Virus record (IMG/VR): IMGVR_UViG_3300048930_000249
Location: 1 to 44,078 of that record
Strand: one strand, 5' to 3'
Length of the DNA: 44,078 nucleotides
From: a virus
How positions within the stretch are numbered: the stretch's first letter is position 1; each line of letters starts with the position of its first letter. Shown piece after piece: positions 1 to 44,078 of this stretch. Made by a program: the position numbers and the translations under genes. Under the pieces are notes generated by a model. That model was not told the DNA's origin, did no database searches, and saw only the letters and a list, made by a program, of their open reading frames with translations.

Positions 1-41
1 TAACCGTCTGGTTCCAGGTTCGAGTCCTGGTGGGCCCACCA
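1..41 (+). tRNA. 3' end of a host tRNA gene (attachment target)
   Basis: The T-stem CCAGG (14-18), loop TTCGAGT (19-25) and CCTGG (26-30) are followed by acceptor strand TGGGCCC (31-37), discriminator A and encoded CCA (39-41). Upstream, CCGTC (4-8) fits the 3' half of an anticodon stem with a 5-nt variable loop, which would make base 1 the third anticodon base (NNU). That is compatible with tRNA-Arg(CCU/UCU), but the isotype cannot be fixed because the 5' half is outside the window. Phages of this kind usually integrate into tRNA 3' ends and leave the tRNA intact. Confidence 0.85.
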
Positions 42-149
42 TCCCGCTTTTTCAGCCTTGATTTCATTCAGTTTTTTCCACGGTGGGGCACTTCTCTGCT
101 GATCGGTGGGGCAGTGTTGTTCTCGATCAGTTTCATCGCCGCGTCGGAA
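24..149. repeat. Left copy of 126-bp direct repeat (attL core plus int end)
   Basis: Bases 24-149 are identical to 43953-44078. Identity begins inside the tRNA T-loop and runs through the tRNA 3' end, the spacer and the last 27 codons (including stop) of the integrase. The bases just before the two copies differ, so base 24 marks the left edge of the recombination core. The true right edge of the core cannot be seen, because both copies continue into phage DNA. Confidence 0.9.
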
Positions 150-1126
150 TTGATCACTGCATCTGCGTCGCGGGTGTAGAGCGCCGCCTGGCTCAGGGTC
201 TCATGGCCGAGGGTGTCCTTGATCTGGTGCGTCGTGGCGCCGAGCTCGGCCAGCCTGGCCGCCAGGGCCTTGCGCAACCCGTGTGCGCTGCAGTGCGGCA
301 GGTCTGCCGCATCGCACCACTCCCGGAACACATTCCCGAAACCCGCCGGCGTGTAGGGCAGGCCGTGGTGCGTTTCGATGAACGTGAGCCCGCTCGACGG
401 CGTGGCGTCGATGATCTCCTGCAACGGCCGGATGATCCTGGTGGACATGCGCTTGCCGGTCTTCTTCTGGACGTAGTGGAGACGGCCATCGCGGACCATC
501 TGCCGGCCGAAGGTCACGACGTCCGAGCGGCGCTGCGACGTGTAGAACAGCAGCGCCATGGCCAGCCGCGGCTTTGTGCCGATCGGGTGCCGGGCTTCGA
601 ACTGGCGCACCTCCTCGATCGTCCAGGTATGGAACCCGCCGTTTTTCTTGCGGAGATAGGGCACGCTCTGCGCCGGATTGTCCTTCATAAGCTCGTAGTC
701 AACGGCGTGGCTGAACAGGTGGCGGAGCGCCTTGACCAGGTTTGTGGCGGCGCCCGGCGTGTCGGCCTTCTCGTCCCGCCAGCGCAGGACGTGGCGGCGC
801 TCGATGAGACGGAATGGCTTTGCGTCCTGCCCGGAGGCCCATGCCTCGAGGATGTTCATGCGGACGCGCTGGGAGCGGGCGTCGAGCGCCCTGAAGCCCC
901 CCGATCGGTAGAAGCCCTCGAGCAGAGCCCGAAGGCTTGCCGGATCAGCCTTGGACGCTGGGGAGGCTTTTCCAGCCTTGAGCGCGGCGTCGTAGGCCGC
1001 CATGAACTCTGCGCTGCCGATCTCGCCAGGCAGCCGGATCTTGTGGCCGTCGCGGCGGAAGTAGTGGCGCCGGTTCCCGTGCCGGTCAGTGTCCGACATG
1101 ACATACTTGAGGCGGAGCAGGGCCAT
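68..1126 (-). CDS. int: Tyrosine-recombinase phage integrase
   Basis: A 352-aa site-specific recombinase expected to catalyse integration at the adjacent tRNA and, with the excisionase, excision. An N-terminal beta-rich arm-binding region (about residues 1-60) and a SAM-like core-binding domain precede the catalytic domain. Catalytic residues seen are Arg in QRRSD (about 199-200), HGLR (H282, R285), H308 in LGHET and the Tyr nucleophile in ALYTRD (about 317). ATG at 1126 is preferred over an upstream TTG (1156) because it has a GAGGA ribosome site and sits just after the stop of the previous gene. The last 27 codons are duplicated at the right end of the window. It closes the left operon and abuts the tRNA, the usual place for int. 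Confidence 0.95.
   Translation of the reverse strand: MALLRLKYVMSDTDRHGNRRHYFRRDGHKIRLPGEIGSAEFMAAYDAALKAGKASPASKADPASLRALLEGFYRSGGFRALDARSQRVRMNILEAWASGQDAKPFRLIERRHVLRWRDEKADTPGAATNLVKALRHLFSHAVDYELMKDNPAQSVPYLRKKNGGFHTWTIEEVRQFEARHPIGTKPRLAMALLFYTSQRRSDVVTFGRQMVRDGRLHYVQKKTGKRMSTRIIRPLQEIIDATPSSGLTFIETHHGLPYTPAGFGNVFREWCDAADLPHCSAHGLRKALAARLAELGATTHQIKDTLGHETLSQAALYTRDADAVINSDAAMKLIENNTAPPISREVPHRGKN
81..113 (+). promoter_or_regulatory. Two 10-mer repeats, candidate integrase arm sites (P' arm)
   Basis: CGGTGGGGCA occurs at 81-90 and 104-113, 23 bp apart, inside the 3' end of the integrase gene. The same 10-mer occurs twice on the other side of the core (43859-43868 and 43911-43920). Direct repeats flanking a core on both sides are what arm-binding tyrosine integrases need. 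The assignment is inferred from position and repetition only. Confidence 0.5.
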
Positions 1127-1134
1127 GGGTGTCC

Positions 1135-1380
1135 TCACGCCGGGGCCTCGTCCCAAGGGTTCCCGGCAAGCTGGGGTTTCTCGCCCACATGAGGCAGGTC
1201 GTCGAAAGCGGCGTCAAGGGACATTCGATCCCAGACCCTGCAGCCATCGATTTCGCGCGGGGGTGGCATCCGGCCATCCTTCACAAGCTGTTCGAATTTC
1301 GAGGCCGATATGCCGACATACCGGGCCGCTTCCTCACGGCGGAGGCCGCGCGGCGCCCATGGCGTCGGCACCAGCTTCAC
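1135..1380 (-). CDS. xis: Small HTH DNA-binding protein, probable excisionase
   Basis: An 81-aa protein whose segment from about residue 12 (RREEAARYVGISASKFEQLV) is a MerR/AlpA-type winged helix-turn-helix like that of excisionases and AlpA regulators. It starts with GTG, overlapping the stop of the upstream gene (GTGA), and ends 8 bp before the integrase start, so it is co-translated with int. That position and size fit a recombination directionality factor. It could instead act mainly as a transcription regulator; no binding site is proven. Confidence 0.7.
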   Translation of the reverse strand: MKLVPTPWAPRGLRREEAARYVGISASKFEQLVKDGRMPPPREIDGCRVWDRMSLDAAFDDLPHVGEKPQLAGNPWDEAPA

Positions 1381-1934
1381 GGCGTCACCCTCTCAAAGCT
1401 GATCGCCACGACCCAAGGGTTCAGATCCCATGCGCCGGGGCCGTGGATTTCAGCCCATAGCGCGGCAAACTTGCCTCTGTAGGCAAGTGTCTGGTCGCCG
1501 AAAAAATCACAGCCTTCGGCCTCCGCGTCGCACTCGCTGATGTCCTTCAGCCGCTGCACCCGCACTGGCGTCACCTCCAGCGTGATCCGGCTGGCCCAGC
1601 GCGGCATGTGGATGGGGGAGCGGAGTTTCCCGCGACAGCCATCGTTCGGCTTTTGGGAATAGTCAGCCTCATAACTAACAAGAGCGATGCTCGGAACGTC
1701 ACGAGGCGCAAGCCCATCGTGACGGGCCATCGTACGCCAAGCCTCCCGCACCCACAGGCAGTCGCCCACGGCGTGGGGGATCACGCGCAGCCCCTTGTTC
1801 GGACCATCGGGAAGGCTGACAATGCGATCCTCCGTTGCCCAGCCGTGCTTGAGCACCCGCCGCGTCTGCGTCTTCCGCCCGTCGAGGATGGCGCGCACCA
1901 TCGGTGCGGAGAAGATGATGGGGCGATCGGTCAC
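1377..1934 (-). CDS. ASCH/PUA-like phage protein
   Basis: A 185-aa protein beginning MTDRPIIFSAPMVRAILDGR followed by KTQTRR, the hallmark opening of a widespread phage family with an ASCH/PUA-like beta-barrel fold, sometimes labelled morphogenetic protein. The pattern VGDCLWVREAW near the middle and a C-terminal WVVAISFERV strand are typical. The fold suggests nucleic-acid binding, but no reaction is established. It starts with GTG overlapping the preceding stop and ends overlapping the xis start. Confidence 0.8.
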   Translation of the reverse strand: MTDRPIIFSAPMVRAILDGRKTQTRRVLKHGWATEDRIVSLPDGPNKGLRVIPHAVGDCLWVREAWRTMARHDGLAPRDVPSIALVSYEADYSQKPNDGCRGKLRSPIHMPRWASRITLEVTPVRVQRLKDISECDAEAEGCDFFGDQTLAYRGKFAALWAEIHGPGAWDLNPWVVAISFERVTP

Positions 1935-2110
1935 AGCAGCGCCCCCTGCCCACGGGCGCGCTCCGCGAGCGCCTTGTCGACCTGGCGCTCGAGACGTCGT
2001 GATGCCTCAAGAGCCTCGATGTGATCGCCAGGTTCGCGCCTTACGGCGAAGAAATGGCGCTGCGCGGCGCGCATCTGGCGGACGAGCTCGAGGATCTCAG
2101 CGTCGGTCAT
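1931..2110 (-). CDS. Small conserved phage protein (59 aa)
   Basis: A 59-aa reading frame starting MTDAEILELVRQMRAAQRHF and ending RGQGALL. It is mostly charged helix and coiled-coil-like, rich in Arg, Glu and Ala. Start (ATGA) and stop (GTGA) both overlap neighbours, so it fills exactly the space between the J-domain protein and the ASCH-like protein, which is good evidence that it is translated. I recognise the type from alphaproteobacterial prophages but know no function. Confidence 0.75.
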   Translation of the reverse strand: MTDAEILELVRQMRAAQRHFFAVRREPGDHIEALEASRRLERQVDKALAERARGQGALL

Positions 2111-2682
2111 GTCATTGCCTCCTTCCGCGCGTTGATAAGTTCTGCCATGGCCGCATCGCTGCCGCCGGCGTCGGGGTGTCGGGTCTTCGCCAGTTCCTTG
2201 AACCGCGCCTCGATGTCGGCGCGACTATTTCGCTTGGGGTCGAGGTCCATCACTTCCCACCACGGCCGCTTCGGCTTGGCACCAGGGGGAGGGGGCAGGG
2301 CCGTGAAGCCTTTGAACGTGGCGCGCACCAGATGCAGCGTACCGTGGCGGAGCTCCGTGCGCCGGGCCTCGAGGACGTGGTGGATGGCTTGCAGATTCTC
2401 CTCGGCCGTCAGGTAGCGGTCGACGGGAATGCAGATCGACATCCCGTCCCAACTGAACCAGGCGGCGACGCCGGGATCTGGCGGGCGGTCGTTGCCCAGT
2501 GTGACGTTGCTGGACAGGACGATGTTCGACACCGCCTTGCCGGAATCGCGCCCGAAGGCTTCGATCGAGTGGCGTACGTTCTTGAGCGCGGCGGCCAATG
2601 TCGTTTTGAAACGGCTCTTCTCTCGGCACTTGCTGCGAGGAATGTGTTCCGGCCATTGCAGTGGATATGCCTGCGCAGTCAT
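2107..2682 (-). CDS. J-domain (DnaJ-like) phage protein
   Basis: A 191-aa protein with an N-terminal region of unknown fold (residues 1-130) and a C-terminal J-domain (about 140-190): PWWEVMDLDP, then FKELAKTRHPDAGGS with the HPD motif (169-171) that stimulates Hsp70 ATPase. Putting the J-domain at the C-terminus suggests a protein that recruits host DnaK to a client bound by the N-terminal part; this is inference. ATG at 2682 overlaps the parB-like stop (ATGA). The longer upstream extension is low-complexity and is rejected as start. Confidence 0.8.
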   Translation of the reverse strand: MTAQAYPLQWPEHIPRSKCREKSRFKTTLAAALKNVRHSIEAFGRDSGKAVSNIVLSSNVTLGNDRPPDPGVAAWFSWDGMSICIPVDRYLTAEENLQAIHHVLEARRTELRHGTLHLVRATFKGFTALPPPPGAKPKRPWWEVMDLDPKRNSRADIEARFKELAKTRHPDAGGSDAAMAELINARKEAMT

Positions 2683-4568
2683 GCTCGCCTCTGCGCCAGC
2701 TGCTCTTCGCCGACGGCCGCGGCGGCCGCAGCATCCGCCCACACATTGGAGCCCGGCCCTTTGTAGGACGGCGTGCGCAGCGGCTTCGGCAGCCAGCCCT
2801 TGGGTGTCAGCTCGCGCACCGCCATTTCCACCAGGTCCTTCTTCTTCTTCGACGGGGTCACGCCGGAAACCGCTGCCTCGCCCAAAGCGGCGGCCAGGCT
2901 CTCGCGCGGCATGCGCTTGAAGAACTCGGCGTCGGGCTGCCAGAACGCGGCAACATCGGGATCGAAGGCGTCGATGATCGGCCGCAGCGCATCAAGCATC
3001 GCGGCGTCGTACTTGAGCAACGGCGCGATGCTGAGGGCGATGGCCTGGTCGAGGTGCTCGCTCCCGGCAAGCGCGCCGAACACCTCGACGATCGCGCAGG
3101 CGTGCGGATCGTGCTGCAGATTGTCCATCATCTGGGCGTGCGCCGCGGCGACCTCTTTGCCAATTTCGGCAAACCGGCGCTGCGGAGCGTCCACAATGAA
3201 TCCCTCTGGCTTTGCGAACTCGCTGACGTTCATCAGCAAGGCCGCGGCCAGGCGCAGCGCCTTGGCTGGCGCCGCCATGATCGCCCATTGCATGGCATGG
3301 GTCATCGCCGTGGCCATCTCCGCCTGCAGCGCGCCGGTGAAATCCGCCTCGGCCTCCGTCTCGACGCTGCGCACCGGCGACGGGTCCTTGCCGCTGTCGC
3401 GCGCCGTCTGCTTCGAGGCCCTCGCCTCCTTCCTTGCCGCGGCAGGTTTCATCATGCCGTACGTGACGGTGATCTCGCTGTACTCCCGGCGCACCACCAC
3501 ACCGGATTTCTTCTTCTGGGCGTCGGTGAAGAAGTTGCCGGCGAGTTGCTCGAGCTCGGCCTTGGTGGCGTCCAGCTTGTCCTGCAGCTGCTCCTCGGCA
3601 TCGCGGTCCTCGGTCTTCCGCCATTCGGCGTCGAGCCGCTTGATTTCGGCCTTGAGCGCGTCCGCCCTGGCCCTCTGTTCCTTCGACAGGCTGCGCTTGC
3701 CCTCGGGTTTGATCCATGGCCAGCCATTGGTCTTGTGGGTGCGCACCTTGTCCATCTCGAAGACGACGAAGCCCCAACCCTCGTCGAGCCAAGCCTTCTC
3801 GTCGGCCTTCAGCTTCTGCTGGAACAGCTTTGTCAGGAGCTTGCCATCGGCCAGCCAGGCGTTGTTGGAGAACAGGTCCTCGTCCACGGCGCCGCCGGCG
3901 GCCCTGTAGGCCTCGATCCCGACATAGGCAGCCTCGGGCGAGTCTGCCGCGATGCGCGCCTTCGAGAACTCGTTCTTGATCTGCCAGCTCTTGCACACGC
4001 CCTGCTTCCAGAGCTTGAGCGCCTGGGCCGGATCAGGCAGCAGCGTGTAGGCCTGCGCATCCTCGAGCCCGATCTCACCCGCCTTGAGGCCTGCCACGAT
4101 CTCCTTCGGCAGCTTGCCGATGGCCAGCCGCTGGCGCACGCGGCGGAGTGGAATGCCGAAACGCGCGGCAATGTGCTCCGGGGTCATGCCTTGCGACACG
4201 AGGTCGGTGAAGTCCAGGGCCTCGTCCGCCGGGTGAAGGTCCATCCGGGTGATGACGGTGGCCAGGGACAGCGACATGGCCTCGGCATCGTCGAGCTCGC
4301 GGATGTAGGCCGGGACCGGGTGATCGTGCGGCAGCTTCCCCTGCTCGGCCAGGAGCTTCATGGCGCGCAGCCGGCGGCCGCCGTCGACCGGCTCATAGCC
4401 GCGCGCGGACGGCCGCAGCAGCAGCGGCTGGCCGAGCTCCTGCACGTCGATCGTGGCGGCGAGCTCGCCGACGTCCGTCTCGGTGTCGCGCCGGGCATTG
4501 ATCGCGGGGTTGTAGTAGATGTCGCTCAGCGCGACGTAATCGAGGCGGGAGGTGTCCTGTTCGGGCAT
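2679..4568 (-). CDS. Large ParB/RepB/Spo0J-like protein
   Basis: A 629-aa protein with an N-terminal ParB-like nuclease-fold domain: NARRDTETDVGELAATI, then EPVDGGRRLRAMKLL (the box II-type motif). An HTH region follows (MTPEHIAARFGIPLRRVRQR, about 140-160). The rest is a long helical part including a Lys/Glu-rich coiled coil (about 270-350) of unknown role. ATG at 4568 is chosen because the upstream extension does not resemble protein. No ParA-like ATPase is present, so plasmid-style partition is unlikely; gene regulation or DNA binding during early infection is more plausible. It is followed directly (ATGA) by the J-domain gene. Confidence 0.85.
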   Translation of the reverse strand: MPEQDTSRLDYVALSDIYYNPAINARRDTETDVGELAATIDVQELGQPLLLRPSARGYEPVDGGRRLRAMKLLAEQGKLPHDHPVPAYIRELDDAEAMSLSLATVITRMDLHPADEALDFTDLVSQGMTPEHIAARFGIPLRRVRQRLAIGKLPKEIVAGLKAGEIGLEDAQAYTLLPDPAQALKLWKQGVCKSWQIKNEFSKARIAADSPEAAYVGIEAYRAAGGAVDEDLFSNNAWLADGKLLTKLFQQKLKADEKAWLDEGWGFVVFEMDKVRTHKTNGWPWIKPEGKRSLSKEQRARADALKAEIKRLDAEWRKTEDRDAEEQLQDKLDATKAELEQLAGNFFTDAQKKKSGVVVRREYSEITVTYGMMKPAAARKEARASKQTARDSGKDPSPVRSVETEAEADFTGALQAEMATAMTHAMQWAIMAAPAKALRLAAALLMNVSEFAKPEGFIVDAPQRRFAEIGKEVAAAHAQMMDNLQHDPHACAIVEVFGALAGSEHLDQAIALSIAPLLKYDAAMLDALRPIIDAFDPDVAAFWQPDAEFFKRMPRESLAAALGEAAVSGVTPSKKKKDLVEMAVRELTPKGWLPKPLRTPSYKGPGSNVWADAAAAAAVGEEQLAQRRA

Positions 4569-4608
4569 TGGGCTGGTTCCGGTTGAGGGGATAGGGCGGC
4601 GGCCGTGG

Positions 4609-4890
4609 TCAGGCGGCCTTGGGCTTGACCAGCTTGGGCTGTGCGGGCTCATCCGGATGGTGGTCGACGGTCTCCGGCTGCGGCTTACCGGAGCCCATGG
4701 CGGCGGCGATGTCCCGGCTCTGCGTGTCGAGTCCGTTGCAGATTTGAGCTTCCATCTGATCGAGGCCGCAGCGCAGCGCAGCAAACGTCTCGCGCGCTTG
4801 CCGCTTCAGATCTTCGTTGAACTGCAAGATCCTCGACAGGCGCTGCTCTGCGTCGATCAAAGCCATGTTGGCGGCGTGAAGTGTGGACAT
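4609..4890 (-). CDS. Small early phage protein, helical
   Basis: A 93-aa protein starting MSTLHAANMALIDAEQRLSR, with a helical, probably coiled-coil first half and a Pro/Lys-rich tail (ETVDHHPDEPAQPKLVKPKA). ATG at 4890 is preceded by AAAGGA at proper spacing; another in-frame ATG lies 15 bp upstream. It sits just upstream of the ParB-like gene in the left operon. Function not recognised. Confidence 0.7.
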   Translation of the reverse strand: MSTLHAANMALIDAEQRLSRILQFNEDLKRQARETFAALRCGLDQMEAQICNGLDTQSRDIAAAMGSGKPQPETVDHHPDEPAQPKLVKPKAA

Positions 4891-4924
4891 GGAGTATCCT
4901 TTCAATGTTGAAAATCAGGCTGCC

Positions 4925-5212
4925 TCAGAGCAGCATCACGGTCAGAACCCCGACGACGGCGAAGCTTCCGGCCATCATCAGCAGGGCCTGCAAAAGGTGA
5001 GCCTCGCGCCGGGGCAGGGGTTGGGGAAAACTCGACGCGAGGCTCTGGGGTCGTGTACTGCACTCTGGTGACGGGTGCCGCCCGCCGCGGACTCCAGCGT
5101 CCTGCCGGAATGTCGTCTCGCTCAGGAACTCCTGAGTCGGGATCTGGTGATGCCTGCCGCCCATGAATATGCGCGTCACGAACACCTTGGGTGGCGCGCG
5201 GAACGTGCTCAT
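4925..5212 (-). CDS. Small membrane-anchored phage protein
   Basis: A 95-aa protein starting MSTFRAPPKVFVTRIFMGGR and ending in one hydrophobic segment (LLMMAGSFAVVGVLTVMLL), predicted as a C-terminal membrane anchor. The rest is basic and soluble. ATG at 5212 overlaps the stop of the preceding gene (ATGA) and follows GGAG. A competing frame on the same strand (4902-5237) is Arg/Pro-rich and rejected. No known function. Confidence 0.65.
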   Translation of the reverse strand: MSTFRAPPKVFVTRIFMGGRHHQIPTQEFLSETTFRQDAGVRGGRHPSPECSTRPQSLASSFPQPLPRREAHLLQALLMMAGSFAVVGVLTVMLL

Positions 5213-5433
5213 GCGGGGTGCTCCGTAACCGCGGCACACTGCGGCTGAGACGCCAGGGCGATGACCAGGGCCGTCCTGGTCGTGTGCATGTCGTAGGCTT
5301 CCATCACCTTGAAGATCGCGTCGACGCGCGCGCGAAAGTCAGCGGTGCGCGTGACGATGTCGGCAAGCTCCGCCGCCAGCAGCCCCGCGAACTTCGCCTC
5401 CAGTGTCGCGGCGGTGATCGGCTGATCGTTCAT
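5209..5433 (-). CDS. Small helical phage protein (74 aa)
   Basis: A 74-aa protein starting MNDQPITAATLEAKFAGLLA, largely alpha-helical and Ala-rich. Both ends overlap neighbours by ATGA, placing it firmly in the coupled left operon between the HD hydrolase and the membrane-anchored protein. The longer open frame upstream is shadow sequence of the HD gene. Function unknown. Confidence 0.7.
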   Translation of the reverse strand: MNDQPITAATLEAKFAGLLAAELADIVTRTADFRARVDAIFKVMEAYDMHTTRTALVIALASQPQCAAVTEHPA

Positions 5434-6020
5434 TTGCCACCGCCAACGGCAAAAGCGGGCATCGGCCCGACCTCGATCCGCAGCCGTTCGAAGCTGCGCA
5501 GGAAGTCTTCCTCGGATTTTTCTGAATTGCGCGGCTTGATGGCAAAGGGCGCAGCCTCGATGACGATCGGGCATGGGCCCTGCATCAAATCGCGCCATTC
5601 CGCCGCGAACACCGCCGCGTCTGCCGCTCGCACCCATGCTTCATCGCCCGACGACTCCAGGAGGCCGAACCCGAAGGCGTTCATGATGGCCACGTCGAGG
5701 CGATCCGCTATCCTCGTCACCAGGTCGAAGCTTGCATAGGCGGCGATCTCCCGGCGCACCGGATGTACGATGTCACCGAGGTAGGCCTCGTGCGCGTCAT
5801 GCAAGAGGCCCAACATCTGGACGCTGGGCGACGCCTTCTTCATGGCGAGAAAGCGGGCCACGTTCAGCGAGTGATCGGCGACGTTGACGGGCAGCCGTGT
5901 CGCACCGCAGAAGCGGTTGAGCCGGGACAGCGAGCACGCGATGTCCCGGATGTCGATCGACGCGGGATCCGGCGCGGCAAGCGACACCCTGCGGCCGGTA
6001 TAGGTCAGGACATGGTTCAT
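5430..6020 (-). CDS. HD-domain phosphohydrolase, YfbR-like
   Basis: A 196-aa metal-dependent phosphohydrolase of the HD superfamily. Visible metal-ligand motifs are the His of VADHSLNVARF (about 50) and LLHDAHEAYLGDI (HD about 74-75), followed by a downstream Asp in RAADAAV. The closest well-known relatives act as 5'-deoxynucleotidases (YfbR), so a role in adjusting the deoxynucleotide pool is likely but inferred. ATG at 6020 overlaps the stop of the upstream mini-gene. Confidence 0.85.
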   Translation of the reverse strand: MNHVLTYTGRRVSLAAPDPASIDIRDIACSLSRLNRFCGATRLPVNVADHSLNVARFLAMKKASPSVQMLGLLHDAHEAYLGDIVHPVRREIAAYASFDLVTRIADRLDVAIMNAFGFGLLESSGDEAWVRAADAAVFAAEWRDLMQGPCPIVIEAAPFAIKPRNSEKSEEDFLRSFERLRIEVGPMPAFAVGGGK

Positions 6021-6160
6021 GCACCGATCCCCGTGATCTCGTCGTCGTCGAGCTCATCGCGCTCGAGACGGTACAAGGTGCCAGCAAGCCACCCGGCCAG
6101 AAGGCCAAACAGCAGCGCGATTGCGCAGGCGAGATAGGGGTGATCCGCAATCAGCATCAT
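6017..6160 (-). CDS. 47-aa single-span membrane protein
   Basis: A short frame encoding MMLIADHPYLACAIALLFGL, then LAGWLAGTLYRLERDELDDD and a short tail. It has one transmembrane helix (about residues 8-28) and an acidic C-terminus. Stop overlaps the HD gene start (ATGA) and start overlaps the upstream stop (ATGA), so it occupies exactly the space between two real genes. Function unknown. Confidence 0.65.
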   Translation of the reverse strand: MMLIADHPYLACAIALLFGLLAGWLAGTLYRLERDELDDDEITGIGA

Positions 6161-6519
6161 GCGGCCTCGCTGCATGAAAACAGCCCGGGGCGGCGCTGCG
6201 CGGCGCGGAGGAAGGCTTCTTGAAAGTGACGATCGATCTCGTCTTCACCGAGGCCCAGCTGACGGAAGTCGGCGCGATGCACCATGCCAGAACGGATCGC
6301 CGCCTTCTCGATTGCGGTCGCCATGATGGCAACGATTGCCGCCGGCTTCAGCGTGATCTTGCCGATCCGTGCTGGCCGTGGCGCGGCCTTGAGGGCTGCC
6401 AGGTCGTAAGCATGCGCCAGATCGAGATGATGCGGGTTGATCGGTCCGTCGGTCGCCAGCGACAGTGAGGCCGCCGCCGAGAATCCGTCGAAGACCGGGA
6501 ACGGCAGCGCGCCCGTCAT
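6157..6519 (-). CDS. Hypothetical early phage protein (120 aa)
   Basis: A 120-aa soluble protein starting MTGALPFPVFDGFSAAASLS. The central part (RIGKITLKPAAIVAIMATAI) and the C-terminal half (DFRQLGLGEDEIDRHFQEAF) look helical. I recognise no domain. Start and stop both overlap neighbours by ATGA in the left operon. Confidence 0.65.
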   Translation of the reverse strand: MTGALPFPVFDGFSAAASLSLATDGPINPHHLDLAHAYDLAALKAAPRPARIGKITLKPAAIVAIMATAIEKAAIRSGMVHRADFRQLGLGEDEIDRHFQEAFLRAAQRRPGLFSCSEAA

Positions 6520-6917
6520 GACAGCACCAGCAGGATGTAAGCGACCGCTGCCAGGCTGAGCAGGGCTGCAGCGCAGCCGATATCGTCAGCAAGTGTGCCG
6601 GGGGTGGTGTAGACTCTGTCGCCGGAGGTATTGCCGCCGTCGTGGGCGCCATCCGTGCGCTCATTTAGGCGATCAAATTCAAACGACCACTTCGGCAGAA
6701 ATAGGCTGCGGGTTCGATCCGCGTGATCGGCAATTGCATTACAGACTTCGGCAAACCTTGGTTCGTCCGACCACTCCCCTGCACTCCGAAGTGCGTCGAC
6801 TGGAATGATCACCTTTACGTATCGCGGCCTGAACAACCGCTCGCAGGCCGAGGCAATGGTCGTGCGGAGCGTGCGGATCAGCGCCTTGGCGCGGTGGTGT
6901 AGGGAAATGCGGTGCAA
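6516..6917 (-). CDS. First gene of the left operon, C-terminal membrane anchor
   Basis: A 133-aa protein starting with TTG (LHRISLHHRAKALIRTLRTT) behind a strong GGGAGG ribosome site 5 nt upstream, which decides the start. A basic N-terminus and soluble middle lead to one hydrophobic helix at the C-terminus (ALLSLAAVAYILLVLS). It is the first gene after the left promoter/operator, the position of lambda N, but shows no Arg-rich antiterminator motif clear enough to claim that role. Confidence 0.65.
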   Translation of the reverse strand: MHRISLHHRAKALIRTLRTTIASACERLFRPRYVKVIIPVDALRSAGEWSDEPRFAEVCNAIADHADRTRSLFLPKWSFEFDRLNERTDGAHDGGNTSGDRVYTTPGTLADDIGCAAALLSLAAVAYILLVLS

Positions 6918-6943
6918 TGTTGCCTCCCATTGATTTGGGAAGC

Positions 6944-6997
6944 ACAGTAATGCGTATTTAAAAACGCGTCAAGGATAATGCGCGTATTATTAAACGC
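6944..6997 (-). promoter_or_regulatory. Left early promoter (PL-like) with two operators
   Basis: On the minus strand, TTGACG (6972-6967) and TACTGT (6949-6944) are separated by 17 bp, a good -35/-10 pair for the leftward operon. Two copies of the inverted repeat GCGT-N8-ACGC lie here: 6952-6967, exactly in the promoter spacer, and 6982-6997, just upstream. The same palindrome sits in the spacer of the rightward promoter at 8147-8162, so these are very likely repressor operators. Confidence 0.75.
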
Positions 6998-7006
6998 ATA
7001 GTCAGA

Positions 7007-7312
7007 TCAGCAGTTGACGCCGATTTTGGCGGCGGCTGAGCAGCGCATCGCCACAGCGCTGTCGATTTCCTCGACTGTAAAGACGAGAAACCTTTCGCCA
7101 TTGCTGCACACCGCGCTGATCGCGCCATCCGGTAACCGCTGAGCTACCGAAATCGAGGGGCAAACACCTGTTCCAAAATTGTCTTGGATAACAGTTTTGG
7201 CCACTTTCGCGGATTTACCTGCAGGAGCGGGACCAATGGATATTTGGGCGACCGCTGGAAGCATACCGAGCAAGAAGCAAACTGTGGATGTGGTTACAAC
7301 GTTTTGGCGCAT
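7007..7312 (-). CDS. Small secreted protein in the rex position
   Basis: A 101-aa protein with a clear N-terminal signal sequence (MRQNVVTTSTVCFLLGMLPA, VAQ before the likely cleavage) and a mature part with four Cys (VCPSIS, VCSNGE, MRCSAA, GVNC). ATG at 7312 follows TAGGAG. It lies downstream of the repressor on the same strand, so it should be made in the lysogen, like lambda rex genes. A periplasmic or secreted lysogenic-conversion factor is plausible. No family recognised. Confidence 0.7.
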   Translation of the reverse strand: MRQNVVTTSTVCFLLGMLPAVAQISIGPAPAGKSAKVAKTVIQDNFGTGVCPSISVAQRLPDGAISAVCSNGERFLVFTVEEIDSAVAMRCSAAAKIGVNC

Positions 7313-7336
7313 TTTATGCTCCTATTGCGAAACCTG

Positions 7337-8095
7337 CTACATCTTGGTGACTCGGCCTGACACTCGTCCGACAACACGAACGTCCTCTAAGCGTAATGTA
7401 TATGCCTCATGATTCTTGTTATCAGAAATCACCCGCACTTCGGGCGGATCGGATCTGCGTACCACCTGAAGCCTCTTTACCATCGGTCCATCGCCTTCAT
7501 CTATAACATAGATGCCGTCGGGCGATGGCCGTGTATGCCGCGTATCGATCACCACGCGGTCGCCCGATTCCAGCGTGGGCGACATGCTGTCACCTACGAC
7601 TTCAAGAACGAGAATTCCACCAGGTTGCATCCGGAGTTCGTGGCGGACAAAGCTAGATGGAAAGACCCACTCAGCCGTGACTTTGTGACCTACGAATGTC
7701 TCTCCCCAGCGAAGGGTGACAACCTCACTTTCGCCAACTGTGCCGTCTCCCGCCCCAGCTCTCGCGTCTATCTCGGGCACCGCCCCCGGAACGTCACCCT
7801 TATAGCTTTTGAGGCTGCTGTGACCGTTATTTTCTCGAATTGAACGCGGCTGCAATCCGGCAGCCACCTCCTCAGATGGTATATGGTCGTGCTTGCCAGT
7901 GAGTAGCCAATTAATTGACACGCCAAGAACTTGAGCAAGCCGGGCCAGATTATCTGCTCGCGGCTGTGCGCCGTTTAAGATCGGACGCAAAAACTCACCT
8001 TTGCCCGTCACTTTGATCGACACTGCACGCGGGGTTGTGCCGAGTTCTTCTATGCGCTGTCTAATGCGATCTGCCAGTGAGCCCATGCGCGTCAT
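7337..8095 (-). CDS. CI-like repressor with S24 (LexA-type) peptidase domain
   Basis: A 252-aa lysogeny repressor. The N-terminal HTH (residues 5-65) resembles XRE-type domains (TTPRAVSIKVTGKGEFLRPI, ARLAQVLGVSINWLLTG). A linker containing ARAGAGDG offers an Ala-Gly self-cleavage site (about 113-116). The C-terminal S24 domain carries VVGDSMSPTLESGDRV (Ser170) and GPMVKRLQ (Lys207), the Ser/Lys dyad. RecA-stimulated autocleavage and SOS induction follow from family knowledge. Start ATG 8095 is preferred (GGA at -8); GTG at 8137 would overlap an operator. Expected targets are the GCGT-N8-ACGC palindromes on both sides. Confidence 0.92.
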   Translation of the reverse strand: MTRMGSLADRIRQRIEELGTTPRAVSIKVTGKGEFLRPILNGAQPRADNLARLAQVLGVSINWLLTGKHDHIPSEEVAAGLQPRSIRENNGHSSLKSYKGDVPGAVPEIDARAGAGDGTVGESEVVTLRWGETFVGHKVTAEWVFPSSFVRHELRMQPGGILVLEVVGDSMSPTLESGDRVVIDTRHTRPSPDGIYVIDEGDGPMVKRLQVVRRSDPPEVRVISDNKNHEAYTLRLEDVRVVGRVSGRVTKM

Positions 8096-8123
8096 ATTAT
8101 CCGCGCATGGCGGCAGTGCGTTA

Positions 8124-8170
8124 GCGTATGAAAACACGTTGACAATGCGTGTTAAAATACGCAGTATGAC
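8124..8170 (+). promoter_or_regulatory. Right early promoter (PR-like) with operators
   Basis: A perfect -35 TTGACA (8139-8144) is followed, 17-20 bp on, by -10 candidates CAGTAT (8162-8167) or TATGAC (8165-8170). The palindrome GCGT-N8-ACGC lies in the spacer (8147-8162). An imperfect copy GCGT-N8-ACGT is at 8124-8139. The arrangement mirrors the leftward promoter. The divergent repressor promoter should lie in the same interval. Confidence 0.75.
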
Positions 8171-8175
8171 TTCCC

Positions 8176-8433
8176 ATGACCACTCTCCGCAATCATCTTA
8201 TTTCCGTTGCAAATACTTTTGCCGCTGCACGAGGCCTATCGCGTTCCCGCGTTTCCACAATTGTTTTCAATTCGGGGATGGTCCTGGACCGTTTAACGGC
8301 TGGTCGGGACCTCACCACCGGAAACTATGAGCGCGCCATGCAATGGTTCTCCGACAACTGGCCCGAGGGTGCTGTTTGGCCTGCCGATGTTCCGCGCCCG
8401 TCGTCGGGTGCCTCATCTCCCGAGGCCGCCTGA
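8176..8433 (+). CDS. Cro-position small regulator
   Basis: An 85-aa protein starting MTTLRNHLISVANTFAAARG, with an HTH-like segment (GLSRSRVSTIVFNSGMVLDR) and ERAMQWFSDNWPEGAVWP near the C-terminus, a recognisable small alphaproteobacterial family often beside phage repressors. Its ATG is only 6-9 nt after the proposed -10 element and has no ribosome site, so the mRNA is probably leaderless. By position opposite the repressor it should act like Cro, though this is not shown by sequence alone. Confidence 0.75.
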   Translation: MTTLRNHLISVANTFAAARGLSRSRVSTIVFNSGMVLDRLTAGRDLTTGNYERAMQWFSDNWPEGAVWPADVPRPSSGASSPEAA

Positions 8434-8708
8434 TGGTCTGGTTTCGCGACAGTTCATTCTCACGCGGCTGCCTAACTTGCCGGCCGCTGCATTTTTTTTG
8501 CCCGAAACCACAACCTGCCACGACTCACAGGGCAGTATCGGTTGGCGGTCAGGTGCAGCATGCGTGCACAATTCTCCGCGAGGAGATGGTGTGGCCCCGA
8601 GCCGTTTCGGGGAAGTTCTGCAGCGATGCAGCGCGGCCCTTCCTGGGCGTTTCCTCCCTTAACTTGGGGGGGGGTTTGGCCCCGCCCGTTTTCTCAGCTG
8701 CGCGTCAG
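8434..8708. other. Non-coding stretch with hairpins
   Basis: No convincing gene is seen. Frames that stay open here have Cys/Arg/Pro-rich shadow composition. An 8-T run lies near 8491-8498. A hairpin CCCCGA-N5-TCGGGG lies near 8597-8613. A G-run followed by GGCCCCGCCCGTTTTC (about 8667-8695) could form a weak terminator between the Cro-like gene and the converging gene at 8709. Confidence 0.4.
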
Positions 8709-8987
8709 TCACGGCAGAGTGACTGGGCCGGTGGTGATGAATTGCAGCCCGGACATGTCGGCCCTGGTCACGATCACTTTTGCCTTCACGCCCTCCGCAA
8801 AGTCCAACGTGAGGGCATCGGTTGCCTGAATGGCGCTGAAGATAGCCGGCGATTCGCTGCGAAACGTGCCCTGACCTTCCTTCATGCCGCCCCGCTCTCG
8901 CACCGTGAGGGTGCCGAAACCTTCGATCTCCGTTCCATCCGAAAGAATGAGGCTTGCCATGCCTGATGTTTCTAGAAGGATCTTCAT
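8709..8987 (-). CDS. Hypothetical protein, opposite to the right operon
   Basis: A 92-aa beta-rich protein starting MKILLETSGMASLILSDGTE and ending MSGLQFITTGPVTLP. ATG at 8987 follows a strong AGGAGG 7 nt upstream. It runs against the early-right operon, so it is probably transcribed separately, as accessory genes often are. Family not recognised. It overlaps a plus-strand candidate at 8959 by 29 bp, and this frame is the better supported of the two. Confidence 0.65.
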   Translation of the reverse strand: MKILLETSGMASLILSDGTEIEGFGTLTVRERGGMKEGQGTFRSESPAIFSAIQATDALTLDFAEGVKAKVIVTRADMSGLQFITTGPVTLP

Positions 8988-9174
8988 TCTCACACCTCCT
9001 GCCGATCAGCCAGAACTTCACCCGCATTTCGCGGCCCTGGCAAGCCAAGACGGATATCGGCTGCACTTCCTCGCCAAGGACAAGGAGACGGGCGAAACCG
9101 CCATTGTCCAAATCGAACCTCATCCGGAAGGCGGAGATACGCTTCCGCACCTTGGTCCATCACCGAACTCCTGA
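8959..9174 (+). CDS. Possible small protein (71 aa)
   Basis: A 71-aa frame starting MPDVSRRIFILTPPADQPEL, with ordinary protein-like composition (RLHFLAKDKETGETAIVQIE) and a GAGG 7 nt upstream. Its first 29 bp overlap the start of the minus-strand gene at 8987, which weakens the case. It would be the second gene of the right operon. No family recognised. Confidence 0.4.
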   Translation: MPDVSRRIFILTPPADQPELHPHFAALASQDGYRLHFLAKDKETGETAIVQIEPHPEGGDTLPHLGPSPNS

Positions 9175-9234
9175 CGCAACATACCGTGCGCTGAGGATAT
9201 CGCCTCGCCGCCGTGTCTCAAGGGAATTACGCCT

Positions 9235-9741
9235 TTGCAATATCCCGCCAGCCACCCGAGATTGCCGCTCGAATTGAAGGCCTACTTCCGCGATCTGGTC
9301 ACCGCTTGCGGCGGACCGAAGCGCGCGGCCGAATTGGTCGGCGCGCAGCAGTCGCACATCAGCGAGGCCATGGGTGCACACAATCCCGAGCGCTGGCCGC
9401 GCCTCGATCATGTGGCTCTTCTCGAGCGCGAGTGCGGTCAGCCCATCATCACGGCCGCACTGGCCGATCGCAGCGGCTACGCGCTCGCGGCCGTCGCCGC
9501 ATCCGAGACCGTGGCATCTCCGCTTGGGCGTCTCTGCGAGATCGTCAACCAGGTGCGCGACGTCGAGTGCGGCATTCTGAGCGCCATGCAGGACGGCCAG
9601 CTCTCCGCTGCCGAGCGCCGCGACATCCGCCGCCAGGCGCAGGAGGCGATCGCTGCCCTCAACGCCCTGTGCGCCGATCTGCTTGACCCCGCTTCCGTCG
9701 GCGGCGTCGCCCGCGTCGTCATTCCGGGGGCGAGCTCATGA
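9235..9741 (+). CDS. HTH regulator, CII-like position
   Basis: A 168-aa protein beginning at TTG (LQYPASHPRLPLELKAYFRD), with AAGGGA about 10 nt upstream. An HTH is visible (ACGGPKRAAELVGAQQSHIS, about residues 24-43), followed by WPRLDHVALLERECGQPIIT. The C-terminal half is helical (LSAAERRDIRRQAQEAIAAL). The type is common in alphaproteobacterial prophages just after the Cro-like gene and may act like CII. The TTG start is the weakest point; no in-frame ATG exists nearby. The stop overlaps the GcrA-like start (ATGA). Confidence 0.75.
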   Translation: MQYPASHPRLPLELKAYFRDLVTACGGPKRAAELVGAQQSHISEAMGAHNPERWPRLDHVALLERECGQPIITAALADRSGYALAAVAASETVASPLGRLCEIVNQVRDVECGILSAMQDGQLSAAERRDIRRQAQEAIAALNALCADLLDPASVGGVARVVIPGASS

Positions 9742-10532
9742 GAGACTTTGACTGGACCGAGGAACGCGTCGAATCCCTGATCGCCCTGGTAAAGGAAGGC
9801 CGATCCGCAACCGAGATCGCCAATACACTGGGCTGCGGCTCGCGCAACGCCGTGTGCGGCAAGGTCATGCGGTTGCGCGATGCCGGTCGTCTCGACGGCC
9901 CGCGCACATATCAGAAATCCGGCACCTACACGCCGGCCGCGCGCGGCCACAGATGCCCGGGGCTTGCCCATGTGCCGCTCATCCAGGCGCGGCTCGGAGA
10001 AGGCCGGAACGATCGCGAGATCGCCGACGAAATCGGTGTCAAACCGGATGACATTCGCTACGTCCGCCGCGTCAATGGCCTGCAGGCGAACACCAAGGCG
10101 CTGGCGCCACCCAGCTATGCCGCCGATGTGACGAAGCTCGTGGCTGCCGGAAAGACCGACCGTGAAATCGGCGCCGCGCTTGGCATCACGCTCTGGCAGG
10201 CGCGCAACGAGCGGCGCCGGCAGGGGCTGGCCGCGCCCGCGGCTGACAAGCAACGGGCGGTGACGACAATCATCAAGGGTGATCCCGGAGCCAAGGTCGC
10301 CGCCGTCTTTGCCGAGGGCTTCATGGGGCAACGCGCGCGCGTCGATCTCATCGGCCTCGAGTCTGGCCTCTGCCGCTTTCCGATCGACCAGCAGAATGGT
10401 CCTGTACGCTACTGTGGCGACCTGACGGCCGAAGGGCAGACCTACTGCGCGCATCATGCGGCGCGCTGCTACATGCCCACCCAGCGGATGAAGCCGCTGA
10501 ACCCCAGCCACGTCTATTCCGCGAGGCGCTGA
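9738..10532 (+). CDS. GcrA-family regulator with extra HTH repeats
   Basis: A 264-aa protein. The N-terminus (WTEERVESLIALVKEGRSAT, EIANTLGC, residues 6-46) and the C-terminal domain (GLCRFPID, YCGDL, TYCAHHAARCY, residues 207-246) match GcrA, the alphaproteobacterial cell-cycle regulator that binds sigma70-RNA polymerase and prefers methylated GANTC promoters. It is longer than cellular GcrA (about 170 aa) because two further HTH-like repeats, about 80-115 (NDREIADEIGVKPDDIRYVR) and 129-163 (TDREIGAALGITLWQARNER), lie between. ATG overlaps the preceding stop. A methyltransferase gene follows two genes downstream. Redirection of host transcription is the likely role. Confidence 0.85.
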   Translation: MRDFDWTEERVESLIALVKEGRSATEIANTLGCGSRNAVCGKVMRLRDAGRLDGPRTYQKSGTYTPAARGHRCPGLAHVPLIQARLGEGRNDREIADEIGVKPDDIRYVRRVNGLQANTKALAPPSYAADVTKLVAAGKTDREIGAALGITLWQARNERRRQGLAAPAADKQRAVTTIIKGDPGAKVAAVFAEGFMGQRARVDLIGLESGLCRFPIDQQNGPVRYCGDLTAEGQTYCAHHAARCYMPTQRMKPLNPSHVYSARR

Positions 10533-10732
10533 TGCCCACCATTCACGAGAAGCTCAAGCTCGCCTACGTCAGCCTTCACCCCGACGACGGGCTGATGCTG
10601 ACCGTGACAACCGCGCGCGGCGACCAGAAATTTGACATGCAGCTCACCCCGAAGATGACTGCCATGCTGCTTAATCAGCTCACGCAGGGTGCGCGGGACG
10701 CTCTCAGCAATATGGAGAAGTGGCCATCATGA
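10532..10732 (+). CDS. Small early phage protein (66 aa)
   Basis: A 66-aa protein starting MPTIHEKLKLAYVSLHPDDG and ending ARDALSNMEKWPS. Its ATG overlaps the GcrA-like stop by one base (TGATG) and its stop overlaps the next start (ATGA), so it is part of the coupled right operon. No domain recognised. Confidence 0.7.
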   Translation: MPTIHEKLKLAYVSLHPDDGLMLTVTTARGDQKFDMQLTPKMTAMLLNQLTQGARDALSNMEKWPS

Positions 10733-11562
10733 GCGCGCTCCGCCCGCTTGAGAAGCCGGAGGTGAACCTCGCCCAGCCGAAGCCGGCGGGCAAGCCGCCA
10801 AAGCTGGATTTCCTGCCTCTCGCGAAGCTGCGGATCGACGACACGTACCAGCGCACGATCGAACGCAAGGGCTTGGCCACCATCGTCCGGATCTGCAACG
10901 AGTTTGACTGGAACCGCTTCGCGCCGCTGATCGTGGCGCGGATTGCCGGAAAGGACGAGCACTACGCCATCATCGACGGCCAGCACCGGGCGACCGCGGC
11001 GCTCCTGCGGGGCTTCGACCTGGTGCCCTGCGCGATCGTCAACGCCTCCGCCATGGAACAGCCCGCCATTTTCGCGGCGGTCAATGGCAACGTGACGCCG
11101 ATCACCATCCTGCAGCTGTTCAAGGCGGCGCGGGCTTCCAAGGCCGAATGGGCGATGGAGATCGACGGGGTCTGCAGGGACGCTGGCCTGGTGCCGCTGG
11201 TCTATCCCAAACCGAAGAGCGTCATCAGGCCGTTCGAGACCATGGCGATCGGCACCCTGCGCAGGAACATCGCCCGCTTCGGTGTGGTGGACGTGACCAA
11301 GGCGTTGAAGCAGGTCGCGCGGCAACCCGATGCGGCGGACCCCGGCTTCTGGACCTCTGGCGCGATCGACTACGCGGTCGCCGAATGGCGGACGGAACAG
11401 GGCAAGCGTCAGCAACCGGAACGGCCAGCGGATGGCGTGCCACTCGCCCAGCGCATCATGGAGTTGAGAAAGCGCGGCCACACCCGCTTCGCCATCCAGT
11501 CTGCGCTCGGCTGCAAGCTGTCCGAGATCGAGGCCGCCCTCAGCGCCGGTGGCAAAGCATGA
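10729..11562 (+). CDS. ParB-like nuclease-fold protein (DGQHR type)
   Basis: A 277-aa protein. After a short Pro/Lys-rich N-terminus, FLPLAKLRIDDTYQRTIERK and AIIDGQHRATAALLRG (about residues 82-97) are the motifs of ParB/sulfiredoxin-fold phage and plasmid proteins of the DGQHR group. The remainder is helical with a C-terminal HTH-like end (RGHTRFAIQSALGCKLSEIE). ATG 10729 overlaps the preceding stop; a GTG three codons upstream is possible. It probably binds or nicks nucleic acid or hydrolyses nucleotides; activity not established. Confidence 0.8.
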   Translation: MSALRPLEKPEVNLAQPKPAGKPPKLDFLPLAKLRIDDTYQRTIERKGLATIVRICNEFDWNRFAPLIVARIAGKDEHYAIIDGQHRATAALLRGFDLVPCAIVNASAMEQPAIFAAVNGNVTPITILQLFKAARASKAEWAMEIDGVCRDAGLVPLVYPKPKSVIRPFETMAIGTLRRNIARFGVVDVTKALKQVARQPDAADPGFWTSGAIDYAVAEWRTEQGKRQQPERPADGVPLAQRIMELRKRGHTRFAIQSALGCKLSEIEAALSAGGKA

Positions 11563-12209
11563 CGCAGATCTGCACGGGGTTCAGATCCAGCCGCTTCGAG
11601 GCCGCCGACTCGCTCGACGACTTTCCGACGCCGCCATGGGCGGGCCGGGCTCTCATCGAGCATGTGCTCAAGAGATACCCCACACGGAATTGGATCATGA
11701 GCAAGCGCGCGACGCTGTGGGAACCTGCAGTCAACAGGGGCTTTCTGCTACGCGGTCTCGCCCCGTATTTTGGCAAGACGCTGGCGAGCGATGTGTTCGA
11801 CTACGGGATCGGTGCCGCCAGGTTCGATTACATCGATACGCCTGCGCCGGAGCATGTCGACTTCATCATCACGAACCCGCCGTTCAACCTCGCCCACGCT
11901 TTCATCCACAAGGCCCTTTCGGAGTCGGCTGGCGGATGTGCGTTCTTGGTGCGCACGTCGTTTCTCGAAGGCGTCAACCGCTACGATTCGCTTTTCAGCC
12001 TCCGCCCTCCGACCTTTGTGGCGCAGTTCTCCGAGCGCGTGCCGATGGTGAAGGGCCGGTGCGATCCCGAGGCGTCGACAGCAACCAGCTACTGCTGGGT
12101 CGGGTGGCTGAAAGGGTCTGCGAAGCAAAGCAGCATGATGTGGATTCCGCCCTGCCGGCGCGAGCTCGAGCGTGCCGGTGATTACGATTTGCCGGAGGGC
12201 GCACAATGA
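11559..12209 (+). CDS. DNA N6-adenine methyltransferase-like protein
   Basis: A 216-aa protein with a Rossmann-type methyltransferase core. LWEPAVNRGFLLRGL (about residues 53-67) is a motif I-like SAM-binding segment and FIITNPPFN (102-110) is the NPPF catalytic motif of N6-adenine methyltransferases. A DFPTPPWAG segment near the N-terminus is typical of phage versions. ATG overlaps the preceding stop (ATGA). No restriction enzyme is adjacent, so protection of phage DNA or alteration of host GANTC-type regulation with the GcrA-like protein is more likely. Specificity cannot be read from sequence. Confidence 0.82.
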   Translation: MTQICTGFRSSRFEAADSLDDFPTPPWAGRALIEHVLKRYPTRNWIMSKRATLWEPAVNRGFLLRGLAPYFGKTLASDVFDYGIGAARFDYIDTPAPEHVDFIITNPPFNLAHAFIHKALSESAGGCAFLVRTSFLEGVNRYDSLFSLRPPTFVAQFSERVPMVKGRCDPEASTATSYCWVGWLKGSAKQSSMMWIPPCRRELERAGDYDLPEGAQ

Positions 12210-12421
12210 CGATCGACAAGCGCTGCATCTCGTCGGGCTGCTCGGATTATCCGCTCTTCGGGTTCGGCATGCCGTCCAAGGGTCTCATGCGCTGGGCCTG
12301 CAAGAGCCATCGCGACATCATCTGGAACGCTGCGACGCCCGCACCGGGAGAGGGCGGGCCGGGTGACGTCTCCCGCCTGGTCCCGCCTTCTCCACCAGCT
12401 GTGCAGGGGAGGCTGCTCTGA
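12206..12421 (+). CDS. Small Cys-containing phage protein (71 aa)
   Basis: A 71-aa protein starting MTIDKRCISSGCSDYPLFGF. Cys at 7, 12 and 32 with a nearby His (KSHRD) could bind zinc. The C-terminus is Pro/Gly-rich. Start and stop overlap neighbours (ATGA, TGATG). No known function. Confidence 0.65.
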   Translation: MTIDKRCISSGCSDYPLFGFGMPSKGLMRWACKSHRDIIWNAATPAPGEGGPGDVSRLVPPSPPAVQGRLL

Positions 12422-12696
12422 TGCCGCAGGCTGCAACCCGGCAATCGACCTATTCCGAGATCCTGGCCTGTCCGGTGTTCCGCGAGGGCTATGAGGAAAT
12501 TTGGCGGGCCGAAGCCACGGCGATCGACGTTCGCTGGAGCGATGAGGAACAGCTCTCCTATGAGCGAGGTCGCCAGTTCGGCCTTTATGTGCTGACCTCG
12601 GAGAGCCAGCGGGTGCCTCTGCAGAAAGGCTCCATGCCCCACCCGCGCGCCGTGGTGCTGCTGATGATGGCCTTCCGCGGAGGCGACGTGCTGTGA
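12421..12696 (+). CDS. Small early phage protein (91 aa)
   Basis: A 91-aa protein starting MPQAATRQSTYSEILACPVF, with WSDEEQLSYERGRQFGLYVL in the middle, an ordinary soluble helical protein. It fits between overlapping neighbours (TGATG at the start, GTGA at the end) upstream of the primase, suggesting a replication-associated accessory role, but no family is recognised. Confidence 0.65.
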   Translation: MPQAATRQSTYSEILACPVFREGYEEIWRAEATAIDVRWSDEEQLSYERGRQFGLYVLTSESQRVPLQKGSMPHPRAVVLLMMAFRGGDVL

Positions 12697-13895
12697 GCCG
12701 TGATCCTGCATTCGAGGAATGGATAGAGGAAGCGCGCGGGTTGCCGATCGTGCGCGCCCTCGATCTCGTCGCGCCGCACCACGCCATCTCGCGCAAGACC
12801 CGCTTCGTCGGCCCGTGCCCGGGGTGCGGCGGCACCGACAGGTTCTCGCTGAACATCAAGAAGAACATCTTCTGGTGCCGCAAGAGCGCAGAAGGCGGCG
12901 ATGCAATCGCGCTTGCGCGCCATGTCCATGGCTGCGCGTTCCTTGACGCCGTCGAGCTGCTCACCGGCCGGCCCGCTCCCGGGCGCACCGTTTCCGAGGA
13001 AGAGCACCAGGCGCGCGCGCGCCGCGTCGCCGAGCTCGAGGAAAAGCGCAAGGCCGAGGCCCAGCGGATCGCCACCGAAGAAAACGAGTTTCGCTCCCGC
13101 GAGATCGACCGCGCCCGCAAGATATGGAAGGCAGCTGGCCCGATCGAAGGCTCGGTCGCCGAGGCCTATCTCCAGCACCGCGGCGTCACGGCGCCGAAAG
13201 GTGCCAAGCTGCGCGCGGCCTCCGAGCTGCCCTACTGGCACAACATCGGCGGCGAGTGGAAGTCGATCTATGCCGGCCCAGCCATGGTCGCGGCCATCCA
13301 GGGGCGGGACAACCGCTTCATCGGGTGCCATATCACATGGATCGACGCCAGGCTCTCCACGCGCTCAGGCAAGGCGCAGATCGTGCATCCCGCGACTGGC
13401 GAGATCCTCGATGCCAAGAAGGTGCGGGGCTCGCAGAAGGGCGGGCATATCCATCTGGGTGGCGTCGCCGTCACGCCACGGCGCTTCGTGGTGGGCGAGG
13501 GGATCGAGACCGTGCTGTCGGTTCAGGTGGCGGAGAGCGCCGCGGGGAGGTCAGGGTTCACGCTTTATTGGTCGAGCGTCAACCTGCACAATCTCGGCGG
13601 CAAGAGTGCCGGCAGCGTCCCGCATCCAAGTCTGACGATCACCGACAGCAAGGGGCGAACCCGGGTGCAGCGCGTGCCGGGGCCCGACCCCGATCTCAAC
13701 GACACTGCCGTGATCGCACCGCCTGTCGAGGCCGACGACATCCTGCTGTTGGGCGATGGCGACAGTGACCGCTTCACCACGCGAAACGTGCTGTGCCGCT
13801 TTGCCGCCCGCTGGGATCGGTTGGGCCGCACGATCCGCGCGGCATGGGCGGATGAGGGCTCGGATTTCAACGACATGCTCAGGGGCGCCGCATGA
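12693..13895 (+). CDS. Toprim primase with CHC2-type zinc finger
   Basis: A 400-aa DNA primase. The N-terminal zinc-finger region has CPGCGGTDRFSLNI (C42, C45) and FWCRKSAEGGD (C62); the usual fourth ligand after C62 is not obvious. A charged helical linker (100-145) precedes the Toprim domain with GEGIETVLS (268-276) and a metal-site LLGDGDSDR (351-360). It probably makes RNA primers and works with the SF3 helicase encoded next. GTG at 12693 overlaps the previous stop (GTGA); the stop overlaps the helicase start (ATGA). Confidence 0.9.
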   Translation: MSRDPAFEEWIEEARGLPIVRALDLVAPHHAISRKTRFVGPCPGCGGTDRFSLNIKKNIFWCRKSAEGGDAIALARHVHGCAFLDAVELLTGRPAPGRTVSEEEHQARARRVAELEEKRKAEAQRIATEENEFRSREIDRARKIWKAAGPIEGSVAEAYLQHRGVTAPKGAKLRAASELPYWHNIGGEWKSIYAGPAMVAAIQGRDNRFIGCHITWIDARLSTRSGKAQIVHPATGEILDAKKVRGSQKGGHIHLGGVAVTPRRFVVGEGIETVLSVQVAESAAGRSGFTLYWSSVNLHNLGGKSAGSVPHPSLTITDSKGRTRVQRVPGPDPDLNDTAVIAPPVEADDILLLGDGDSDRFTTRNVLCRFAARWDRLGRTIRAAWADEGSDFNDMLRGAA

Positions 13896-15547
13896 CCGAA
13901 CCGCGGGAGCCTCACCTGCGCATCGTCTCGACGATCGACAGTGCCGAAACGCTGGCCGCTGGATCCGGTCCCGCACCCTCTATGAAGGGCAGCGGGAAGG
14001 ATAGTCCCGGGCGGGAGTTGCCGCCGTCGGGGGGTGATCGAGGGGGAGCGGGGGGCGGCGGCGTTGAGTGGAGCCTCGACATTTCCTGCGCCTGGCTGCC
14101 GCGCACGGATCTCGGCAACGCGGAGCGGTTCGTGAAGCGACACGGAAAGGACTTCCTGTTCGTGCCGGAATGGGGCTGGCTCGCGTGGGACGGCAAACGC
14201 TGGAACGCCTCAGAGGCAGACGCCATCCTCGCCCGGGCGGTGCACGAGACGATCCGCGCCATCGCCCAGGAGGCCGATGCGCTCGCCGGCACGCGCGACG
14301 ACGTGATGATCGACCCCGTCAAGCGGGTGCTGCTCTCCGACAAACTGCGCGGCTGGTGTCTTGCTTCGCAGAGTGCCGCGCATATCACGGCCGTCGCCCG
14401 GCTCGCCCAGTCCTATCTCTCAGCACAAAGCAGTTCCTTCGATGCGGAGGCGACCGCCCTCAACGTGCTGAACGGCACCCTGCGTTTTGCCAAGTCGGAC
14501 CACGCCGACTACGTGATCTTCCATCCGCACCGTCGCGAGGACCGGATGACCAAGCTGGCGCCGGTGGAGTATGATCCGGAAGCGACGTGTCCGTCCTACG
14601 ACAAGTTCCTAGCCCGTGTGCAGCCTGACGAACTGATGCGGCGGCATCTGCATGCCTGGGGCGGGCTCTCGCTCACCGCCCTGCAGGTGGCGCGCCTGGC
14701 GTTCTGGTACGGCACCGGCCGCAATGGCAAGTCAACGCTGGTCGACGCTTGGTCGCACGTGCTCGGTGACTATTCCCAGACCATTCCGATCGAGAGTTTT
14801 CTCGACCAGGGCCGCTCAAGGCGCGGCGGCGAGGCGTCTCCTGATATCGCGTCGCTGCCCGGTGTGCGCTGCCTGCGCACCTCGGAGCCTGAAAAGGGCG
14901 CAAAGCTGGCTGAAAACCTCGTCAAGCTGGTGACCGGCGGCGAGCCGTTGCGCGCACGGCACCTGAACCGGGATTTCTTCGAGTTCCGCCCCACGTTCAA
15001 GCTCACCATGCAGGGCAACTATCGGCCCGAGGTGCGCGGCACGGATGAAGGCATCTGGGCCCGCATCCTGCTGGTGCCGTGGACGGTCATGATTCCTGCA
15101 GAGGAGCGCGACACCGGCTTGCCGCTCAAGCTGCAGGCCGAAGTCTCGGGGATCCTCAACCGGCTGCTCGACGGGCTTCGCGACTATCTCGACAACGGCC
15201 TGCTGCCGCCGCACCAGGTGCTGACGGCGACCGCCGAATATCGTGACGACTCCGACCCGATCGGCCGCTTCCTCAACGAGTGCACGGTGAGCTGCGATCC
15301 GCCGCCGCCGGACCGGCCGCAGGAAGAACGCCGCGAATCGGGATCTGAGATGTACCGGATCTATGTCGCCTGGGCCAAGGCCTATGGCGAGCGACCATGG
15401 GGCACCAAGGCCTTCTCCCGTGGCCTTCAGGATCACGGCGTGCAGCGGGTCAAGAACTCCGGGATCTTCTACCGGCACATCCGGCTCACCAAGACCGCGG
15501 CGGACTTCGCAGGGCAGGATTATGGGGACACAGACCACGAAAAGTGA
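13892..15547 (+). CDS. SF3/D5-type phage replicative helicase
   Basis: A 551-aa helicase of the P4-alpha/D5 family. A Gly/Pro-rich N-terminus (1-58) is followed by a D5_N-like region (WGWLAWDGKRWN near 94-105). The AAA+ SF3 core has Walker A GTGRNGKST (274-282), then a B-motif region CLRTSEPEKGAKL and sensor-like KLTMQGNYRPEVRGTDEGIW. A C-terminal winged-helix-like end (GSEMYRIYVAWAKAYGERPW) may bind DNA. P4 alpha unites primase, helicase and origin recognition; here primase is a separate upstream gene. The stop is only 5 bp before a dense repeat array, the likely origin. Confidence 0.9.
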   Translation: MTEPREPHLRIVSTIDSAETLAAGSGPAPSMKGSGKDSPGRELPPSGGDRGGAGGGGVEWSLDISCAWLPRTDLGNAERFVKRHGKDFLFVPEWGWLAWDGKRWNASEADAILARAVHETIRAIAQEADALAGTRDDVMIDPVKRVLLSDKLRGWCLASQSAAHITAVARLAQSYLSAQSSSFDAEATALNVLNGTLRFAKSDHADYVIFHPHRREDRMTKLAPVEYDPEATCPSYDKFLARVQPDELMRRHLHAWGGLSLTALQVARLAFWYGTGRNGKSTLVDAWSHVLGDYSQTIPIESFLDQGRSRRGGEASPDIASLPGVRCLRTSEPEKGAKLAENLVKLVTGGEPLRARHLNRDFFEFRPTFKLTMQGNYRPEVRGTDEGIWARILLVPWTVMIPAEERDTGLPLKLQAEVSGILNRLLDGLRDYLDNGLLPPHQVLTATAEYRDDSDPIGRFLNECTVSCDPPPPDRPQEERRESGSEMYRIYVAWAKAYGERPWGTKAFSRGLQDHGVQRVKNSGIFYRHIRLTKTAADFAGQDYGDTDHEK

Positions 15548-15552
15548 CCCGT

Positions 15553-15812
15553 GCCTCCCGCCGGGAGGCTGGCGTTTTCTGCTTCCCGTTCTCAAACCTT
15601 TGAAAACAAAGGCAACGGGAGGCACGGGAGGCACGGGAGGCAGTTTTGCTATGAAGCCTCATGGGAAAAATATTTCCATGAGATGGAACCCCCGATTTGC
15701 TTCCCGTTCCTCCCGTTCCATTTCAACCTTTTGATACAGCGGAGTATTCTCGTATGTTTATCCTCCCGTCTGCCTCCCGTCTGCCTCCCGTTAGAAAGAA
15801 TGATCCTCCCGT
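15553..15812. repeat. Iteron array, candidate phage replication origin
   Basis: Twelve copies of a 9-mer close to GCCTCCCGT (or its complement ACGGGAGGC) lie in 260 bp. A 17-bp palindrome occupies 15553-15569. Further copies are at 15581-15589; three perfect head-to-tail copies at 15615-15641; two at 15699-15716; three with 11-bp period at 15761-15791; one at 15804-15812. Between the clusters is AT-rich sequence with an inverted repeat (15660-15680). Iterons plus AT-rich DNA right after the helicase gene is the typical look of a phage origin. The last copies lie inside the next gene's 5' end. Confidence 0.65.
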
Positions 15813-16386
15813 GGTGGATTATAGAAGGGAAATCACGGCCTGGGCCGCTGTGGTGTGGGCCTATGCCGATGAGCTCGTGCTGGCGGCATCATCGGTCGGC
15901 GGCTCGAATTTCCCATCGCCGGCGCTGGCAATGAGCGGGCTCGGCCGCGAGCGCATCAGCGGCGGCCTCATCAATGGCTGGTATGAGCCCCACCCTGATG
16001 CGCTGTTGATCCATGCAAAGCTTTCGGAATGGTTCGTCCATGACAGCTATGGCCTGTGCCAGGTCATGGCGCATGCTGAACGTCGGAAGCGTCTTCCGCC
16101 TGAGATATCCCTGCCGCGGGTCAAGGTGCTGCCGGTTTATGATCGTCAGGGCAATGTGCTGATCGAGCGCCGGCGCGCGCACCGCAGCGCGAGGGTGATC
16201 ACGGAATACTGCGTCATCGATTATGAAGGCATCGATCCTCGCCAGGCAGACCGCCGTGAGCAGGCATGGCGCGATATGCATGCGATGTTCATTGCCTTCC
16301 TCGATGTGATGCAGGGCTTTTCGCTTGCGAAGTGGAAGGTCACGGGCCGGGGCTTGACGAATGTCGGCGAATCATTGACAAGGTGA
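15754..16386 (+). CDS. Hypothetical phage protein after the origin
   Basis: A 210-aa protein. ATG 15754 follows GGAG 9 nt upstream, and the first ~20 residues are encoded by iteron copies (Pro/Arg-rich). A GTG at 15811 is the alternative start. The conserved-looking part begins VVDYRREITAWAAVVWAYAD and contains MSGLGRERISGGLINGWYEP. The C-terminal half is basic. It sits where lambdoid phages keep late regulators, between replication genes and terminase, but no known motif supports that. Confidence 0.65.
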   Translation: MFILPSASRLPPVRKNDPPVVDYRREITAWAAVVWAYADELVLAASSVGGSNFPSPALAMSGLGRERISGGLINGWYEPHPDALLIHAKLSEWFVHDSYGLCQVMAHAERRKRLPPEISLPRVKVLPVYDRQGNVLIERRRAHRSARVITEYCVIDYEGIDPRQADRREQAWRDMHAMFIAFLDVMQGFSLAKWKVTGRGLTNVGESLTR

Positions 16387-16450
16387 TCCATTGTTAGCGC
16401 CTTGCGCCTGTCAGCATGACCTGCTGCCGGGCGCTTTGCATTTGAGGCCA

Positions 16451-16855
16451 ATGCCTTACGCCCCCAGAACGTTCCGTCCGCCATGGCTGCAGTCGAATGC
16501 CGAGCTGCCTCGCTTTGCCCGTCATCAGCCTGAACGCCGTGCATCGGCACGCGAACGCGGTTATGACACCAGGTGGGAAAAGGCACGGCGCACATGGTTC
16601 GGTCGCGATCCGCTTTGCGTTTGCTGCGTGGCCCATGGCGCTGTTGAGCCTGCCTCCGTGCTGGATCACGTCGAGCCCCACAAGGGCGACATGGCCAAAT
16701 TCTGGAACACCTCGAACTGGCAGGGCTTGTGCGAGTGGTGCGACAAGAACCTGAAACGCTCGGTCGAGAACAACTGGCTCAAGGGTCGCGCGACAGTTGC
16801 CGAACTGAGGCTTGACCGCCTCGTGCCTGGCTGGGTCCATCCCGGCGACAGGTAG
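16451..16855 (+). CDS. HNH endonuclease
   Basis: A 134-aa HNH nuclease. The basic N-terminus is followed by YDTRWEKARRTWFGRDPLCV, a CxxC pair (CVCC), then LDHVEPHKGD with the metal-binding His and KFWNTSNWQGLCEWCDKN containing the Asn and second CxxC. ATG 16451 follows GAGG. HNH proteins encoded just upstream of terminase genes assist terminase cutting in HK97-type phages; that role is inferred from position. A homing role is less likely. Confidence 0.88.
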   Translation: MPYAPRTFRPPWLQSNAELPRFARHQPERRASARERGYDTRWEKARRTWFGRDPLCVCCVAHGAVEPASVLDHVEPHKGDMAKFWNTSNWQGLCEWCDKNLKRSVENNWLKGRATVAELRLDRLVPGWVHPGDR

Positions 16856-16962
16856 GGGGGCGGTCAAATCTTGCCGGCCGTGTCTTTTGGGACCGGCGGG
16901 GTAACATCACATTCATTTCCGCGTAAATCCCGAATAATTTTCGGCTCCGAGGAGAAGATCGC
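16856..16962 (+). other. Intergenic region before terminase, possible packaging site
   Basis: A 107-bp gap between the HNH gene and the small terminase. It has an imperfect GC-rich hairpin (GCCGG ... CCGGC, about 16873-16898) followed by AT-richer sequence and the GAGGAG ribosome site of terS. cos sites of HK97-type phages lie at this position, but no cos can be recognised by sequence alone. Confidence 0.3.
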
Positions 16963-17535
16963 ATGCCACGTGGCAGGCGGGCGCTGCCCGACGAAGTGAA
17001 GGCTCTCAAAGGAAACCCGGGTAAGCGCCGGCTCATCCTCGACCAGGTCGATTCCGAGGGCAGTCTCGTCAAGGCACCGTCCTACATCACGACCGTGATG
17101 GAGCGCGAGATATTCAAGCGCGTTGCCGCGCAGCTCTCGAGCGTGCGCTTCATCAAGGCGACCGACAGCGACGCACTCGCCCGCTGGGCGGTGTGGATGG
17201 CCAAGTGGGTCGACATCAAGAAGCGGCTCTCCGCCAAGAAGGCCGACGTCTACTACGAGACAAAGTCGAAGCACGGCAAGATGCTGCGCGCCCACCCGCT
17301 CTATGCGTCGATGATCCAGATCGACAAGCAGCTGATGGCGCTGGAGGACAGGATCGGCCTCAACCCGACCAGCCGTCAGGCCATCCTGCGCGGCCTCATC
17401 AATGCGCCGTCGCTCCCGGCGGGTTCGCTCTTCGGCGATGACGTCGAGAAGCCGCAGGCGCCGGTCGTGTCGGATGCCGACCGCAAGGAAGTGGCAGCGA
17501 ACCTCGACGGGCCGCTCGGGTTCCTGAAGCACTGA
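16963..17535 (+). CDS. terS: Terminase small subunit, P27 family
   Basis: A 190-aa P27-type small terminase: MPRGRRALPDEVKALKGNPG followed by KRR is the characteristic N-terminus, then helical oligomerisation segments (YITTVMEREIFKRVAAQLSS, HPLYASMIQIDKQLMALEDR) and LNPTSRQAIL. It recognises viral DNA and regulates the large subunit during packaging. A GAGGAG ribosome site precedes ATG 16963. The stop overlaps the large-subunit start (TGATG). Confidence 0.93.
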   Translation: MPRGRRALPDEVKALKGNPGKRRLILDQVDSEGSLVKAPSYITTVMEREIFKRVAAQLSSVRFIKATDSDALARWAVWMAKWVDIKKRLSAKKADVYYETKSKHGKMLRAHPLYASMIQIDKQLMALEDRIGLNPTSRQAILRGLINAPSLPAGSLFGDDVEKPQAPVVSDADRKEVAANLDGPLGFLKH

Positions 17536-19094
17536 TGGACTACTACTTCGACGAGGCAATCGCGAAGAGGGCCGTCGAGTTCTTCCCGCGGTTCCTCCGC
17601 CTGACGATGGGCGAGTGGGCCGGGCGACCGTTCCACCTGGCGCCGCACCAGGCCGAGCATATCGCGCAGATCTTCGGCTGGCGCCGCAAGGCCGACGGCC
17701 AACGCCGCTATCGCCGCGTGAGATGGTGGGAGCCGCGCAAGAACGGAAAGACGGAACTGGCGGCCGGCGTTGGCCACCTGCTGACGATCGGCGACGGGGA
17801 GCCAGGCGCCCAGGTGTTCAGCCATGCCGTCGACGCCAAGCAGGCCTCGATATCGTTTGAGCGCGGCGCGGCCATGGTGCAGTTTTCCGACGAGCTGTCG
17901 CGGATCTACGAACAGACGAAGGCGGGCCTCTTCTGCCCCGGCCTGATGTCGGTGTGGCGGCCGCTGTCTGGCGTGCCGAAAGGCAAGCACGGCCTTAACG
18001 CCCACGGGCTGATCGGCGACGAGGCGCACGAATGGCCGGATGCCCGGCTGCACACCTACCTGATGCAGTCGATGGGAGCCCGGCGGCAGCCGCTCGACTT
18101 CGTCATCTCGACGGCGGGAGAGCGTGGAGGCTACGGCTGGGAGCTGTGGAACACGAGTGAGAAGATCAAGGCGGGGATTCTCGAGGACCCGGAGACCTAC
18201 GTCGTGATCTACGCGGCGGACCCGGAGGACGACTGGACCAGCCCCGAGACCTGGGCGAAGGCGAACCCGAACCTCGGGCGCTCGATCAAGCTGGAGTACC
18301 TGCAGGACCAGTGCAGCCAGGCGCGAGAGAACCCGCGGCTCGAGAACGACTTCAAGCGCTACCACCTCAATCTGTGGGTGGAGCAGGCGGTGCGCTGGCT
18401 GGCCATGGATCACTGGAAGCAGTGCACAGCGAACCCGGCCGACAAGGACCTGTGGCGGTCCTTCGAGAACGAACTGGCCGGGCGGCCCTGTTTCGGCGGC
18501 CTCGACCTGGCGCAGACCCGCGACATCAACGCGCTCGTCTGGTGGTTCCCGGCAACCGAGGACCGGCGGGCAAGGACGCTCTGCAGGTTCTACGTGCCCG
18601 AGGACAGCGTCTCGCTCCGCACGCGCCGGGACCGGGTGCCCTATGACCAATGGGTGCGCGACGGCGTCATCACCGCGACGCCCGGCAACGTGACGGACTA
18701 CGAGTTCATAAAGGAGCAGGTGTTCCAGGACGCGGCAAGGTTTCAGGTGCAGGGGCTGGCGATCGACCGCTGGAACGCGACGCACCTGGCCAACCAGCTG
18801 CAGTCGGAAGGGCTGCCGGTCGTCCTGTTTGGGCAGGGGTTCGCCTCGATGGGCGCGCCCACCAAGGAGCTCGAGCGCCTCGTCATGGGGCACGGGTTCG
18901 ACCACGGGAACCATCCGGTCCTGACGTGGATGGCATCGAACGCGGCCATCACGGCGGACCCGGCGGGCAACATCAAGCCTGCGAAAGACCGCGCAACTGA
19001 AAAGATCGACGGGATCGTGGCGATGATTATGGCTCTGGGTCTGGCCGAGGCTCACCTGCCCGGTTCCGGCGTGTCGTTCTGGGAAGCGGCCTGA
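17535..19094 (+). CDS. terL: Terminase large subunit
   Basis: A 519-aa packaging motor (Terminase_1 family). The N-terminal ATPase has a Walker A-like RKNGKTELA (68-76) and Walker B GLIGDEAHEW (158-167, Asp162/Glu163), followed by DFVISTAGERGG as coupling motif. The C-terminal RNase H-like nuclease begins FGGLDLAQTRDINALVWWFP, whose Asp residues are metal ligands, and ends RATEKIDGIVAMIMALGLAE. Full family length, no breaks. It is the strongest phylogenetic marker in the window for placing the phage. Confidence 0.96.
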   Translation: MDYYFDEAIAKRAVEFFPRFLRLTMGEWAGRPFHLAPHQAEHIAQIFGWRRKADGQRRYRRVRWWEPRKNGKTELAAGVGHLLTIGDGEPGAQVFSHAVDAKQASISFERGAAMVQFSDELSRIYEQTKAGLFCPGLMSVWRPLSGVPKGKHGLNAHGLIGDEAHEWPDARLHTYLMQSMGARRQPLDFVISTAGERGGYGWELWNTSEKIKAGILEDPETYVVIYAADPEDDWTSPETWAKANPNLGRSIKLEYLQDQCSQARENPRLENDFKRYHLNLWVEQAVRWLAMDHWKQCTANPADKDLWRSFENELAGRPCFGGLDLAQTRDINALVWWFPATEDRRARTLCRFYVPEDSVSLRTRRDRVPYDQWVRDGVITATPGNVTDYEFIKEQVFQDAARFQVQGLAIDRWNATHLANQLQSEGLPVVLFGQGFASMGAPTKELERLVMGHGFDHGNHPVLTWMASNAAITADPAGNIKPAKDRATEKIDGIVAMIMALGLAEAHLPGSGVSFWEAA

Positions 19095-20326
19095 TGTCCT
19101 GGTGGGGGCGGCTGTTCGGGCCGAAAGAACAGAAATATTCGACGCTTGACCTGTTCCGCGAGATTTACGGCGGCCCGCCGTCCAAGACCGGCATTGCGGT
19201 CAACTGGGCATCGGCGCTTGAGGTTTCGACGGTGCTGGCGTGCCTTCGCGTGATTGCGGAGGGTATCGCTCAGGTTCCGTTCCGCCTGTACCAGGACAGC
19301 GACGACCGCGGCGGCGCACCCGCGCCGGGGCATCCGCTCTACAACGTGCTGTATCGGCGCCCGAACCGCTGGCAGACGTCGTTTGAGTTCCGCGAGACGC
19401 TGGCATTCCATGCTGCTCTTGTGGGCAACGCCTATGTGTTCATCGGCCGCGTGGGTGCCGCGCGCGAGGTGCGCGAGCTGGTGCCGCTGGAGCCGCAGTT
19501 CGTGAGCGTCCAGAAGGGCCGCGATGGTGCGCTGATCTACAAATATAACCCGGTCAGCGGGCAGGGCGCCGAGTTCGACGCTGACACGATATGGCACATC
19601 AAGGGGCCATCGTGGAACGGGTACACCGGACTTGAGGCTGTAAAGCTGGTGCGTGAGGCCGTTGGCCTTGCCATCGCTGCGGAGGCCGCGCACGCCGAGA
19701 TGCACAAGGGTTCCGCCAAGATGAGCGGGATCTACTCCGTCGAGGGCAACCTTTCGAAAGAGAAATACGACTTCCTTGCGGCGTGGCTGGACAAGTACGC
19801 CATGGGCGGGGAACGCGCCGGTAAGCCGATGATCCTCGATCTCGGGGCAAAATTCATGACGACGCAGATGACGGGCGTGGATGCCCAGCACCTCGAAACG
19901 CGCAAGCACCAGATCGAGGAGATATGCCGCGGATTCCGGGTGATGCCGATCATGGTCGGTTATGCCGGAAACGCGATGACCTACGCCAGCGCCGAGCAGA
20001 TGTTCATCGCGCATGTCGTTCACACGCTCTCGCCTTGGTATGAGCGGATCGAGCAATCCGCCGACGTCAACCTGTTGACTGATGCCGAGAGGGCGGAAGG
20101 CTATTACACGAAGTTCACGCCGAACGCGCTGATGCGCGGCGCCGCGCGGGACCGGGCCGAGTTCTACACCCGGATGGTGGGTTCGGTGAACGCCACACCC
20201 GGCATCATGACGCGAAACGAGATCCGAGCGCTTGAGGAACTGCCGCCGATTGATGGCGGCGACGTGCTGTTCGACCCGACGCCACCGGCCGCGCCTGCAT
20301 CCGCGCCAGCCGATCCGGCACCATAG
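19094..20326 (+). CDS. Portal protein, HK97 family
   Basis: A 410-aa portal protein forming the dodecameric DNA channel at the capsid vertex. Recognisable features are the N-terminal MSWWGRLFG, VSTVLACLRVIAEGIAQVPF, FRETLAFHAALVGNAYVFIG and the C-terminal MTRNEIRALEELPPIDGGD. The ATG overlaps the terL stop (TGATG). Length is normal for the family. The extreme C-terminus is Pro/Ala-rich. Confidence 0.95.
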   Translation: MSWWGRLFGPKEQKYSTLDLFREIYGGPPSKTGIAVNWASALEVSTVLACLRVIAEGIAQVPFRLYQDSDDRGGAPAPGHPLYNVLYRRPNRWQTSFEFRETLAFHAALVGNAYVFIGRVGAAREVRELVPLEPQFVSVQKGRDGALIYKYNPVSGQGAEFDADTIWHIKGPSWNGYTGLEAVKLVREAVGLAIAAEAAHAEMHKGSAKMSGIYSVEGNLSKEKYDFLAAWLDKYAMGGERAGKPMILDLGAKFMTTQMTGVDAQHLETRKHQIEEICRGFRVMPIMVGYAGNAMTYASAEQMFIAHVVHTLSPWYERIEQSADVNLLTDAERAEGYYTKFTPNALMRGAARDRAEFYTRMVGSVNATPGIMTRNEIRALEELPPIDGGDVLFDPTPPAAPASAPADPAP

Positions 20327-20334
20327 GAGCCATT

Positions 20335-21048
20335 ATGGACAGAATCGAAATCAAGCTGGCGTCGGATGACTTCGACGCCAAGACCGGAGAATTTGCGGGC
20401 TACGGCGCCATCTTCGGAAATCTCGACAGCTATGGCGATGTGATCGCCAAGGGCGCGTTCAAGAACTCCCTGCGCGAGTGGGAAGATCGTGGCAAGTATC
20501 CACCTATGCTCTTGCAGCATGGCGGCGGCGGATTTGGCGGCTCGGCCGACGACATGTTGCCGGTCGGTCAGTGGACGCAGATGGAAGAAAACGCCAAGGG
20601 TCTCAAGGTTTCCGGCAAGTTGTTTGCCCTCGGCACCGAGCGCGGCCAGTACATCTATGAGGGCATGAAGTCGGGCGTTCTGGACGGCCTGTCAATCGGG
20701 TTCCGCGCCAAGAAGTTCACCCGCGGCACCAAGCCGACGGAGCCCATGCGGACGCTGGAGGAAATCGACCTGATGGAGGTTTCCATCGTGACGTTCCCGG
20801 CAAATGGCAAGGCCCGCGTGAGCAACGTGAAATCATTTGATGCCCGCTTCTGGCGGGCAATCGAGGCCGAATTGAAGGCCGATCCTGAACTGAATTTGTC
20901 GAGCGCCAAGGCAGTGAGTGCGGTGGCGATCCTCAAAAAGCATCTTCGTGAGGAAGGTGAAGCAACGCCCGATCTGTCCCGCGAGGTGGACGAGAAGGCA
21001 CTGGCGGATGCACTCCGCCGCAACCTCACCATTCTAGGAGTATCCTGA
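20335..21048 (+). CDS. Prohead protease, HK97 family (U35)
   Basis: A 237-aa maturation serine protease. GEFAGYGAIFGNLDSYGDVI, the histidine of LLQHGGGG and the GVLDGLSIGFRAKKF segment with catalytic Ser are family hallmarks, and LMEVSIVTFPANGKARV completes the fold. It cleaves the scaffold part of the capsid protein and itself. TAGGAG precedes ATG 20335. The C-terminal ~60 aa (SSAKAVSAVAILKKHLREEG) are helical and may be an interaction tail. Confidence 0.93.
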   Translation: MDRIEIKLASDDFDAKTGEFAGYGAIFGNLDSYGDVIAKGAFKNSLREWEDRGKYPPMLLQHGGGGFGGSADDMLPVGQWTQMEENAKGLKVSGKLFALGTERGQYIYEGMKSGVLDGLSIGFRAKKFTRGTKPTEPMRTLEEIDLMEVSIVTFPANGKARVSNVKSFDARFWRAIEAELKADPELNLSSAKAVSAVAILKKHLREEGEATPDLSREVDEKALADALRRNLTILGVS

Positions 21049-21050
21049 CC

Positions 21051-22382
21051 ATGGATCTCAATGAAATCAAGTCGCTGGTCGAGAAGACCGGCGAGGCGTT
21101 CGAGGCGTTCAAGAAGTCGAACGATGAGAACCTGAAGAACCGCGATGTCATCATCGAAGAGAAGATGGCCCGCATCGAGACGGACCTGGACAAGGCCGTC
21201 GAGGCGAAGGCCGCTCTCGAGCGGCAGATCGCAGCCGAGAAGAAGGAGCGTGAAGACCTCGAGCTCCGTCTGTCGAAGCTCGGCCACCGCGGCACCGGCG
21301 ACGACAAGTTCGACGTGGAACTGAAGTCCTTCAATGACGCCCTGAAGGCTTCCGCGAAGGACCGCCAGGCCGCCTACGAGCCCGTCGATGCCGATGGTTA
21401 TCGCGCCTACAAGTCGGCGTTCCGGTCCTTCATGTCGAAGGATGCCCGTCTGCTGACGGCTGACGAGATCAAGACGCTTTCTGTCGGTTCCGATCCGGAC
21501 GGCGGCTATCTCGTGACGCCCGACACCGGCGGCCGCATCGTGACCAAGGTCTACGAGACCTCGGAGATGCGCCAGATCGCCTCGTCGATGACAATCTCCA
21601 GTGACAAGCTGGAAGGCATCGAGGACCTGGGCGAAGCCGGCGCCGGTTATGCCGGTGAGGCCGCGCAGGGTTCCGACAGCACGACGCCGCAGATCGGCAA
21701 GTGGTCGATCCCGGTCTGGATCATCGACAGCGAGCCCAAGGCCACGCAGTCGATTCTCGACGACGCTTCCGTCGATGTCGAGGCCTGGCTCTCGGGCAAG
21801 GTTTCCGACAAGTTCTCTCGCTTTGAGAACTCGGAGTTTGTCAAGGGCGCAACGAAGATCCGGGGCTTCACCTCCTACACGACGGCGGCCGACAGCGGCT
21901 CCGGCGTGACGTGGGGCCAGATCGGCTATGTCGCGACCGGAACGTCGAGCGCATTCGGCACCACGGTCGCAACCCAGGCCGACAAGCTCATCGACCTGAT
22001 GGGCCTCCTGAAGCAGGCCTATCTGCCGAACGCCCGCTGGGCCGCAAGTCGTGCGGTTCTGACGCTGATCCGCAAATTCAAGATCGGTGCGACCACGGAC
22101 GCCTATGTCTGGAGCCCCGGCCTTGGTGTCGGTATTCCGGAGACTATCCTGGGCTTCCCTGTGTCACGCATGGAAGACATGCCGGCTCTAGGTTCCGACA
22201 GCCTCTCGATGGCGTTCGGCGACTTCCGCGCGGCCTATCAGATCGTGGATCGCATCGGCATCCGCGTTCTGCGCGACCCCTTCACCTCCAAGCCCTTCGT
22301 GAAGTTCTACACCACGAAGCGCACCGGCGGCGGCGTCGTGAATTTCGAGGCCATCAAACTGATGAAGTTCGGCAGCTCGTAA
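21051..22382 (+). CDS. Major capsid protein, HK97 fold, with scaffold domain
   Basis: A 443-aa capsid precursor. Residues 1-~90 form a charged coiled coil (delta/scaffold domain, e.g. AKAALERQIAAEKKERE) expected to be removed by the adjacent protease. The mature HK97-fold part follows: SDPDGGYLVTPDTGGRIV, MRQIASSMTISSDKLEGIED, and near the end IGIRVLRDPFTSKPFVKFYT. GGAG in the protease 3' end serves as ribosome site. A terminator-like hairpin follows the gene. Confidence 0.95.
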   Translation: MDLNEIKSLVEKTGEAFEAFKKSNDENLKNRDVIIEEKMARIETDLDKAVEAKAALERQIAAEKKEREDLELRLSKLGHRGTGDDKFDVELKSFNDALKASAKDRQAAYEPVDADGYRAYKSAFRSFMSKDARLLTADEIKTLSVGSDPDGGYLVTPDTGGRIVTKVYETSEMRQIASSMTISSDKLEGIEDLGEAGAGYAGEAAQGSDSTTPQIGKWSIPVWIIDSEPKATQSILDDASVDVEAWLSGKVSDKFSRFENSEFVKGATKIRGFTSYTTAADSGSGVTWGQIGYVATGTSSAFGTTVATQADKLIDLMGLLKQAYLPNARWAASRAVLTLIRKFKIGATTDAYVWSPGLGVGIPETILGFPVSRMEDMPALGSDSLSMAFGDFRAAYQIVDRIGIRVLRDPFTSKPFVKFYTTKRTGGGVVNFEAIKLMKFGSS

Positions 22383-22389
22383 CGAAGCA

Positions 22390-22424
22390 GGCGGGGCGCA
22401 ATGACGCGCCTCGCCCGTTTCTTT
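22390..22424 (+). terminator. Terminator-like hairpin after the capsid gene
   Basis: GGCGGGGCGC (22390-22399) pairs with GCGCCTCGCC (22406-22415) in a 10-bp stem with one G-T pair and a 6-nt loop, followed by CGTTTCTTTC. It probably lets only part of the transcripts continue, raising capsid mRNA relative to downstream genes. Read-through must occur because the late operon continues. Confidence 0.6.
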
Positions 22425-22458
22425 CTTTCCACAATTTCAGCATGAAGGAAATCTGAAC

Positions 22459-22887
22459 ATGCTTCGCGATCTTGCGAATAACCTGACCCTGAAAAGGGCA
22501 GTGTCTCCCCAGGCGGCGAGGACCGACAACACGGCCATCGTCTCCGAAATCCTCGACGTGCGCGACTTTGAAGGCGTGATGCTGGCGATCCAGCTCGGCG
22601 CCAACACCGACGCCAATGCAACCTTTGCCGTTCTCCTCGAAGAGAGCGACACGGCCAACCTGTCTGGCTCGAATGAAGTGTCCGATGCTGACATGAACGG
22701 CACCGAGGCACTGGCCGGGTTCCAGTTCGATGACGACAACGAATGCCGGAAGCTCGGCTATCATGGCACCAAGCGGTACATCCGCGCGACCATCACGCCG
22801 ACCGGCAACGACAGCGGCAACATCTTCCTCGCCGCTTCGTGGGTTTGCAAGCCGCGCCGTCTGCCGGCCGAGAACCCCCCGGCGTAA
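22459..22887 (+). CDS. Head-associated protein, possible decoration protein
   Basis: A 142-aa beta-rich protein beginning MLRDLANNLTLKRAVSPQAA, a type often encoded directly after major capsid genes in HK97-like siphophages. The middle (TFAVLLEESDTANLSGSNEV) and end (KRYIRATITPTGNDSGNIFL) read as sandwich-like strands. It is flanked by hairpins on both sides, so it is translated with the high-level capsid mRNA. A capsid decoration or head-completion role is an inference from position. Confidence 0.75.
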   Translation: MLRDLANNLTLKRAVSPQAARTDNTAIVSEILDVRDFEGVMLAIQLGANTDANATFAVLLEESDTANLSGSNEVSDADMNGTEALAGFQFDDDNECRKLGYHGTKRYIRATITPTGNDSGNIFLAASWVCKPRRLPAENPPA

Positions 22888-22908
22888 CGCCTGACACATG
22901 AACCATGA

Positions 22909-22935
22909 GGGGCGGTCTTCGGGCCGCCCTTTCCC
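22909..22935 (+). terminator. UUCG-loop terminator-like hairpin
   Basis: GGGCGGTC (22910-22917), loop TTCG, GGCCGCCC (22922-22929), then TTTCCC. An eight-pair stem (one G-T) with a UUCG tetraloop is very stable. It follows the head-associated protein gene inside the late operon and should reduce transcription of the tail genes. Internal attenuation or mRNA end protection are both possible. Confidence 0.65.
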
Positions 22936-22952
22936 ATTTCAGAAGGCATCTG

Positions 22953-23531
22953 ATGCTCGCACCTGTCCGCACCGTCGCACCGGCCGCGCCATTGCTGACC
23001 ATCGCGGACGCAAAGGCACATCTTCGCGTGGATCATGCGGACGAGGACGCGCTTATCAGCGGGCTCATCGACGCCGCACACGCTCACCTGGACGGCTACG
23101 GCGGCACGCTCGGCCGCGCGCTGATCACGCAGACGTGGACGGTGGATTTTCCCACGTTCATGAACCGCATGGACATTCCGCTCGGGCCGGTTCAGTCGGC
23201 CACGATCCAGTATTATGACAGCACAAACACGCAGCAGACGCTTACGACATCGGTCTATGACGTGCTTTCCGATGGTCTCGGCGGGCATGTCGTTCTGAAA
23301 TACAACCAGCAATGGCCGCAGACCTACACCCGCGATGATGCGGTAAAGATCACGTTCGTTGCCGGGTACGGTGCCACGGCCGCCCATGTTCCTGCCGCGA
23401 TCCGCTCGGCCATGCTGCTGATGATCGGGCACTGGTACGCCAACCGCGAGACGGTCGGCAGCACGCCCGGATCTGAATTGCCTTTTGCCGCTGCCGCACT
23501 TCTGGCGCCTTACCGCCGCGTCGGCACCTAA
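22953..23531 (+). CDS. Head-tail connector, gp6-like
   Basis: A 192-aa adaptor of the phage gp6-like head-tail connector family. LTIADAKAHLRVDHADEDAL followed by ISGLIDAAHAHLDGYGG is the characteristic helical start, and PAAIRSAMLLMIGHWYANRE the characteristic helical end; a beta insert with DIPLGPVQSATIQYYDS lies between. ATG 22953 is preceded by AGAAGG; the longer upstream extension reads into the terminator hairpin and is rejected. Confidence 0.9.
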   Translation: MLAPVRTVAPAAPLLTIADAKAHLRVDHADEDALISGLIDAAHAHLDGYGGTLGRALITQTWTVDFPTFMNRMDIPLGPVQSATIQYYDSTNTQQTLTTSVYDVLSDGLGGHVVLKYNQQWPQTYTRDDAVKITFVAGYGATAAHVPAAIRSAMLLMIGHWYANRETVGSTPGSELPFAAAALLAPYRRVGT

Positions 23532-23555
23532 CCCTTCCCACCACAGGAGATAGAA

Positions 23556-23966
23556 ATGGCAGACATCACCATTACCGCGGCCAACGTGCTCGCAGGCGCG
23601 GGCGCGGACACCGAGAACGGCACGCTGGGCGCGGCCGTCACGGCTGGCCAGGCACTCTACAAGGCGGCCGCTGACGGCAAGTGGTATCTTGCCGACAACA
23701 ATGCGGCGTCGGCTGAGGTGCGCCAAGCCAAGGGCATCGCCCTCAACGGCGGCGGGGCCGGTCAGCCGGTGCGCGTGCTCAAGTCCGGTCTCTGCACCAT
23801 CGGCGGCACGATGACGGCGGGCGTGGCCTATTATCTCAGCGACACGCCGGGCGGCATCTGCCCGGTGGGCGATGTTGGTGCTGGCGAGTACAGCTGCCTC
23901 ATCGGCATGGCCACGACGACGGCCATTCTCGACGTGCGGTTCCAGTACAGCGGCGTTTCGCTCTAA
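23556..23966 (+). CDS. Phage head/decoration-type protein
   Basis: A 136-aa Ala/Gly-rich beta protein starting MADITITAANVLAGAGADTE, with TAGQALYKAAADGKWYLADN and AKGIALNGGGAGQPVRVLKS, a common siphophage pattern resembling capsid-cement or surface proteins. GGAG lies just upstream of ATG. Its location between connectors suggests a virion component. Exact role unknown. Confidence 0.75.
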   Translation: MADITITAANVLAGAGADTENGTLGAAVTAGQALYKAAADGKWYLADNNAASAEVRQAKGIALNGGGAGQPVRVLKSGLCTIGGTMTAGVAYYLSDTPGGICPVGDVGAGEYSCLIGMATTTAILDVRFQYSGVSL

Positions 23967-23969
23967 CAC

Positions 23970-24296
23970 ATGGACGCGGGCCGCCTGGATCGCCGGATCG
24001 TCCTGAAGACGAGGAAGACAGGCGCCAACAGCTTCGGCGAGCCCCTGGACGAATGGACGACGCTGGCCACTGTCTGGGCCAACGTCACTCCGGTCAGCGA
24101 TGGCGAGCGGTGGCGGGCGGGTGAGACGCTGGCGGCGAAAGCCTGCCGGTTCACGATCCGCTGGTCTGCCGGCGTGGCCGTGCTCGATCCGCGCGACCAG
24201 ATCACCTACGACGGCCGCACCTGGGACATTCAGGGCGTCAAGGAGATCGGGCGCCGCGAGATGATCGAGATCACGGCGGCGGCGAGGGCGGAATAG
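23970..24296 (+). CDS. Head-tail adaptor (SPP1 gp16 / HK97 gp7-type)
   Basis: A 108-aa stopper/adaptor protein: MDAGRLDRRIVLKTRKTG, then LATVWANVTPVSDGERWRAG and ITYDGRTWDIQGVKEIGRRE define the small beta-barrel head-tail joining family. Four bp separate it from the previous gene. Full family length. Confidence 0.9.
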   Translation: MDAGRLDRRIVLKTRKTGANSFGEPLDEWTTLATVWANVTPVSDGERWRAGETLAAKACRFTIRWSAGVAVLDPRDQITYDGRTWDIQGVKEIGRREMIEITAAARAE

Positions 24297-24298
24297 TC

Positions 24299-24865
24299 AT
24301 GACCATGACGATCTCGACATCGGGCTTTCGTGCTCTCGATCAGGCGCTTGCGGAGCTACCCAAAAGCACGGCCCGGAGCGTCCTGATCCGCACACTCAAG
24401 AAGGCGGGCCAGCCGATTGCCGACGAGGCCAGCCGCCTCGCTCCGGTGGACACCGGAAAGCTGCGAGACCGGATCATAGTTTCGGCCCGGCTCAAGAACA
24501 AGGTCGGCGGCGCGGAGTTCGCGGCGGCGATGCGCGCGGGGCTCGGCAAGGCGGCGGCTGTGTCTGCCCTTCGGCAAGCGCGGCGTGATGCCGGAGGCGG
24601 TTCCTTTGCGGAGATGTTTGTGGGCCCGGCGCGGGGCGTTCTGGCCTATGCCCATCTGGTCGAGTTCGGCACCGTCAAGAACCCGCCCAAGCCATTCATG
24701 CGCCCGGCATGGGACGGCAACAAGCGCCAGGCGCTCGACATCATCCGCCGTGAACTCGGCACCGAGATCATCATGGCGGCGAAACGGCTCGCTCGGAGCA
24801 AGAAATCGGCGGACGTGAAATACCGCGCCAGCCTTGCGGCCATGATGGCGGTCGAGGCCGGCTAA
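24299..24865 (+). CDS. HK97 gp10-like neck protein
   Basis: A 188-aa tail-completion protein of the HK97 gp10 family. Motifs are TSGFRALDQALAELPKSTAR, ASRLAPVDTGKLRDRIIV and the conserved AHLVEFGTVKNPPKPFMRPA. The C-terminus is a basic helix. It starts 2 bp after the previous stop and its TAA overlaps the next ATG. It is part of the collar joining head and tail. Confidence 0.92.
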   Translation: MTMTISTSGFRALDQALAELPKSTARSVLIRTLKKAGQPIADEASRLAPVDTGKLRDRIIVSARLKNKVGGAEFAAAMRAGLGKAAAVSALRQARRDAGGGSFAEMFVGPARGVLAYAHLVEFGTVKNPPKPFMRPAWDGNKRQALDIIRRELGTEIIMAAKRLARSKKSADVKYRASLAAMMAVEAG

Positions 24866-25260
24866 TGGAAGAGGCACTGCGGACTTTCCTGCTCGCCGGA
24901 ACGGATCTGGCGGCACTCGTCGGCACGCGCGTTCACTGGGTGCGGTCGCCGCAAGCGGCCGCTTCGCCCCGGATCGTTCTCTACCGGATCAGTGGGCTCC
25001 GCGACATGCACATGCAAGGCCCGTCAGGGCTGGTGGCGAGCCGCGTCCAGGTGGATTGCATCGGCGCCAGCTACGGCAGCGCCAAGCCGCTCGCGCGGGC
25101 CGTGGAAGCCCGCCTGAGCGGCTACAGCGGCACGGCCAGCGGCATCCGGTTTGAAGGCTGCTTTCTGATCGGAGAGCGCGACGATTTCGAGGACACGGAC
25201 ACGCCCGACAAGCTGTTCCGCACCTCGCTTGATTTCAACATCTGGCACAAGGAAGCCTGA
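24865..25260 (+). CDS. Tail completion protein, DUF3168
   Basis: A 131-aa protein. MEEALRTFLLAGTDLAALVG, TRVHWVRSPQ, PRIVLYRISG and SRVQVDCIGASYGSAKPLAR form the DUF3168 (gpU-like terminator) pattern. It caps the tail tube at the head-proximal end by family knowledge. Translation is coupled to the previous gene (TAATG). Confidence 0.9.
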   Translation: MEEALRTFLLAGTDLAALVGTRVHWVRSPQAAASPRIVLYRISGLRDMHMQGPSGLVASRVQVDCIGASYGSAKPLARAVEARLSGYSGTASGIRFEGCFLIGERDDFEDTDTPDKLFRTSLDFNIWHKEA

Positions 25261-25262
25261 AC

Positions 25263-25673
25263 ATGCCCACGTCAGCAGTGATCGGTTATAACACCGATTT
25301 CTCGATCTATAACGGCTCGTCCTACGTCCTGGTGGCGGAAGTCACCTCGATCACCTGGCCGGGCTATGCCCGTGATGCCATCGACGCCACGCACATGAAC
25401 TCCGAGGATCAGTTCCGCGAGTTCATTCCGGGCCTCATGGACGCCGGCGAAGTCACCATCGAGATGAATTACGTTCCGAACCATGCGGACGTGATCATCG
25501 CGGCGCTGACGGCGGCCAGTGTCGGGCAGTTCAAGATTGCCCACGGCACCGGCGCCAACGTGGTTTTCAACGCCATCGTGACCTCCTATCAGCCGCAGTC
25601 GCCGGTTGACGACAAGATGACTGCCTCGGCGACGTTCAAACTGACCGGCAAGCCGACCTGGGCCGCTGCCTAA
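25263..25673 (+). CDS. Major tail tube protein
   Basis: A 136-aa tail tube subunit: EVTSITWPGYARDAIDATHM, NSEDQFREFIPGLMDAGEVT and the closing DKMTASATFKLTGKPTW are the lambda V/HK97-type tube fold marks. No C-terminal Ig-like extension is present, so the tube should be smooth. It lies directly before the tail chaperones, the standard order. Confidence 0.92.
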   Translation: MPTSAVIGYNTDFSIYNGSSYVLVAEVTSITWPGYARDAIDATHMNSEDQFREFIPGLMDAGEVTIEMNYVPNHADVIIAALTAASVGQFKIAHGTGANVVFNAIVTSYQPQSPVDDKMTASATFKLTGKPTWAAA

Positions 25674-25987
25674 TGGCGAACCCGCATCGTGGCGAAGTCG
25701 AACTGAAGGCGGGCGAGAAGACATTCACGCTGGCCTTTACGATCAACTCGGTGTGTGAACTCGAAACGGCGCTGGACAGGCCGCTGATGGACATCGTGGC
25801 CGATATGGGCAGGCTTACGACCATCCGCGCGGTTCTCTGGGCGGGCCTGCGGCATCATCACAAGATGACGCTGGAGGCCGCTGGCGACGTGATGCAGGAA
25901 GCGGGCGCACCGGCGACAGCCGAGGCGATCAACGCGGCGCTGTCGAAGGCCTTTCCGCAGCCGGAGCCCGGCGTAAAAAACGGGTAG
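25673..25987 (+). CDS. Tail assembly chaperone, GTA-type (G-like)
   Basis: A 104-aa protein of the gene-transfer-agent tail chaperone type: HRGEVELKAGEKTFTLAFTI, NSVCELETALDRPLMDIVAD, TIRAVLWAGLRHHHKMTLEA. It ends PQPEPGVKNG, and the codons GTA AAA AAC form a canonical -1 slippery heptamer seven codons-worth of bases before the stop region, so a fraction of ribosomes should continue into the frame that ends at 26328, giving a 218-aa fusion like lambda gpGT. Confidence 0.9.
   Translation: MANPHRGEVELKAGEKTFTLAFTINSVCELETALDRPLMDIVADMGRLTTIRAVLWAGLRHHHKMTLEAAGDVMQEAGAPATAEAINAALSKAFPQPEPGVKNG
25975..25981 (+). promoter_or_regulatory. Programmed -1 frameshift site A AAA AAC
   Basis: In the reading frame of the chaperone the bases read GTA AAA AAC GGG TAG, so A-AAA-AAC is an exact X XXY YYZ heptamer. 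Shifting by -1 leads into an open frame (CGG GTA GAG CCG...) without a stop until 26328. The position between the two tail chaperones is where nearly all siphophages frameshift. Confidence 0.85.
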
Positions 25988-26031
25988 AGCCGGGAGCGCA
26001 AACCGACTGGGCCGCGCTGCACCTGAATTGG

Positions 26032-26328
26032 GTGGCGGCGGGCCTCGAGCCGGGGCGCTTCTGGCTGATCACGCCGAGAGAGGTTGACCGCGAGATGCGC
26101 GGCACCAAGCGGCGGCTCGAACGCGAGGCCGATGAGCGCATGTCGCTCGCCTGGCACATCGTGGCCCTCGACCGCACGAAGAAACTGCCGAAGCTGGAAA
26201 CGCTGCTCATTGGCAACAAGGGCACGCGCAACAGACGGCGCCAGACGCCCGACGAACACCTCGTCGCCATGAAGTCCATTTTCCTCGCCTTTGGCGGGAA
26301 CCCCGAGGAGCTGAAGACGCTGCAATGA
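26032..26328 (+). CDS. Tail chaperone second part (T-like), made by frameshift
   Basis: This frame has only a GTG as conventional start (26032), but is open upstream to the slippery site at 25975, reading RVEPGAQTDWAALHLNWVAA before LEPGRFWLITPREVDREMRG. It is therefore most likely the C-terminal part of a frameshifted fusion (25673-26328), and not an independent gene. The stop overlaps the tape-measure start (ATGA). The extension usually binds the tape measure during tail assembly. Confidence 0.8.
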   Translation: MAAGLEPGRFWLITPREVDREMRGTKRRLEREADERMSLAWHIVALDRTKKLPKLETLLIGNKGTRNRRRQTPDEHLVAMKSIFLAFGGNPEELKTLQ

Positions 26329-27929
26329 GCCAGGCTGAAATCGGCAACCTTAGAGTCCGCATGGGGATTGACACGGCGCAATTTGCCGCCGGTGTGAGGC
26401 AGGCGCAGGGATCGCTAGCCGGTCTTATGGGTTCTCTCAAAGGGCTTGCAGCCGGGCTCTCGGCGGTCGCTGTCAGTTCTGCCATCATTGGTGCCGCCAA
26501 GGCTATTGCAGACATTGGCGGCGTTGCATCAACGATTGGCATCAGCGCAGAGCAACTTCAGGCTTTCCAAAAGCAGGCTATTGCGGTGGGCGCGTCAACG
26601 GATTCGCTCGTCAAGGGTCTACAGTCAATCGCGGAGCAATCCGTAGATACCAGTTCCAAACTTGCACAGCTATTCGAAGCGAATGGCCTGACGGTGAAGG
26701 GCAAACAGGTCAACCAGATCATCCGTGAATTCATGGAGCTGGTTCGCAACGCTAGAACTCCTGCCGAACAGCTGGCGATCATGACCGACGTTCTCGGCAA
26801 GAGAGTTGGCCGTGATCTCGTCGAGGCATTCCGCGAGGGATCATCCGGCGCGGATCGCGCCATGAAGAGCATGATCGAGTCTGGCACACTCCACACGAAT
26901 GCCGAAGTGGCCCGGCTCGAAAAACTGGAAGATCAGTACAACGAAGTAACCGACCGCATCGCCACCTACTGGCAAAAGATGATTGTGGGCATCGTCAGCG
27001 GCATCGACAAGATGGTTGCGGCTTCTGAGGCGGCCGCCGCTCAGCTGCCTAAGGTGGAAAACGGGCAGATCATGGGCCGTGGCGGTCGCGGCATCTTGGC
27101 TCCGATCAATTTTCCTCCCGGCTTTGGTGGAAACCAGAAAGAGGAGCCGCGCATTTCCGGGTTTGGCTCGACCGGCGGTCCAAATGAGTTTGCGGCGGTG
27201 CCATTGCCGGTCAAGATCACTGTCCTGCCGACTGAGCCAGAGGAGAAGGAAAAGGCCAAGGCTCAAGTCGCAGACCTTCTGCCGCCGATCCCGCCCGGCA
27301 CGCTGGAGGACATTTACGGCGCGGGCGAAGCGGTCCACTCGCTGGAAGTCGCGTTCCAGGAGGCCCAGTGGGGCGCGGGCGCGTTCTCCGACAGCCTCCT
27401 GTCCATTGGTGACAGCATCCAGAACAGCCTGAGCGGCGCACTCTCCGGCCTCATCACCGGGACAATGAGCGTTCAAGAAGCCTTTGCGTCGATGGTTCAG
27501 TCCATCGTCCAAAGTCTTGCCGATCTTGCGGCCGAGCTGCTGACGAACATGGCGTTTCGGTTCCTGCTTCAGGCCTTGGGCGGCGGTGGTGGTGCCGGTT
27601 TCAATCTCGGTGGCATGGCCTTCGGCGGCCTCTACGCTGACGGCGGCTATCTCGGTTCCGGCAAGTGGGGCATCGCGGGCGAAGCAGGCCCCGAGATCAT
27701 CCACGGCCCGGCACGCATCACGCCGATGGACAAGATGGGCGGCGGTGGCGAGGTGAGCATCTCAATCAACAACTACGCCGGCGCCCAGGTGCAGACCCGC
27801 CGCGGTGCCAATGGCAGGATCGACATCGACTTGCTTAAGGCCGATATCGCGGCGGACCTTGCGCGGGGTGGGAATGTCATTTCACAAGCCGTAGAGCGAG
27901 GCTACGGCCTCCGCAGGGCGGGCCGCTGA
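26325..27929 (+). CDS. Tail tape measure protein
   Basis: A 534-aa protein fixing tail length. The N-terminus (LRVRMGIDTAQFAAGVRQAQ) and hydrophobic helices (LAAGLSAVAVSSAIIGAAKA) are typical. The middle is helical with a Pro-rich linker (245-330). The C-terminus shows MAFGGLYADGGYLGSGKWGI and AGEAGPEIIH, the marker of lambda H-like tape measures. At ~1.5 angstrom per residue it would specify a short tail of roughly 80 nm. Confidence 0.9.
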   Translation: MSQAEIGNLRVRMGIDTAQFAAGVRQAQGSLAGLMGSLKGLAAGLSAVAVSSAIIGAAKAIADIGGVASTIGISAEQLQAFQKQAIAVGASTDSLVKGLQSIAEQSVDTSSKLAQLFEANGLTVKGKQVNQIIREFMELVRNARTPAEQLAIMTDVLGKRVGRDLVEAFREGSSGADRAMKSMIESGTLHTNAEVARLEKLEDQYNEVTDRIATYWQKMIVGIVSGIDKMVAASEAAAAQLPKVENGQIMGRGGRGILAPINFPPGFGGNQKEEPRISGFGSTGGPNEFAAVPLPVKITVLPTEPEEKEKAKAQVADLLPPIPPGTLEDIYGAGEAVHSLEVAFQEAQWGAGAFSDSLLSIGDSIQNSLSGALSGLITGTMSVQEAFASMVQSIVQSLADLAAELLTNMAFRFLLQALGGGGGAGFNLGGMAFGGLYADGGYLGSGKWGIAGEAGPEIIHGPARITPMDKMGGGGEVSISINNYAGAQVQTRRGANGRIDIDLLKADIAADLARGGNVISQAVERGYGLRRAGR

Positions 27930-28429
27930 TGCCGATCTCGCAAGCCCTGAAGGAGATCTACGCATCCGCACCGGCCACGCAACGCTATATCGAGACGCTT
28001 GCCTTCGGGCACTCCCTGTTCCCTCAGACCTATTACCTGACGAACGACAACGCCGCATGGGATTTCCTGCTCGAAAGCGGGCAGCTCGTGACCTTTGCGC
28101 CGATGCCGTTCCGTATCGTCCTCCCCACGCTGGACGGCAAGGGGCAACAGGATCTCGCCTTGACGCTGGCCAATATCGGCCGCGACCTGGTGGACCCGCT
28201 GGAGGCGGCAATTGCGCTGCCGTCAGAGCCGATCAAATGCACGTACCGGGTTTATATCGACACGCCCTCGACCTCCCCGCAGAACACGCCGCCGCTGGTG
28301 CTGACCATCACCGGCGTCAGTGTGACGGCTGAGGCGGTTTCCGCAACCGCGACGCGGACTGACGTTCTCAGCCGGGCCTTCCCGTTCAATTTCTACCAGT
28401 ACACGCAATTTCCGGGTCTCAGGCGATGA
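27929..28429 (+). CDS. DUF1833 tail protein
   Basis: A 166-aa protein starting MPISQALKEIYASAPATQRY, with FRIVLPTLDGKGQQDLALTL and RAFPFNFYQYTQFPGLRR at the end, matching the DUF1833 family found between tape measure and NlpC genes of alphaproteobacterial siphophages. A distal-tail or baseplate hub component by context. TGATG coupling to the tape measure. Confidence 0.87.
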   Translation: MPISQALKEIYASAPATQRYIETLAFGHSLFPQTYYLTNDNAAWDFLLESGQLVTFAPMPFRIVLPTLDGKGQQDLALTLANIGRDLVDPLEAAIALPSEPIKCTYRVYIDTPSTSPQNTPPLVLTITGVSVTAEAVSATATRTDVLSRAFPFNFYQYTQFPGLRR

Positions 28430-28821
28430 ACATGGACGCTTTCATCGGCCTGCCGTACCGGGAAGGGGCGAGGGGGCCGGACGCATTCGACTGCTATGGC
28501 CTCGTCGCTGCGGTCCTGCGGGCCGTCAGGGGCATCGAACTGCCGGACTGGCACGCAGCTGCCTCCGGCCAGCAAGCGGCCTCACGGGCCATCTCTGCGG
28601 CGCTGGCGGGGGAGGTGGCGGGCGGCCGCTCCGTCCTGGTGGCGGAACCGGAGAATTTTGACGTGGCCATCGTCGGCTCAAACCACCGGCCGCACCATGT
28701 CGGCATTGTCTATGACGGCGGCGTTCTGCACGCTTCCCGCGCCTTCGGCTCGGCGTGGCATCCGATCCCGCGTTTCAGGACGCTGTACCCGCGCACGGAG
28801 TTCTATAGATGGCAGCCATAG
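28426..28821 (+). CDS. NlpC/P60-type tail-tip peptidase (K-like)
   Basis: A 131-aa cysteine peptidase. FIGLPYREGARGPDAFDCYG carries the catalytic Cys23 and HHVGIVYDGGVLHASRAFG the catalytic His91. Such enzymes cleave peptidoglycan peptides as the tail tip crosses the wall. ATGA overlap with the DUF1833 gene, and a 13-bp overlap with the tip protein gene. It is the K-like domain only, without an N-terminal JAB protease. Confidence 0.9.
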   Translation: MNMDAFIGLPYREGARGPDAFDCYGLVAAVLRAVRGIELPDWHAAASGQQAASRAISAALAGEVAGGRSVLVAEPENFDVAIVGSNHRPHHVGIVYDGGVLHASRAFGSAWHPIPRFRTLYPRTEFYRWQP

Positions 28822-31043
28822 TCCTGCTGCGGAACCCGCTCGCGCCTCACCTTCGGGAGATGGTGGAGATCGAGGCCGGAACGCGCGTGATCGACTGGCT
28901 ACAGGCCAATCATCCGACCGGCTTCGGCGTGCCGATCCGGTTCTACGTCAACAGCATGGAGAAGGCGCTCGACGATCTCGACTATGCGGTCGGCGCCGAT
29001 GACGTGGTCGTGATTGCGCTCATGCCCGCTGAGCCGATCTCGCTGACCTCGATTGCGATCAGCTTCGCCATCTCTGCGGCGCTGGCAGCGATCTCCTTCG
29101 CGGTCAACTATTTCTTCTTCCGGCCAAAGGAGACGTCCGGCGGGCTCAAGGGCGAGAAACGCTCCGTCTATGACATTTCGACCGATCAGAACTCTGCCCG
29201 ACTTGGCGAGGCAATCCCGGTTCTCTACGGAACGGCGATATTCTCGCCCGACTATGTTGCCCAACCATACACCTGGTACTCATGGAGCCTGGCGAACAAT
29301 GGCGAGGCGCTGAACGGCATTCAGTATCTGGACCTGATCCTGTGTGTTGGCCAGGGCAACGTGGACGTGACGGACGTCTTTGTCGGTGACAGCGATGTCA
29401 CCACGCTCACCTCTGGCGTCGTCACCTATCAGGTTTTCAAGCCATCGCAGCACAACTCGACGATGGGCACGATTGCCGCGGCGATGGGCTCCGGGTTCTT
29501 CGAGAACGTCATCACATCGACGGAAGTCTCTAACCAGGAATTGCCAGATCAGGGCTCAACTGCCGGGTATTATGTCACGGGCAAGCCTGGGGCGAGAGGG
29601 AACCGGTTTCAGGTTGATCTCGTCTGCCCGAACGGCCTGTTTTTTGTTGATGCCAATGGCGACGACATAGATCCGTGGTCGCGTCAGGTGCGCGTTGACT
29701 GGCAGGAGATCGACGACAACGACGTCCAGAGCGGCACGGTCTACAGCCAGACGCTCACGATGTCTTCGTTCGCACCAAACGTTACGAACCGCGCGGTTCT
29801 GGCCTCTCCGATGCGCCGGACATTCACGATAACGGCAGTCAAGTCGGCACGCTGGGCAGTGAAGATTACCCGGCTGGACACCGCGCCAAAGCCTCAGAAG
29901 GGCAATTCGCTGATCGTCTGGACGGGGCTGAAGCTGATTGCGGATTACCCGGCAACGCCGGTCTACGGCAACGTGACGCTGCTGGCCTGCCGCGTCAAGG
30001 CATCGCGCGGCCTTGGCTCCGATGCAGCGGTTCGGGTGAGAGTGAAGGCCACGCGGCGTCTGACGCCTCCGACCGGCGGCACGGAGGCGCAATCGACGAG
30101 CGGCGCGGACGCCTTTGCGGACGTCTATGTCAACACGGTTTACGGCGCGGCGCGGCCTCGCGCGGAACTCGACACGGCAACGCTGACGACGCTTCGCACC
30201 ACCTGGGCGAGCTACCAGTTCAACCATGTCTTCCGCGACCGCATCACGGTATGGGAGGCGCTTCGCACCATCACGACGCCATTCGGCGCTGAACCGCTGC
30301 CGGTGGGACAGGTCATGTCGGTGGCACAGGATGGCGTCAAGTCCGTGCGTTCGGCGCTGTTCACCGATGCGAACATCATCGCCGGTTCGATGGACGTGGG
30401 CTATTCCTTCGACGAGGAAGGCGCGGCGGATGGCGTCGAGATCGAATATCTGGACCCGAAGGACTTCCGGCAGAGCTATGGACTTTGGCCGGCCAATTCC
30501 GTCCGTCCTGACCGCTTCACGGTGCCCGGCATCACCAGCGCCACGCACGCGGCGCAATATGCCCGGCTGACGTGGCAGCGCAGCCAGTCGCAGCGGAAGC
30601 GCATCACGTTCGACACCGAGCTTGAAGGCCTGATCCTGCAATTGGGCGACCGGATCGGCGTCTCGCACAATGTCCCGAAGTGGGGCGACGGCGGCCTGGT
30701 GATCTCGATGACCGGCAACACGCTCACCGTGGATAAGAACCTCGACTGGTCAGGTGGTCAAAAGCAGATCCTGCTCCGCAGGCCTGACGGCAGCGTGACG
30801 GACCCGATCACGGTGACGCGCGGCACACAGGACAACAAGGTCGTGCTGCCCTCGGCCGCACCGACAACCATAAACTACGATAACGACAATGAATACACGT
30901 CCTTCGCATTCGGCGCGTCCACCACGCTGGTTCGGGATTTCGTCGTCATTGCCACCAGGCCAACAGGGGAGAACACCGTCACAGTAGAGGCCGTCAACTA
31001 TGCGCCGTCGATTTTCACCGGCGCCATGAGTTACATGGCCTAG
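28809..31043 (+). CDS. Tail tip / host specificity protein, TipJ family
   Basis: A 744-aa central tail-tip protein. The N-terminus contains a ubiquitin-like I-type region (residues ~1-75) followed by a hydrophobic stretch (ISFAISAALAAISFAVNYFF) as in gpI/J fusions. RLGEAIPVLYGTAIFSPDYV is the conserved J-like motif. The rest consists of fibronectin-like and tip domains (TLTVDKNLDWSGGQKQILLR). The hydrophobic region probably takes part in membrane passage of DNA. Receptor contact is likely shared with downstream fibres. Confidence 0.9.
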   Translation: MAAIVLLRNPLAPHLREMVEIEAGTRVIDWLQANHPTGFGVPIRFYVNSMEKALDDLDYAVGADDVVVIALMPAEPISLTSIAISFAISAALAAISFAVNYFFFRPKETSGGLKGEKRSVYDISTDQNSARLGEAIPVLYGTAIFSPDYVAQPYTWYSWSLANNGEALNGIQYLDLILCVGQGNVDVTDVFVGDSDVTTLTSGVVTYQVFKPSQHNSTMGTIAAAMGSGFFENVITSTEVSNQELPDQGSTAGYYVTGKPGARGNRFQVDLVCPNGLFFVDANGDDIDPWSRQVRVDWQEIDDNDVQSGTVYSQTLTMSSFAPNVTNRAVLASPMRRTFTITAVKSARWAVKITRLDTAPKPQKGNSLIVWTGLKLIADYPATPVYGNVTLLACRVKASRGLGSDAAVRVRVKATRRLTPPTGGTEAQSTSGADAFADVYVNTVYGAARPRAELDTATLTTLRTTWASYQFNHVFRDRITVWEALRTITTPFGAEPLPVGQVMSVAQDGVKSVRSALFTDANIIAGSMDVGYSFDEEGAADGVEIEYLDPKDFRQSYGLWPANSVRPDRFTVPGITSATHAAQYARLTWQRSQSQRKRITFDTELEGLILQLGDRIGVSHNVPKWGDGGLVISMTGNTLTVDKNLDWSGGQKQILLRRPDGSVTDPITVTRGTQDNKVVLPSAAPTTINYDNDNEYTSFAFGASTTLVRDFVVIATRPTGENTVTVEAVNYAPSIFTGAMSYMA

Positions 31044-31045
31044 CC

Positions 31046-31441
31046 ATGCCGACGCAGTACCCGGAGACCTTTCCGCAGCCGCTTCTGCAAGGGTTCAGCA
31101 TGTCGGTCGCATCCGGTGTGATCCGCAGCGACATGGACACGCACCAGGCACAGCGCCGGGTGTTCAGCACCATGCCGCACGTCTTTTCCATGTCCTTCAT
31201 CCTGTCTTTGGTGGAGTGGGACGCCTGGGCGCGCTGGGTGGCGGAGTACGGGTTCCGCTGGTTCGAGATCGAGATTCCGACGATGTACGCAGGCCGCGAG
31301 ACGCTCGACAAGAAGGCAACGCTGATCCGGCTGACGGCAGTCGGCGCGGCCGCTCCGGTGAGCGGTCAGCATGTTCAGATCGCGGTGACAGCGGAAATCG
31401 CGCCATCGGCAATTGCTGACTATATCGAGAACGCGCCGTGA
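31046..31441 (+). CDS. Tail-tip accessory protein, copy A
   Basis: A 131-aa protein starting MPTQYPETFPQPLLQGFSMS, with VFSMSFILSLVEWDAWARWV and IAVTAEIAPSAIADYIE. It has the same order of motifs as the next gene product (YPx3PxPL, GV/R, QRR, VFxxS, WxxW, YGxxW), so the two are tandem paralogues. Virion role at the tail tip is inferred from position. Function unknown. Confidence 0.75.
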   Translation: MPTQYPETFPQPLLQGFSMSVASGVIRSDMDTHQAQRRVFSTMPHVFSMSFILSLVEWDAWARWVAEYGFRWFEIEIPTMYAGRETLDKKATLIRLTAVGAAAPVSGQHVQIAVTAEIAPSAIADYIENAP

Positions 31442-31956
31442 GCAACTATCCGTCCGCCCTGCCATCTCCGCTGGTGGAGGATTACTCGGTTGATACGCGC
31501 TATGGCGTTTCCGCCGTCACCTTCGAGCGGGGCAACACCCGCCAGCGCCGCAACGCCAGCAAACAGCGCCAGGTCTTTCAACTTAGCGTGATCCTGACGA
31601 CCACATCGCAACTCTGGGCGTGGCAGTCCTGGGCCAACGCCTACGGCTACGACTGGCACCTGATGGACCTCGTGAGCAACTACTCCGGGGCTGTCGGCGG
31701 CGTGCCGCTGGCGCACTATGTCAGGTATATCGGCGATCCGTCGATCCAGCTCGTGGGCGCGAATAACTTCCGCGTCACGGTGCAGGCGGAGATGGATATC
31801 GACCGCCTGCCTATCGGCATCGTCACACCGAGCGGGAACGTTATCATCGGCGGCACGCCCGCCGATCCGTCGAACGACAACAGCATTCAGGCCGGCACAC
31901 CGGCCAGTCCGTCCACAGATTTCATCATTGCCGGTTCGCCCGGCCTGACCGCGTAA
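31438..31956 (+). CDS. Tail-tip accessory protein, copy B
   Basis: A 172-aa paralogue of the preceding product: MSNYPSALPSPLVEDYSVDT, RQVFQLSVILTTTSQLWAWQ, ANAYGYDWHLMDLVSNYSGA. It has an extra C-terminal tail (TPSGNVIIGGTPADPSNDNS and two further PAxPSxDxxIAG-like units). GTG 31438 overlaps the preceding stop (GTGA). Duplication and divergence in a tail module suggest adaptation of host contact or fibre attachment. Confidence 0.75.
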   Translation: MSNYPSALPSPLVEDYSVDTRYGVSAVTFERGNTRQRRNASKQRQVFQLSVILTTTSQLWAWQSWANAYGYDWHLMDLVSNYSGAVGGVPLAHYVRYIGDPSIQLVGANNFRVTVQAEMDIDRLPIGIVTPSGNVIIGGTPADPSNDNSIQAGTPASPSTDFIIAGSPGLTA

Positions 31957-31966
31957 GGAGAGACCC

Positions 31967-33865
31967 TTGGCCGATACCTATGCCAGGATGCGCCAGATCG
32001 TCGGTTCGACAGCCGACTGGGCCGCGAACAACATCGTGCTCGGCTCGGGCGAGATCGGCATCGAGCGGGTTTCCGGTTCTGATATCCGGCTGAAGGTCGG
32101 CAACGGCACCGATACCTGGTCTGCGTTGCCCTATGCCTCGGCATCGAGCACGACCATCAACACCGCCACCCAGACGGCGCTTGACGCGAAGCTGGCGATT
32201 GCCGGCGGCACGATGACCGGGCTTCTGATCCTGTCTGGCGATGCCGTGGCCGATCTTGGTGCGGTCACGAAGCAGCAGCTGGATAGCGTCGAAGACACGC
32301 TGACGACCTCGATCAACGGCAAGCTGTCCACGAGTGGCGGCACGCTGACGGGTTCTCTCACGCTGGACGACGATCCGTCTGCCGATCTCCACGCGGCCAC
32401 GAAACAATATGTGGACGACGCGGCCGGGGCGAAGGTCGATCTGGGTGGCGACACGATGACCGGGTTCCTGATCCTCCACGCCGATCCGTCGTCGGCCATG
32501 CACGCCGTCACGAAGCAATATGTGGACAGCGGGTCGTGGGCGACGGTTGTCGGAGGATCGGCGGCCTATGCATCAAAGGGGGTTCGCACGAACGCGGCAG
32601 GGTTCATCGACAGTTCTCTCTTGCCGATCACAGGCAGCTATCAGGGCGCGGTGGATGTCACCGACACCTATGCGCTTCCAGGCGGCTATAACGTCGGCGA
32701 CTATTTCGCGGTATCCATCAGCGGCACGATTGACGCCTCGTGGAACTCCTACATCACCGGCAGCCCTTCGACGGCCGCCTCTGGCCAGTTCCTGATCTAC
32801 AACAGCTCCGGCGACTTCGACCTCGTGGGCGACGACGTGTCCTCCACGGCCATCGACGGAAAGCTCGACAAGGCTGGCGGCACGATGACCGGCTTCATCG
32901 TCCTCCACGCCGATCCCGACGCCGCGATGAAGGCTGCCACAAAGCAATATGTGGACGCACGAGTCGCCAAGGCTGGCGATACCATGACCGGTGCGCTCAC
33001 GCTTTCCGGTGCGCCGTCGAGCGGGCTTCACGCGACAACGAAAACTTATGTGGACGATGCCGACGCGCTGGCTGCCAAGAAAGCCAGCAACCTCTCGGAC
33101 CTTGCGTCTGCCGCCACGGCCAGGACCAATCTCGGCGCGACGTCGGTCGGCAGCGATCTGTTCACCGCGGCAAATGCCGGTGCCGCGCGCACGACGCTCG
33201 GAGCCACATCAGCTGGCTCGGCTGTGTTCACCGCGGCGGATGCAGCGGCACAGCGTACGGCGATGGGGGCTGCTTCCTCGGGATCGAACACCGATATCAA
33301 CAGCATCACACTGGGCAACACCGGGCTGAAGCTGGCCGACACCGACGCATCGCACAATCTCAGCGTGGTGCCGGGATCAAACCTCTCCGCCAACCGGACC
33401 CTCACGGTGACGACGGGCGATGCCAACCGCACAATTGACATCAGTGGCGGCAATGTCACCTTGCTCGACGTGGCGACCGCCGCAGAGTTCCGCGGCAATT
33501 CGGCGAACAAGACGCTGGCGACCAATAACGTGTGGAGCGCGGCCGGGCGTGTGGCGCTGTCGTGGACTGCCAGCGGAACGACTGCCGTTGACTTGAGTGC
33601 GGGACTGAATTTCACAGTTACCACGGCCACGGGGGACAGCACACTGGGCGCGCCGACAAATGCCAAGACTGGTCAGTCAGGGTTTATCGAAATTGTTCAG
33701 GGCGCCACGCCGCGCAACTTGGCTTTTGCTTCGGCATGGGTCTTCGCCGGGGGAACCGATCCCACATTGACGGCCAGTGCCTCTGCTAAGGATGTGCTCT
33801 TCTACCAGGTGCTGGATAGCTCCGGGCCGGTCGTGTTCGCCTCCCTGATCAAGGGCATAGCATAA
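31967..33865 (+). CDS. Tail fibre protein with five TKQYVD repeats
   Basis: A 632-aa fibre. TTG 31967 is the start, dictated by AAGGAGAG 6 nt upstream. The N-terminus (YARMRQIVGSTADWAANNIV) is a common virion-attachment module. Five units of the form GGTMTG-L-L-DP---AATKQYVD (about residues 80-365) form a trimeric shaft. Two or three TNLGATSxGS/F-TAA units follow, and a beta-rich C-terminus (from ~480) may bind the receptor. No chaperone domain was identified. Confidence 0.85.
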   Translation: MADTYARMRQIVGSTADWAANNIVLGSGEIGIERVSGSDIRLKVGNGTDTWSALPYASASSTTINTATQTALDAKLAIAGGTMTGLLILSGDAVADLGAVTKQQLDSVEDTLTTSINGKLSTSGGTLTGSLTLDDDPSADLHAATKQYVDDAAGAKVDLGGDTMTGFLILHADPSSAMHAVTKQYVDSGSWATVVGGSAAYASKGVRTNAAGFIDSSLLPITGSYQGAVDVTDTYALPGGYNVGDYFAVSISGTIDASWNSYITGSPSTAASGQFLIYNSSGDFDLVGDDVSSTAIDGKLDKAGGTMTGFIVLHADPDAAMKAATKQYVDARVAKAGDTMTGALTLSGAPSSGLHATTKTYVDDADALAAKKASNLSDLASAATARTNLGATSVGSDLFTAANAGAARTTLGATSAGSAVFTAADAAAQRTAMGAASSGSNTDINSITLGNTGLKLADTDASHNLSVVPGSNLSANRTLTVTTGDANRTIDISGGNVTLLDVATAAEFRGNSANKTLATNNVWSAAGRVALSWTASGTTAVDLSAGLNFTVTTATGDSTLGAPTNAKTGQSGFIEIVQGATPRNLAFASAWVFAGGTDPTLTASASAKDVLFYQVLDSSGPVVFASLIKGIA

Positions 33866-34611
33866 TGCTTCCGGGGCTGACGGGCGTTCTGGCCGGTATC
33901 AACCAGATCGTCGGGCCGGCGCCAACGAACATCCAGTTCGTCGGAGGGGCAACGGCTTCGAAGGCCGGGGCGACCAGCGGCAACACGACCATCGCGCTTA
34001 ACTCGGGCCTGACGGGCGGCATCGCCACCTCCGCATCGAGCGGCGATTTCGTCATTGGGGTGTTTGGCACCGGATCTCTGAATGATCGAACTCTGGCCAT
34101 CACTGACGGGACAACGGACTACACGCTGATCGGATCAGAGCTATTTAGCAACAATCCCTCGATTGCCGCCGTAAATCTCCGGGTGGCCTATAAGTTCATC
34201 ACGGCAGACACGACCATAACATTCGGGCCAACGGGTTCCACCGCGGATGCCGGGGCCATGGCGGCCTATGTCTTCCGGGGAGTGAACGTCTCGACCCCGC
34301 TTGATGTCACCCCCACGACCGCAACAGGGAGCGGGTCAGCAGCGGCAAATCCGCCCAGCATTACGCCATCAACTGGCGGGTCATACATCGTTTGTGTCGG
34401 CGCTCATGGTTCTGTCGGTGGTGCCGTTTTCACAAGTTCAGACCTTACGGATTTCATTACCGTGACGAGCAACGACACGAATGACGGGACGATAGGAATA
34501 GGCCATTACACGGACTGGGCAAGCGGGCCATTCGACGCCGCTGCCTTTGGCACTGCGGCAGGAAGCCTCTCAGCCTGGGCCGCGATGTCAATTGCTCTTC
34601 GGACATCATAA
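33865..34611 (+). CDS. Beta-rich fibre/decoration protein
   Basis: A 248-aa Thr/Gly/Ala-rich protein with alternating strands (TTIALNSGLTGGIATSASSG, AYKFITADTTITFGPTGSTA, MAAYVFRGVNVSTPLDVTPT). It resembles the N-terminal ~210 residues of the product of 37726-39879, so both probably share a jelly-roll-like virion domain. TAATG coupling to the fibre gene. A role as fibre tip or head/tail decoration is inferred. Confidence 0.7.
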   Translation: MLPGLTGVLAGINQIVGPAPTNIQFVGGATASKAGATSGNTTIALNSGLTGGIATSASSGDFVIGVFGTGSLNDRTLAITDGTTDYTLIGSELFSNNPSIAAVNLRVAYKFITADTTITFGPTGSTADAGAMAAYVFRGVNVSTPLDVTPTTATGSGSAAANPPSITPSTGGSYIVCVGAHGSVGGAVFTSSDLTDFITVTSNDTNDGTIGIGHYTDWASGPFDAAAFGTAAGSLSAWAAMSIALRTS

Positions 34612-34658
34612 AGAAAACGGCTTGAACTGGATCACGACACATTATTGAGGATAGCGAC

Positions 34659-35024
34659 ATGCCCACTTCACCCACGCCTCGGAAGGATTTCTATATCCAC
34701 ATCGGGGCGCCCGATCCGATCATTGTCCGTTTCCGCGCGGGCGGTGAAGACGGGACGCTGGTGGCCTTTGACAGCACGCTGAAATTCACATTCAAGACGC
34801 CCACCACATCCACGACGCTCGGCGTCGGAACCGGCATCACGCTCTCGACCGATGAGACGGTTGCGGATGCCAGGGCCACGATCCAGTTGACGGTTGCCCA
34901 GTCGCGCACGATCCCGCTCGGCTCGCTATCGACCTATGAGATCCAGCGCACCGTGAGCGGCCGCGAGGAAGTGATCATGATGGGCAAGCTGATTGCAGAA
35001 GGCGGAGACAACCCCGATGCCTGA
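34659..35024 (+). CDS. Small tail-module protein (121 aa)
   Basis: A 121-aa beta-rich protein: PRKDFYIHIGAPDPIIVRFR, LKFTFKTPTTSTTLGVGTGI, STYEIQRTVSGREEVIMMGK. The arrangement of strands resembles baseplate/fibre adaptor domains, but no family is certain. GAGGAT precedes ATG. Confidence 0.65.
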   Translation: MPTSPTPRKDFYIHIGAPDPIIVRFRAGGEDGTLVAFDSTLKFTFKTPTTSTTLGVGTGITLSTDETVADARATIQLTVAQSRTIPLGSLSTYEIQRTVSGREEVIMMGKLIAEGGDNPDA

Positions 35025-35520
35025 CGTGATCGAGGTCGTCGTAGCATCTCAGAACCAGGTTGAGTTTCTGGACGATGCCGAAGACATCGTCGAAGTACTG
35101 ACGATAGATGAAACCGTCGTCGAGGTCGTGGTTGAGGGGCCGCAAGGCCCTGAGCCGACCGTAGCGGCATCTATCCACTATATTTTCGACGGCGGCGGAC
35201 AGGTCATTACGACAGGGATGAAGGGCTCAATCATCGTTCCTTTTGCCTGCACCATCAACTCGTGGACGCTGGTGGCGAATCCTTCCGGCTCGATTGCCGT
35301 TGACATCTGGAAGACGCCTCTTGCCGGGTATCCGCCTGCTGATGGCGACAGCATCACCGGCGGCGCCGAACCCGCAATCGTGGCCGCACAATCGGCGTCG
35401 TCTGCATCTCTCGGCGCGTGGGATACCGCCGTCTCCGAAGGTGACATTCTGGCGTTCAACGTCGATTCCGTCACCGATGTAACTCTTGCATCAATTGCCC
35501 TCAAAGTAACGCGAACCTAG
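35017..35520 (+). CDS. Tail-module protein with acidic N-terminus
   Basis: A 167-aa protein starting MPDVIEVVVASQNQVEFLDD, with a strongly acidic strand-rich first 45 residues (VEVLTIDETVVEVVVEGPQG), then a lectin-like beta domain (IIVPFACTINSWTLVANPSG, IAVDIWKTPLAGYPPADGDS). The C-terminal part is a type found in many phage fibre loci. ATG 35017 overlaps the previous gene by 8 bp and follows GGAG. Confidence 0.7.
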   Translation: MPDVIEVVVASQNQVEFLDDAEDIVEVLTIDETVVEVVVEGPQGPEPTVAASIHYIFDGGGQVITTGMKGSIIVPFACTINSWTLVANPSGSIAVDIWKTPLAGYPPADGDSITGGAEPAIVAAQSASSASLGAWDTAVSEGDILAFNVDSVTDVTLASIALKVTRT

Positions 35521-35533
35521 AAAGGAAAGACCG

Positions 35534-35959
35534 ATGGCAACCTTCGTCAAATACGAGAATTTTATTGAGGCCCTTGTCAACGAGGAAGTGGACGTTTTTG
35601 GCACAACGGACACGTTCAAGGGAGCGATCCACTCGGACGCTCCTGTGCCGTCCACTGACACGAGCCTGTCAAACCTCACGCAGATCACCGGCACCGGCTA
35701 CACGGCCGGCGGCGAAGATATCCAGAACGATGGAACGCGCTCGGGCGGCACCGTCACCATGACGGCGGTTGACGTTGTGTGGACGGCAACAGCTGCCAAC
35801 TGGACCGCTGGCCGCTATGTCTCGATCTACGACGATACGCCGACCACGCCGACCGCCGACGTTTTGATGAACAGTTACGATTATGGCTCGTCGTTCACCG
35901 TGGGTAACGGTGAGACGTTCACTATCGACTTTGGCGCGAGCCTTGCGACATTCGCATGA
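35534..35959 (+). CDS. Tail-module protein (141 aa)
   Basis: A 141-aa beta-rich protein: MATFVKYENFIEALVNEEVD, VDVVWTATAANWTAGRYVSI and NGETFTIDFGASLATFA. I recognise it as a type common in siphophage structural clusters without assigned role. AAAGGAAAG lies upstream of ATG. The stop overlaps the next start (ATGA). Confidence 0.7.
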   Translation: MATFVKYENFIEALVNEEVDVFGTTDTFKGAIHSDAPVPSTDTSLSNLTQITGTGYTAGGEDIQNDGTRSGGTVTMTAVDVVWTATAANWTAGRYVSIYDDTPTTPTADVLMNSYDYGSSFTVGNGETFTIDFGASLATFA

Positions 35960-36336
35960 GTGAGGCGGTTACATCCATCGGGCACAACAGCGGTTCCAAT
36001 GCACCACAGACGCTTGCATGGGAGCCGCTTGACAGCCTGCACATTCTGGCTTGTCAACGGCTCCCGTTGGAACGGGTGCTGCGCATGGCACCGAGTGCGC
36101 GGCGGTTCTTCGAGAAACTGGAACTGCACGCACCGAATGAGTGTTGCCGTCAGGTGGGCAACATCGAGATCGAGGCCTGGTATTCCTGCGAAACTGACAG
36201 GCAGAAGGGCATCCCCGACATCTACAAACTGCATTGCTCATGCGGGCGCTGCCATGTCTCGTTCTGCGTTGGGGGGAGTAAAAACCCGGTGACGGGCGAA
36301 GTAACGCATCCGCGCCCATTTTGGGAAGTCCGATAA
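35956..36336 (+). CDS. Cys-rich hypothetical protein
   Basis: A 126-aa protein with MSEAVTSIGHNSGSNAPQTL, a short N-terminal TSIGHNSG motif frequent in alphaproteobacterial phage proteins. The C-terminal half has CCRQVGNI, YSCETDRQ and HCSCGRCHVSFCVGG, a Cys/His cluster likely to bind zinc. No catalytic residues recognised. It lies in the fibre cluster but does not look like a fibre. Confidence 0.65.
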   Translation: MSEAVTSIGHNSGSNAPQTLAWEPLDSLHILACQRLPLERVLRMAPSARRFFEKLELHAPNECCRQVGNIEIEAWYSCETDRQKGIPDIYKLHCSCGRCHVSFCVGGSKNPVTGEVTHPRPFWEVR

Positions 36337-36903
36337 ATGACTGTCAGCCTCAAGCACAAGTTCACCAACCCGAAGTCTGACGGTGGCGATTCCACCATTG
36401 TCAGGCCGTCGAACTGGAACGATGAGCATGACTTGCTGATGGCCACGGCTCGGCTCTTGGGCCGCACCACGGCGGGAACAGGCGCAGCGGAGGAGATCAG
36501 TGCATCGTCTGACCTTTCGCTGTCGGGCGGCACGCTGGGGCTTGCATCGTCCATAAGTTCCAGGACGTTCGTTGATATTGTGCTTGAGGGCGCGATTGAC
36601 GAAGAAGAGTTTACTATCACCGATACAGCCGGGTTCGAGATCAACCCGGCCAACGGCAGCCTTCAGAAGATCACGCTTGGCGCAAATCGCACACCTGCTG
36701 CGGCTCCGGGAGGATGGACTGCTGGCAAGGGGCTGTTGCTCAAGATCGCGGACGGAACGGCCTACACCATCACGTGGTCAACGCTGGGCGTGACGTGGGT
36801 GGGGGGCTCCGCTCCGACGCTGGCAACGACCGGCTGGACTGTCGTGGCGTTGTGGAAAGACGCCGACGCGATTTACGGCAAGCATGTCGGTGACGTTGCA
36901 TGA
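36337..36903 (+). CDS. Fibre-cluster protein (188 aa)
   Basis: A 188-aa protein starting MTVSLKHKFTNPKSDGGDST, with VRPSNWNDEHDLL and LLGRTTAGTGAAEEI, a frequent tail-fibre adaptor sequence. The second half is a beta domain (GGWTAGKGLLLKIADGTAYT, GSAPTLATTGWTVVALWKDA). Expected in the virion, probably part of a fibre or head spike. Confidence 0.75.
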   Translation: MTVSLKHKFTNPKSDGGDSTIVRPSNWNDEHDLLMATARLLGRTTAGTGAAEEISASSDLSLSGGTLGLASSISSRTFVDIVLEGAIDEEEFTITDTAGFEINPANGSLQKITLGANRTPAAAPGGWTAGKGLLLKIADGTAYTITWSTLGVTWVGGSAPTLATTGWTVVALWKDADAIYGKHVGDVA

Positions 36904-37271
36904 GCCTGATCTGGCAAAAACTGATCGCACCGACTGCTGCGGCTGGTTATTCATGTAACCTGACAATCGGAACTTTTTCGGGTGTGCTCGGCTTTGGAAC
37001 GGTTGCAGTTCCGGGTGTTGCTTTTGGCAGCATCGACGCCGAACCCATACCCGGAGAAACGCTGAATTGTGCGCTCTGGACGACAACACCGGAGTTCGTT
37101 GTTAACTTTGCCGGTGATGTGGTTTCGTTAGTCAACGGTTTCGATGTTTATTTCAATGGTGTGAACTATGGCGGCGCGGGTGCGTGGTCTTTTACTAGCG
37201 GCGCTACAAACCTTTCGAGACCAACCACACCGAGTGAAACGACAGGCACCTACCTTCTTGAAATCAAATAG
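36900..37271 (+). CDS. Hypothetical beta-rich protein (123 aa)
   Basis: A 123-aa protein starting MSLIWQKLIAPTAAAGYSCN, with repeated Gly/Val-rich strands (VLGFGTVAVPGVAFGSIDAE). Codon use is less GC-rich than its neighbours (many ATT/TTT codons), hinting at a recent arrival in the fibre cluster. ATGA overlap with the previous gene. Function unknown. Confidence 0.65.
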   Translation: MSLIWQKLIAPTAAAGYSCNLTIGTFSGVLGFGTVAVPGVAFGSIDAEPIPGETLNCALWTTTPEFVVNFAGDVVSLVNGFDVYFNGVNYGGAGAWSFTSGATNLSRPTTPSETTGTYLLEIK

Positions 37272-37283
37272 CGGAGAGCGTCT

Positions 37284-37715
37284 GTGAAGTATGTCAAGGT
37301 CATCAACGGACAAGCCGTGGAGTATCCCTACACGCTGGTGAAGCTGCGGGCCGACAATCCCGACACATCATTCCCGCGCGAGATGGGTGCCGGACTGCTG
37401 GCAGAGTACGGCGTCTATCCCGTCACGCTGACGGAGAAGCCCGCGCCGACGCTGACACAGAACCCGACAGAGCAGACGCCGCAACTCATCAACGGTGTGT
37501 GGACACAGACCTGGGGCATGGTGGACGTAAGCGCGGAGGAGGCCGAAAAGCGCCAGATCAAAGCCGATGCATTCGTGCAGAACTTCATCGCCATGACGCC
37601 CGCACAGGTCGAGGCCTACGTTGAAAACAACACCGGCAATCTGGCACAGACGCGGGCGCTGCTGAATAAGATGGCGCTCATGCTTCTGGCGCTGGCGCGG
37701 CGTGAATACCGCTAG
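37284..37715 (+). CDS. Tail fibre-associated / assembly-type protein
   Basis: A 143-aa protein starting with GTG: VKYVKVINGQAVEYPYTLVK, then LRADNPDTSFPREMGAGLLA. This opening and QLINGVWTQTWGMVDVSAEE are typical of short proteins accompanying fibres (tail fibre assembly-like). The C-terminal half is helical (FIAMTPAQVEAYVENNTGNL). GGAGAG lies 6 nt upstream of the GTG. Chaperoning of the next gene product is a reasonable guess. Confidence 0.7.
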   Translation: MKYVKVINGQAVEYPYTLVKLRADNPDTSFPREMGAGLLAEYGVYPVTLTEKPAPTLTQNPTEQTPQLINGVWTQTWGMVDVSAEEAEKRQIKADAFVQNFIAMTPAQVEAYVENNTGNLAQTRALLNKMALMLLALARREYR

Positions 37716-37725
37716 GGATTAACCA

Positions 37726-39879
37726 ATGGCTACGGTTGCAATTACACAAACAGCCAACCCGGCTGGCGTAGCTGCATCCAGCACTGTAGCAACCTATTCC
37801 GGTGTCAGCATCGGAACGGCGGCTGATGACCGTATTATTGTCGTCGTTGTTGGTACAGAGTTAGCGGGCGCAAACCCTAGCGCCTGTACCATTGACGGAA
37901 CCGCGATGAATGCCGGGACGGGCGGCGACTTCGGTGCCGTCCAGACCAACCTGTTCTGGCTTCCGTGGCCCAGCGGCACGACGGCGAATATCGCGGTAAC
38001 GTTTTCGTCGGTCAGCCCTTCGGCCACGCGAAACCATATCTCGGTCTATCGTGTCACAGGCGCTGGCTACAACGTCACCACTGGTGCCGACAGCTCCACG
38101 GACATGGACGCCACGGACCCACTTACAACGGGTTCTGTCACCATCCCAACCAACGGCGGCTTTCTTGCCGTCGCAGCAGGCGCTACCGACACAGTTGCCA
38201 AGACATGGGCCAACGCAACTGAAGACCTCGACGTCGATGCTGGTGGCTTTCGCCACACAACCGCGACAAGAACGACCGCAGGAACGGTCACGATTACATG
38301 CACCGGTGGCACCAACGGCGAAGACGGTGCTCTTTCGTGGATCATCTTCCCGCCCGGTTATGGCGTCATTGCCGAACCCGGCGCGTTTACATTCACCGGC
38401 ACCGATGCCAGTTTGGAGTATGGGCGCGAGGTCGCCGCTGATGCCGGTTCCTATGCCTTCACCGGCACTGATGCCACTCTCGGTTACTCTGGCGATGTTC
38501 AGGGCGCGTTTCAGGCCGACGCATTCCAGAACGATGCCTTCCAGGTTGAAGCGGCAACCGCCTATTCACTTGCAGCCGATCCGGGCTCGTTCCTCTTTAC
38601 GGGCGTTGACGCCAACATCGAATACGGGCGTGAGGTTGCCGCAGGGGCTGGCAGTTACGCTTTCACCGGCACCAATGCCGATCTTGAGTTTGGCCGTGAG
38701 GTAGCAGGCAGCGCTGGCAGCTTTGCCTTTACCGGCACAGATGCCAATCTGGAATACGGCCGTGAGGTTGCGGCAGGGGCCGGAAACTTCTCGTTCAGCG
38801 GAACCGATGCAAGCCTTGAGCTGGGCCGCGAAGTTCTGGCCGGGGCGGGTGCCTACACGTTCACCGGCACAGACGCGGCGCTGGAATATGGCCGCGCCGT
38901 CGTTGCCGATGCCGGGACCTACGGGTTCACCGGCACTGACGCAAACCTTGAGTATGGAAGGGAAGTCGCTGCTGACGCTGGTTCATATGCCTTTACGGGC
39001 GTGGATGCCAGCCTTGAACACGGCAGAGAGATTGTAGCCGACGCGGGGTCATATGCCTTCACGGGCGTTGATGCCTCGCTTGAGTATGGCCGGGAACTGG
39101 CAGCGGATGCGGGTTCATACGCATTCACGGGCGTTGACGCTGATCTCGTCAAGGCGGCTGCAAAGGTACTTCTGGCTGAACCAGGTGCATTCGTCTTTAC
39201 CGGCACAGATGCATTGTTGGAACATGGCCGCGAGATTGCAGCCGGTTCCGGTTCATTTGCCTTCACAGGGTTTGACGCCAGTCTTGAACTGGCCCGCGAG
39301 CTTTCTGCCGAGGCCGGATCGTTCGCCTTCACCGGAACTGACGCCAGCCTCGAATACGGTCGAGAGATCGCCGCTGGCGCTGGAAGTTATGCATTCACCG
39401 GAACGGATGCATCGCTCGTCTATTCCGGCGGCGCGAGGTTCATCGCCGCTGATCCAGGCAGCTACGCCGTCACCGGCCAAGACGCCGATCTCGAACACGG
39501 CAGGGAGCTGCTGGCGGAGGCCGGATCGTTCTCATTCACTGGCACAAACGCCAGCCTTGATCGCGGCCGCCTCGTCGCGGCGCTGTTCGGCACGTTCACG
39601 TTCTCGGGAACGGACGCCGATCTTGAACGCGGCCGCGAGATCGTTGCTATTGATGGCTCGTTTACATTCTCGGGAACGGATGCATTCCTTGAGTATGGCC
39701 GTGAAGTCGAGGCCAGTTCCGGCTTCTATGCGGTTAGCGGAGTTGATGCAGACCTGTACCACGGCCGCGATCTGGCGGCGGAAGCGGGCGCGTTTGGATT
39801 TGATGGTGCGGACGCCACGCTAATATATGAGGGTGTGGCCATTCGTCAGCCATACGCTCAAGGTTTTATACTGAGTTGA
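37726..39879 (+). CDS. Long repetitive virion protein (717 aa, 21 repeats)
   Basis: Residues 1-~212 form a beta domain similar to the product of 33865-34611. From ~215 on, 21 units of about 22 residues follow, consensus GREVAADAGSYAFTGTDASLEY, each predicted as paired short strands. One insertion (GAFQADAFQNDAFQVEA, ~262-280) interrupts after unit 2, a motif seen in other alphaproteobacterial phage proteins. It ends IRQPYAQGFILS. Regular length suggests an elongated fibre or surface filament. No enzyme motif. Confidence 0.75.
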   Translation: MATVAITQTANPAGVAASSTVATYSGVSIGTAADDRIIVVVVGTELAGANPSACTIDGTAMNAGTGGDFGAVQTNLFWLPWPSGTTANIAVTFSSVSPSATRNHISVYRVTGAGYNVTTGADSSTDMDATDPLTTGSVTIPTNGGFLAVAAGATDTVAKTWANATEDLDVDAGGFRHTTATRTTAGTVTITCTGGTNGEDGALSWIIFPPGYGVIAEPGAFTFTGTDASLEYGREVAADAGSYAFTGTDATLGYSGDVQGAFQADAFQNDAFQVEAATAYSLAADPGSFLFTGVDANIEYGREVAAGAGSYAFTGTNADLEFGREVAGSAGSFAFTGTDANLEYGREVAAGAGNFSFSGTDASLELGREVLAGAGAYTFTGTDAALEYGRAVVADAGTYGFTGTDANLEYGREVAADAGSYAFTGVDASLEHGREIVADAGSYAFTGVDASLEYGRELAADAGSYAFTGVDADLVKAAAKVLLAEPGAFVFTGTDALLEHGREIAAGSGSFAFTGFDASLELARELSAEAGSFAFTGTDASLEYGREIAAGAGSYAFTGTDASLVYSGGARFIAADPGSYAVTGQDADLEHGRELLAEAGSFSFTGTNASLDRGRLVAALFGTFTFSGTDADLERGREIVAIDGSFTFSGTDAFLEYGREVEASSGFYAVSGVDADLYHGRDLAAEAGAFGFDGADATLIYEGVAIRQPYAQGFILS
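38371..39830 (+). repeat. 66-bp coding repeats in the 717-aa protein
   Basis: The DNA encodes 21 consecutive copies of a ~22-residue unit (core F-T/S-G-T/V-D-A-x-L-E-Y/H). Neighbouring copies 9, 10 and 11 are nearly identical (DAGSYAFTGVDASLE), indicating recent duplication or gene conversion, whereas units 16-21 are divergent. Copy number is probably variable between related phages. Confidence 0.8.
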
Positions 39880-39896
39880 CAGAAGAGGAGCGACTG

Positions 39897-40244
39897 ATGC
39901 CGACGCCTATCCCAACGCCATCGTTCGACCGCGACATCGGAGCGCTTCAGGCGACCGTTTCCATGATTGTGGATGCGATGAAGGAGCAGGCGGCGCTTCA
40001 TGATCGAATGCTTCGCTCTCAACAGGAGCAGTACAATATCGCCGTTGCCGACCTGAAAAGCATGGTCACTGATGCAAACGAGCAGATACTTGAACTCAAG
40101 AAGGAAGTCACCGCCATGAAGAGCCTGATCGACCAGGCCAAGGGCGGATGGAAGATTCTCGTCGGTGTCGGAACCATCTCCGCCGCCATGGGCGCCGTCA
40201 TCGCCAAGATTGCCTCTTTCGTCTGGAGTATCCCCAAACTGTAG
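39897..40244 (+). CDS. Coiled-coil membrane protein (holin-like candidate)
   Basis: A 115-aa protein: helical coiled coil (MIVDAMKEQAALHDRMLRSQ, NEQILELKKEVTAMKSLIDQ) followed by a single hydrophobic C-terminal segment (WKILVGVGTISAAMGAVIAK). It resembles the DUF1515-like phage proteins before lysis genes. ATG 39897 has GAGGAG 7 nt upstream; a TTG at 39876 overlapping the previous stop is the alternative. Possible holin regulator or virion protein. Confidence 0.7.
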   Translation: MPTPIPTPSFDRDIGALQATVSMIVDAMKEQAALHDRMLRSQQEQYNIAVADLKSMVTDANEQILELKKEVTAMKSLIDQAKGGWKILVGVGTISAAMGAVIAKIASFVWSIPKL

Positions 40245-40252
40245 GAGATCAC

Positions 40253-40633
40253 ATGCCTCGCCTTCTGAAGCTGGCCGCCCTTGTGGCGGCTTTCGTGTTT
40301 CTGGCGCCGGTCATCGCAGCGCACGCTCACAGCTGGTACAGCGGGAAAACCGATCCCGTCTATGGCCAGTCATGCTGCGGCGGGAGCGATTGTGCGCAAT
40401 GGGTCATTCTGCCGGGTGAATTGTCGGCTGAAACTGACGGCATTCGCGTCCGGCTATCGCATGAGCGGACGAAACTCATCAACCCCTATTCGCAGTCGCC
40501 CATTGACGCGCTTGTCAAATGGGACCGGGTGCAGCCGTCCGAAGACGGCAACTGGCATCTGTGTCTGATGACTTCCTTCCGCGCAGGAGAGCGCGGCGGC
40601 ATCTATTGCCTGTTCATGCCGCCGAACGGGTGA
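40253..40633 (+). CDS. Secreted Cys-containing phage protein
   Basis: A 126-aa exported protein with a signal peptide (MPRLLKLAALVAAFVFLAPV, cleavage near AHA-HSW) and mature part starting HSWYSGKTDPVYGQSCCGGS. Four or more Cys (SCCGGSDC, HLCLM, YCLFM) suggest disulfides. I recognise it as a conserved rhizobial phage/chromosomal type of unknown function. TAGGAG precedes ATG. A periplasmic step of lysis or superinfection control is possible. Confidence 0.75.
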   Translation: MPRLLKLAALVAAFVFLAPVIAAHAHSWYSGKTDPVYGQSCCGGSDCAQWVILPGELSAETDGIRVRLSHERTKLINPYSQSPIDALVKWDRVQPSEDGNWHLCLMTSFRAGERGGIYCLFMPPNG

Positions 40634-40697
40634 GGGCAAGGATATCATCCTTGCGGCCTTCATCCTCGCCCAGCAACCGCCATGCGGTCCCACAGGC

Positions 40698-40904
40698 ATG
40701 GTGGAAAAGCGCATCCATGACCAGTACGGCGAAAGCATCATCGGCGCTGGCGTGACGGCAGGCGGCGTCATGTTCACCACAGTCAATCCCGTGACCGGAA
40801 CATTTACAATCATGCTCCGCCGTCAGGACGGCCAGACGTGCGTGCTCATGGGCGGAACCGGCTACGCCACCATCGACGCCATCAAACCAGGGACAGACCT
40901 ATGA
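40698..40904 (+). CDS. Small hypothetical protein, uncertain start
   Basis: At least 68 aa from ATG 40698 (MVEKRIHDQYGESIIGAGVT ... ATIDAIKPGTDL). The frame is open upstream and reads GKDIILAAFILAQQPPCGPT, which looks like the end of a signal peptide, but no ATG, GTG or TTG exists there. Either an unusual start (ATC near 40647) or loss of the original start is implied. The stop overlaps the HNH gene start (ATGA). Confidence 0.55.
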   Translation: MVEKRIHDQYGESIIGAGVTAGGVMFTTVNPVTGTFTIMLRRQDGQTCVLMGGTGYATIDAIKPGTDL

Positions 40905-41386
40905 AAACCTCGAAAGCAGGGCTTGCCATCATCAAGAAGTGGGCTTTGGTTGGTAAACCAAACGAGTGCTGGCCTTTTAGCGGGCGATCATTTGTGACAA
41001 ACGGAACTGGCCGCTTAAAGTATGGCCAAATTGGCTATAATGGCCAGAAATGGCGAGCCCACAGATTGGTTGCCAATCTATGTGGCAACACACTAACCCC
41101 AGATATTTGCGTCTGCCATTCGTGTGACAACTCGTTGTGCATGAACCCGTCACATTTGTTCTTGGGAACCCAGGCAACCAATGTCGCTGACAAGATGGCA
41201 AAGGGACGCCATAGAGCGTTACGAGGCGAAAAAAACGGCCACGCCACCATTTCAGATGCTGCTGTAGCCGAGATTCGCCGTCTTGCAAGATCAGGGGTCA
41301 ATCAACGTGTTTTGGCGGAGACTTACAATGTCTCTCAGCCGCTCGTCAGCATGATCAAAAACGACAAAACCAGAGTAATGCCATGA
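40901..41386 (+). CDS. HNH homing endonuclease carrying endolysin N-terminus
   Basis: A 161-aa HNH nuclease: WRAHRLVANLCGNTLTPDIC, CHSCDNSLCMNPSHLFLG is the HNH_3-type core with the final NPSHL, followed by a C-terminal HTH (RSGVNQRVLAETYNVSQPLV). The first residues MKTSKAGLAIIKKW match the start of the following endolysin (MKTSKVGLELLKRW), so it seems to have entered the endolysin gene and kept a copy of its 5' end. Its DNA is less GC-rich than neighbours. ATGA overlaps on both sides. Confidence 0.88.
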   Translation: MKTSKAGLAIIKKWALVGKPNECWPFSGRSFVTNGTGRLKYGQIGYNGQKWRAHRLVANLCGNTLTPDICVCHSCDNSLCMNPSHLFLGTQATNVADKMAKGRHRALRGEKNGHATISDAAVAEIRRLARSGVNQRVLAETYNVSQPLVSMIKNDKTRVMP

Positions 41387-42015
41387 AAACAAGCAAGGTT
41401 GGACTTGAACTGCTGAAGCGTTGGGAGGGCTGCCGCCTCAAGGCATACCAGGACAGCGTGGGCGTCTGGACGATCGGCTACGGCCTTACCTCCGCCGCCG
41501 GGATAGTGCCCGTCACCAAGGGGATGACGATCACGCAGGCACAGGCGGAGGAGTATCTTGAGATCGCCCTGGGCGCATACGAGGCGGGTGTCACCAAGGC
41601 GATCAAGCGCCCGATGACGCAACCCCAGTTCGATGCCATGGTGAGCCTTTGCTACAACATCGGGCCGGGGGCCTTCGGCAAGTCCACGCTCGTCCGCCGG
41701 TTCAACGCGGGCGACATCGCCGGAGCTGCCGACGCCTTCCTGATGTGGAACAAGGCCGGGGGCAAGGTGCTCAAAGGCCTCGAAAACCGCCGCAAGGATG
41801 AGCGGGCGCTATTCCTGACCGCCGCCACGGCCCAGCCAAAGCCCGTGGCGCCCGTTCCACCGTCTCCGGCACCAATCCCGCCGCCGCCCGATATCGAGCC
41901 GCCATCGCCGCTCCCTGAGCCGCCTGACGCCGGTTCGAGCATCGCGGCAATCCTGCTCGGCGCGCTGGGAATGCTCATCGCGGCAATGGCCGCTTGGATC
42001 ATAGGAGGAAAGTGA
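41383..42015 (+). CDS. Endolysin, GH24 lysozyme with C-terminal membrane anchor
   Basis: A 210-aa peptidoglycan muramidase. RWEGCRLKAYQDSVGVWTIG holds the T4-lysozyme-type triad Glu15-(8)-Asp24-(5)-Thr30; QPQFDAMVSLCYNIGPGAFG and LENRRKDERALF complete the GH24 fold (residues 1-145). A Pro-rich linker (150-185) leads to a C-terminal hydrophobic segment (AAILLGALGMLIAAMAAWII), so the enzyme is probably held in the membrane. No N-terminal SAR segment is seen. Confidence 0.93.
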   Translation: MKTSKVGLELLKRWEGCRLKAYQDSVGVWTIGYGLTSAAGIVPVTKGMTITQAQAEEYLEIALGAYEAGVTKAIKRPMTQPQFDAMVSLCYNIGPGAFGKSTLVRRFNAGDIAGAADAFLMWNKAGGKVLKGLENRRKDERALFLTAATAQPKPVAPVPPSPAPIPPPPDIEPPSPLPEPPDAGSSIAAILLGALGMLIAAMAAWIIGGK

Positions 42016-42016
42016 A

Positions 42017-42142
42017 ATGGAAAAGATAACCGCTTATTGGACCTGGCTGGTCGCCAAGACCGGCAGCACCAAGACCGCCATCGCCATCACGGCTGGCGGA
42101 ACGCTCCTGCTGTTGATCCTGATCGCGGCCGCCGTGTCATGA
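42017..42142 (+). CDS. 41-aa single-span membrane protein in lysis cassette
   Basis: A mini-gene encoding MEKITAYWTWLVAKTGSTKT, then AIAITAGGTLLLLILIAAAVS, one transmembrane helix at the C-terminus. AGGAGG 9 nt upstream is a very strong ribosome site, and the stop overlaps the next start (ATGA). Size and setting suggest a holin helper or pinholin-like role, unproven. Confidence 0.65.
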   Translation: MEKITAYWTWLVAKTGSTKTAIAITAGGTLLLLILIAAAVS

Positions 42143-42351
42143 CGCTGGTTCCTGACTGGCGGAAGGCCTGGCGCTGGTTCAGCGTTCAGGCCCTCGCGGC
42201 AATCGTCATGCTGCCCGTGGTATGGGCAACTCTGCCTGCCGACGCCAAGGCTTGGTTGCCGGACGGATGGGAGCCGTGGGTACTAATGGCGCTGGCCGTT
42301 GCCGGCATCGTCGGCCGCCTTGTGGACCAGAACAAGGCTCCGCCCGCGTGA
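42139..42351 (+). CDS. Holin-like protein, two membrane spans
   Basis: A 70-aa protein: MTLVPDWRKAWRWFSVQALA is the typical start of an alphaproteobacterial phage holin-like family (DUF7940 type). Two hydrophobic segments (SVQALAAIVMLPVVWATL and EPWVLMALAVAGIVGRLV) are separated by a short PDGW loop. A class II-type holin that lets the endolysin reach the wall is the best call. Confidence 0.75.
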   Translation: MTLVPDWRKAWRWFSVQALAAIVMLPVVWATLPADAKAWLPDGWEPWVLMALAVAGIVGRLVDQNKAPPA

Positions 42352-42770
42352 TCGGCCTGGGGGTCGCGGCCTCGTTCATTTCCAAGATCCTGACCGGCGG
42401 AGTGCTGGACAAGATCCTCGAGGCCTACAAGCTCCGGCAGGAGGGGAAGATATCCCAGGCGGAGTTCGACAGCCGCGTGCAGATCGCCACCCAGGAGAAC
42501 GCCACCAAGATCGAGCAGGCGTGGGCGGAGACGGCGAAGTCGGCGATCGCGGCAACGCAGACTACCCTCGCCGCCTCGCCCATCCTGCAGCGCGCCTGGG
42601 CCGCCGTGCTCTTCCTCCAGGCCTTCGTCCTTGTGTGGTATCAGCTCGGGGCCCCTGCCTTCGCCGTCATCACCGGGCAACCGTGGCCGTCGCCGGGCGT
42701 CAGCCTCGAGTGGGCATACCTGCTGGTGATGGCCATGATCGGGGCCGGGCCGCTGGTTCTGCGGCGCTGA
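42348..42770 (+). CDS. Three-span holin-like protein (GTA-holin type)
   Basis: A 140-aa protein starting with GTG overlapping the previous stop: VIGLGVAASFISKILTGGVL, a helical middle (AYKLRQEGKISQAEFDSRVQ) and two further hydrophobic segments (AAVLFLQAFVLVWYQLGA, WAYLLVMAMIGAGPLVL). The pattern resembles 3TM holins of gene transfer agents. Together with the two preceding membrane proteins it forms the export part of the lysis cassette. Confidence 0.7.
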   Translation: MIGLGVAASFISKILTGGVLDKILEAYKLRQEGKISQAEFDSRVQIATQENATKIEQAWAETAKSAIAATQTTLAASPILQRAWAAVLFLQAFVLVWYQLGAPAFAVITGQPWPSPGVSLEWAYLLVMAMIGAGPLVLRR

Positions 42771-42822
42771 AGCGGCGGCGAAATATCACTTGGCGCAAAA
42801 AATGGAAACTATTCAACCTCTC

Positions 42823-42851
42823 TTGACGTTACGCCAAAGAATTGTCTGAAT
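42823..42851 (+). promoter_or_regulatory. Probable separate promoter for 42876 gene
   Basis: TTGACG (42823-42828), 17-bp spacer and CTGAAT (42846-42851) fit an alphaproteobacterial sigma70 promoter. The surrounding 70 bp are clearly more AT-rich than the late genes. No GCGT-N8-ACGC operator overlaps it, so it may be active in the lysogen. Confidence 0.5.
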
Positions 42852-42875
42852 GCTTCCTGATTACGGAGGCGACAC

Positions 42876-43424
42876 ATGTGGATGAAGGTAGCGATCATGG
42901 GCCTTGGAATTCTGCTCAATTCGCTCGGCGCGATAGCGGGTACATGGTGGTATCTGTCGATCGCTATGTCGGGATTCAATACGAGTCAAAATACCCTTTC
43001 AGATCAAATGCAATCCTTGCAGGGCTCGCTGGACAGCGTCAGGCAAGTCACAGATGCGCAGTTGACTGAGGCTCGCGGTGATCTCGCCCTCCAGATCGAA
43101 AGGCTGGCAGCCTCCATAAATGGTCTCTCCAACAGGATTGGGGACAAACTTGATGAGAACTCGAAACAGGTTGCAGCTCTCAATGCAACTCTGACCGCGG
43201 TTGACAGGAGGCTAACGGAGTCGATTGATCGTCAGCAGTCGTTCGAGAAGCTGGTGCTTCAACGAATTGTTCTTCAGGGGCCTGTTCTGAAATCGGGCGA
43301 AAAAGAGCGGCTGGCAACCGAAGAGTGGGTTAAGACCGGTTACAGTGGTGAGTTTGTCACAAGCCCTTACTCAGAGGCCGAAACGCTGATGCAATGGGAA
43401 CGCCTAAACACTCAGCAGAAATAG
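42876..43424 (+). CDS. Membrane-anchored coiled-coil protein (possible moron)
   Basis: A 182-aa protein with an N-terminal membrane segment (IMGLGILLNSLGAIAGTWWY) and a long coiled coil (residues 45-130: SLQGSLDSVRQVTDAQLTEA, NGLSNRIGDKLDENSKQVAA). The tail contains EEWVKTGYSGEFVTSPYSEA. GGAGGC precedes ATG 42876. Own promoter, lower GC and position after the lysis genes suggest an accessory gene expressed in the lysogen. A spanin-like role is possible but lacks the usual lipoprotein partner. Confidence 0.7.
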   Translation: MWMKVAIMGLGILLNSLGAIAGTWWYLSIAMSGFNTSQNTLSDQMQSLQGSLDSVRQVTDAQLTEARGDLALQIERLAASINGLSNRIGDKLDENSKQVAALNATLTAVDRRLTESIDRQQSFEKLVLQRIVLQGPVLKSGEKERLATEEWVKTGYSGEFVTSPYSEAETLMQWERLNTQQK

Positions 43425-43438
43425 CCGTGGAACCTCGT

Positions 43439-43840
43439 TCATGGTGCGGGAGCCTCGATGCGTTCAGCTTCGCCCATGCTGCTGAATGTCCTGACAGTGA
43501 AGACAAGTCCGTGCGCCTTCTGCCACTCGTCGCATGCCTGTCTTATCCGGGCGGCCAAATCGGCCTCTTGCTCTGGTGTGGCCTCAAAAATTGGCCCATC
43601 ATCAAATTCAGAGCATACGCGGTCACTGTCGTATATTTCATCGGCGGCGTGGGCCAAAACATCATCCGCGTTTACCCAATCGGCCAAGCGTATGGGCGGG
43701 TTCTTTGCGCTCACCACATAAAAAGCCGAACCCTCAAACTCGTCCATCCCTTCCGCAATGGCGTCTTCGCGGGTGGCAAAACCGCCTTGCCAATGTTCCG
43801 CGTCAAAACTTTCGGCGTAATACCAAAGTAAATCACTCAT
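43439..43840 (-). CDS. Hypothetical phage protein next to the right att site
   Basis: A 133-aa acidic protein starting MSDLLWYYAESFDAEHWQGG, with FATREDAIAEGMDEFEGSAF and FYVVSAKNPPIRLADWVNAD, a recognisable alphaproteobacterial prophage type. ATG 43840 follows GAGAGGA; the longer upstream extension reads the att region and is rejected. It converges with the coiled-coil gene (14 bp apart) and starts close to the arm sites. Function unknown. Confidence 0.75.
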   Translation of the reverse strand: MSDLLWYYAESFDAEHWQGGFATREDAIAEGMDEFEGSAFYVVSAKNPPIRLADWVNADDVLAHAADEIYDSDRVCSEFDDGPIFEATPEQEADLAARIRQACDEWQKAHGLVFTVRTFSSMGEAERIEAPAP

Positions 43841-43858
43841 GATGCATCCTCTCTGGTG

Positions 43859-43920
43859 CGGTGGGGCAAAACCGGAAAAAAGCCTTATGAAACAGTGGCT
43901 CGCTTCAGTGCGGTGGGGCA
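43859..43920 (+). promoter_or_regulatory. Two 10-mer repeats, candidate integrase arm sites (P arm)
   Basis: CGGTGGGGCA at 43859-43868 and 43911-43920, 52 bp apart, both preceded by GTG. The same 10-mer occurs twice on the integrase side of the core. Their position, 33-94 bp before the tRNA-derived core, matches the P arm of a lambda-type attP. The spacing difference (52 versus 23 bp) would allow bending by IHF or excisionase. Confidence 0.5.
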
Positions 43921-43952
43921 GCGCAAGCCGTTGAATACATTGGGCTATCGCG

Positions 43953-44078
43953 GTCCTGGTGGGCCCACCATCCCGCTTTTTCAGCCTTGATTTCATTCAG
44001 TTTTTTCCACGGTGGGGCACTTCTCTGCTGATCGGTGGGGCAGTGTTGTTCTCGATCAGTTTCATCGCCGCGTCGGAA
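43953..44078. repeat. Right copy of the 126-bp direct repeat (attP-like junction)
   Basis: Identical to 24-149. It starts with the tRNA 3' end (GTCCTGGTGGGCCCACCA, 43953-43970) and continues through the spacer and the integrase 3' end up to the window edge. A normal attR would continue into host DNA; this one continues into phage DNA, making it a P-O-P' (attP) junction. Confidence 0.9.
43997..44078 (-). CDS. int: Second copy of integrase 3' end (partial)
   Basis: The last 27 codons including the stop (TGA at 43999-43997) of the same integrase as at 68, with 100% identity over the visible part. It is cut by the window edge. It indicates either another prophage copy in tandem or the circular form of the same phage. 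Confidence 0.85.
   Translation of the reverse strand, partial: SDAAMKLIENNTAPPISREVPHRGKN

Follow-up and report, generated by a model that had tools for sequence, protein, structure and literature searches.

A phage GcrA-family protein with three helix-turn-helix units encoded in one operon with a putative GANTC methylase

Introduction

In the alphaproteobacterial cell cycle, GcrA and CcrM form the textbook pair of reader and writer. Caulobacter crescentus GcrA (PF07750; structures 5yiv, 5yix and 7ye1) is a 173-aa protein in which an N-terminal DNA-binding domain and a C-terminal sigma-interacting domain are joined by an unstructured linker, residues 46-107 (PMC7403470). GcrA orthologues prefer methylated GANTC for binding (PMC3667746). 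GcrA is already known from phages (PMC3556154; PMC6630229), as phiCbK gp222, gp5 of Agrobacterium phage Atu_ph08 and a protein of Brucella phage EF4. Phage GANTC methylases are also known. The product of PhiLM21_p027, from Sinorhizobium phage PhiLM21, has GANTC specificity and is unrelated in sequence to CcrM (Decewicz et al. 2017, PMC5537653), a convergence that was described in the same study, where phage methylases of this kind were found to adjoin replication genes.

Here we describe a locus in a virus record of 44,078 bases, analyzed over its whole length and referred to below as the window. Its GcrA-family protein resembles Caulobacter GcrA in the two terminal domains, but it is 264 aa long, carries two folded helix-turn-helix (HTH) units where the Caulobacter protein has its linker, and is encoded in a phage early operon. 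It is also akin to the three phage-encoded GcrA proteins, whose descriptions mention neither added HTHs nor an operon with a GANTC methylase. The methylase of the window shares with PhiLM21_p027 the NPPF motif and a position just before replication genes; unlike the window, the PhiLM21 stretch 9757-22356 has no annotated GcrA gene. CcrM, the cellular GANTC methylase, probably has the same target as the window methylase and is unrelated to it in sequence. The tandem HTH region shows a weak fold likeness to Cbp1 (2lvs) and to ArdK, which acts on direct repeats, with poor superposition (rmsd 11-14 A), and both lack the sigma-interacting domain that the window protein has. The open-licence literature yielded no description of GcrA and a GANTC methylase in one phage operon, nor of a multi-HTH GcrA. 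Within the literature searched, the three-HTH form, the operon that joins GcrA to a GANTC methylase and a junction element described below therefore appear to be new.

The phage and its genome

The window carries genes for an integrase, an S24-type repressor, a primase, a D5 helicase, TerS and TerL, an HK97-type capsid protein and a lysozyme, and is therefore that of a temperate tailed phage. The phage is probably one of Alphaproteobacteria, where almost all relatives of its methylase are found. Elsewhere in the window are a further ParB-like protein, larger than that of the operon described below, which has ParB_N and ParB HTH domains (2679-4583, minus strand), and a 717-aa protein made up largely of AGSYAFTGTDASLEYGREV-type repeats (37726-39879). 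A further stretch, at 8629-8702 on the plus strand, matches the alphaproteobacterial small RNA mmgR (RF00519), as does 4343-4416 of the related viral contig L003, at 46 and 53.9 bits against a gathering threshold of 41. The match lies in a non-coding region that is 88% identical between the two phages and in which a GACTC, some 107 bp before the small RNA, is conserved; it may represent a phage-borne copy of a host small RNA.

The three-HTH GcrA protein

The product of the gene at 9738-10532 (plus strand) passes the PF07750 cut-off with E=3.5e-23. Residues 5-53 (HTH1, 9750-9896) match the methyl-GANTC-reading DNA-binding domain of Caulobacter GcrA (phmmer to 5yiu and 7ye1), and residues 203-254 (10344-10499) separately match its sigma70-interacting domain (phmmer to 5yix_B, E=0.0029), so both domains that define membership in GcrA are present. 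Foldseek superposed HTH1 on 5yiv, GcrA with methylated DNA, with a TM score (target) of 0.92, an rmsd of 0.7 A and 53% identity, and the C-terminal unit on the complex of GcrA and sigma domain 2 (5yix), with a TM score (target) of 0.76 and an rmsd of 2.1 A. Its recognition segment, SRNAVCGKVMRL, closely resembles TRNAVIGKVHRL of Caulobacter. The protein scores 69.8 bits with NF050816, the equivalog model of the cell-cycle GcrA, for which the cut-off is 280. The likenesses to Caulobacter GcrA suggest that the protein would bind DNA in a methylation-dependent manner and, judging by its fold, sigma70. The GcrA Pfam model also scored above its cut-off in a control genome, that of the archaeon Sulfolobus acidocaldarius.

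Evidence for the two additional HTHs came from structure prediction. An AlphaFold2 model built on an alignment of 14 sequences has tri-helical units at residues 8-48, 74-113 and 128-161, with pLDDT mostly 80-95. HTH2 (residues ~74-115; 9957-10082) comprises helices 74-87, 92-99 and 103-113, with pLDDT 79-92 over the block, and HTH3 (residues ~128-163; 10119-10226) comprises helices 128-136, 141-148 and 152-161, with pLDDT 86-95 and a match to HTH_23 at E=2.5e-4. Residues 57-70 and 173-197 are disordered in the model, and the arrangement of the domains relative to one another is undefined (pTM 0.33). HTH2 and HTH3 are more similar to each other than expected by chance: their score is 48, the mean after shuffling is 20, and none of 2000 shuffles reached the observed score; the likeness of HTH1 to HTH2 (p=0.002) and to HTH3 (p=0.04) is weaker in the same test. 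The preliminary description of this DNA had proposed a GcrA-like protein with an N-terminal HTH, a C-terminal domain of polymerase-interacting type and two HTH-like repeats inserted between them. Pfam, phmmer and Foldseek agree on the terminal domains, and the structure prediction places the two extra HTHs where the description had put them.

The insert sets the protein apart from other GcrA proteins, in that the stretch between the terminal domains measures 154-157 residues in the window family and 23-93 in about 60 other GcrA open reading frames. The three-HTH insert was found in none of 385 alphaproteobacterial genomes, and a scan of genome contigs with the three-HTH alignment gave no match. 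A tblastn search of annotated phages returned no relative of the window protein, and its matches in plasmids cover the N-terminal domain only. A GcrA-family protein of another contig, L243 (6676-7470), unrelated to the window family, has two GcrA-type HTHs with a spacing of 162 residues; HTHs therefore seem to have been gained by GcrA proteins at least twice. Other architectures were seen in passing. In L063, a 487-aa open reading frame (5567-7027) that starts at the end of a methylase gene contains about seven tandem GcrA-like/HTH_23 units, and open reading frames of 67-124 aa in L221, L229-L233, L235, L241 and L242, some of them possibly cut by contig ends, match the GcrA sigma-interacting domain without a DNA-binding domain.

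The methylase

The gene at 11559-12209 (plus strand) encodes an N6-adenine DNA methyltransferase of the PhiLM21_p027 family (phrog_799, E=9e-47), with NPPF at residues 106-109. Homology to PhiLM21_p027, whose gene was confirmed in the PhiLM21 sequence record, extends over the full length, with 53% identity over 207 aa. The catalytic NPPF and the residues of motif I are conserved across 66 members of the family. The predicted structure (pLDDT 90, pTM 0.87) has M.TaqI as its best match among DNA-methyltransferase folds, and the protein has no match at E<=1 to N6_N4_Mtase (PF01555), the family of CcrM. The relationship to PhiLM21_p027 suggests that the window methylase is GANTC-specific, and since that relative has been published as such, a new target motif, which the preliminary description had raised as a possibility, is unlikely for the methylase. 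HTH2 and HTH3 would be the place for any new specificity. The idea of a paired writer and reader fared better: homology supports it well, in that the nearest characterized methylase modifies GANTC and HTH1 superposes on a GcrA bound to methylated DNA, so that the two proteins probably share GANTC as a target.

The operon and its relatives

From 9235 to 15547, the genes are joined by eight consecutive overlaps of 1-4 nt. The operon opens with a CII-like (Phage_CP76) transcription activator (9235-9741, plus strand; PF06892, E=1.5e-10; phrog_101, E=2.4e-19), which overlaps gcrA by 4 nt. Between gcrA and the methylase gene lie a conserved 66-aa orphan (10532-10732, plus strand), which L003 and L004 have in the corresponding position and which matches no family, and a 277-aa ParB-like protein of DUF6551/ParB_N fold (10729-11562, plus strand; phrog_1033, E=2.2e-15; PF20188, E=6e-5, below the cut-off). 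After the methylase come two small genes and, at 12693-15547 on the plus strand, a primase/Toprim protein and a D5-type helicase (PF23639, Toprim_3 and D5_N), which belong to the same operon with a 4-nt overlap. The overlaps thus place the methylase in the coupled operon of GcrA, as had been suggested, with two genes between them rather than directly after it.

The three-HTH GcrA and this gene order recur in four other viral contigs, L003, L004, L005 and L006. L005 fills the methylase slot with a divergent protein (31% identity) that belongs to the same PHROG. L003 also has a 102-aa open reading frame (6810-7118), inserted after the ParB-like gene and before the methylase, that looks winged-helix-like by eye and has no Pfam or PHROG match.

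The early-late junction

At the end of the early genes, directly before the HNH-terminase block, lies a conserved composite element, TTGAC-N10-GAATC-N-TTGACAA (16354-16381, plus strand). The GAATC (16369) abuts a perfect TTGACA, from which the other TTGAC copy is displaced by exactly 21 bp in the upstream direction. The exact 23-bp core GCGAATCATTGACAAGGTNATCC occurs in four of 2.9 million viral contigs, and only in the four that have the three-HTH GcrA; the longest identical stretch of DNA shared by the window and the L005 contig, 38 bp in length, includes it. The spaced motif TTGAC-N10-GAATC-N-TTGAC is found in seven contigs, the window included. Two of these, L262 and L263, are too short to reveal whether a three-HTH GcrA is present, and the gene that overlaps the element is 62% identical in the former and 34% in the latter. 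Among the 385 genomes the motif was not enriched, with one forward match and three matches to the reversed pattern. The genes downstream of the element differ between contigs while the element stays.

Coding constraint contributes to this conservation, because the element overlaps the end of a gene (15697-16386) for a 229-aa protein of no known family that is conserved in phages with the three-HTH GcrA. The gene ends in ESLTR, spelled GAA TCA TTG ACA AGG, which has a probability of 1.3e-5 by the codon usage of the window; coding alone is therefore insufficient to explain the element. The occurrence in L263, considered as evidence that the DNA is conserved where the reading frame differs, was set aside, since the other frame ends in a similar peptide, LTVSEESLTKR, and an indel or assembly error is possible.

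We infer that the element is a candidate target of the three-HTH GcrA and a candidate late promoter element. It is centered on GANTC, which is scarce in the window, with 44 sites against 207 +/- 13 expected from dinucleotide shuffles and about 100 by a higher-order estimate. Because these phages are related, the shared block is not independent evidence for a link to GcrA. A competing explanation, which concerns the link between protein and element and leaves the identity of the genes untouched, is that the element is a Q-like site of the 229-aa protein, or a late promoter and terminator for unmodified RNA polymerase. In every contig, the element and the 3' end of the 229-aa gene overlap. The element also accompanies homologues of that gene into L262 and L263 and is followed by a terminator-like hairpin (16396-16446, plus strand) that is kept with changed sequence (folding z of -2.6 in the window, -4.0 in L178 and -6.1 in L254). 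No clear -10 hexamer was found 16-18 bp after TTGACA, and the hairpin starts about 25 bp downstream; the element could therefore serve termination or antitermination. The 229-aa protein, on the other hand, matches neither Pfam nor PHROG and gives no hint of kinship to antiterminators, and the element has a GANTC at its center in a window where that site is scarce. We regard this explanation as a serious one, if somewhat doubtful.

Proposed mechanism and alternatives

Our working model, which we hold tentatively and at slightly less than even confidence, is that the three-HTH protein is a methylation-gated, sigma70-binding activator of GcrA type for the late genes of the phage itself, made early together with a GANTC methylase. 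The domain anatomy, the operon, the family membership of the methylase and the conservation of the element at the DNA level are observed, whereas methylation-dependent binding, sigma binding, the GANTC specificity of this particular methylase and the action of the protein on the element are inferred. The activator would be produced from the early (replication) operon along with the methylase. HTH1 would most likely read methylated GANTC, the C-terminal domain would hold sigma70-RNA polymerase, and HTH2 and HTH3 would contact further DNA, giving the protein a preference for phage sites, a likely one being the composite element where the early genes give way to the late ones. Under limiting host CcrM, the phage methylase would maintain GANTC methylation on phage DNA as it replicates fast, and late transcription would therefore be switched on only from methylated phage DNA. 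More speculative, and in our estimate unlikely, is a fully self-contained phage circuit in which the methylase writes GANTC and GcrA reads TTGAC-N10-mGANTC-N-TTGAC, one HTH recognizing the mark and the two mutually similar HTHs the paired TTGAC half-sites, such that the switch from early to late genes is gated by methylation of the phage's own promoter.

The preliminary description had suggested takeover of the host cell-cycle program, and such a role has been proposed for the phiCbK homologue gp222 (PMC3556154). The phage GcrA would activate host promoters with methylated GANTC, such as those of replication genes, while the methylase imposes full methylation, and the host would be held in a favorable state. 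HTH1 and the sigma domain are close to those of host GcrA, and the characterized homologue of the methylase has the specificity of CcrM. The two extra HTHs, however, suggest a specificity beyond the host motif, and a nearer target is available in the phage element at 16354, so that we consider takeover rather unlikely. Because the candidate target lies in the phage's own junction, and because the structural operon of a Brevundimonas prophage shows GcrA-dependent expression (PMC7987155), regulation of the phage's genes is no less likely than host takeover.

It is also conceivable, and to our minds decidedly unlikely, that there is no functional pair: the methylase would protect phage DNA or mimic CcrM for replication control, the GcrA-like gene would be a separate regulator, and the two would merely share the early operon. 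Placement in the replication module is typical for such methylases (PMC5537653), and they are common without a nearby GcrA, which was lacking within 5 kb in 64 of 80 viral and 79 of 80 genomic methylase loci; the pairing is thus not obligate. In the opposite direction, 24 of the 64 viral loci recovered with a GcrA motif have a methylase of this family within 10 kb, a figure biased upward by a query that derived from GcrAs located close to methylases. Anchored scans for an unbiased estimate of the association covered 4 primase loci and 10 terminase loci, too few for statistical control, and the terminase-anchored loci contained neither GcrA nor methylase. Against independent functions stand the conservation of the order in five contigs, the retention of the slot in L005 despite the divergence of its methylase, and the direct adjacency of the two genes in L070 and in L123, a Pseudorhizobium tarimense contig; in these two unrelated phage or prophage loci, the GcrA-family gene stops 2-13 bp short of the methylase gene. 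Finally, a dominant-negative or decoy protein that turns off host cell-cycle genes in competition with host GcrA, for sigma70 or for GANTC, would be compatible with the retention of both interaction domains, yet nothing specific favors inhibition over activation, and we consider it very improbable.

Implications

Phages were known to carry either the reader or the writer of this mark; here, a reader and a probable writer are encoded in one operon, and the reader is enlarged by two DNA-binding units. With a conserved element that holds a methylation site where early genes meet late ones, the phage may run an epigenetic switch of its own. Why alphaproteobacterial phages mimic CcrM is a long-standing question that can now be tested directly: through its methylase, the phage may license a promoter of its own for the GcrA that it also encodes.

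Follow-up and report, generated by a model that had tools for sequence, protein, structure and literature searches.

An HNH endonuclease gene that begins with the 5' end of a GH24 endolysin gene in a viral genome

A viral record of 44,078 bases (hereafter the window) was analyzed. In it, a gene encoding an HNH endonuclease is followed directly by a gene encoding a GH24 endolysin, and the endolysin 5' end is found twice: as codons 1–14 of the HNH ORF (40901–40942) and, differently spelled, as codons 1–14 of the endolysin gene itself (41383–41424). Sequence comparisons firmly support the view that residues 1–13 or 1–14 of the HNH protein are endolysin sequence, the endonuclease gene having captured the endolysin 5' end. 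The account that we favour, as probable rather than secure, is that an HNH homing endonuclease invaded the endolysin gene after codon 14 and took over its start, and that a second 5' end restored the endolysin reading frame.

Three genes on the plus strand are concerned: a small ORF (ORF68; 40698–40904; 68 amino acids from its first ATG; phrog_25396-like), the HNH ORF (40901–41386; 161 amino acids; stop codon at 41384–41386) and the endolysin gene (41383–42015). The ORFs, coordinates and N-terminal peptides of the latter two given in an initial annotation of this DNA, which placed their starts at 40901 and 41383, proved correct. Both junctions are ATGA overlaps: one combines the ORF68 stop codon (40902–40904) with the HNH start, the other, at 41383–41386, the HNH stop with the endolysin start. 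A Shine-Dalgarno-like AGGGA lies inside ORF68 at 40889–40893, 7 nt before the HNH start. The endolysin contains a Phage_lysozyme domain (PF00959, E 9.4e-48) and the catalytic Glu motif, WEG at residues 14–16. Glu15 of this motif, which we take to be the catalytic Glu of GH24 lysozymes, is encoded by the GAG at 41425–41427, and the duplication reaches up to this codon. The same order of ORF68, HNH and endolysin was found in an independent contig, L001, whose HNH protein is 61% identical to that of the window, likewise precedes the endolysin and begins with the lysozyme motif described below; these are the only two cases of an endolysin-linked HNH with a lysozyme start.

Two observations were made on the genes upstream. 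Sequence homologous to ORF68 extends beyond its first in-frame ATG (40698), and the ORF68 region of the window (40659–40904) has no in-frame ATG, GTG or TTG at the upstream start position, where L001 has a signal-peptide-like start (MMELALAAILVQAQQ); a non-standard start or damage is possible for ORF68 in the window. Farther upstream, 37726–39879 encodes 717 amino acids made up of AAGAGSYAFTGTDASLEYGREV-like repeats, in what is probably a tail-associated or surface protein; a similar, shorter protein is present in locus L168 (3560–4201, in the reverse strand's own numbering).

The N-terminus of the HNH protein, MKTSKAGLAIIKKW, and that of the endolysin, MKTSKVGLELLKRW, are identical at 9 of 14 amino acids, and the corresponding codons at 25 of 42 bases; the differences between the copies are not purely synonymous, as the initial annotation had implied them to be. 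Wherever the gene downstream of an HNH gene could be scored (68 loci), the two N-termini were compared, and 47,509 pairings of an HNH with a downstream N-terminus across loci served as the null. The pair from the window scored 50 and that from L001 scored 34, against 24 for the best null pairing, and no further HNH protein with an endolysin-like start was found among the 66 other HNH loci with a scorable downstream gene. Across all loci compared, the motif MK[TIV][SN]xxG[LI] is found at the start of 15 endolysins and of two other proteins out of 6,544 Met-headed frames of at least 80 amino acids, and the only non-endolysin carriers are the HNH of the window and its L001 relative. MKTSK starts just two of these frames. 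Chance resemblance, or a common and unrelated MKTSK start, an objection raised at the outset, was thus ruled out by the null pairings and the frame count.

The remainder of the HNH protein (40943–41383) has homologues among other phage HNH proteins, the homology beginning at about residue 14, and its relatives, genome matches included, mostly align only from there. Combined, the exclusivity of the motif, the above-null score and the onset of HNH homology near residue 14 indicate that the first 13–14 residues derive from an endolysin, as had been proposed from inspection of the DNA. Convergence, with selection for expression or folding having shaped the initiation region or the N-terminal peptide independently of the endolysin start, appears very improbable: many HNH relatives do have an N-terminal ...RFW.KV segment, and the fold therefore accommodates a helix that ends in KW, but MKTSKAG and MK-NRAGI are not features of the HNH family, the motif occurs only in lysozymes and these two HNH proteins, and no null pair came near the score of the window.

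The conserved His, Asn and zinc-binding Cys/His residues of HNH/His-Me finger enzymes are present in the protein. H73, C75, C80, H85 and N94, within the catalytic core (residues 71–94; 41111–41184), are invariant in 21 sequences. PHROG HNH families match it with E values down to 9e-22, and its Pfam matches lie below the gathering cut-offs. By fold it is closest to I-HmuI and I-PpoI, homing endonucleases of the HNH/His-Cys box type, though both matches are weak (E 0.02–0.04); the segment H73–H85 aligns to I-PpoI at a constant offset of 25 with marginal similarity (E 0.2), residues of the I-PpoI motif HC..C....C.NP.HL falling into register. In an AlphaFold2 model (mean pLDDT 90.5), residues 5–14 form a helix, lying in blocks of pLDDT 96–97, and the C-terminal region is helical. 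Given the helix at residues 5–14, the captured peptide appears to serve as the N-terminal helix of the HNH protein. A C-terminal three-helix segment (41255–41359) resembles a helix-turn-helix and is the probable DNA-binding part.

I-HmuI and I-PpoI are both intron-encoded, whereas no intron match was found here. A self-splicing intron that holds the HNH gene, with splicing joining the first 14 codons to the remainder of the endolysin, would bring HNH codon 14 and endolysin codon 15 together in frame; this arrangement is nevertheless scarcely credible, since the 482 nt between the two starts are nearly all HNH coding sequence and the endolysin has a start of its own. A group I intron-encoded endonuclease, with an intron core around the ORF, was likewise set aside, there being no Rfam intron match in 40500–42100.

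Which of the two copies is native was assessed by comparison with four endolysins of the same clade (L164, L165, L168 and L001). The first 42 nt of the window endolysin match these at 0.48–0.60 and its codons 15–145 at 0.73–0.81, while the first 42 nt of the HNH ORF match the same lysozymes at 0.64–0.74. At the 17 bases that are discordant between the window copies, the clade agrees with the HNH copy in 12 cases and with the endolysin copy in 3. The 5' end of the endolysin gene is nearer to another lysozyme group (L178, L185, L198 and L199; 28–29 of 42 bases) than to its own clade (20–25 of 42), and its codons 15–36 match the clade at 55–58 of 66 bases. These first 14 codons are AT-rich, unlike those of the clade, with a GC3 of 0.50 against 0.94 in codons 15–30; GC3 is 0.71 in HNH codons 1–14 and 0.52 in the HNH body. 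In both phages the HNH start has the stronger Shine-Dalgarno duplex (−4.8 versus −2.4 kcal/mol for the weak site of the endolysin in the window; −7.1 versus −3.9 in L001). These comparisons favour, short of significance, a history in which the HNH gene kept the native 5' end and the endolysin gene received a replacement: the codon bootstrap interval for the polarity difference is 0.25–11.0 nt and the sign-flip p is 0.12, the informative stretch being only 42 nt long. The direction first suggested, with the original start retained by the HNH gene and the lysozyme recoded, is thus backed in the window by the 12:3 count, GC3 and the Shine-Dalgarno sites and weakened by the sign-flip result and by L001; we regard it as probable.

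In L001 the polarity is opposite, the discordant sites dividing 4:12 between HNH copy and endolysin copy, and by sequence it is the endolysin copy that appears native, the HNH copy being foreign-looking or drifted. The L001 HNH start (3001–3042) shares 32 of 42 bases with an endolysin start on the unrelated contig L215 (8947–8988), more than with its own endolysin (25 of 42). The reversed polarity weakens a simple one-donor story. Nor does a simple donor model predict the likeness of each HNH N-terminus to its own endolysin at residues 4, 5 and 8, which read SK..L in the window and NR..I in L001.

It is possible, if doubtful, that the endolysin's own first 14 codons were doubled when the HNH body arrived, with no second donor, and that the copies then diverged with occasional gene conversion within each phage. 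The residues common to both copies within each phage are as duplication or conversion would predict, and a native-looking endolysin copy beside a drifted HNH copy in L001 is what relaxed constraint would produce. In the window, however, the constrained gene, that of the endolysin, bears the aberrant copy, whereas the HNH copy, free to drift, is native-like, and the GC3 of the endolysin copy resembles that of the HNH body and not that of the endolysin. We consider it unlikely that an HNH gene with a lysozyme-like start originated a single time in a different phage and was transferred from there as a ready-made cassette to sites before different endolysins, with no insertion inside this one. Such a transfer would fit L001, where the HNH start is closest to a lysozyme of the other group (L215) and the resident endolysin looks native, but the HNH start of the window matches lysozymes of the resident clade. 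It would also fit the synonymous saturation between the HNH bodies of the window and L001; synonymous divergence gives no decisive date for the HNH gene relative to its flanks, since one of the flanking genes has reached saturation as well.

Under the favoured account of insertion after codon 14, the HNH homing endonuclease would cut the endolysin gene near codon 14 (TGG), just before the codon for the presumed catalytic Glu. At the left junction, the endolysin start, ribosome site and first 14 codons would have become the in-frame beginning of the HNH ORF, joined to its body at a Trp tolerated by both proteins, and the endonuclease would be expressed from the endolysin's start because of this fusion. 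At the right junction, another endolysin 5' end would have been brought in from a donor or duplicated locally, making the endolysin reading frame complete again. Endolysin translation would be started by ATGA coupling from the HNH stop, on which it probably depends, and the re-spelled endolysin copy may block re-cutting by the HNH enzyme. An insertion after about codon 14 had been put forward in the initial annotation; the duplication and the HNH-homology junction both end at about residue 14, in agreement with that position, and the homing insertion itself we infer.

Relatives without the HNH gene had been expected to show a single endolysin start. In L072/L165, L163, L168 and L210, which lack it, one start of the same MKTS/MKTN type indeed follows an unrelated small gene, but none of these relatives carries the same ORF68. 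Two viral scans and one phage search found no relative with ORF68 and without an HNH gene before the endolysin, and the exact empty site was therefore not seen; the ORF68 scans returned only L160, which is the L001 contig again, and distant homologues that are not followed by an endolysin. Among the latter, L234 (2935–3246) and L235 (2956–3264) lie on Roseobacter-group plasmids among cellular genes, ordinary Rhodobacterales ones, far from any annotated endolysin. Prophage copies were sought among the relatives of a Sphingomonas genome: each profile was run against 385 genomes of its class, and the endolysin profile against 397 of its family, and no endolysin-linked HNH gene was found.

In L070/L071, the upstream genes of the window are present, ORF68 is absent, and a different endonuclease-like gene, whose product has an N-terminus unrelated to the endolysin, lies directly before the endolysin gene. 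Since this gene occupies the same place, the endolysin start looks, on gene order and sequence, like a landing or target region for endonucleases. The protein (L070 1114–1614; L071 2504–3004) is of a RIDN...NCRWAT type, without a significant Pfam match, and the end of its gene and the endolysin start share a GTGA overlap.

The closest precedent is found in mobile endonuclease ORFs (mORFs) of fungal mitochondria, in atp6 of Allomyces macrogynus and in atp6, atp9, cox2 and nad3 of Glomus sp. (PMC3630166). Insertion of such an endonuclease ORF into a host gene brings with it a second, recoded copy of the gene's 3' end, and the native end, closer to relatives at the DNA level, stands beside the endonuclease (PMC3630166). 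As in the window, an end of the host gene occurs twice around the endonuclease; the mORF end is the 3' (C-terminal) one and the Glomus enzymes are LAGLIDADG or GIY-YIG (PMC3630166), whereas here the 5' end, a phage, an HNH enzyme and only 14 codons are involved. By analogy, the phage arrangement would work like mORFs, of which it is not classed as a member because its duplicated end is 5', and it looks like their 5'-end mirror image. In the available part of PMC2988022, free-standing seg and mob endonucleases of T4-type phages are promoterless cassettes between phage genes, expressed on the upstream message and targeting conserved sequences, and mobE follows nrdA with a stop/start overlap. The HNH gene resembles them as a cassette of this kind with such an overlap; it differs in that they cleave hundreds of bases or more away from the gene, and a captured host-gene 5' end is not among the features described in that part. 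The same part describes split-gene insertions, mobE in Aeh1 nrdA and mobA in T4 gene 60, in which the endonuclease likewise interrupts a coding sequence at a site critical for function; those host proteins are produced as two pieces, whereas here the endolysin frame is full, with a second 5' end. An incomplete literature search found no 5'-end version in phages.

Tentatively, and somewhat short of calling it probable, we suggest a class of phage homing endonucleases that would repeatedly enter GH24 endolysin genes before the catalytic-Glu codon, take the resident start and ribosome site, and give in return a cleavage-resistant 5' end that travels with the element, as a 5' mirror of the mORFs. 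If the account given here is true, a promoterless selfish gene can enter an essential phage gene without breaking it, taking the host's translation start and leaving the host gene a spare 5' end. Endolysin translation would then be tied to the endonuclease, so that its retention would be favoured. The principle, exemplified so far by 3' ends in fungal mitochondria, would thereby be extended to 5' ends and to phages.
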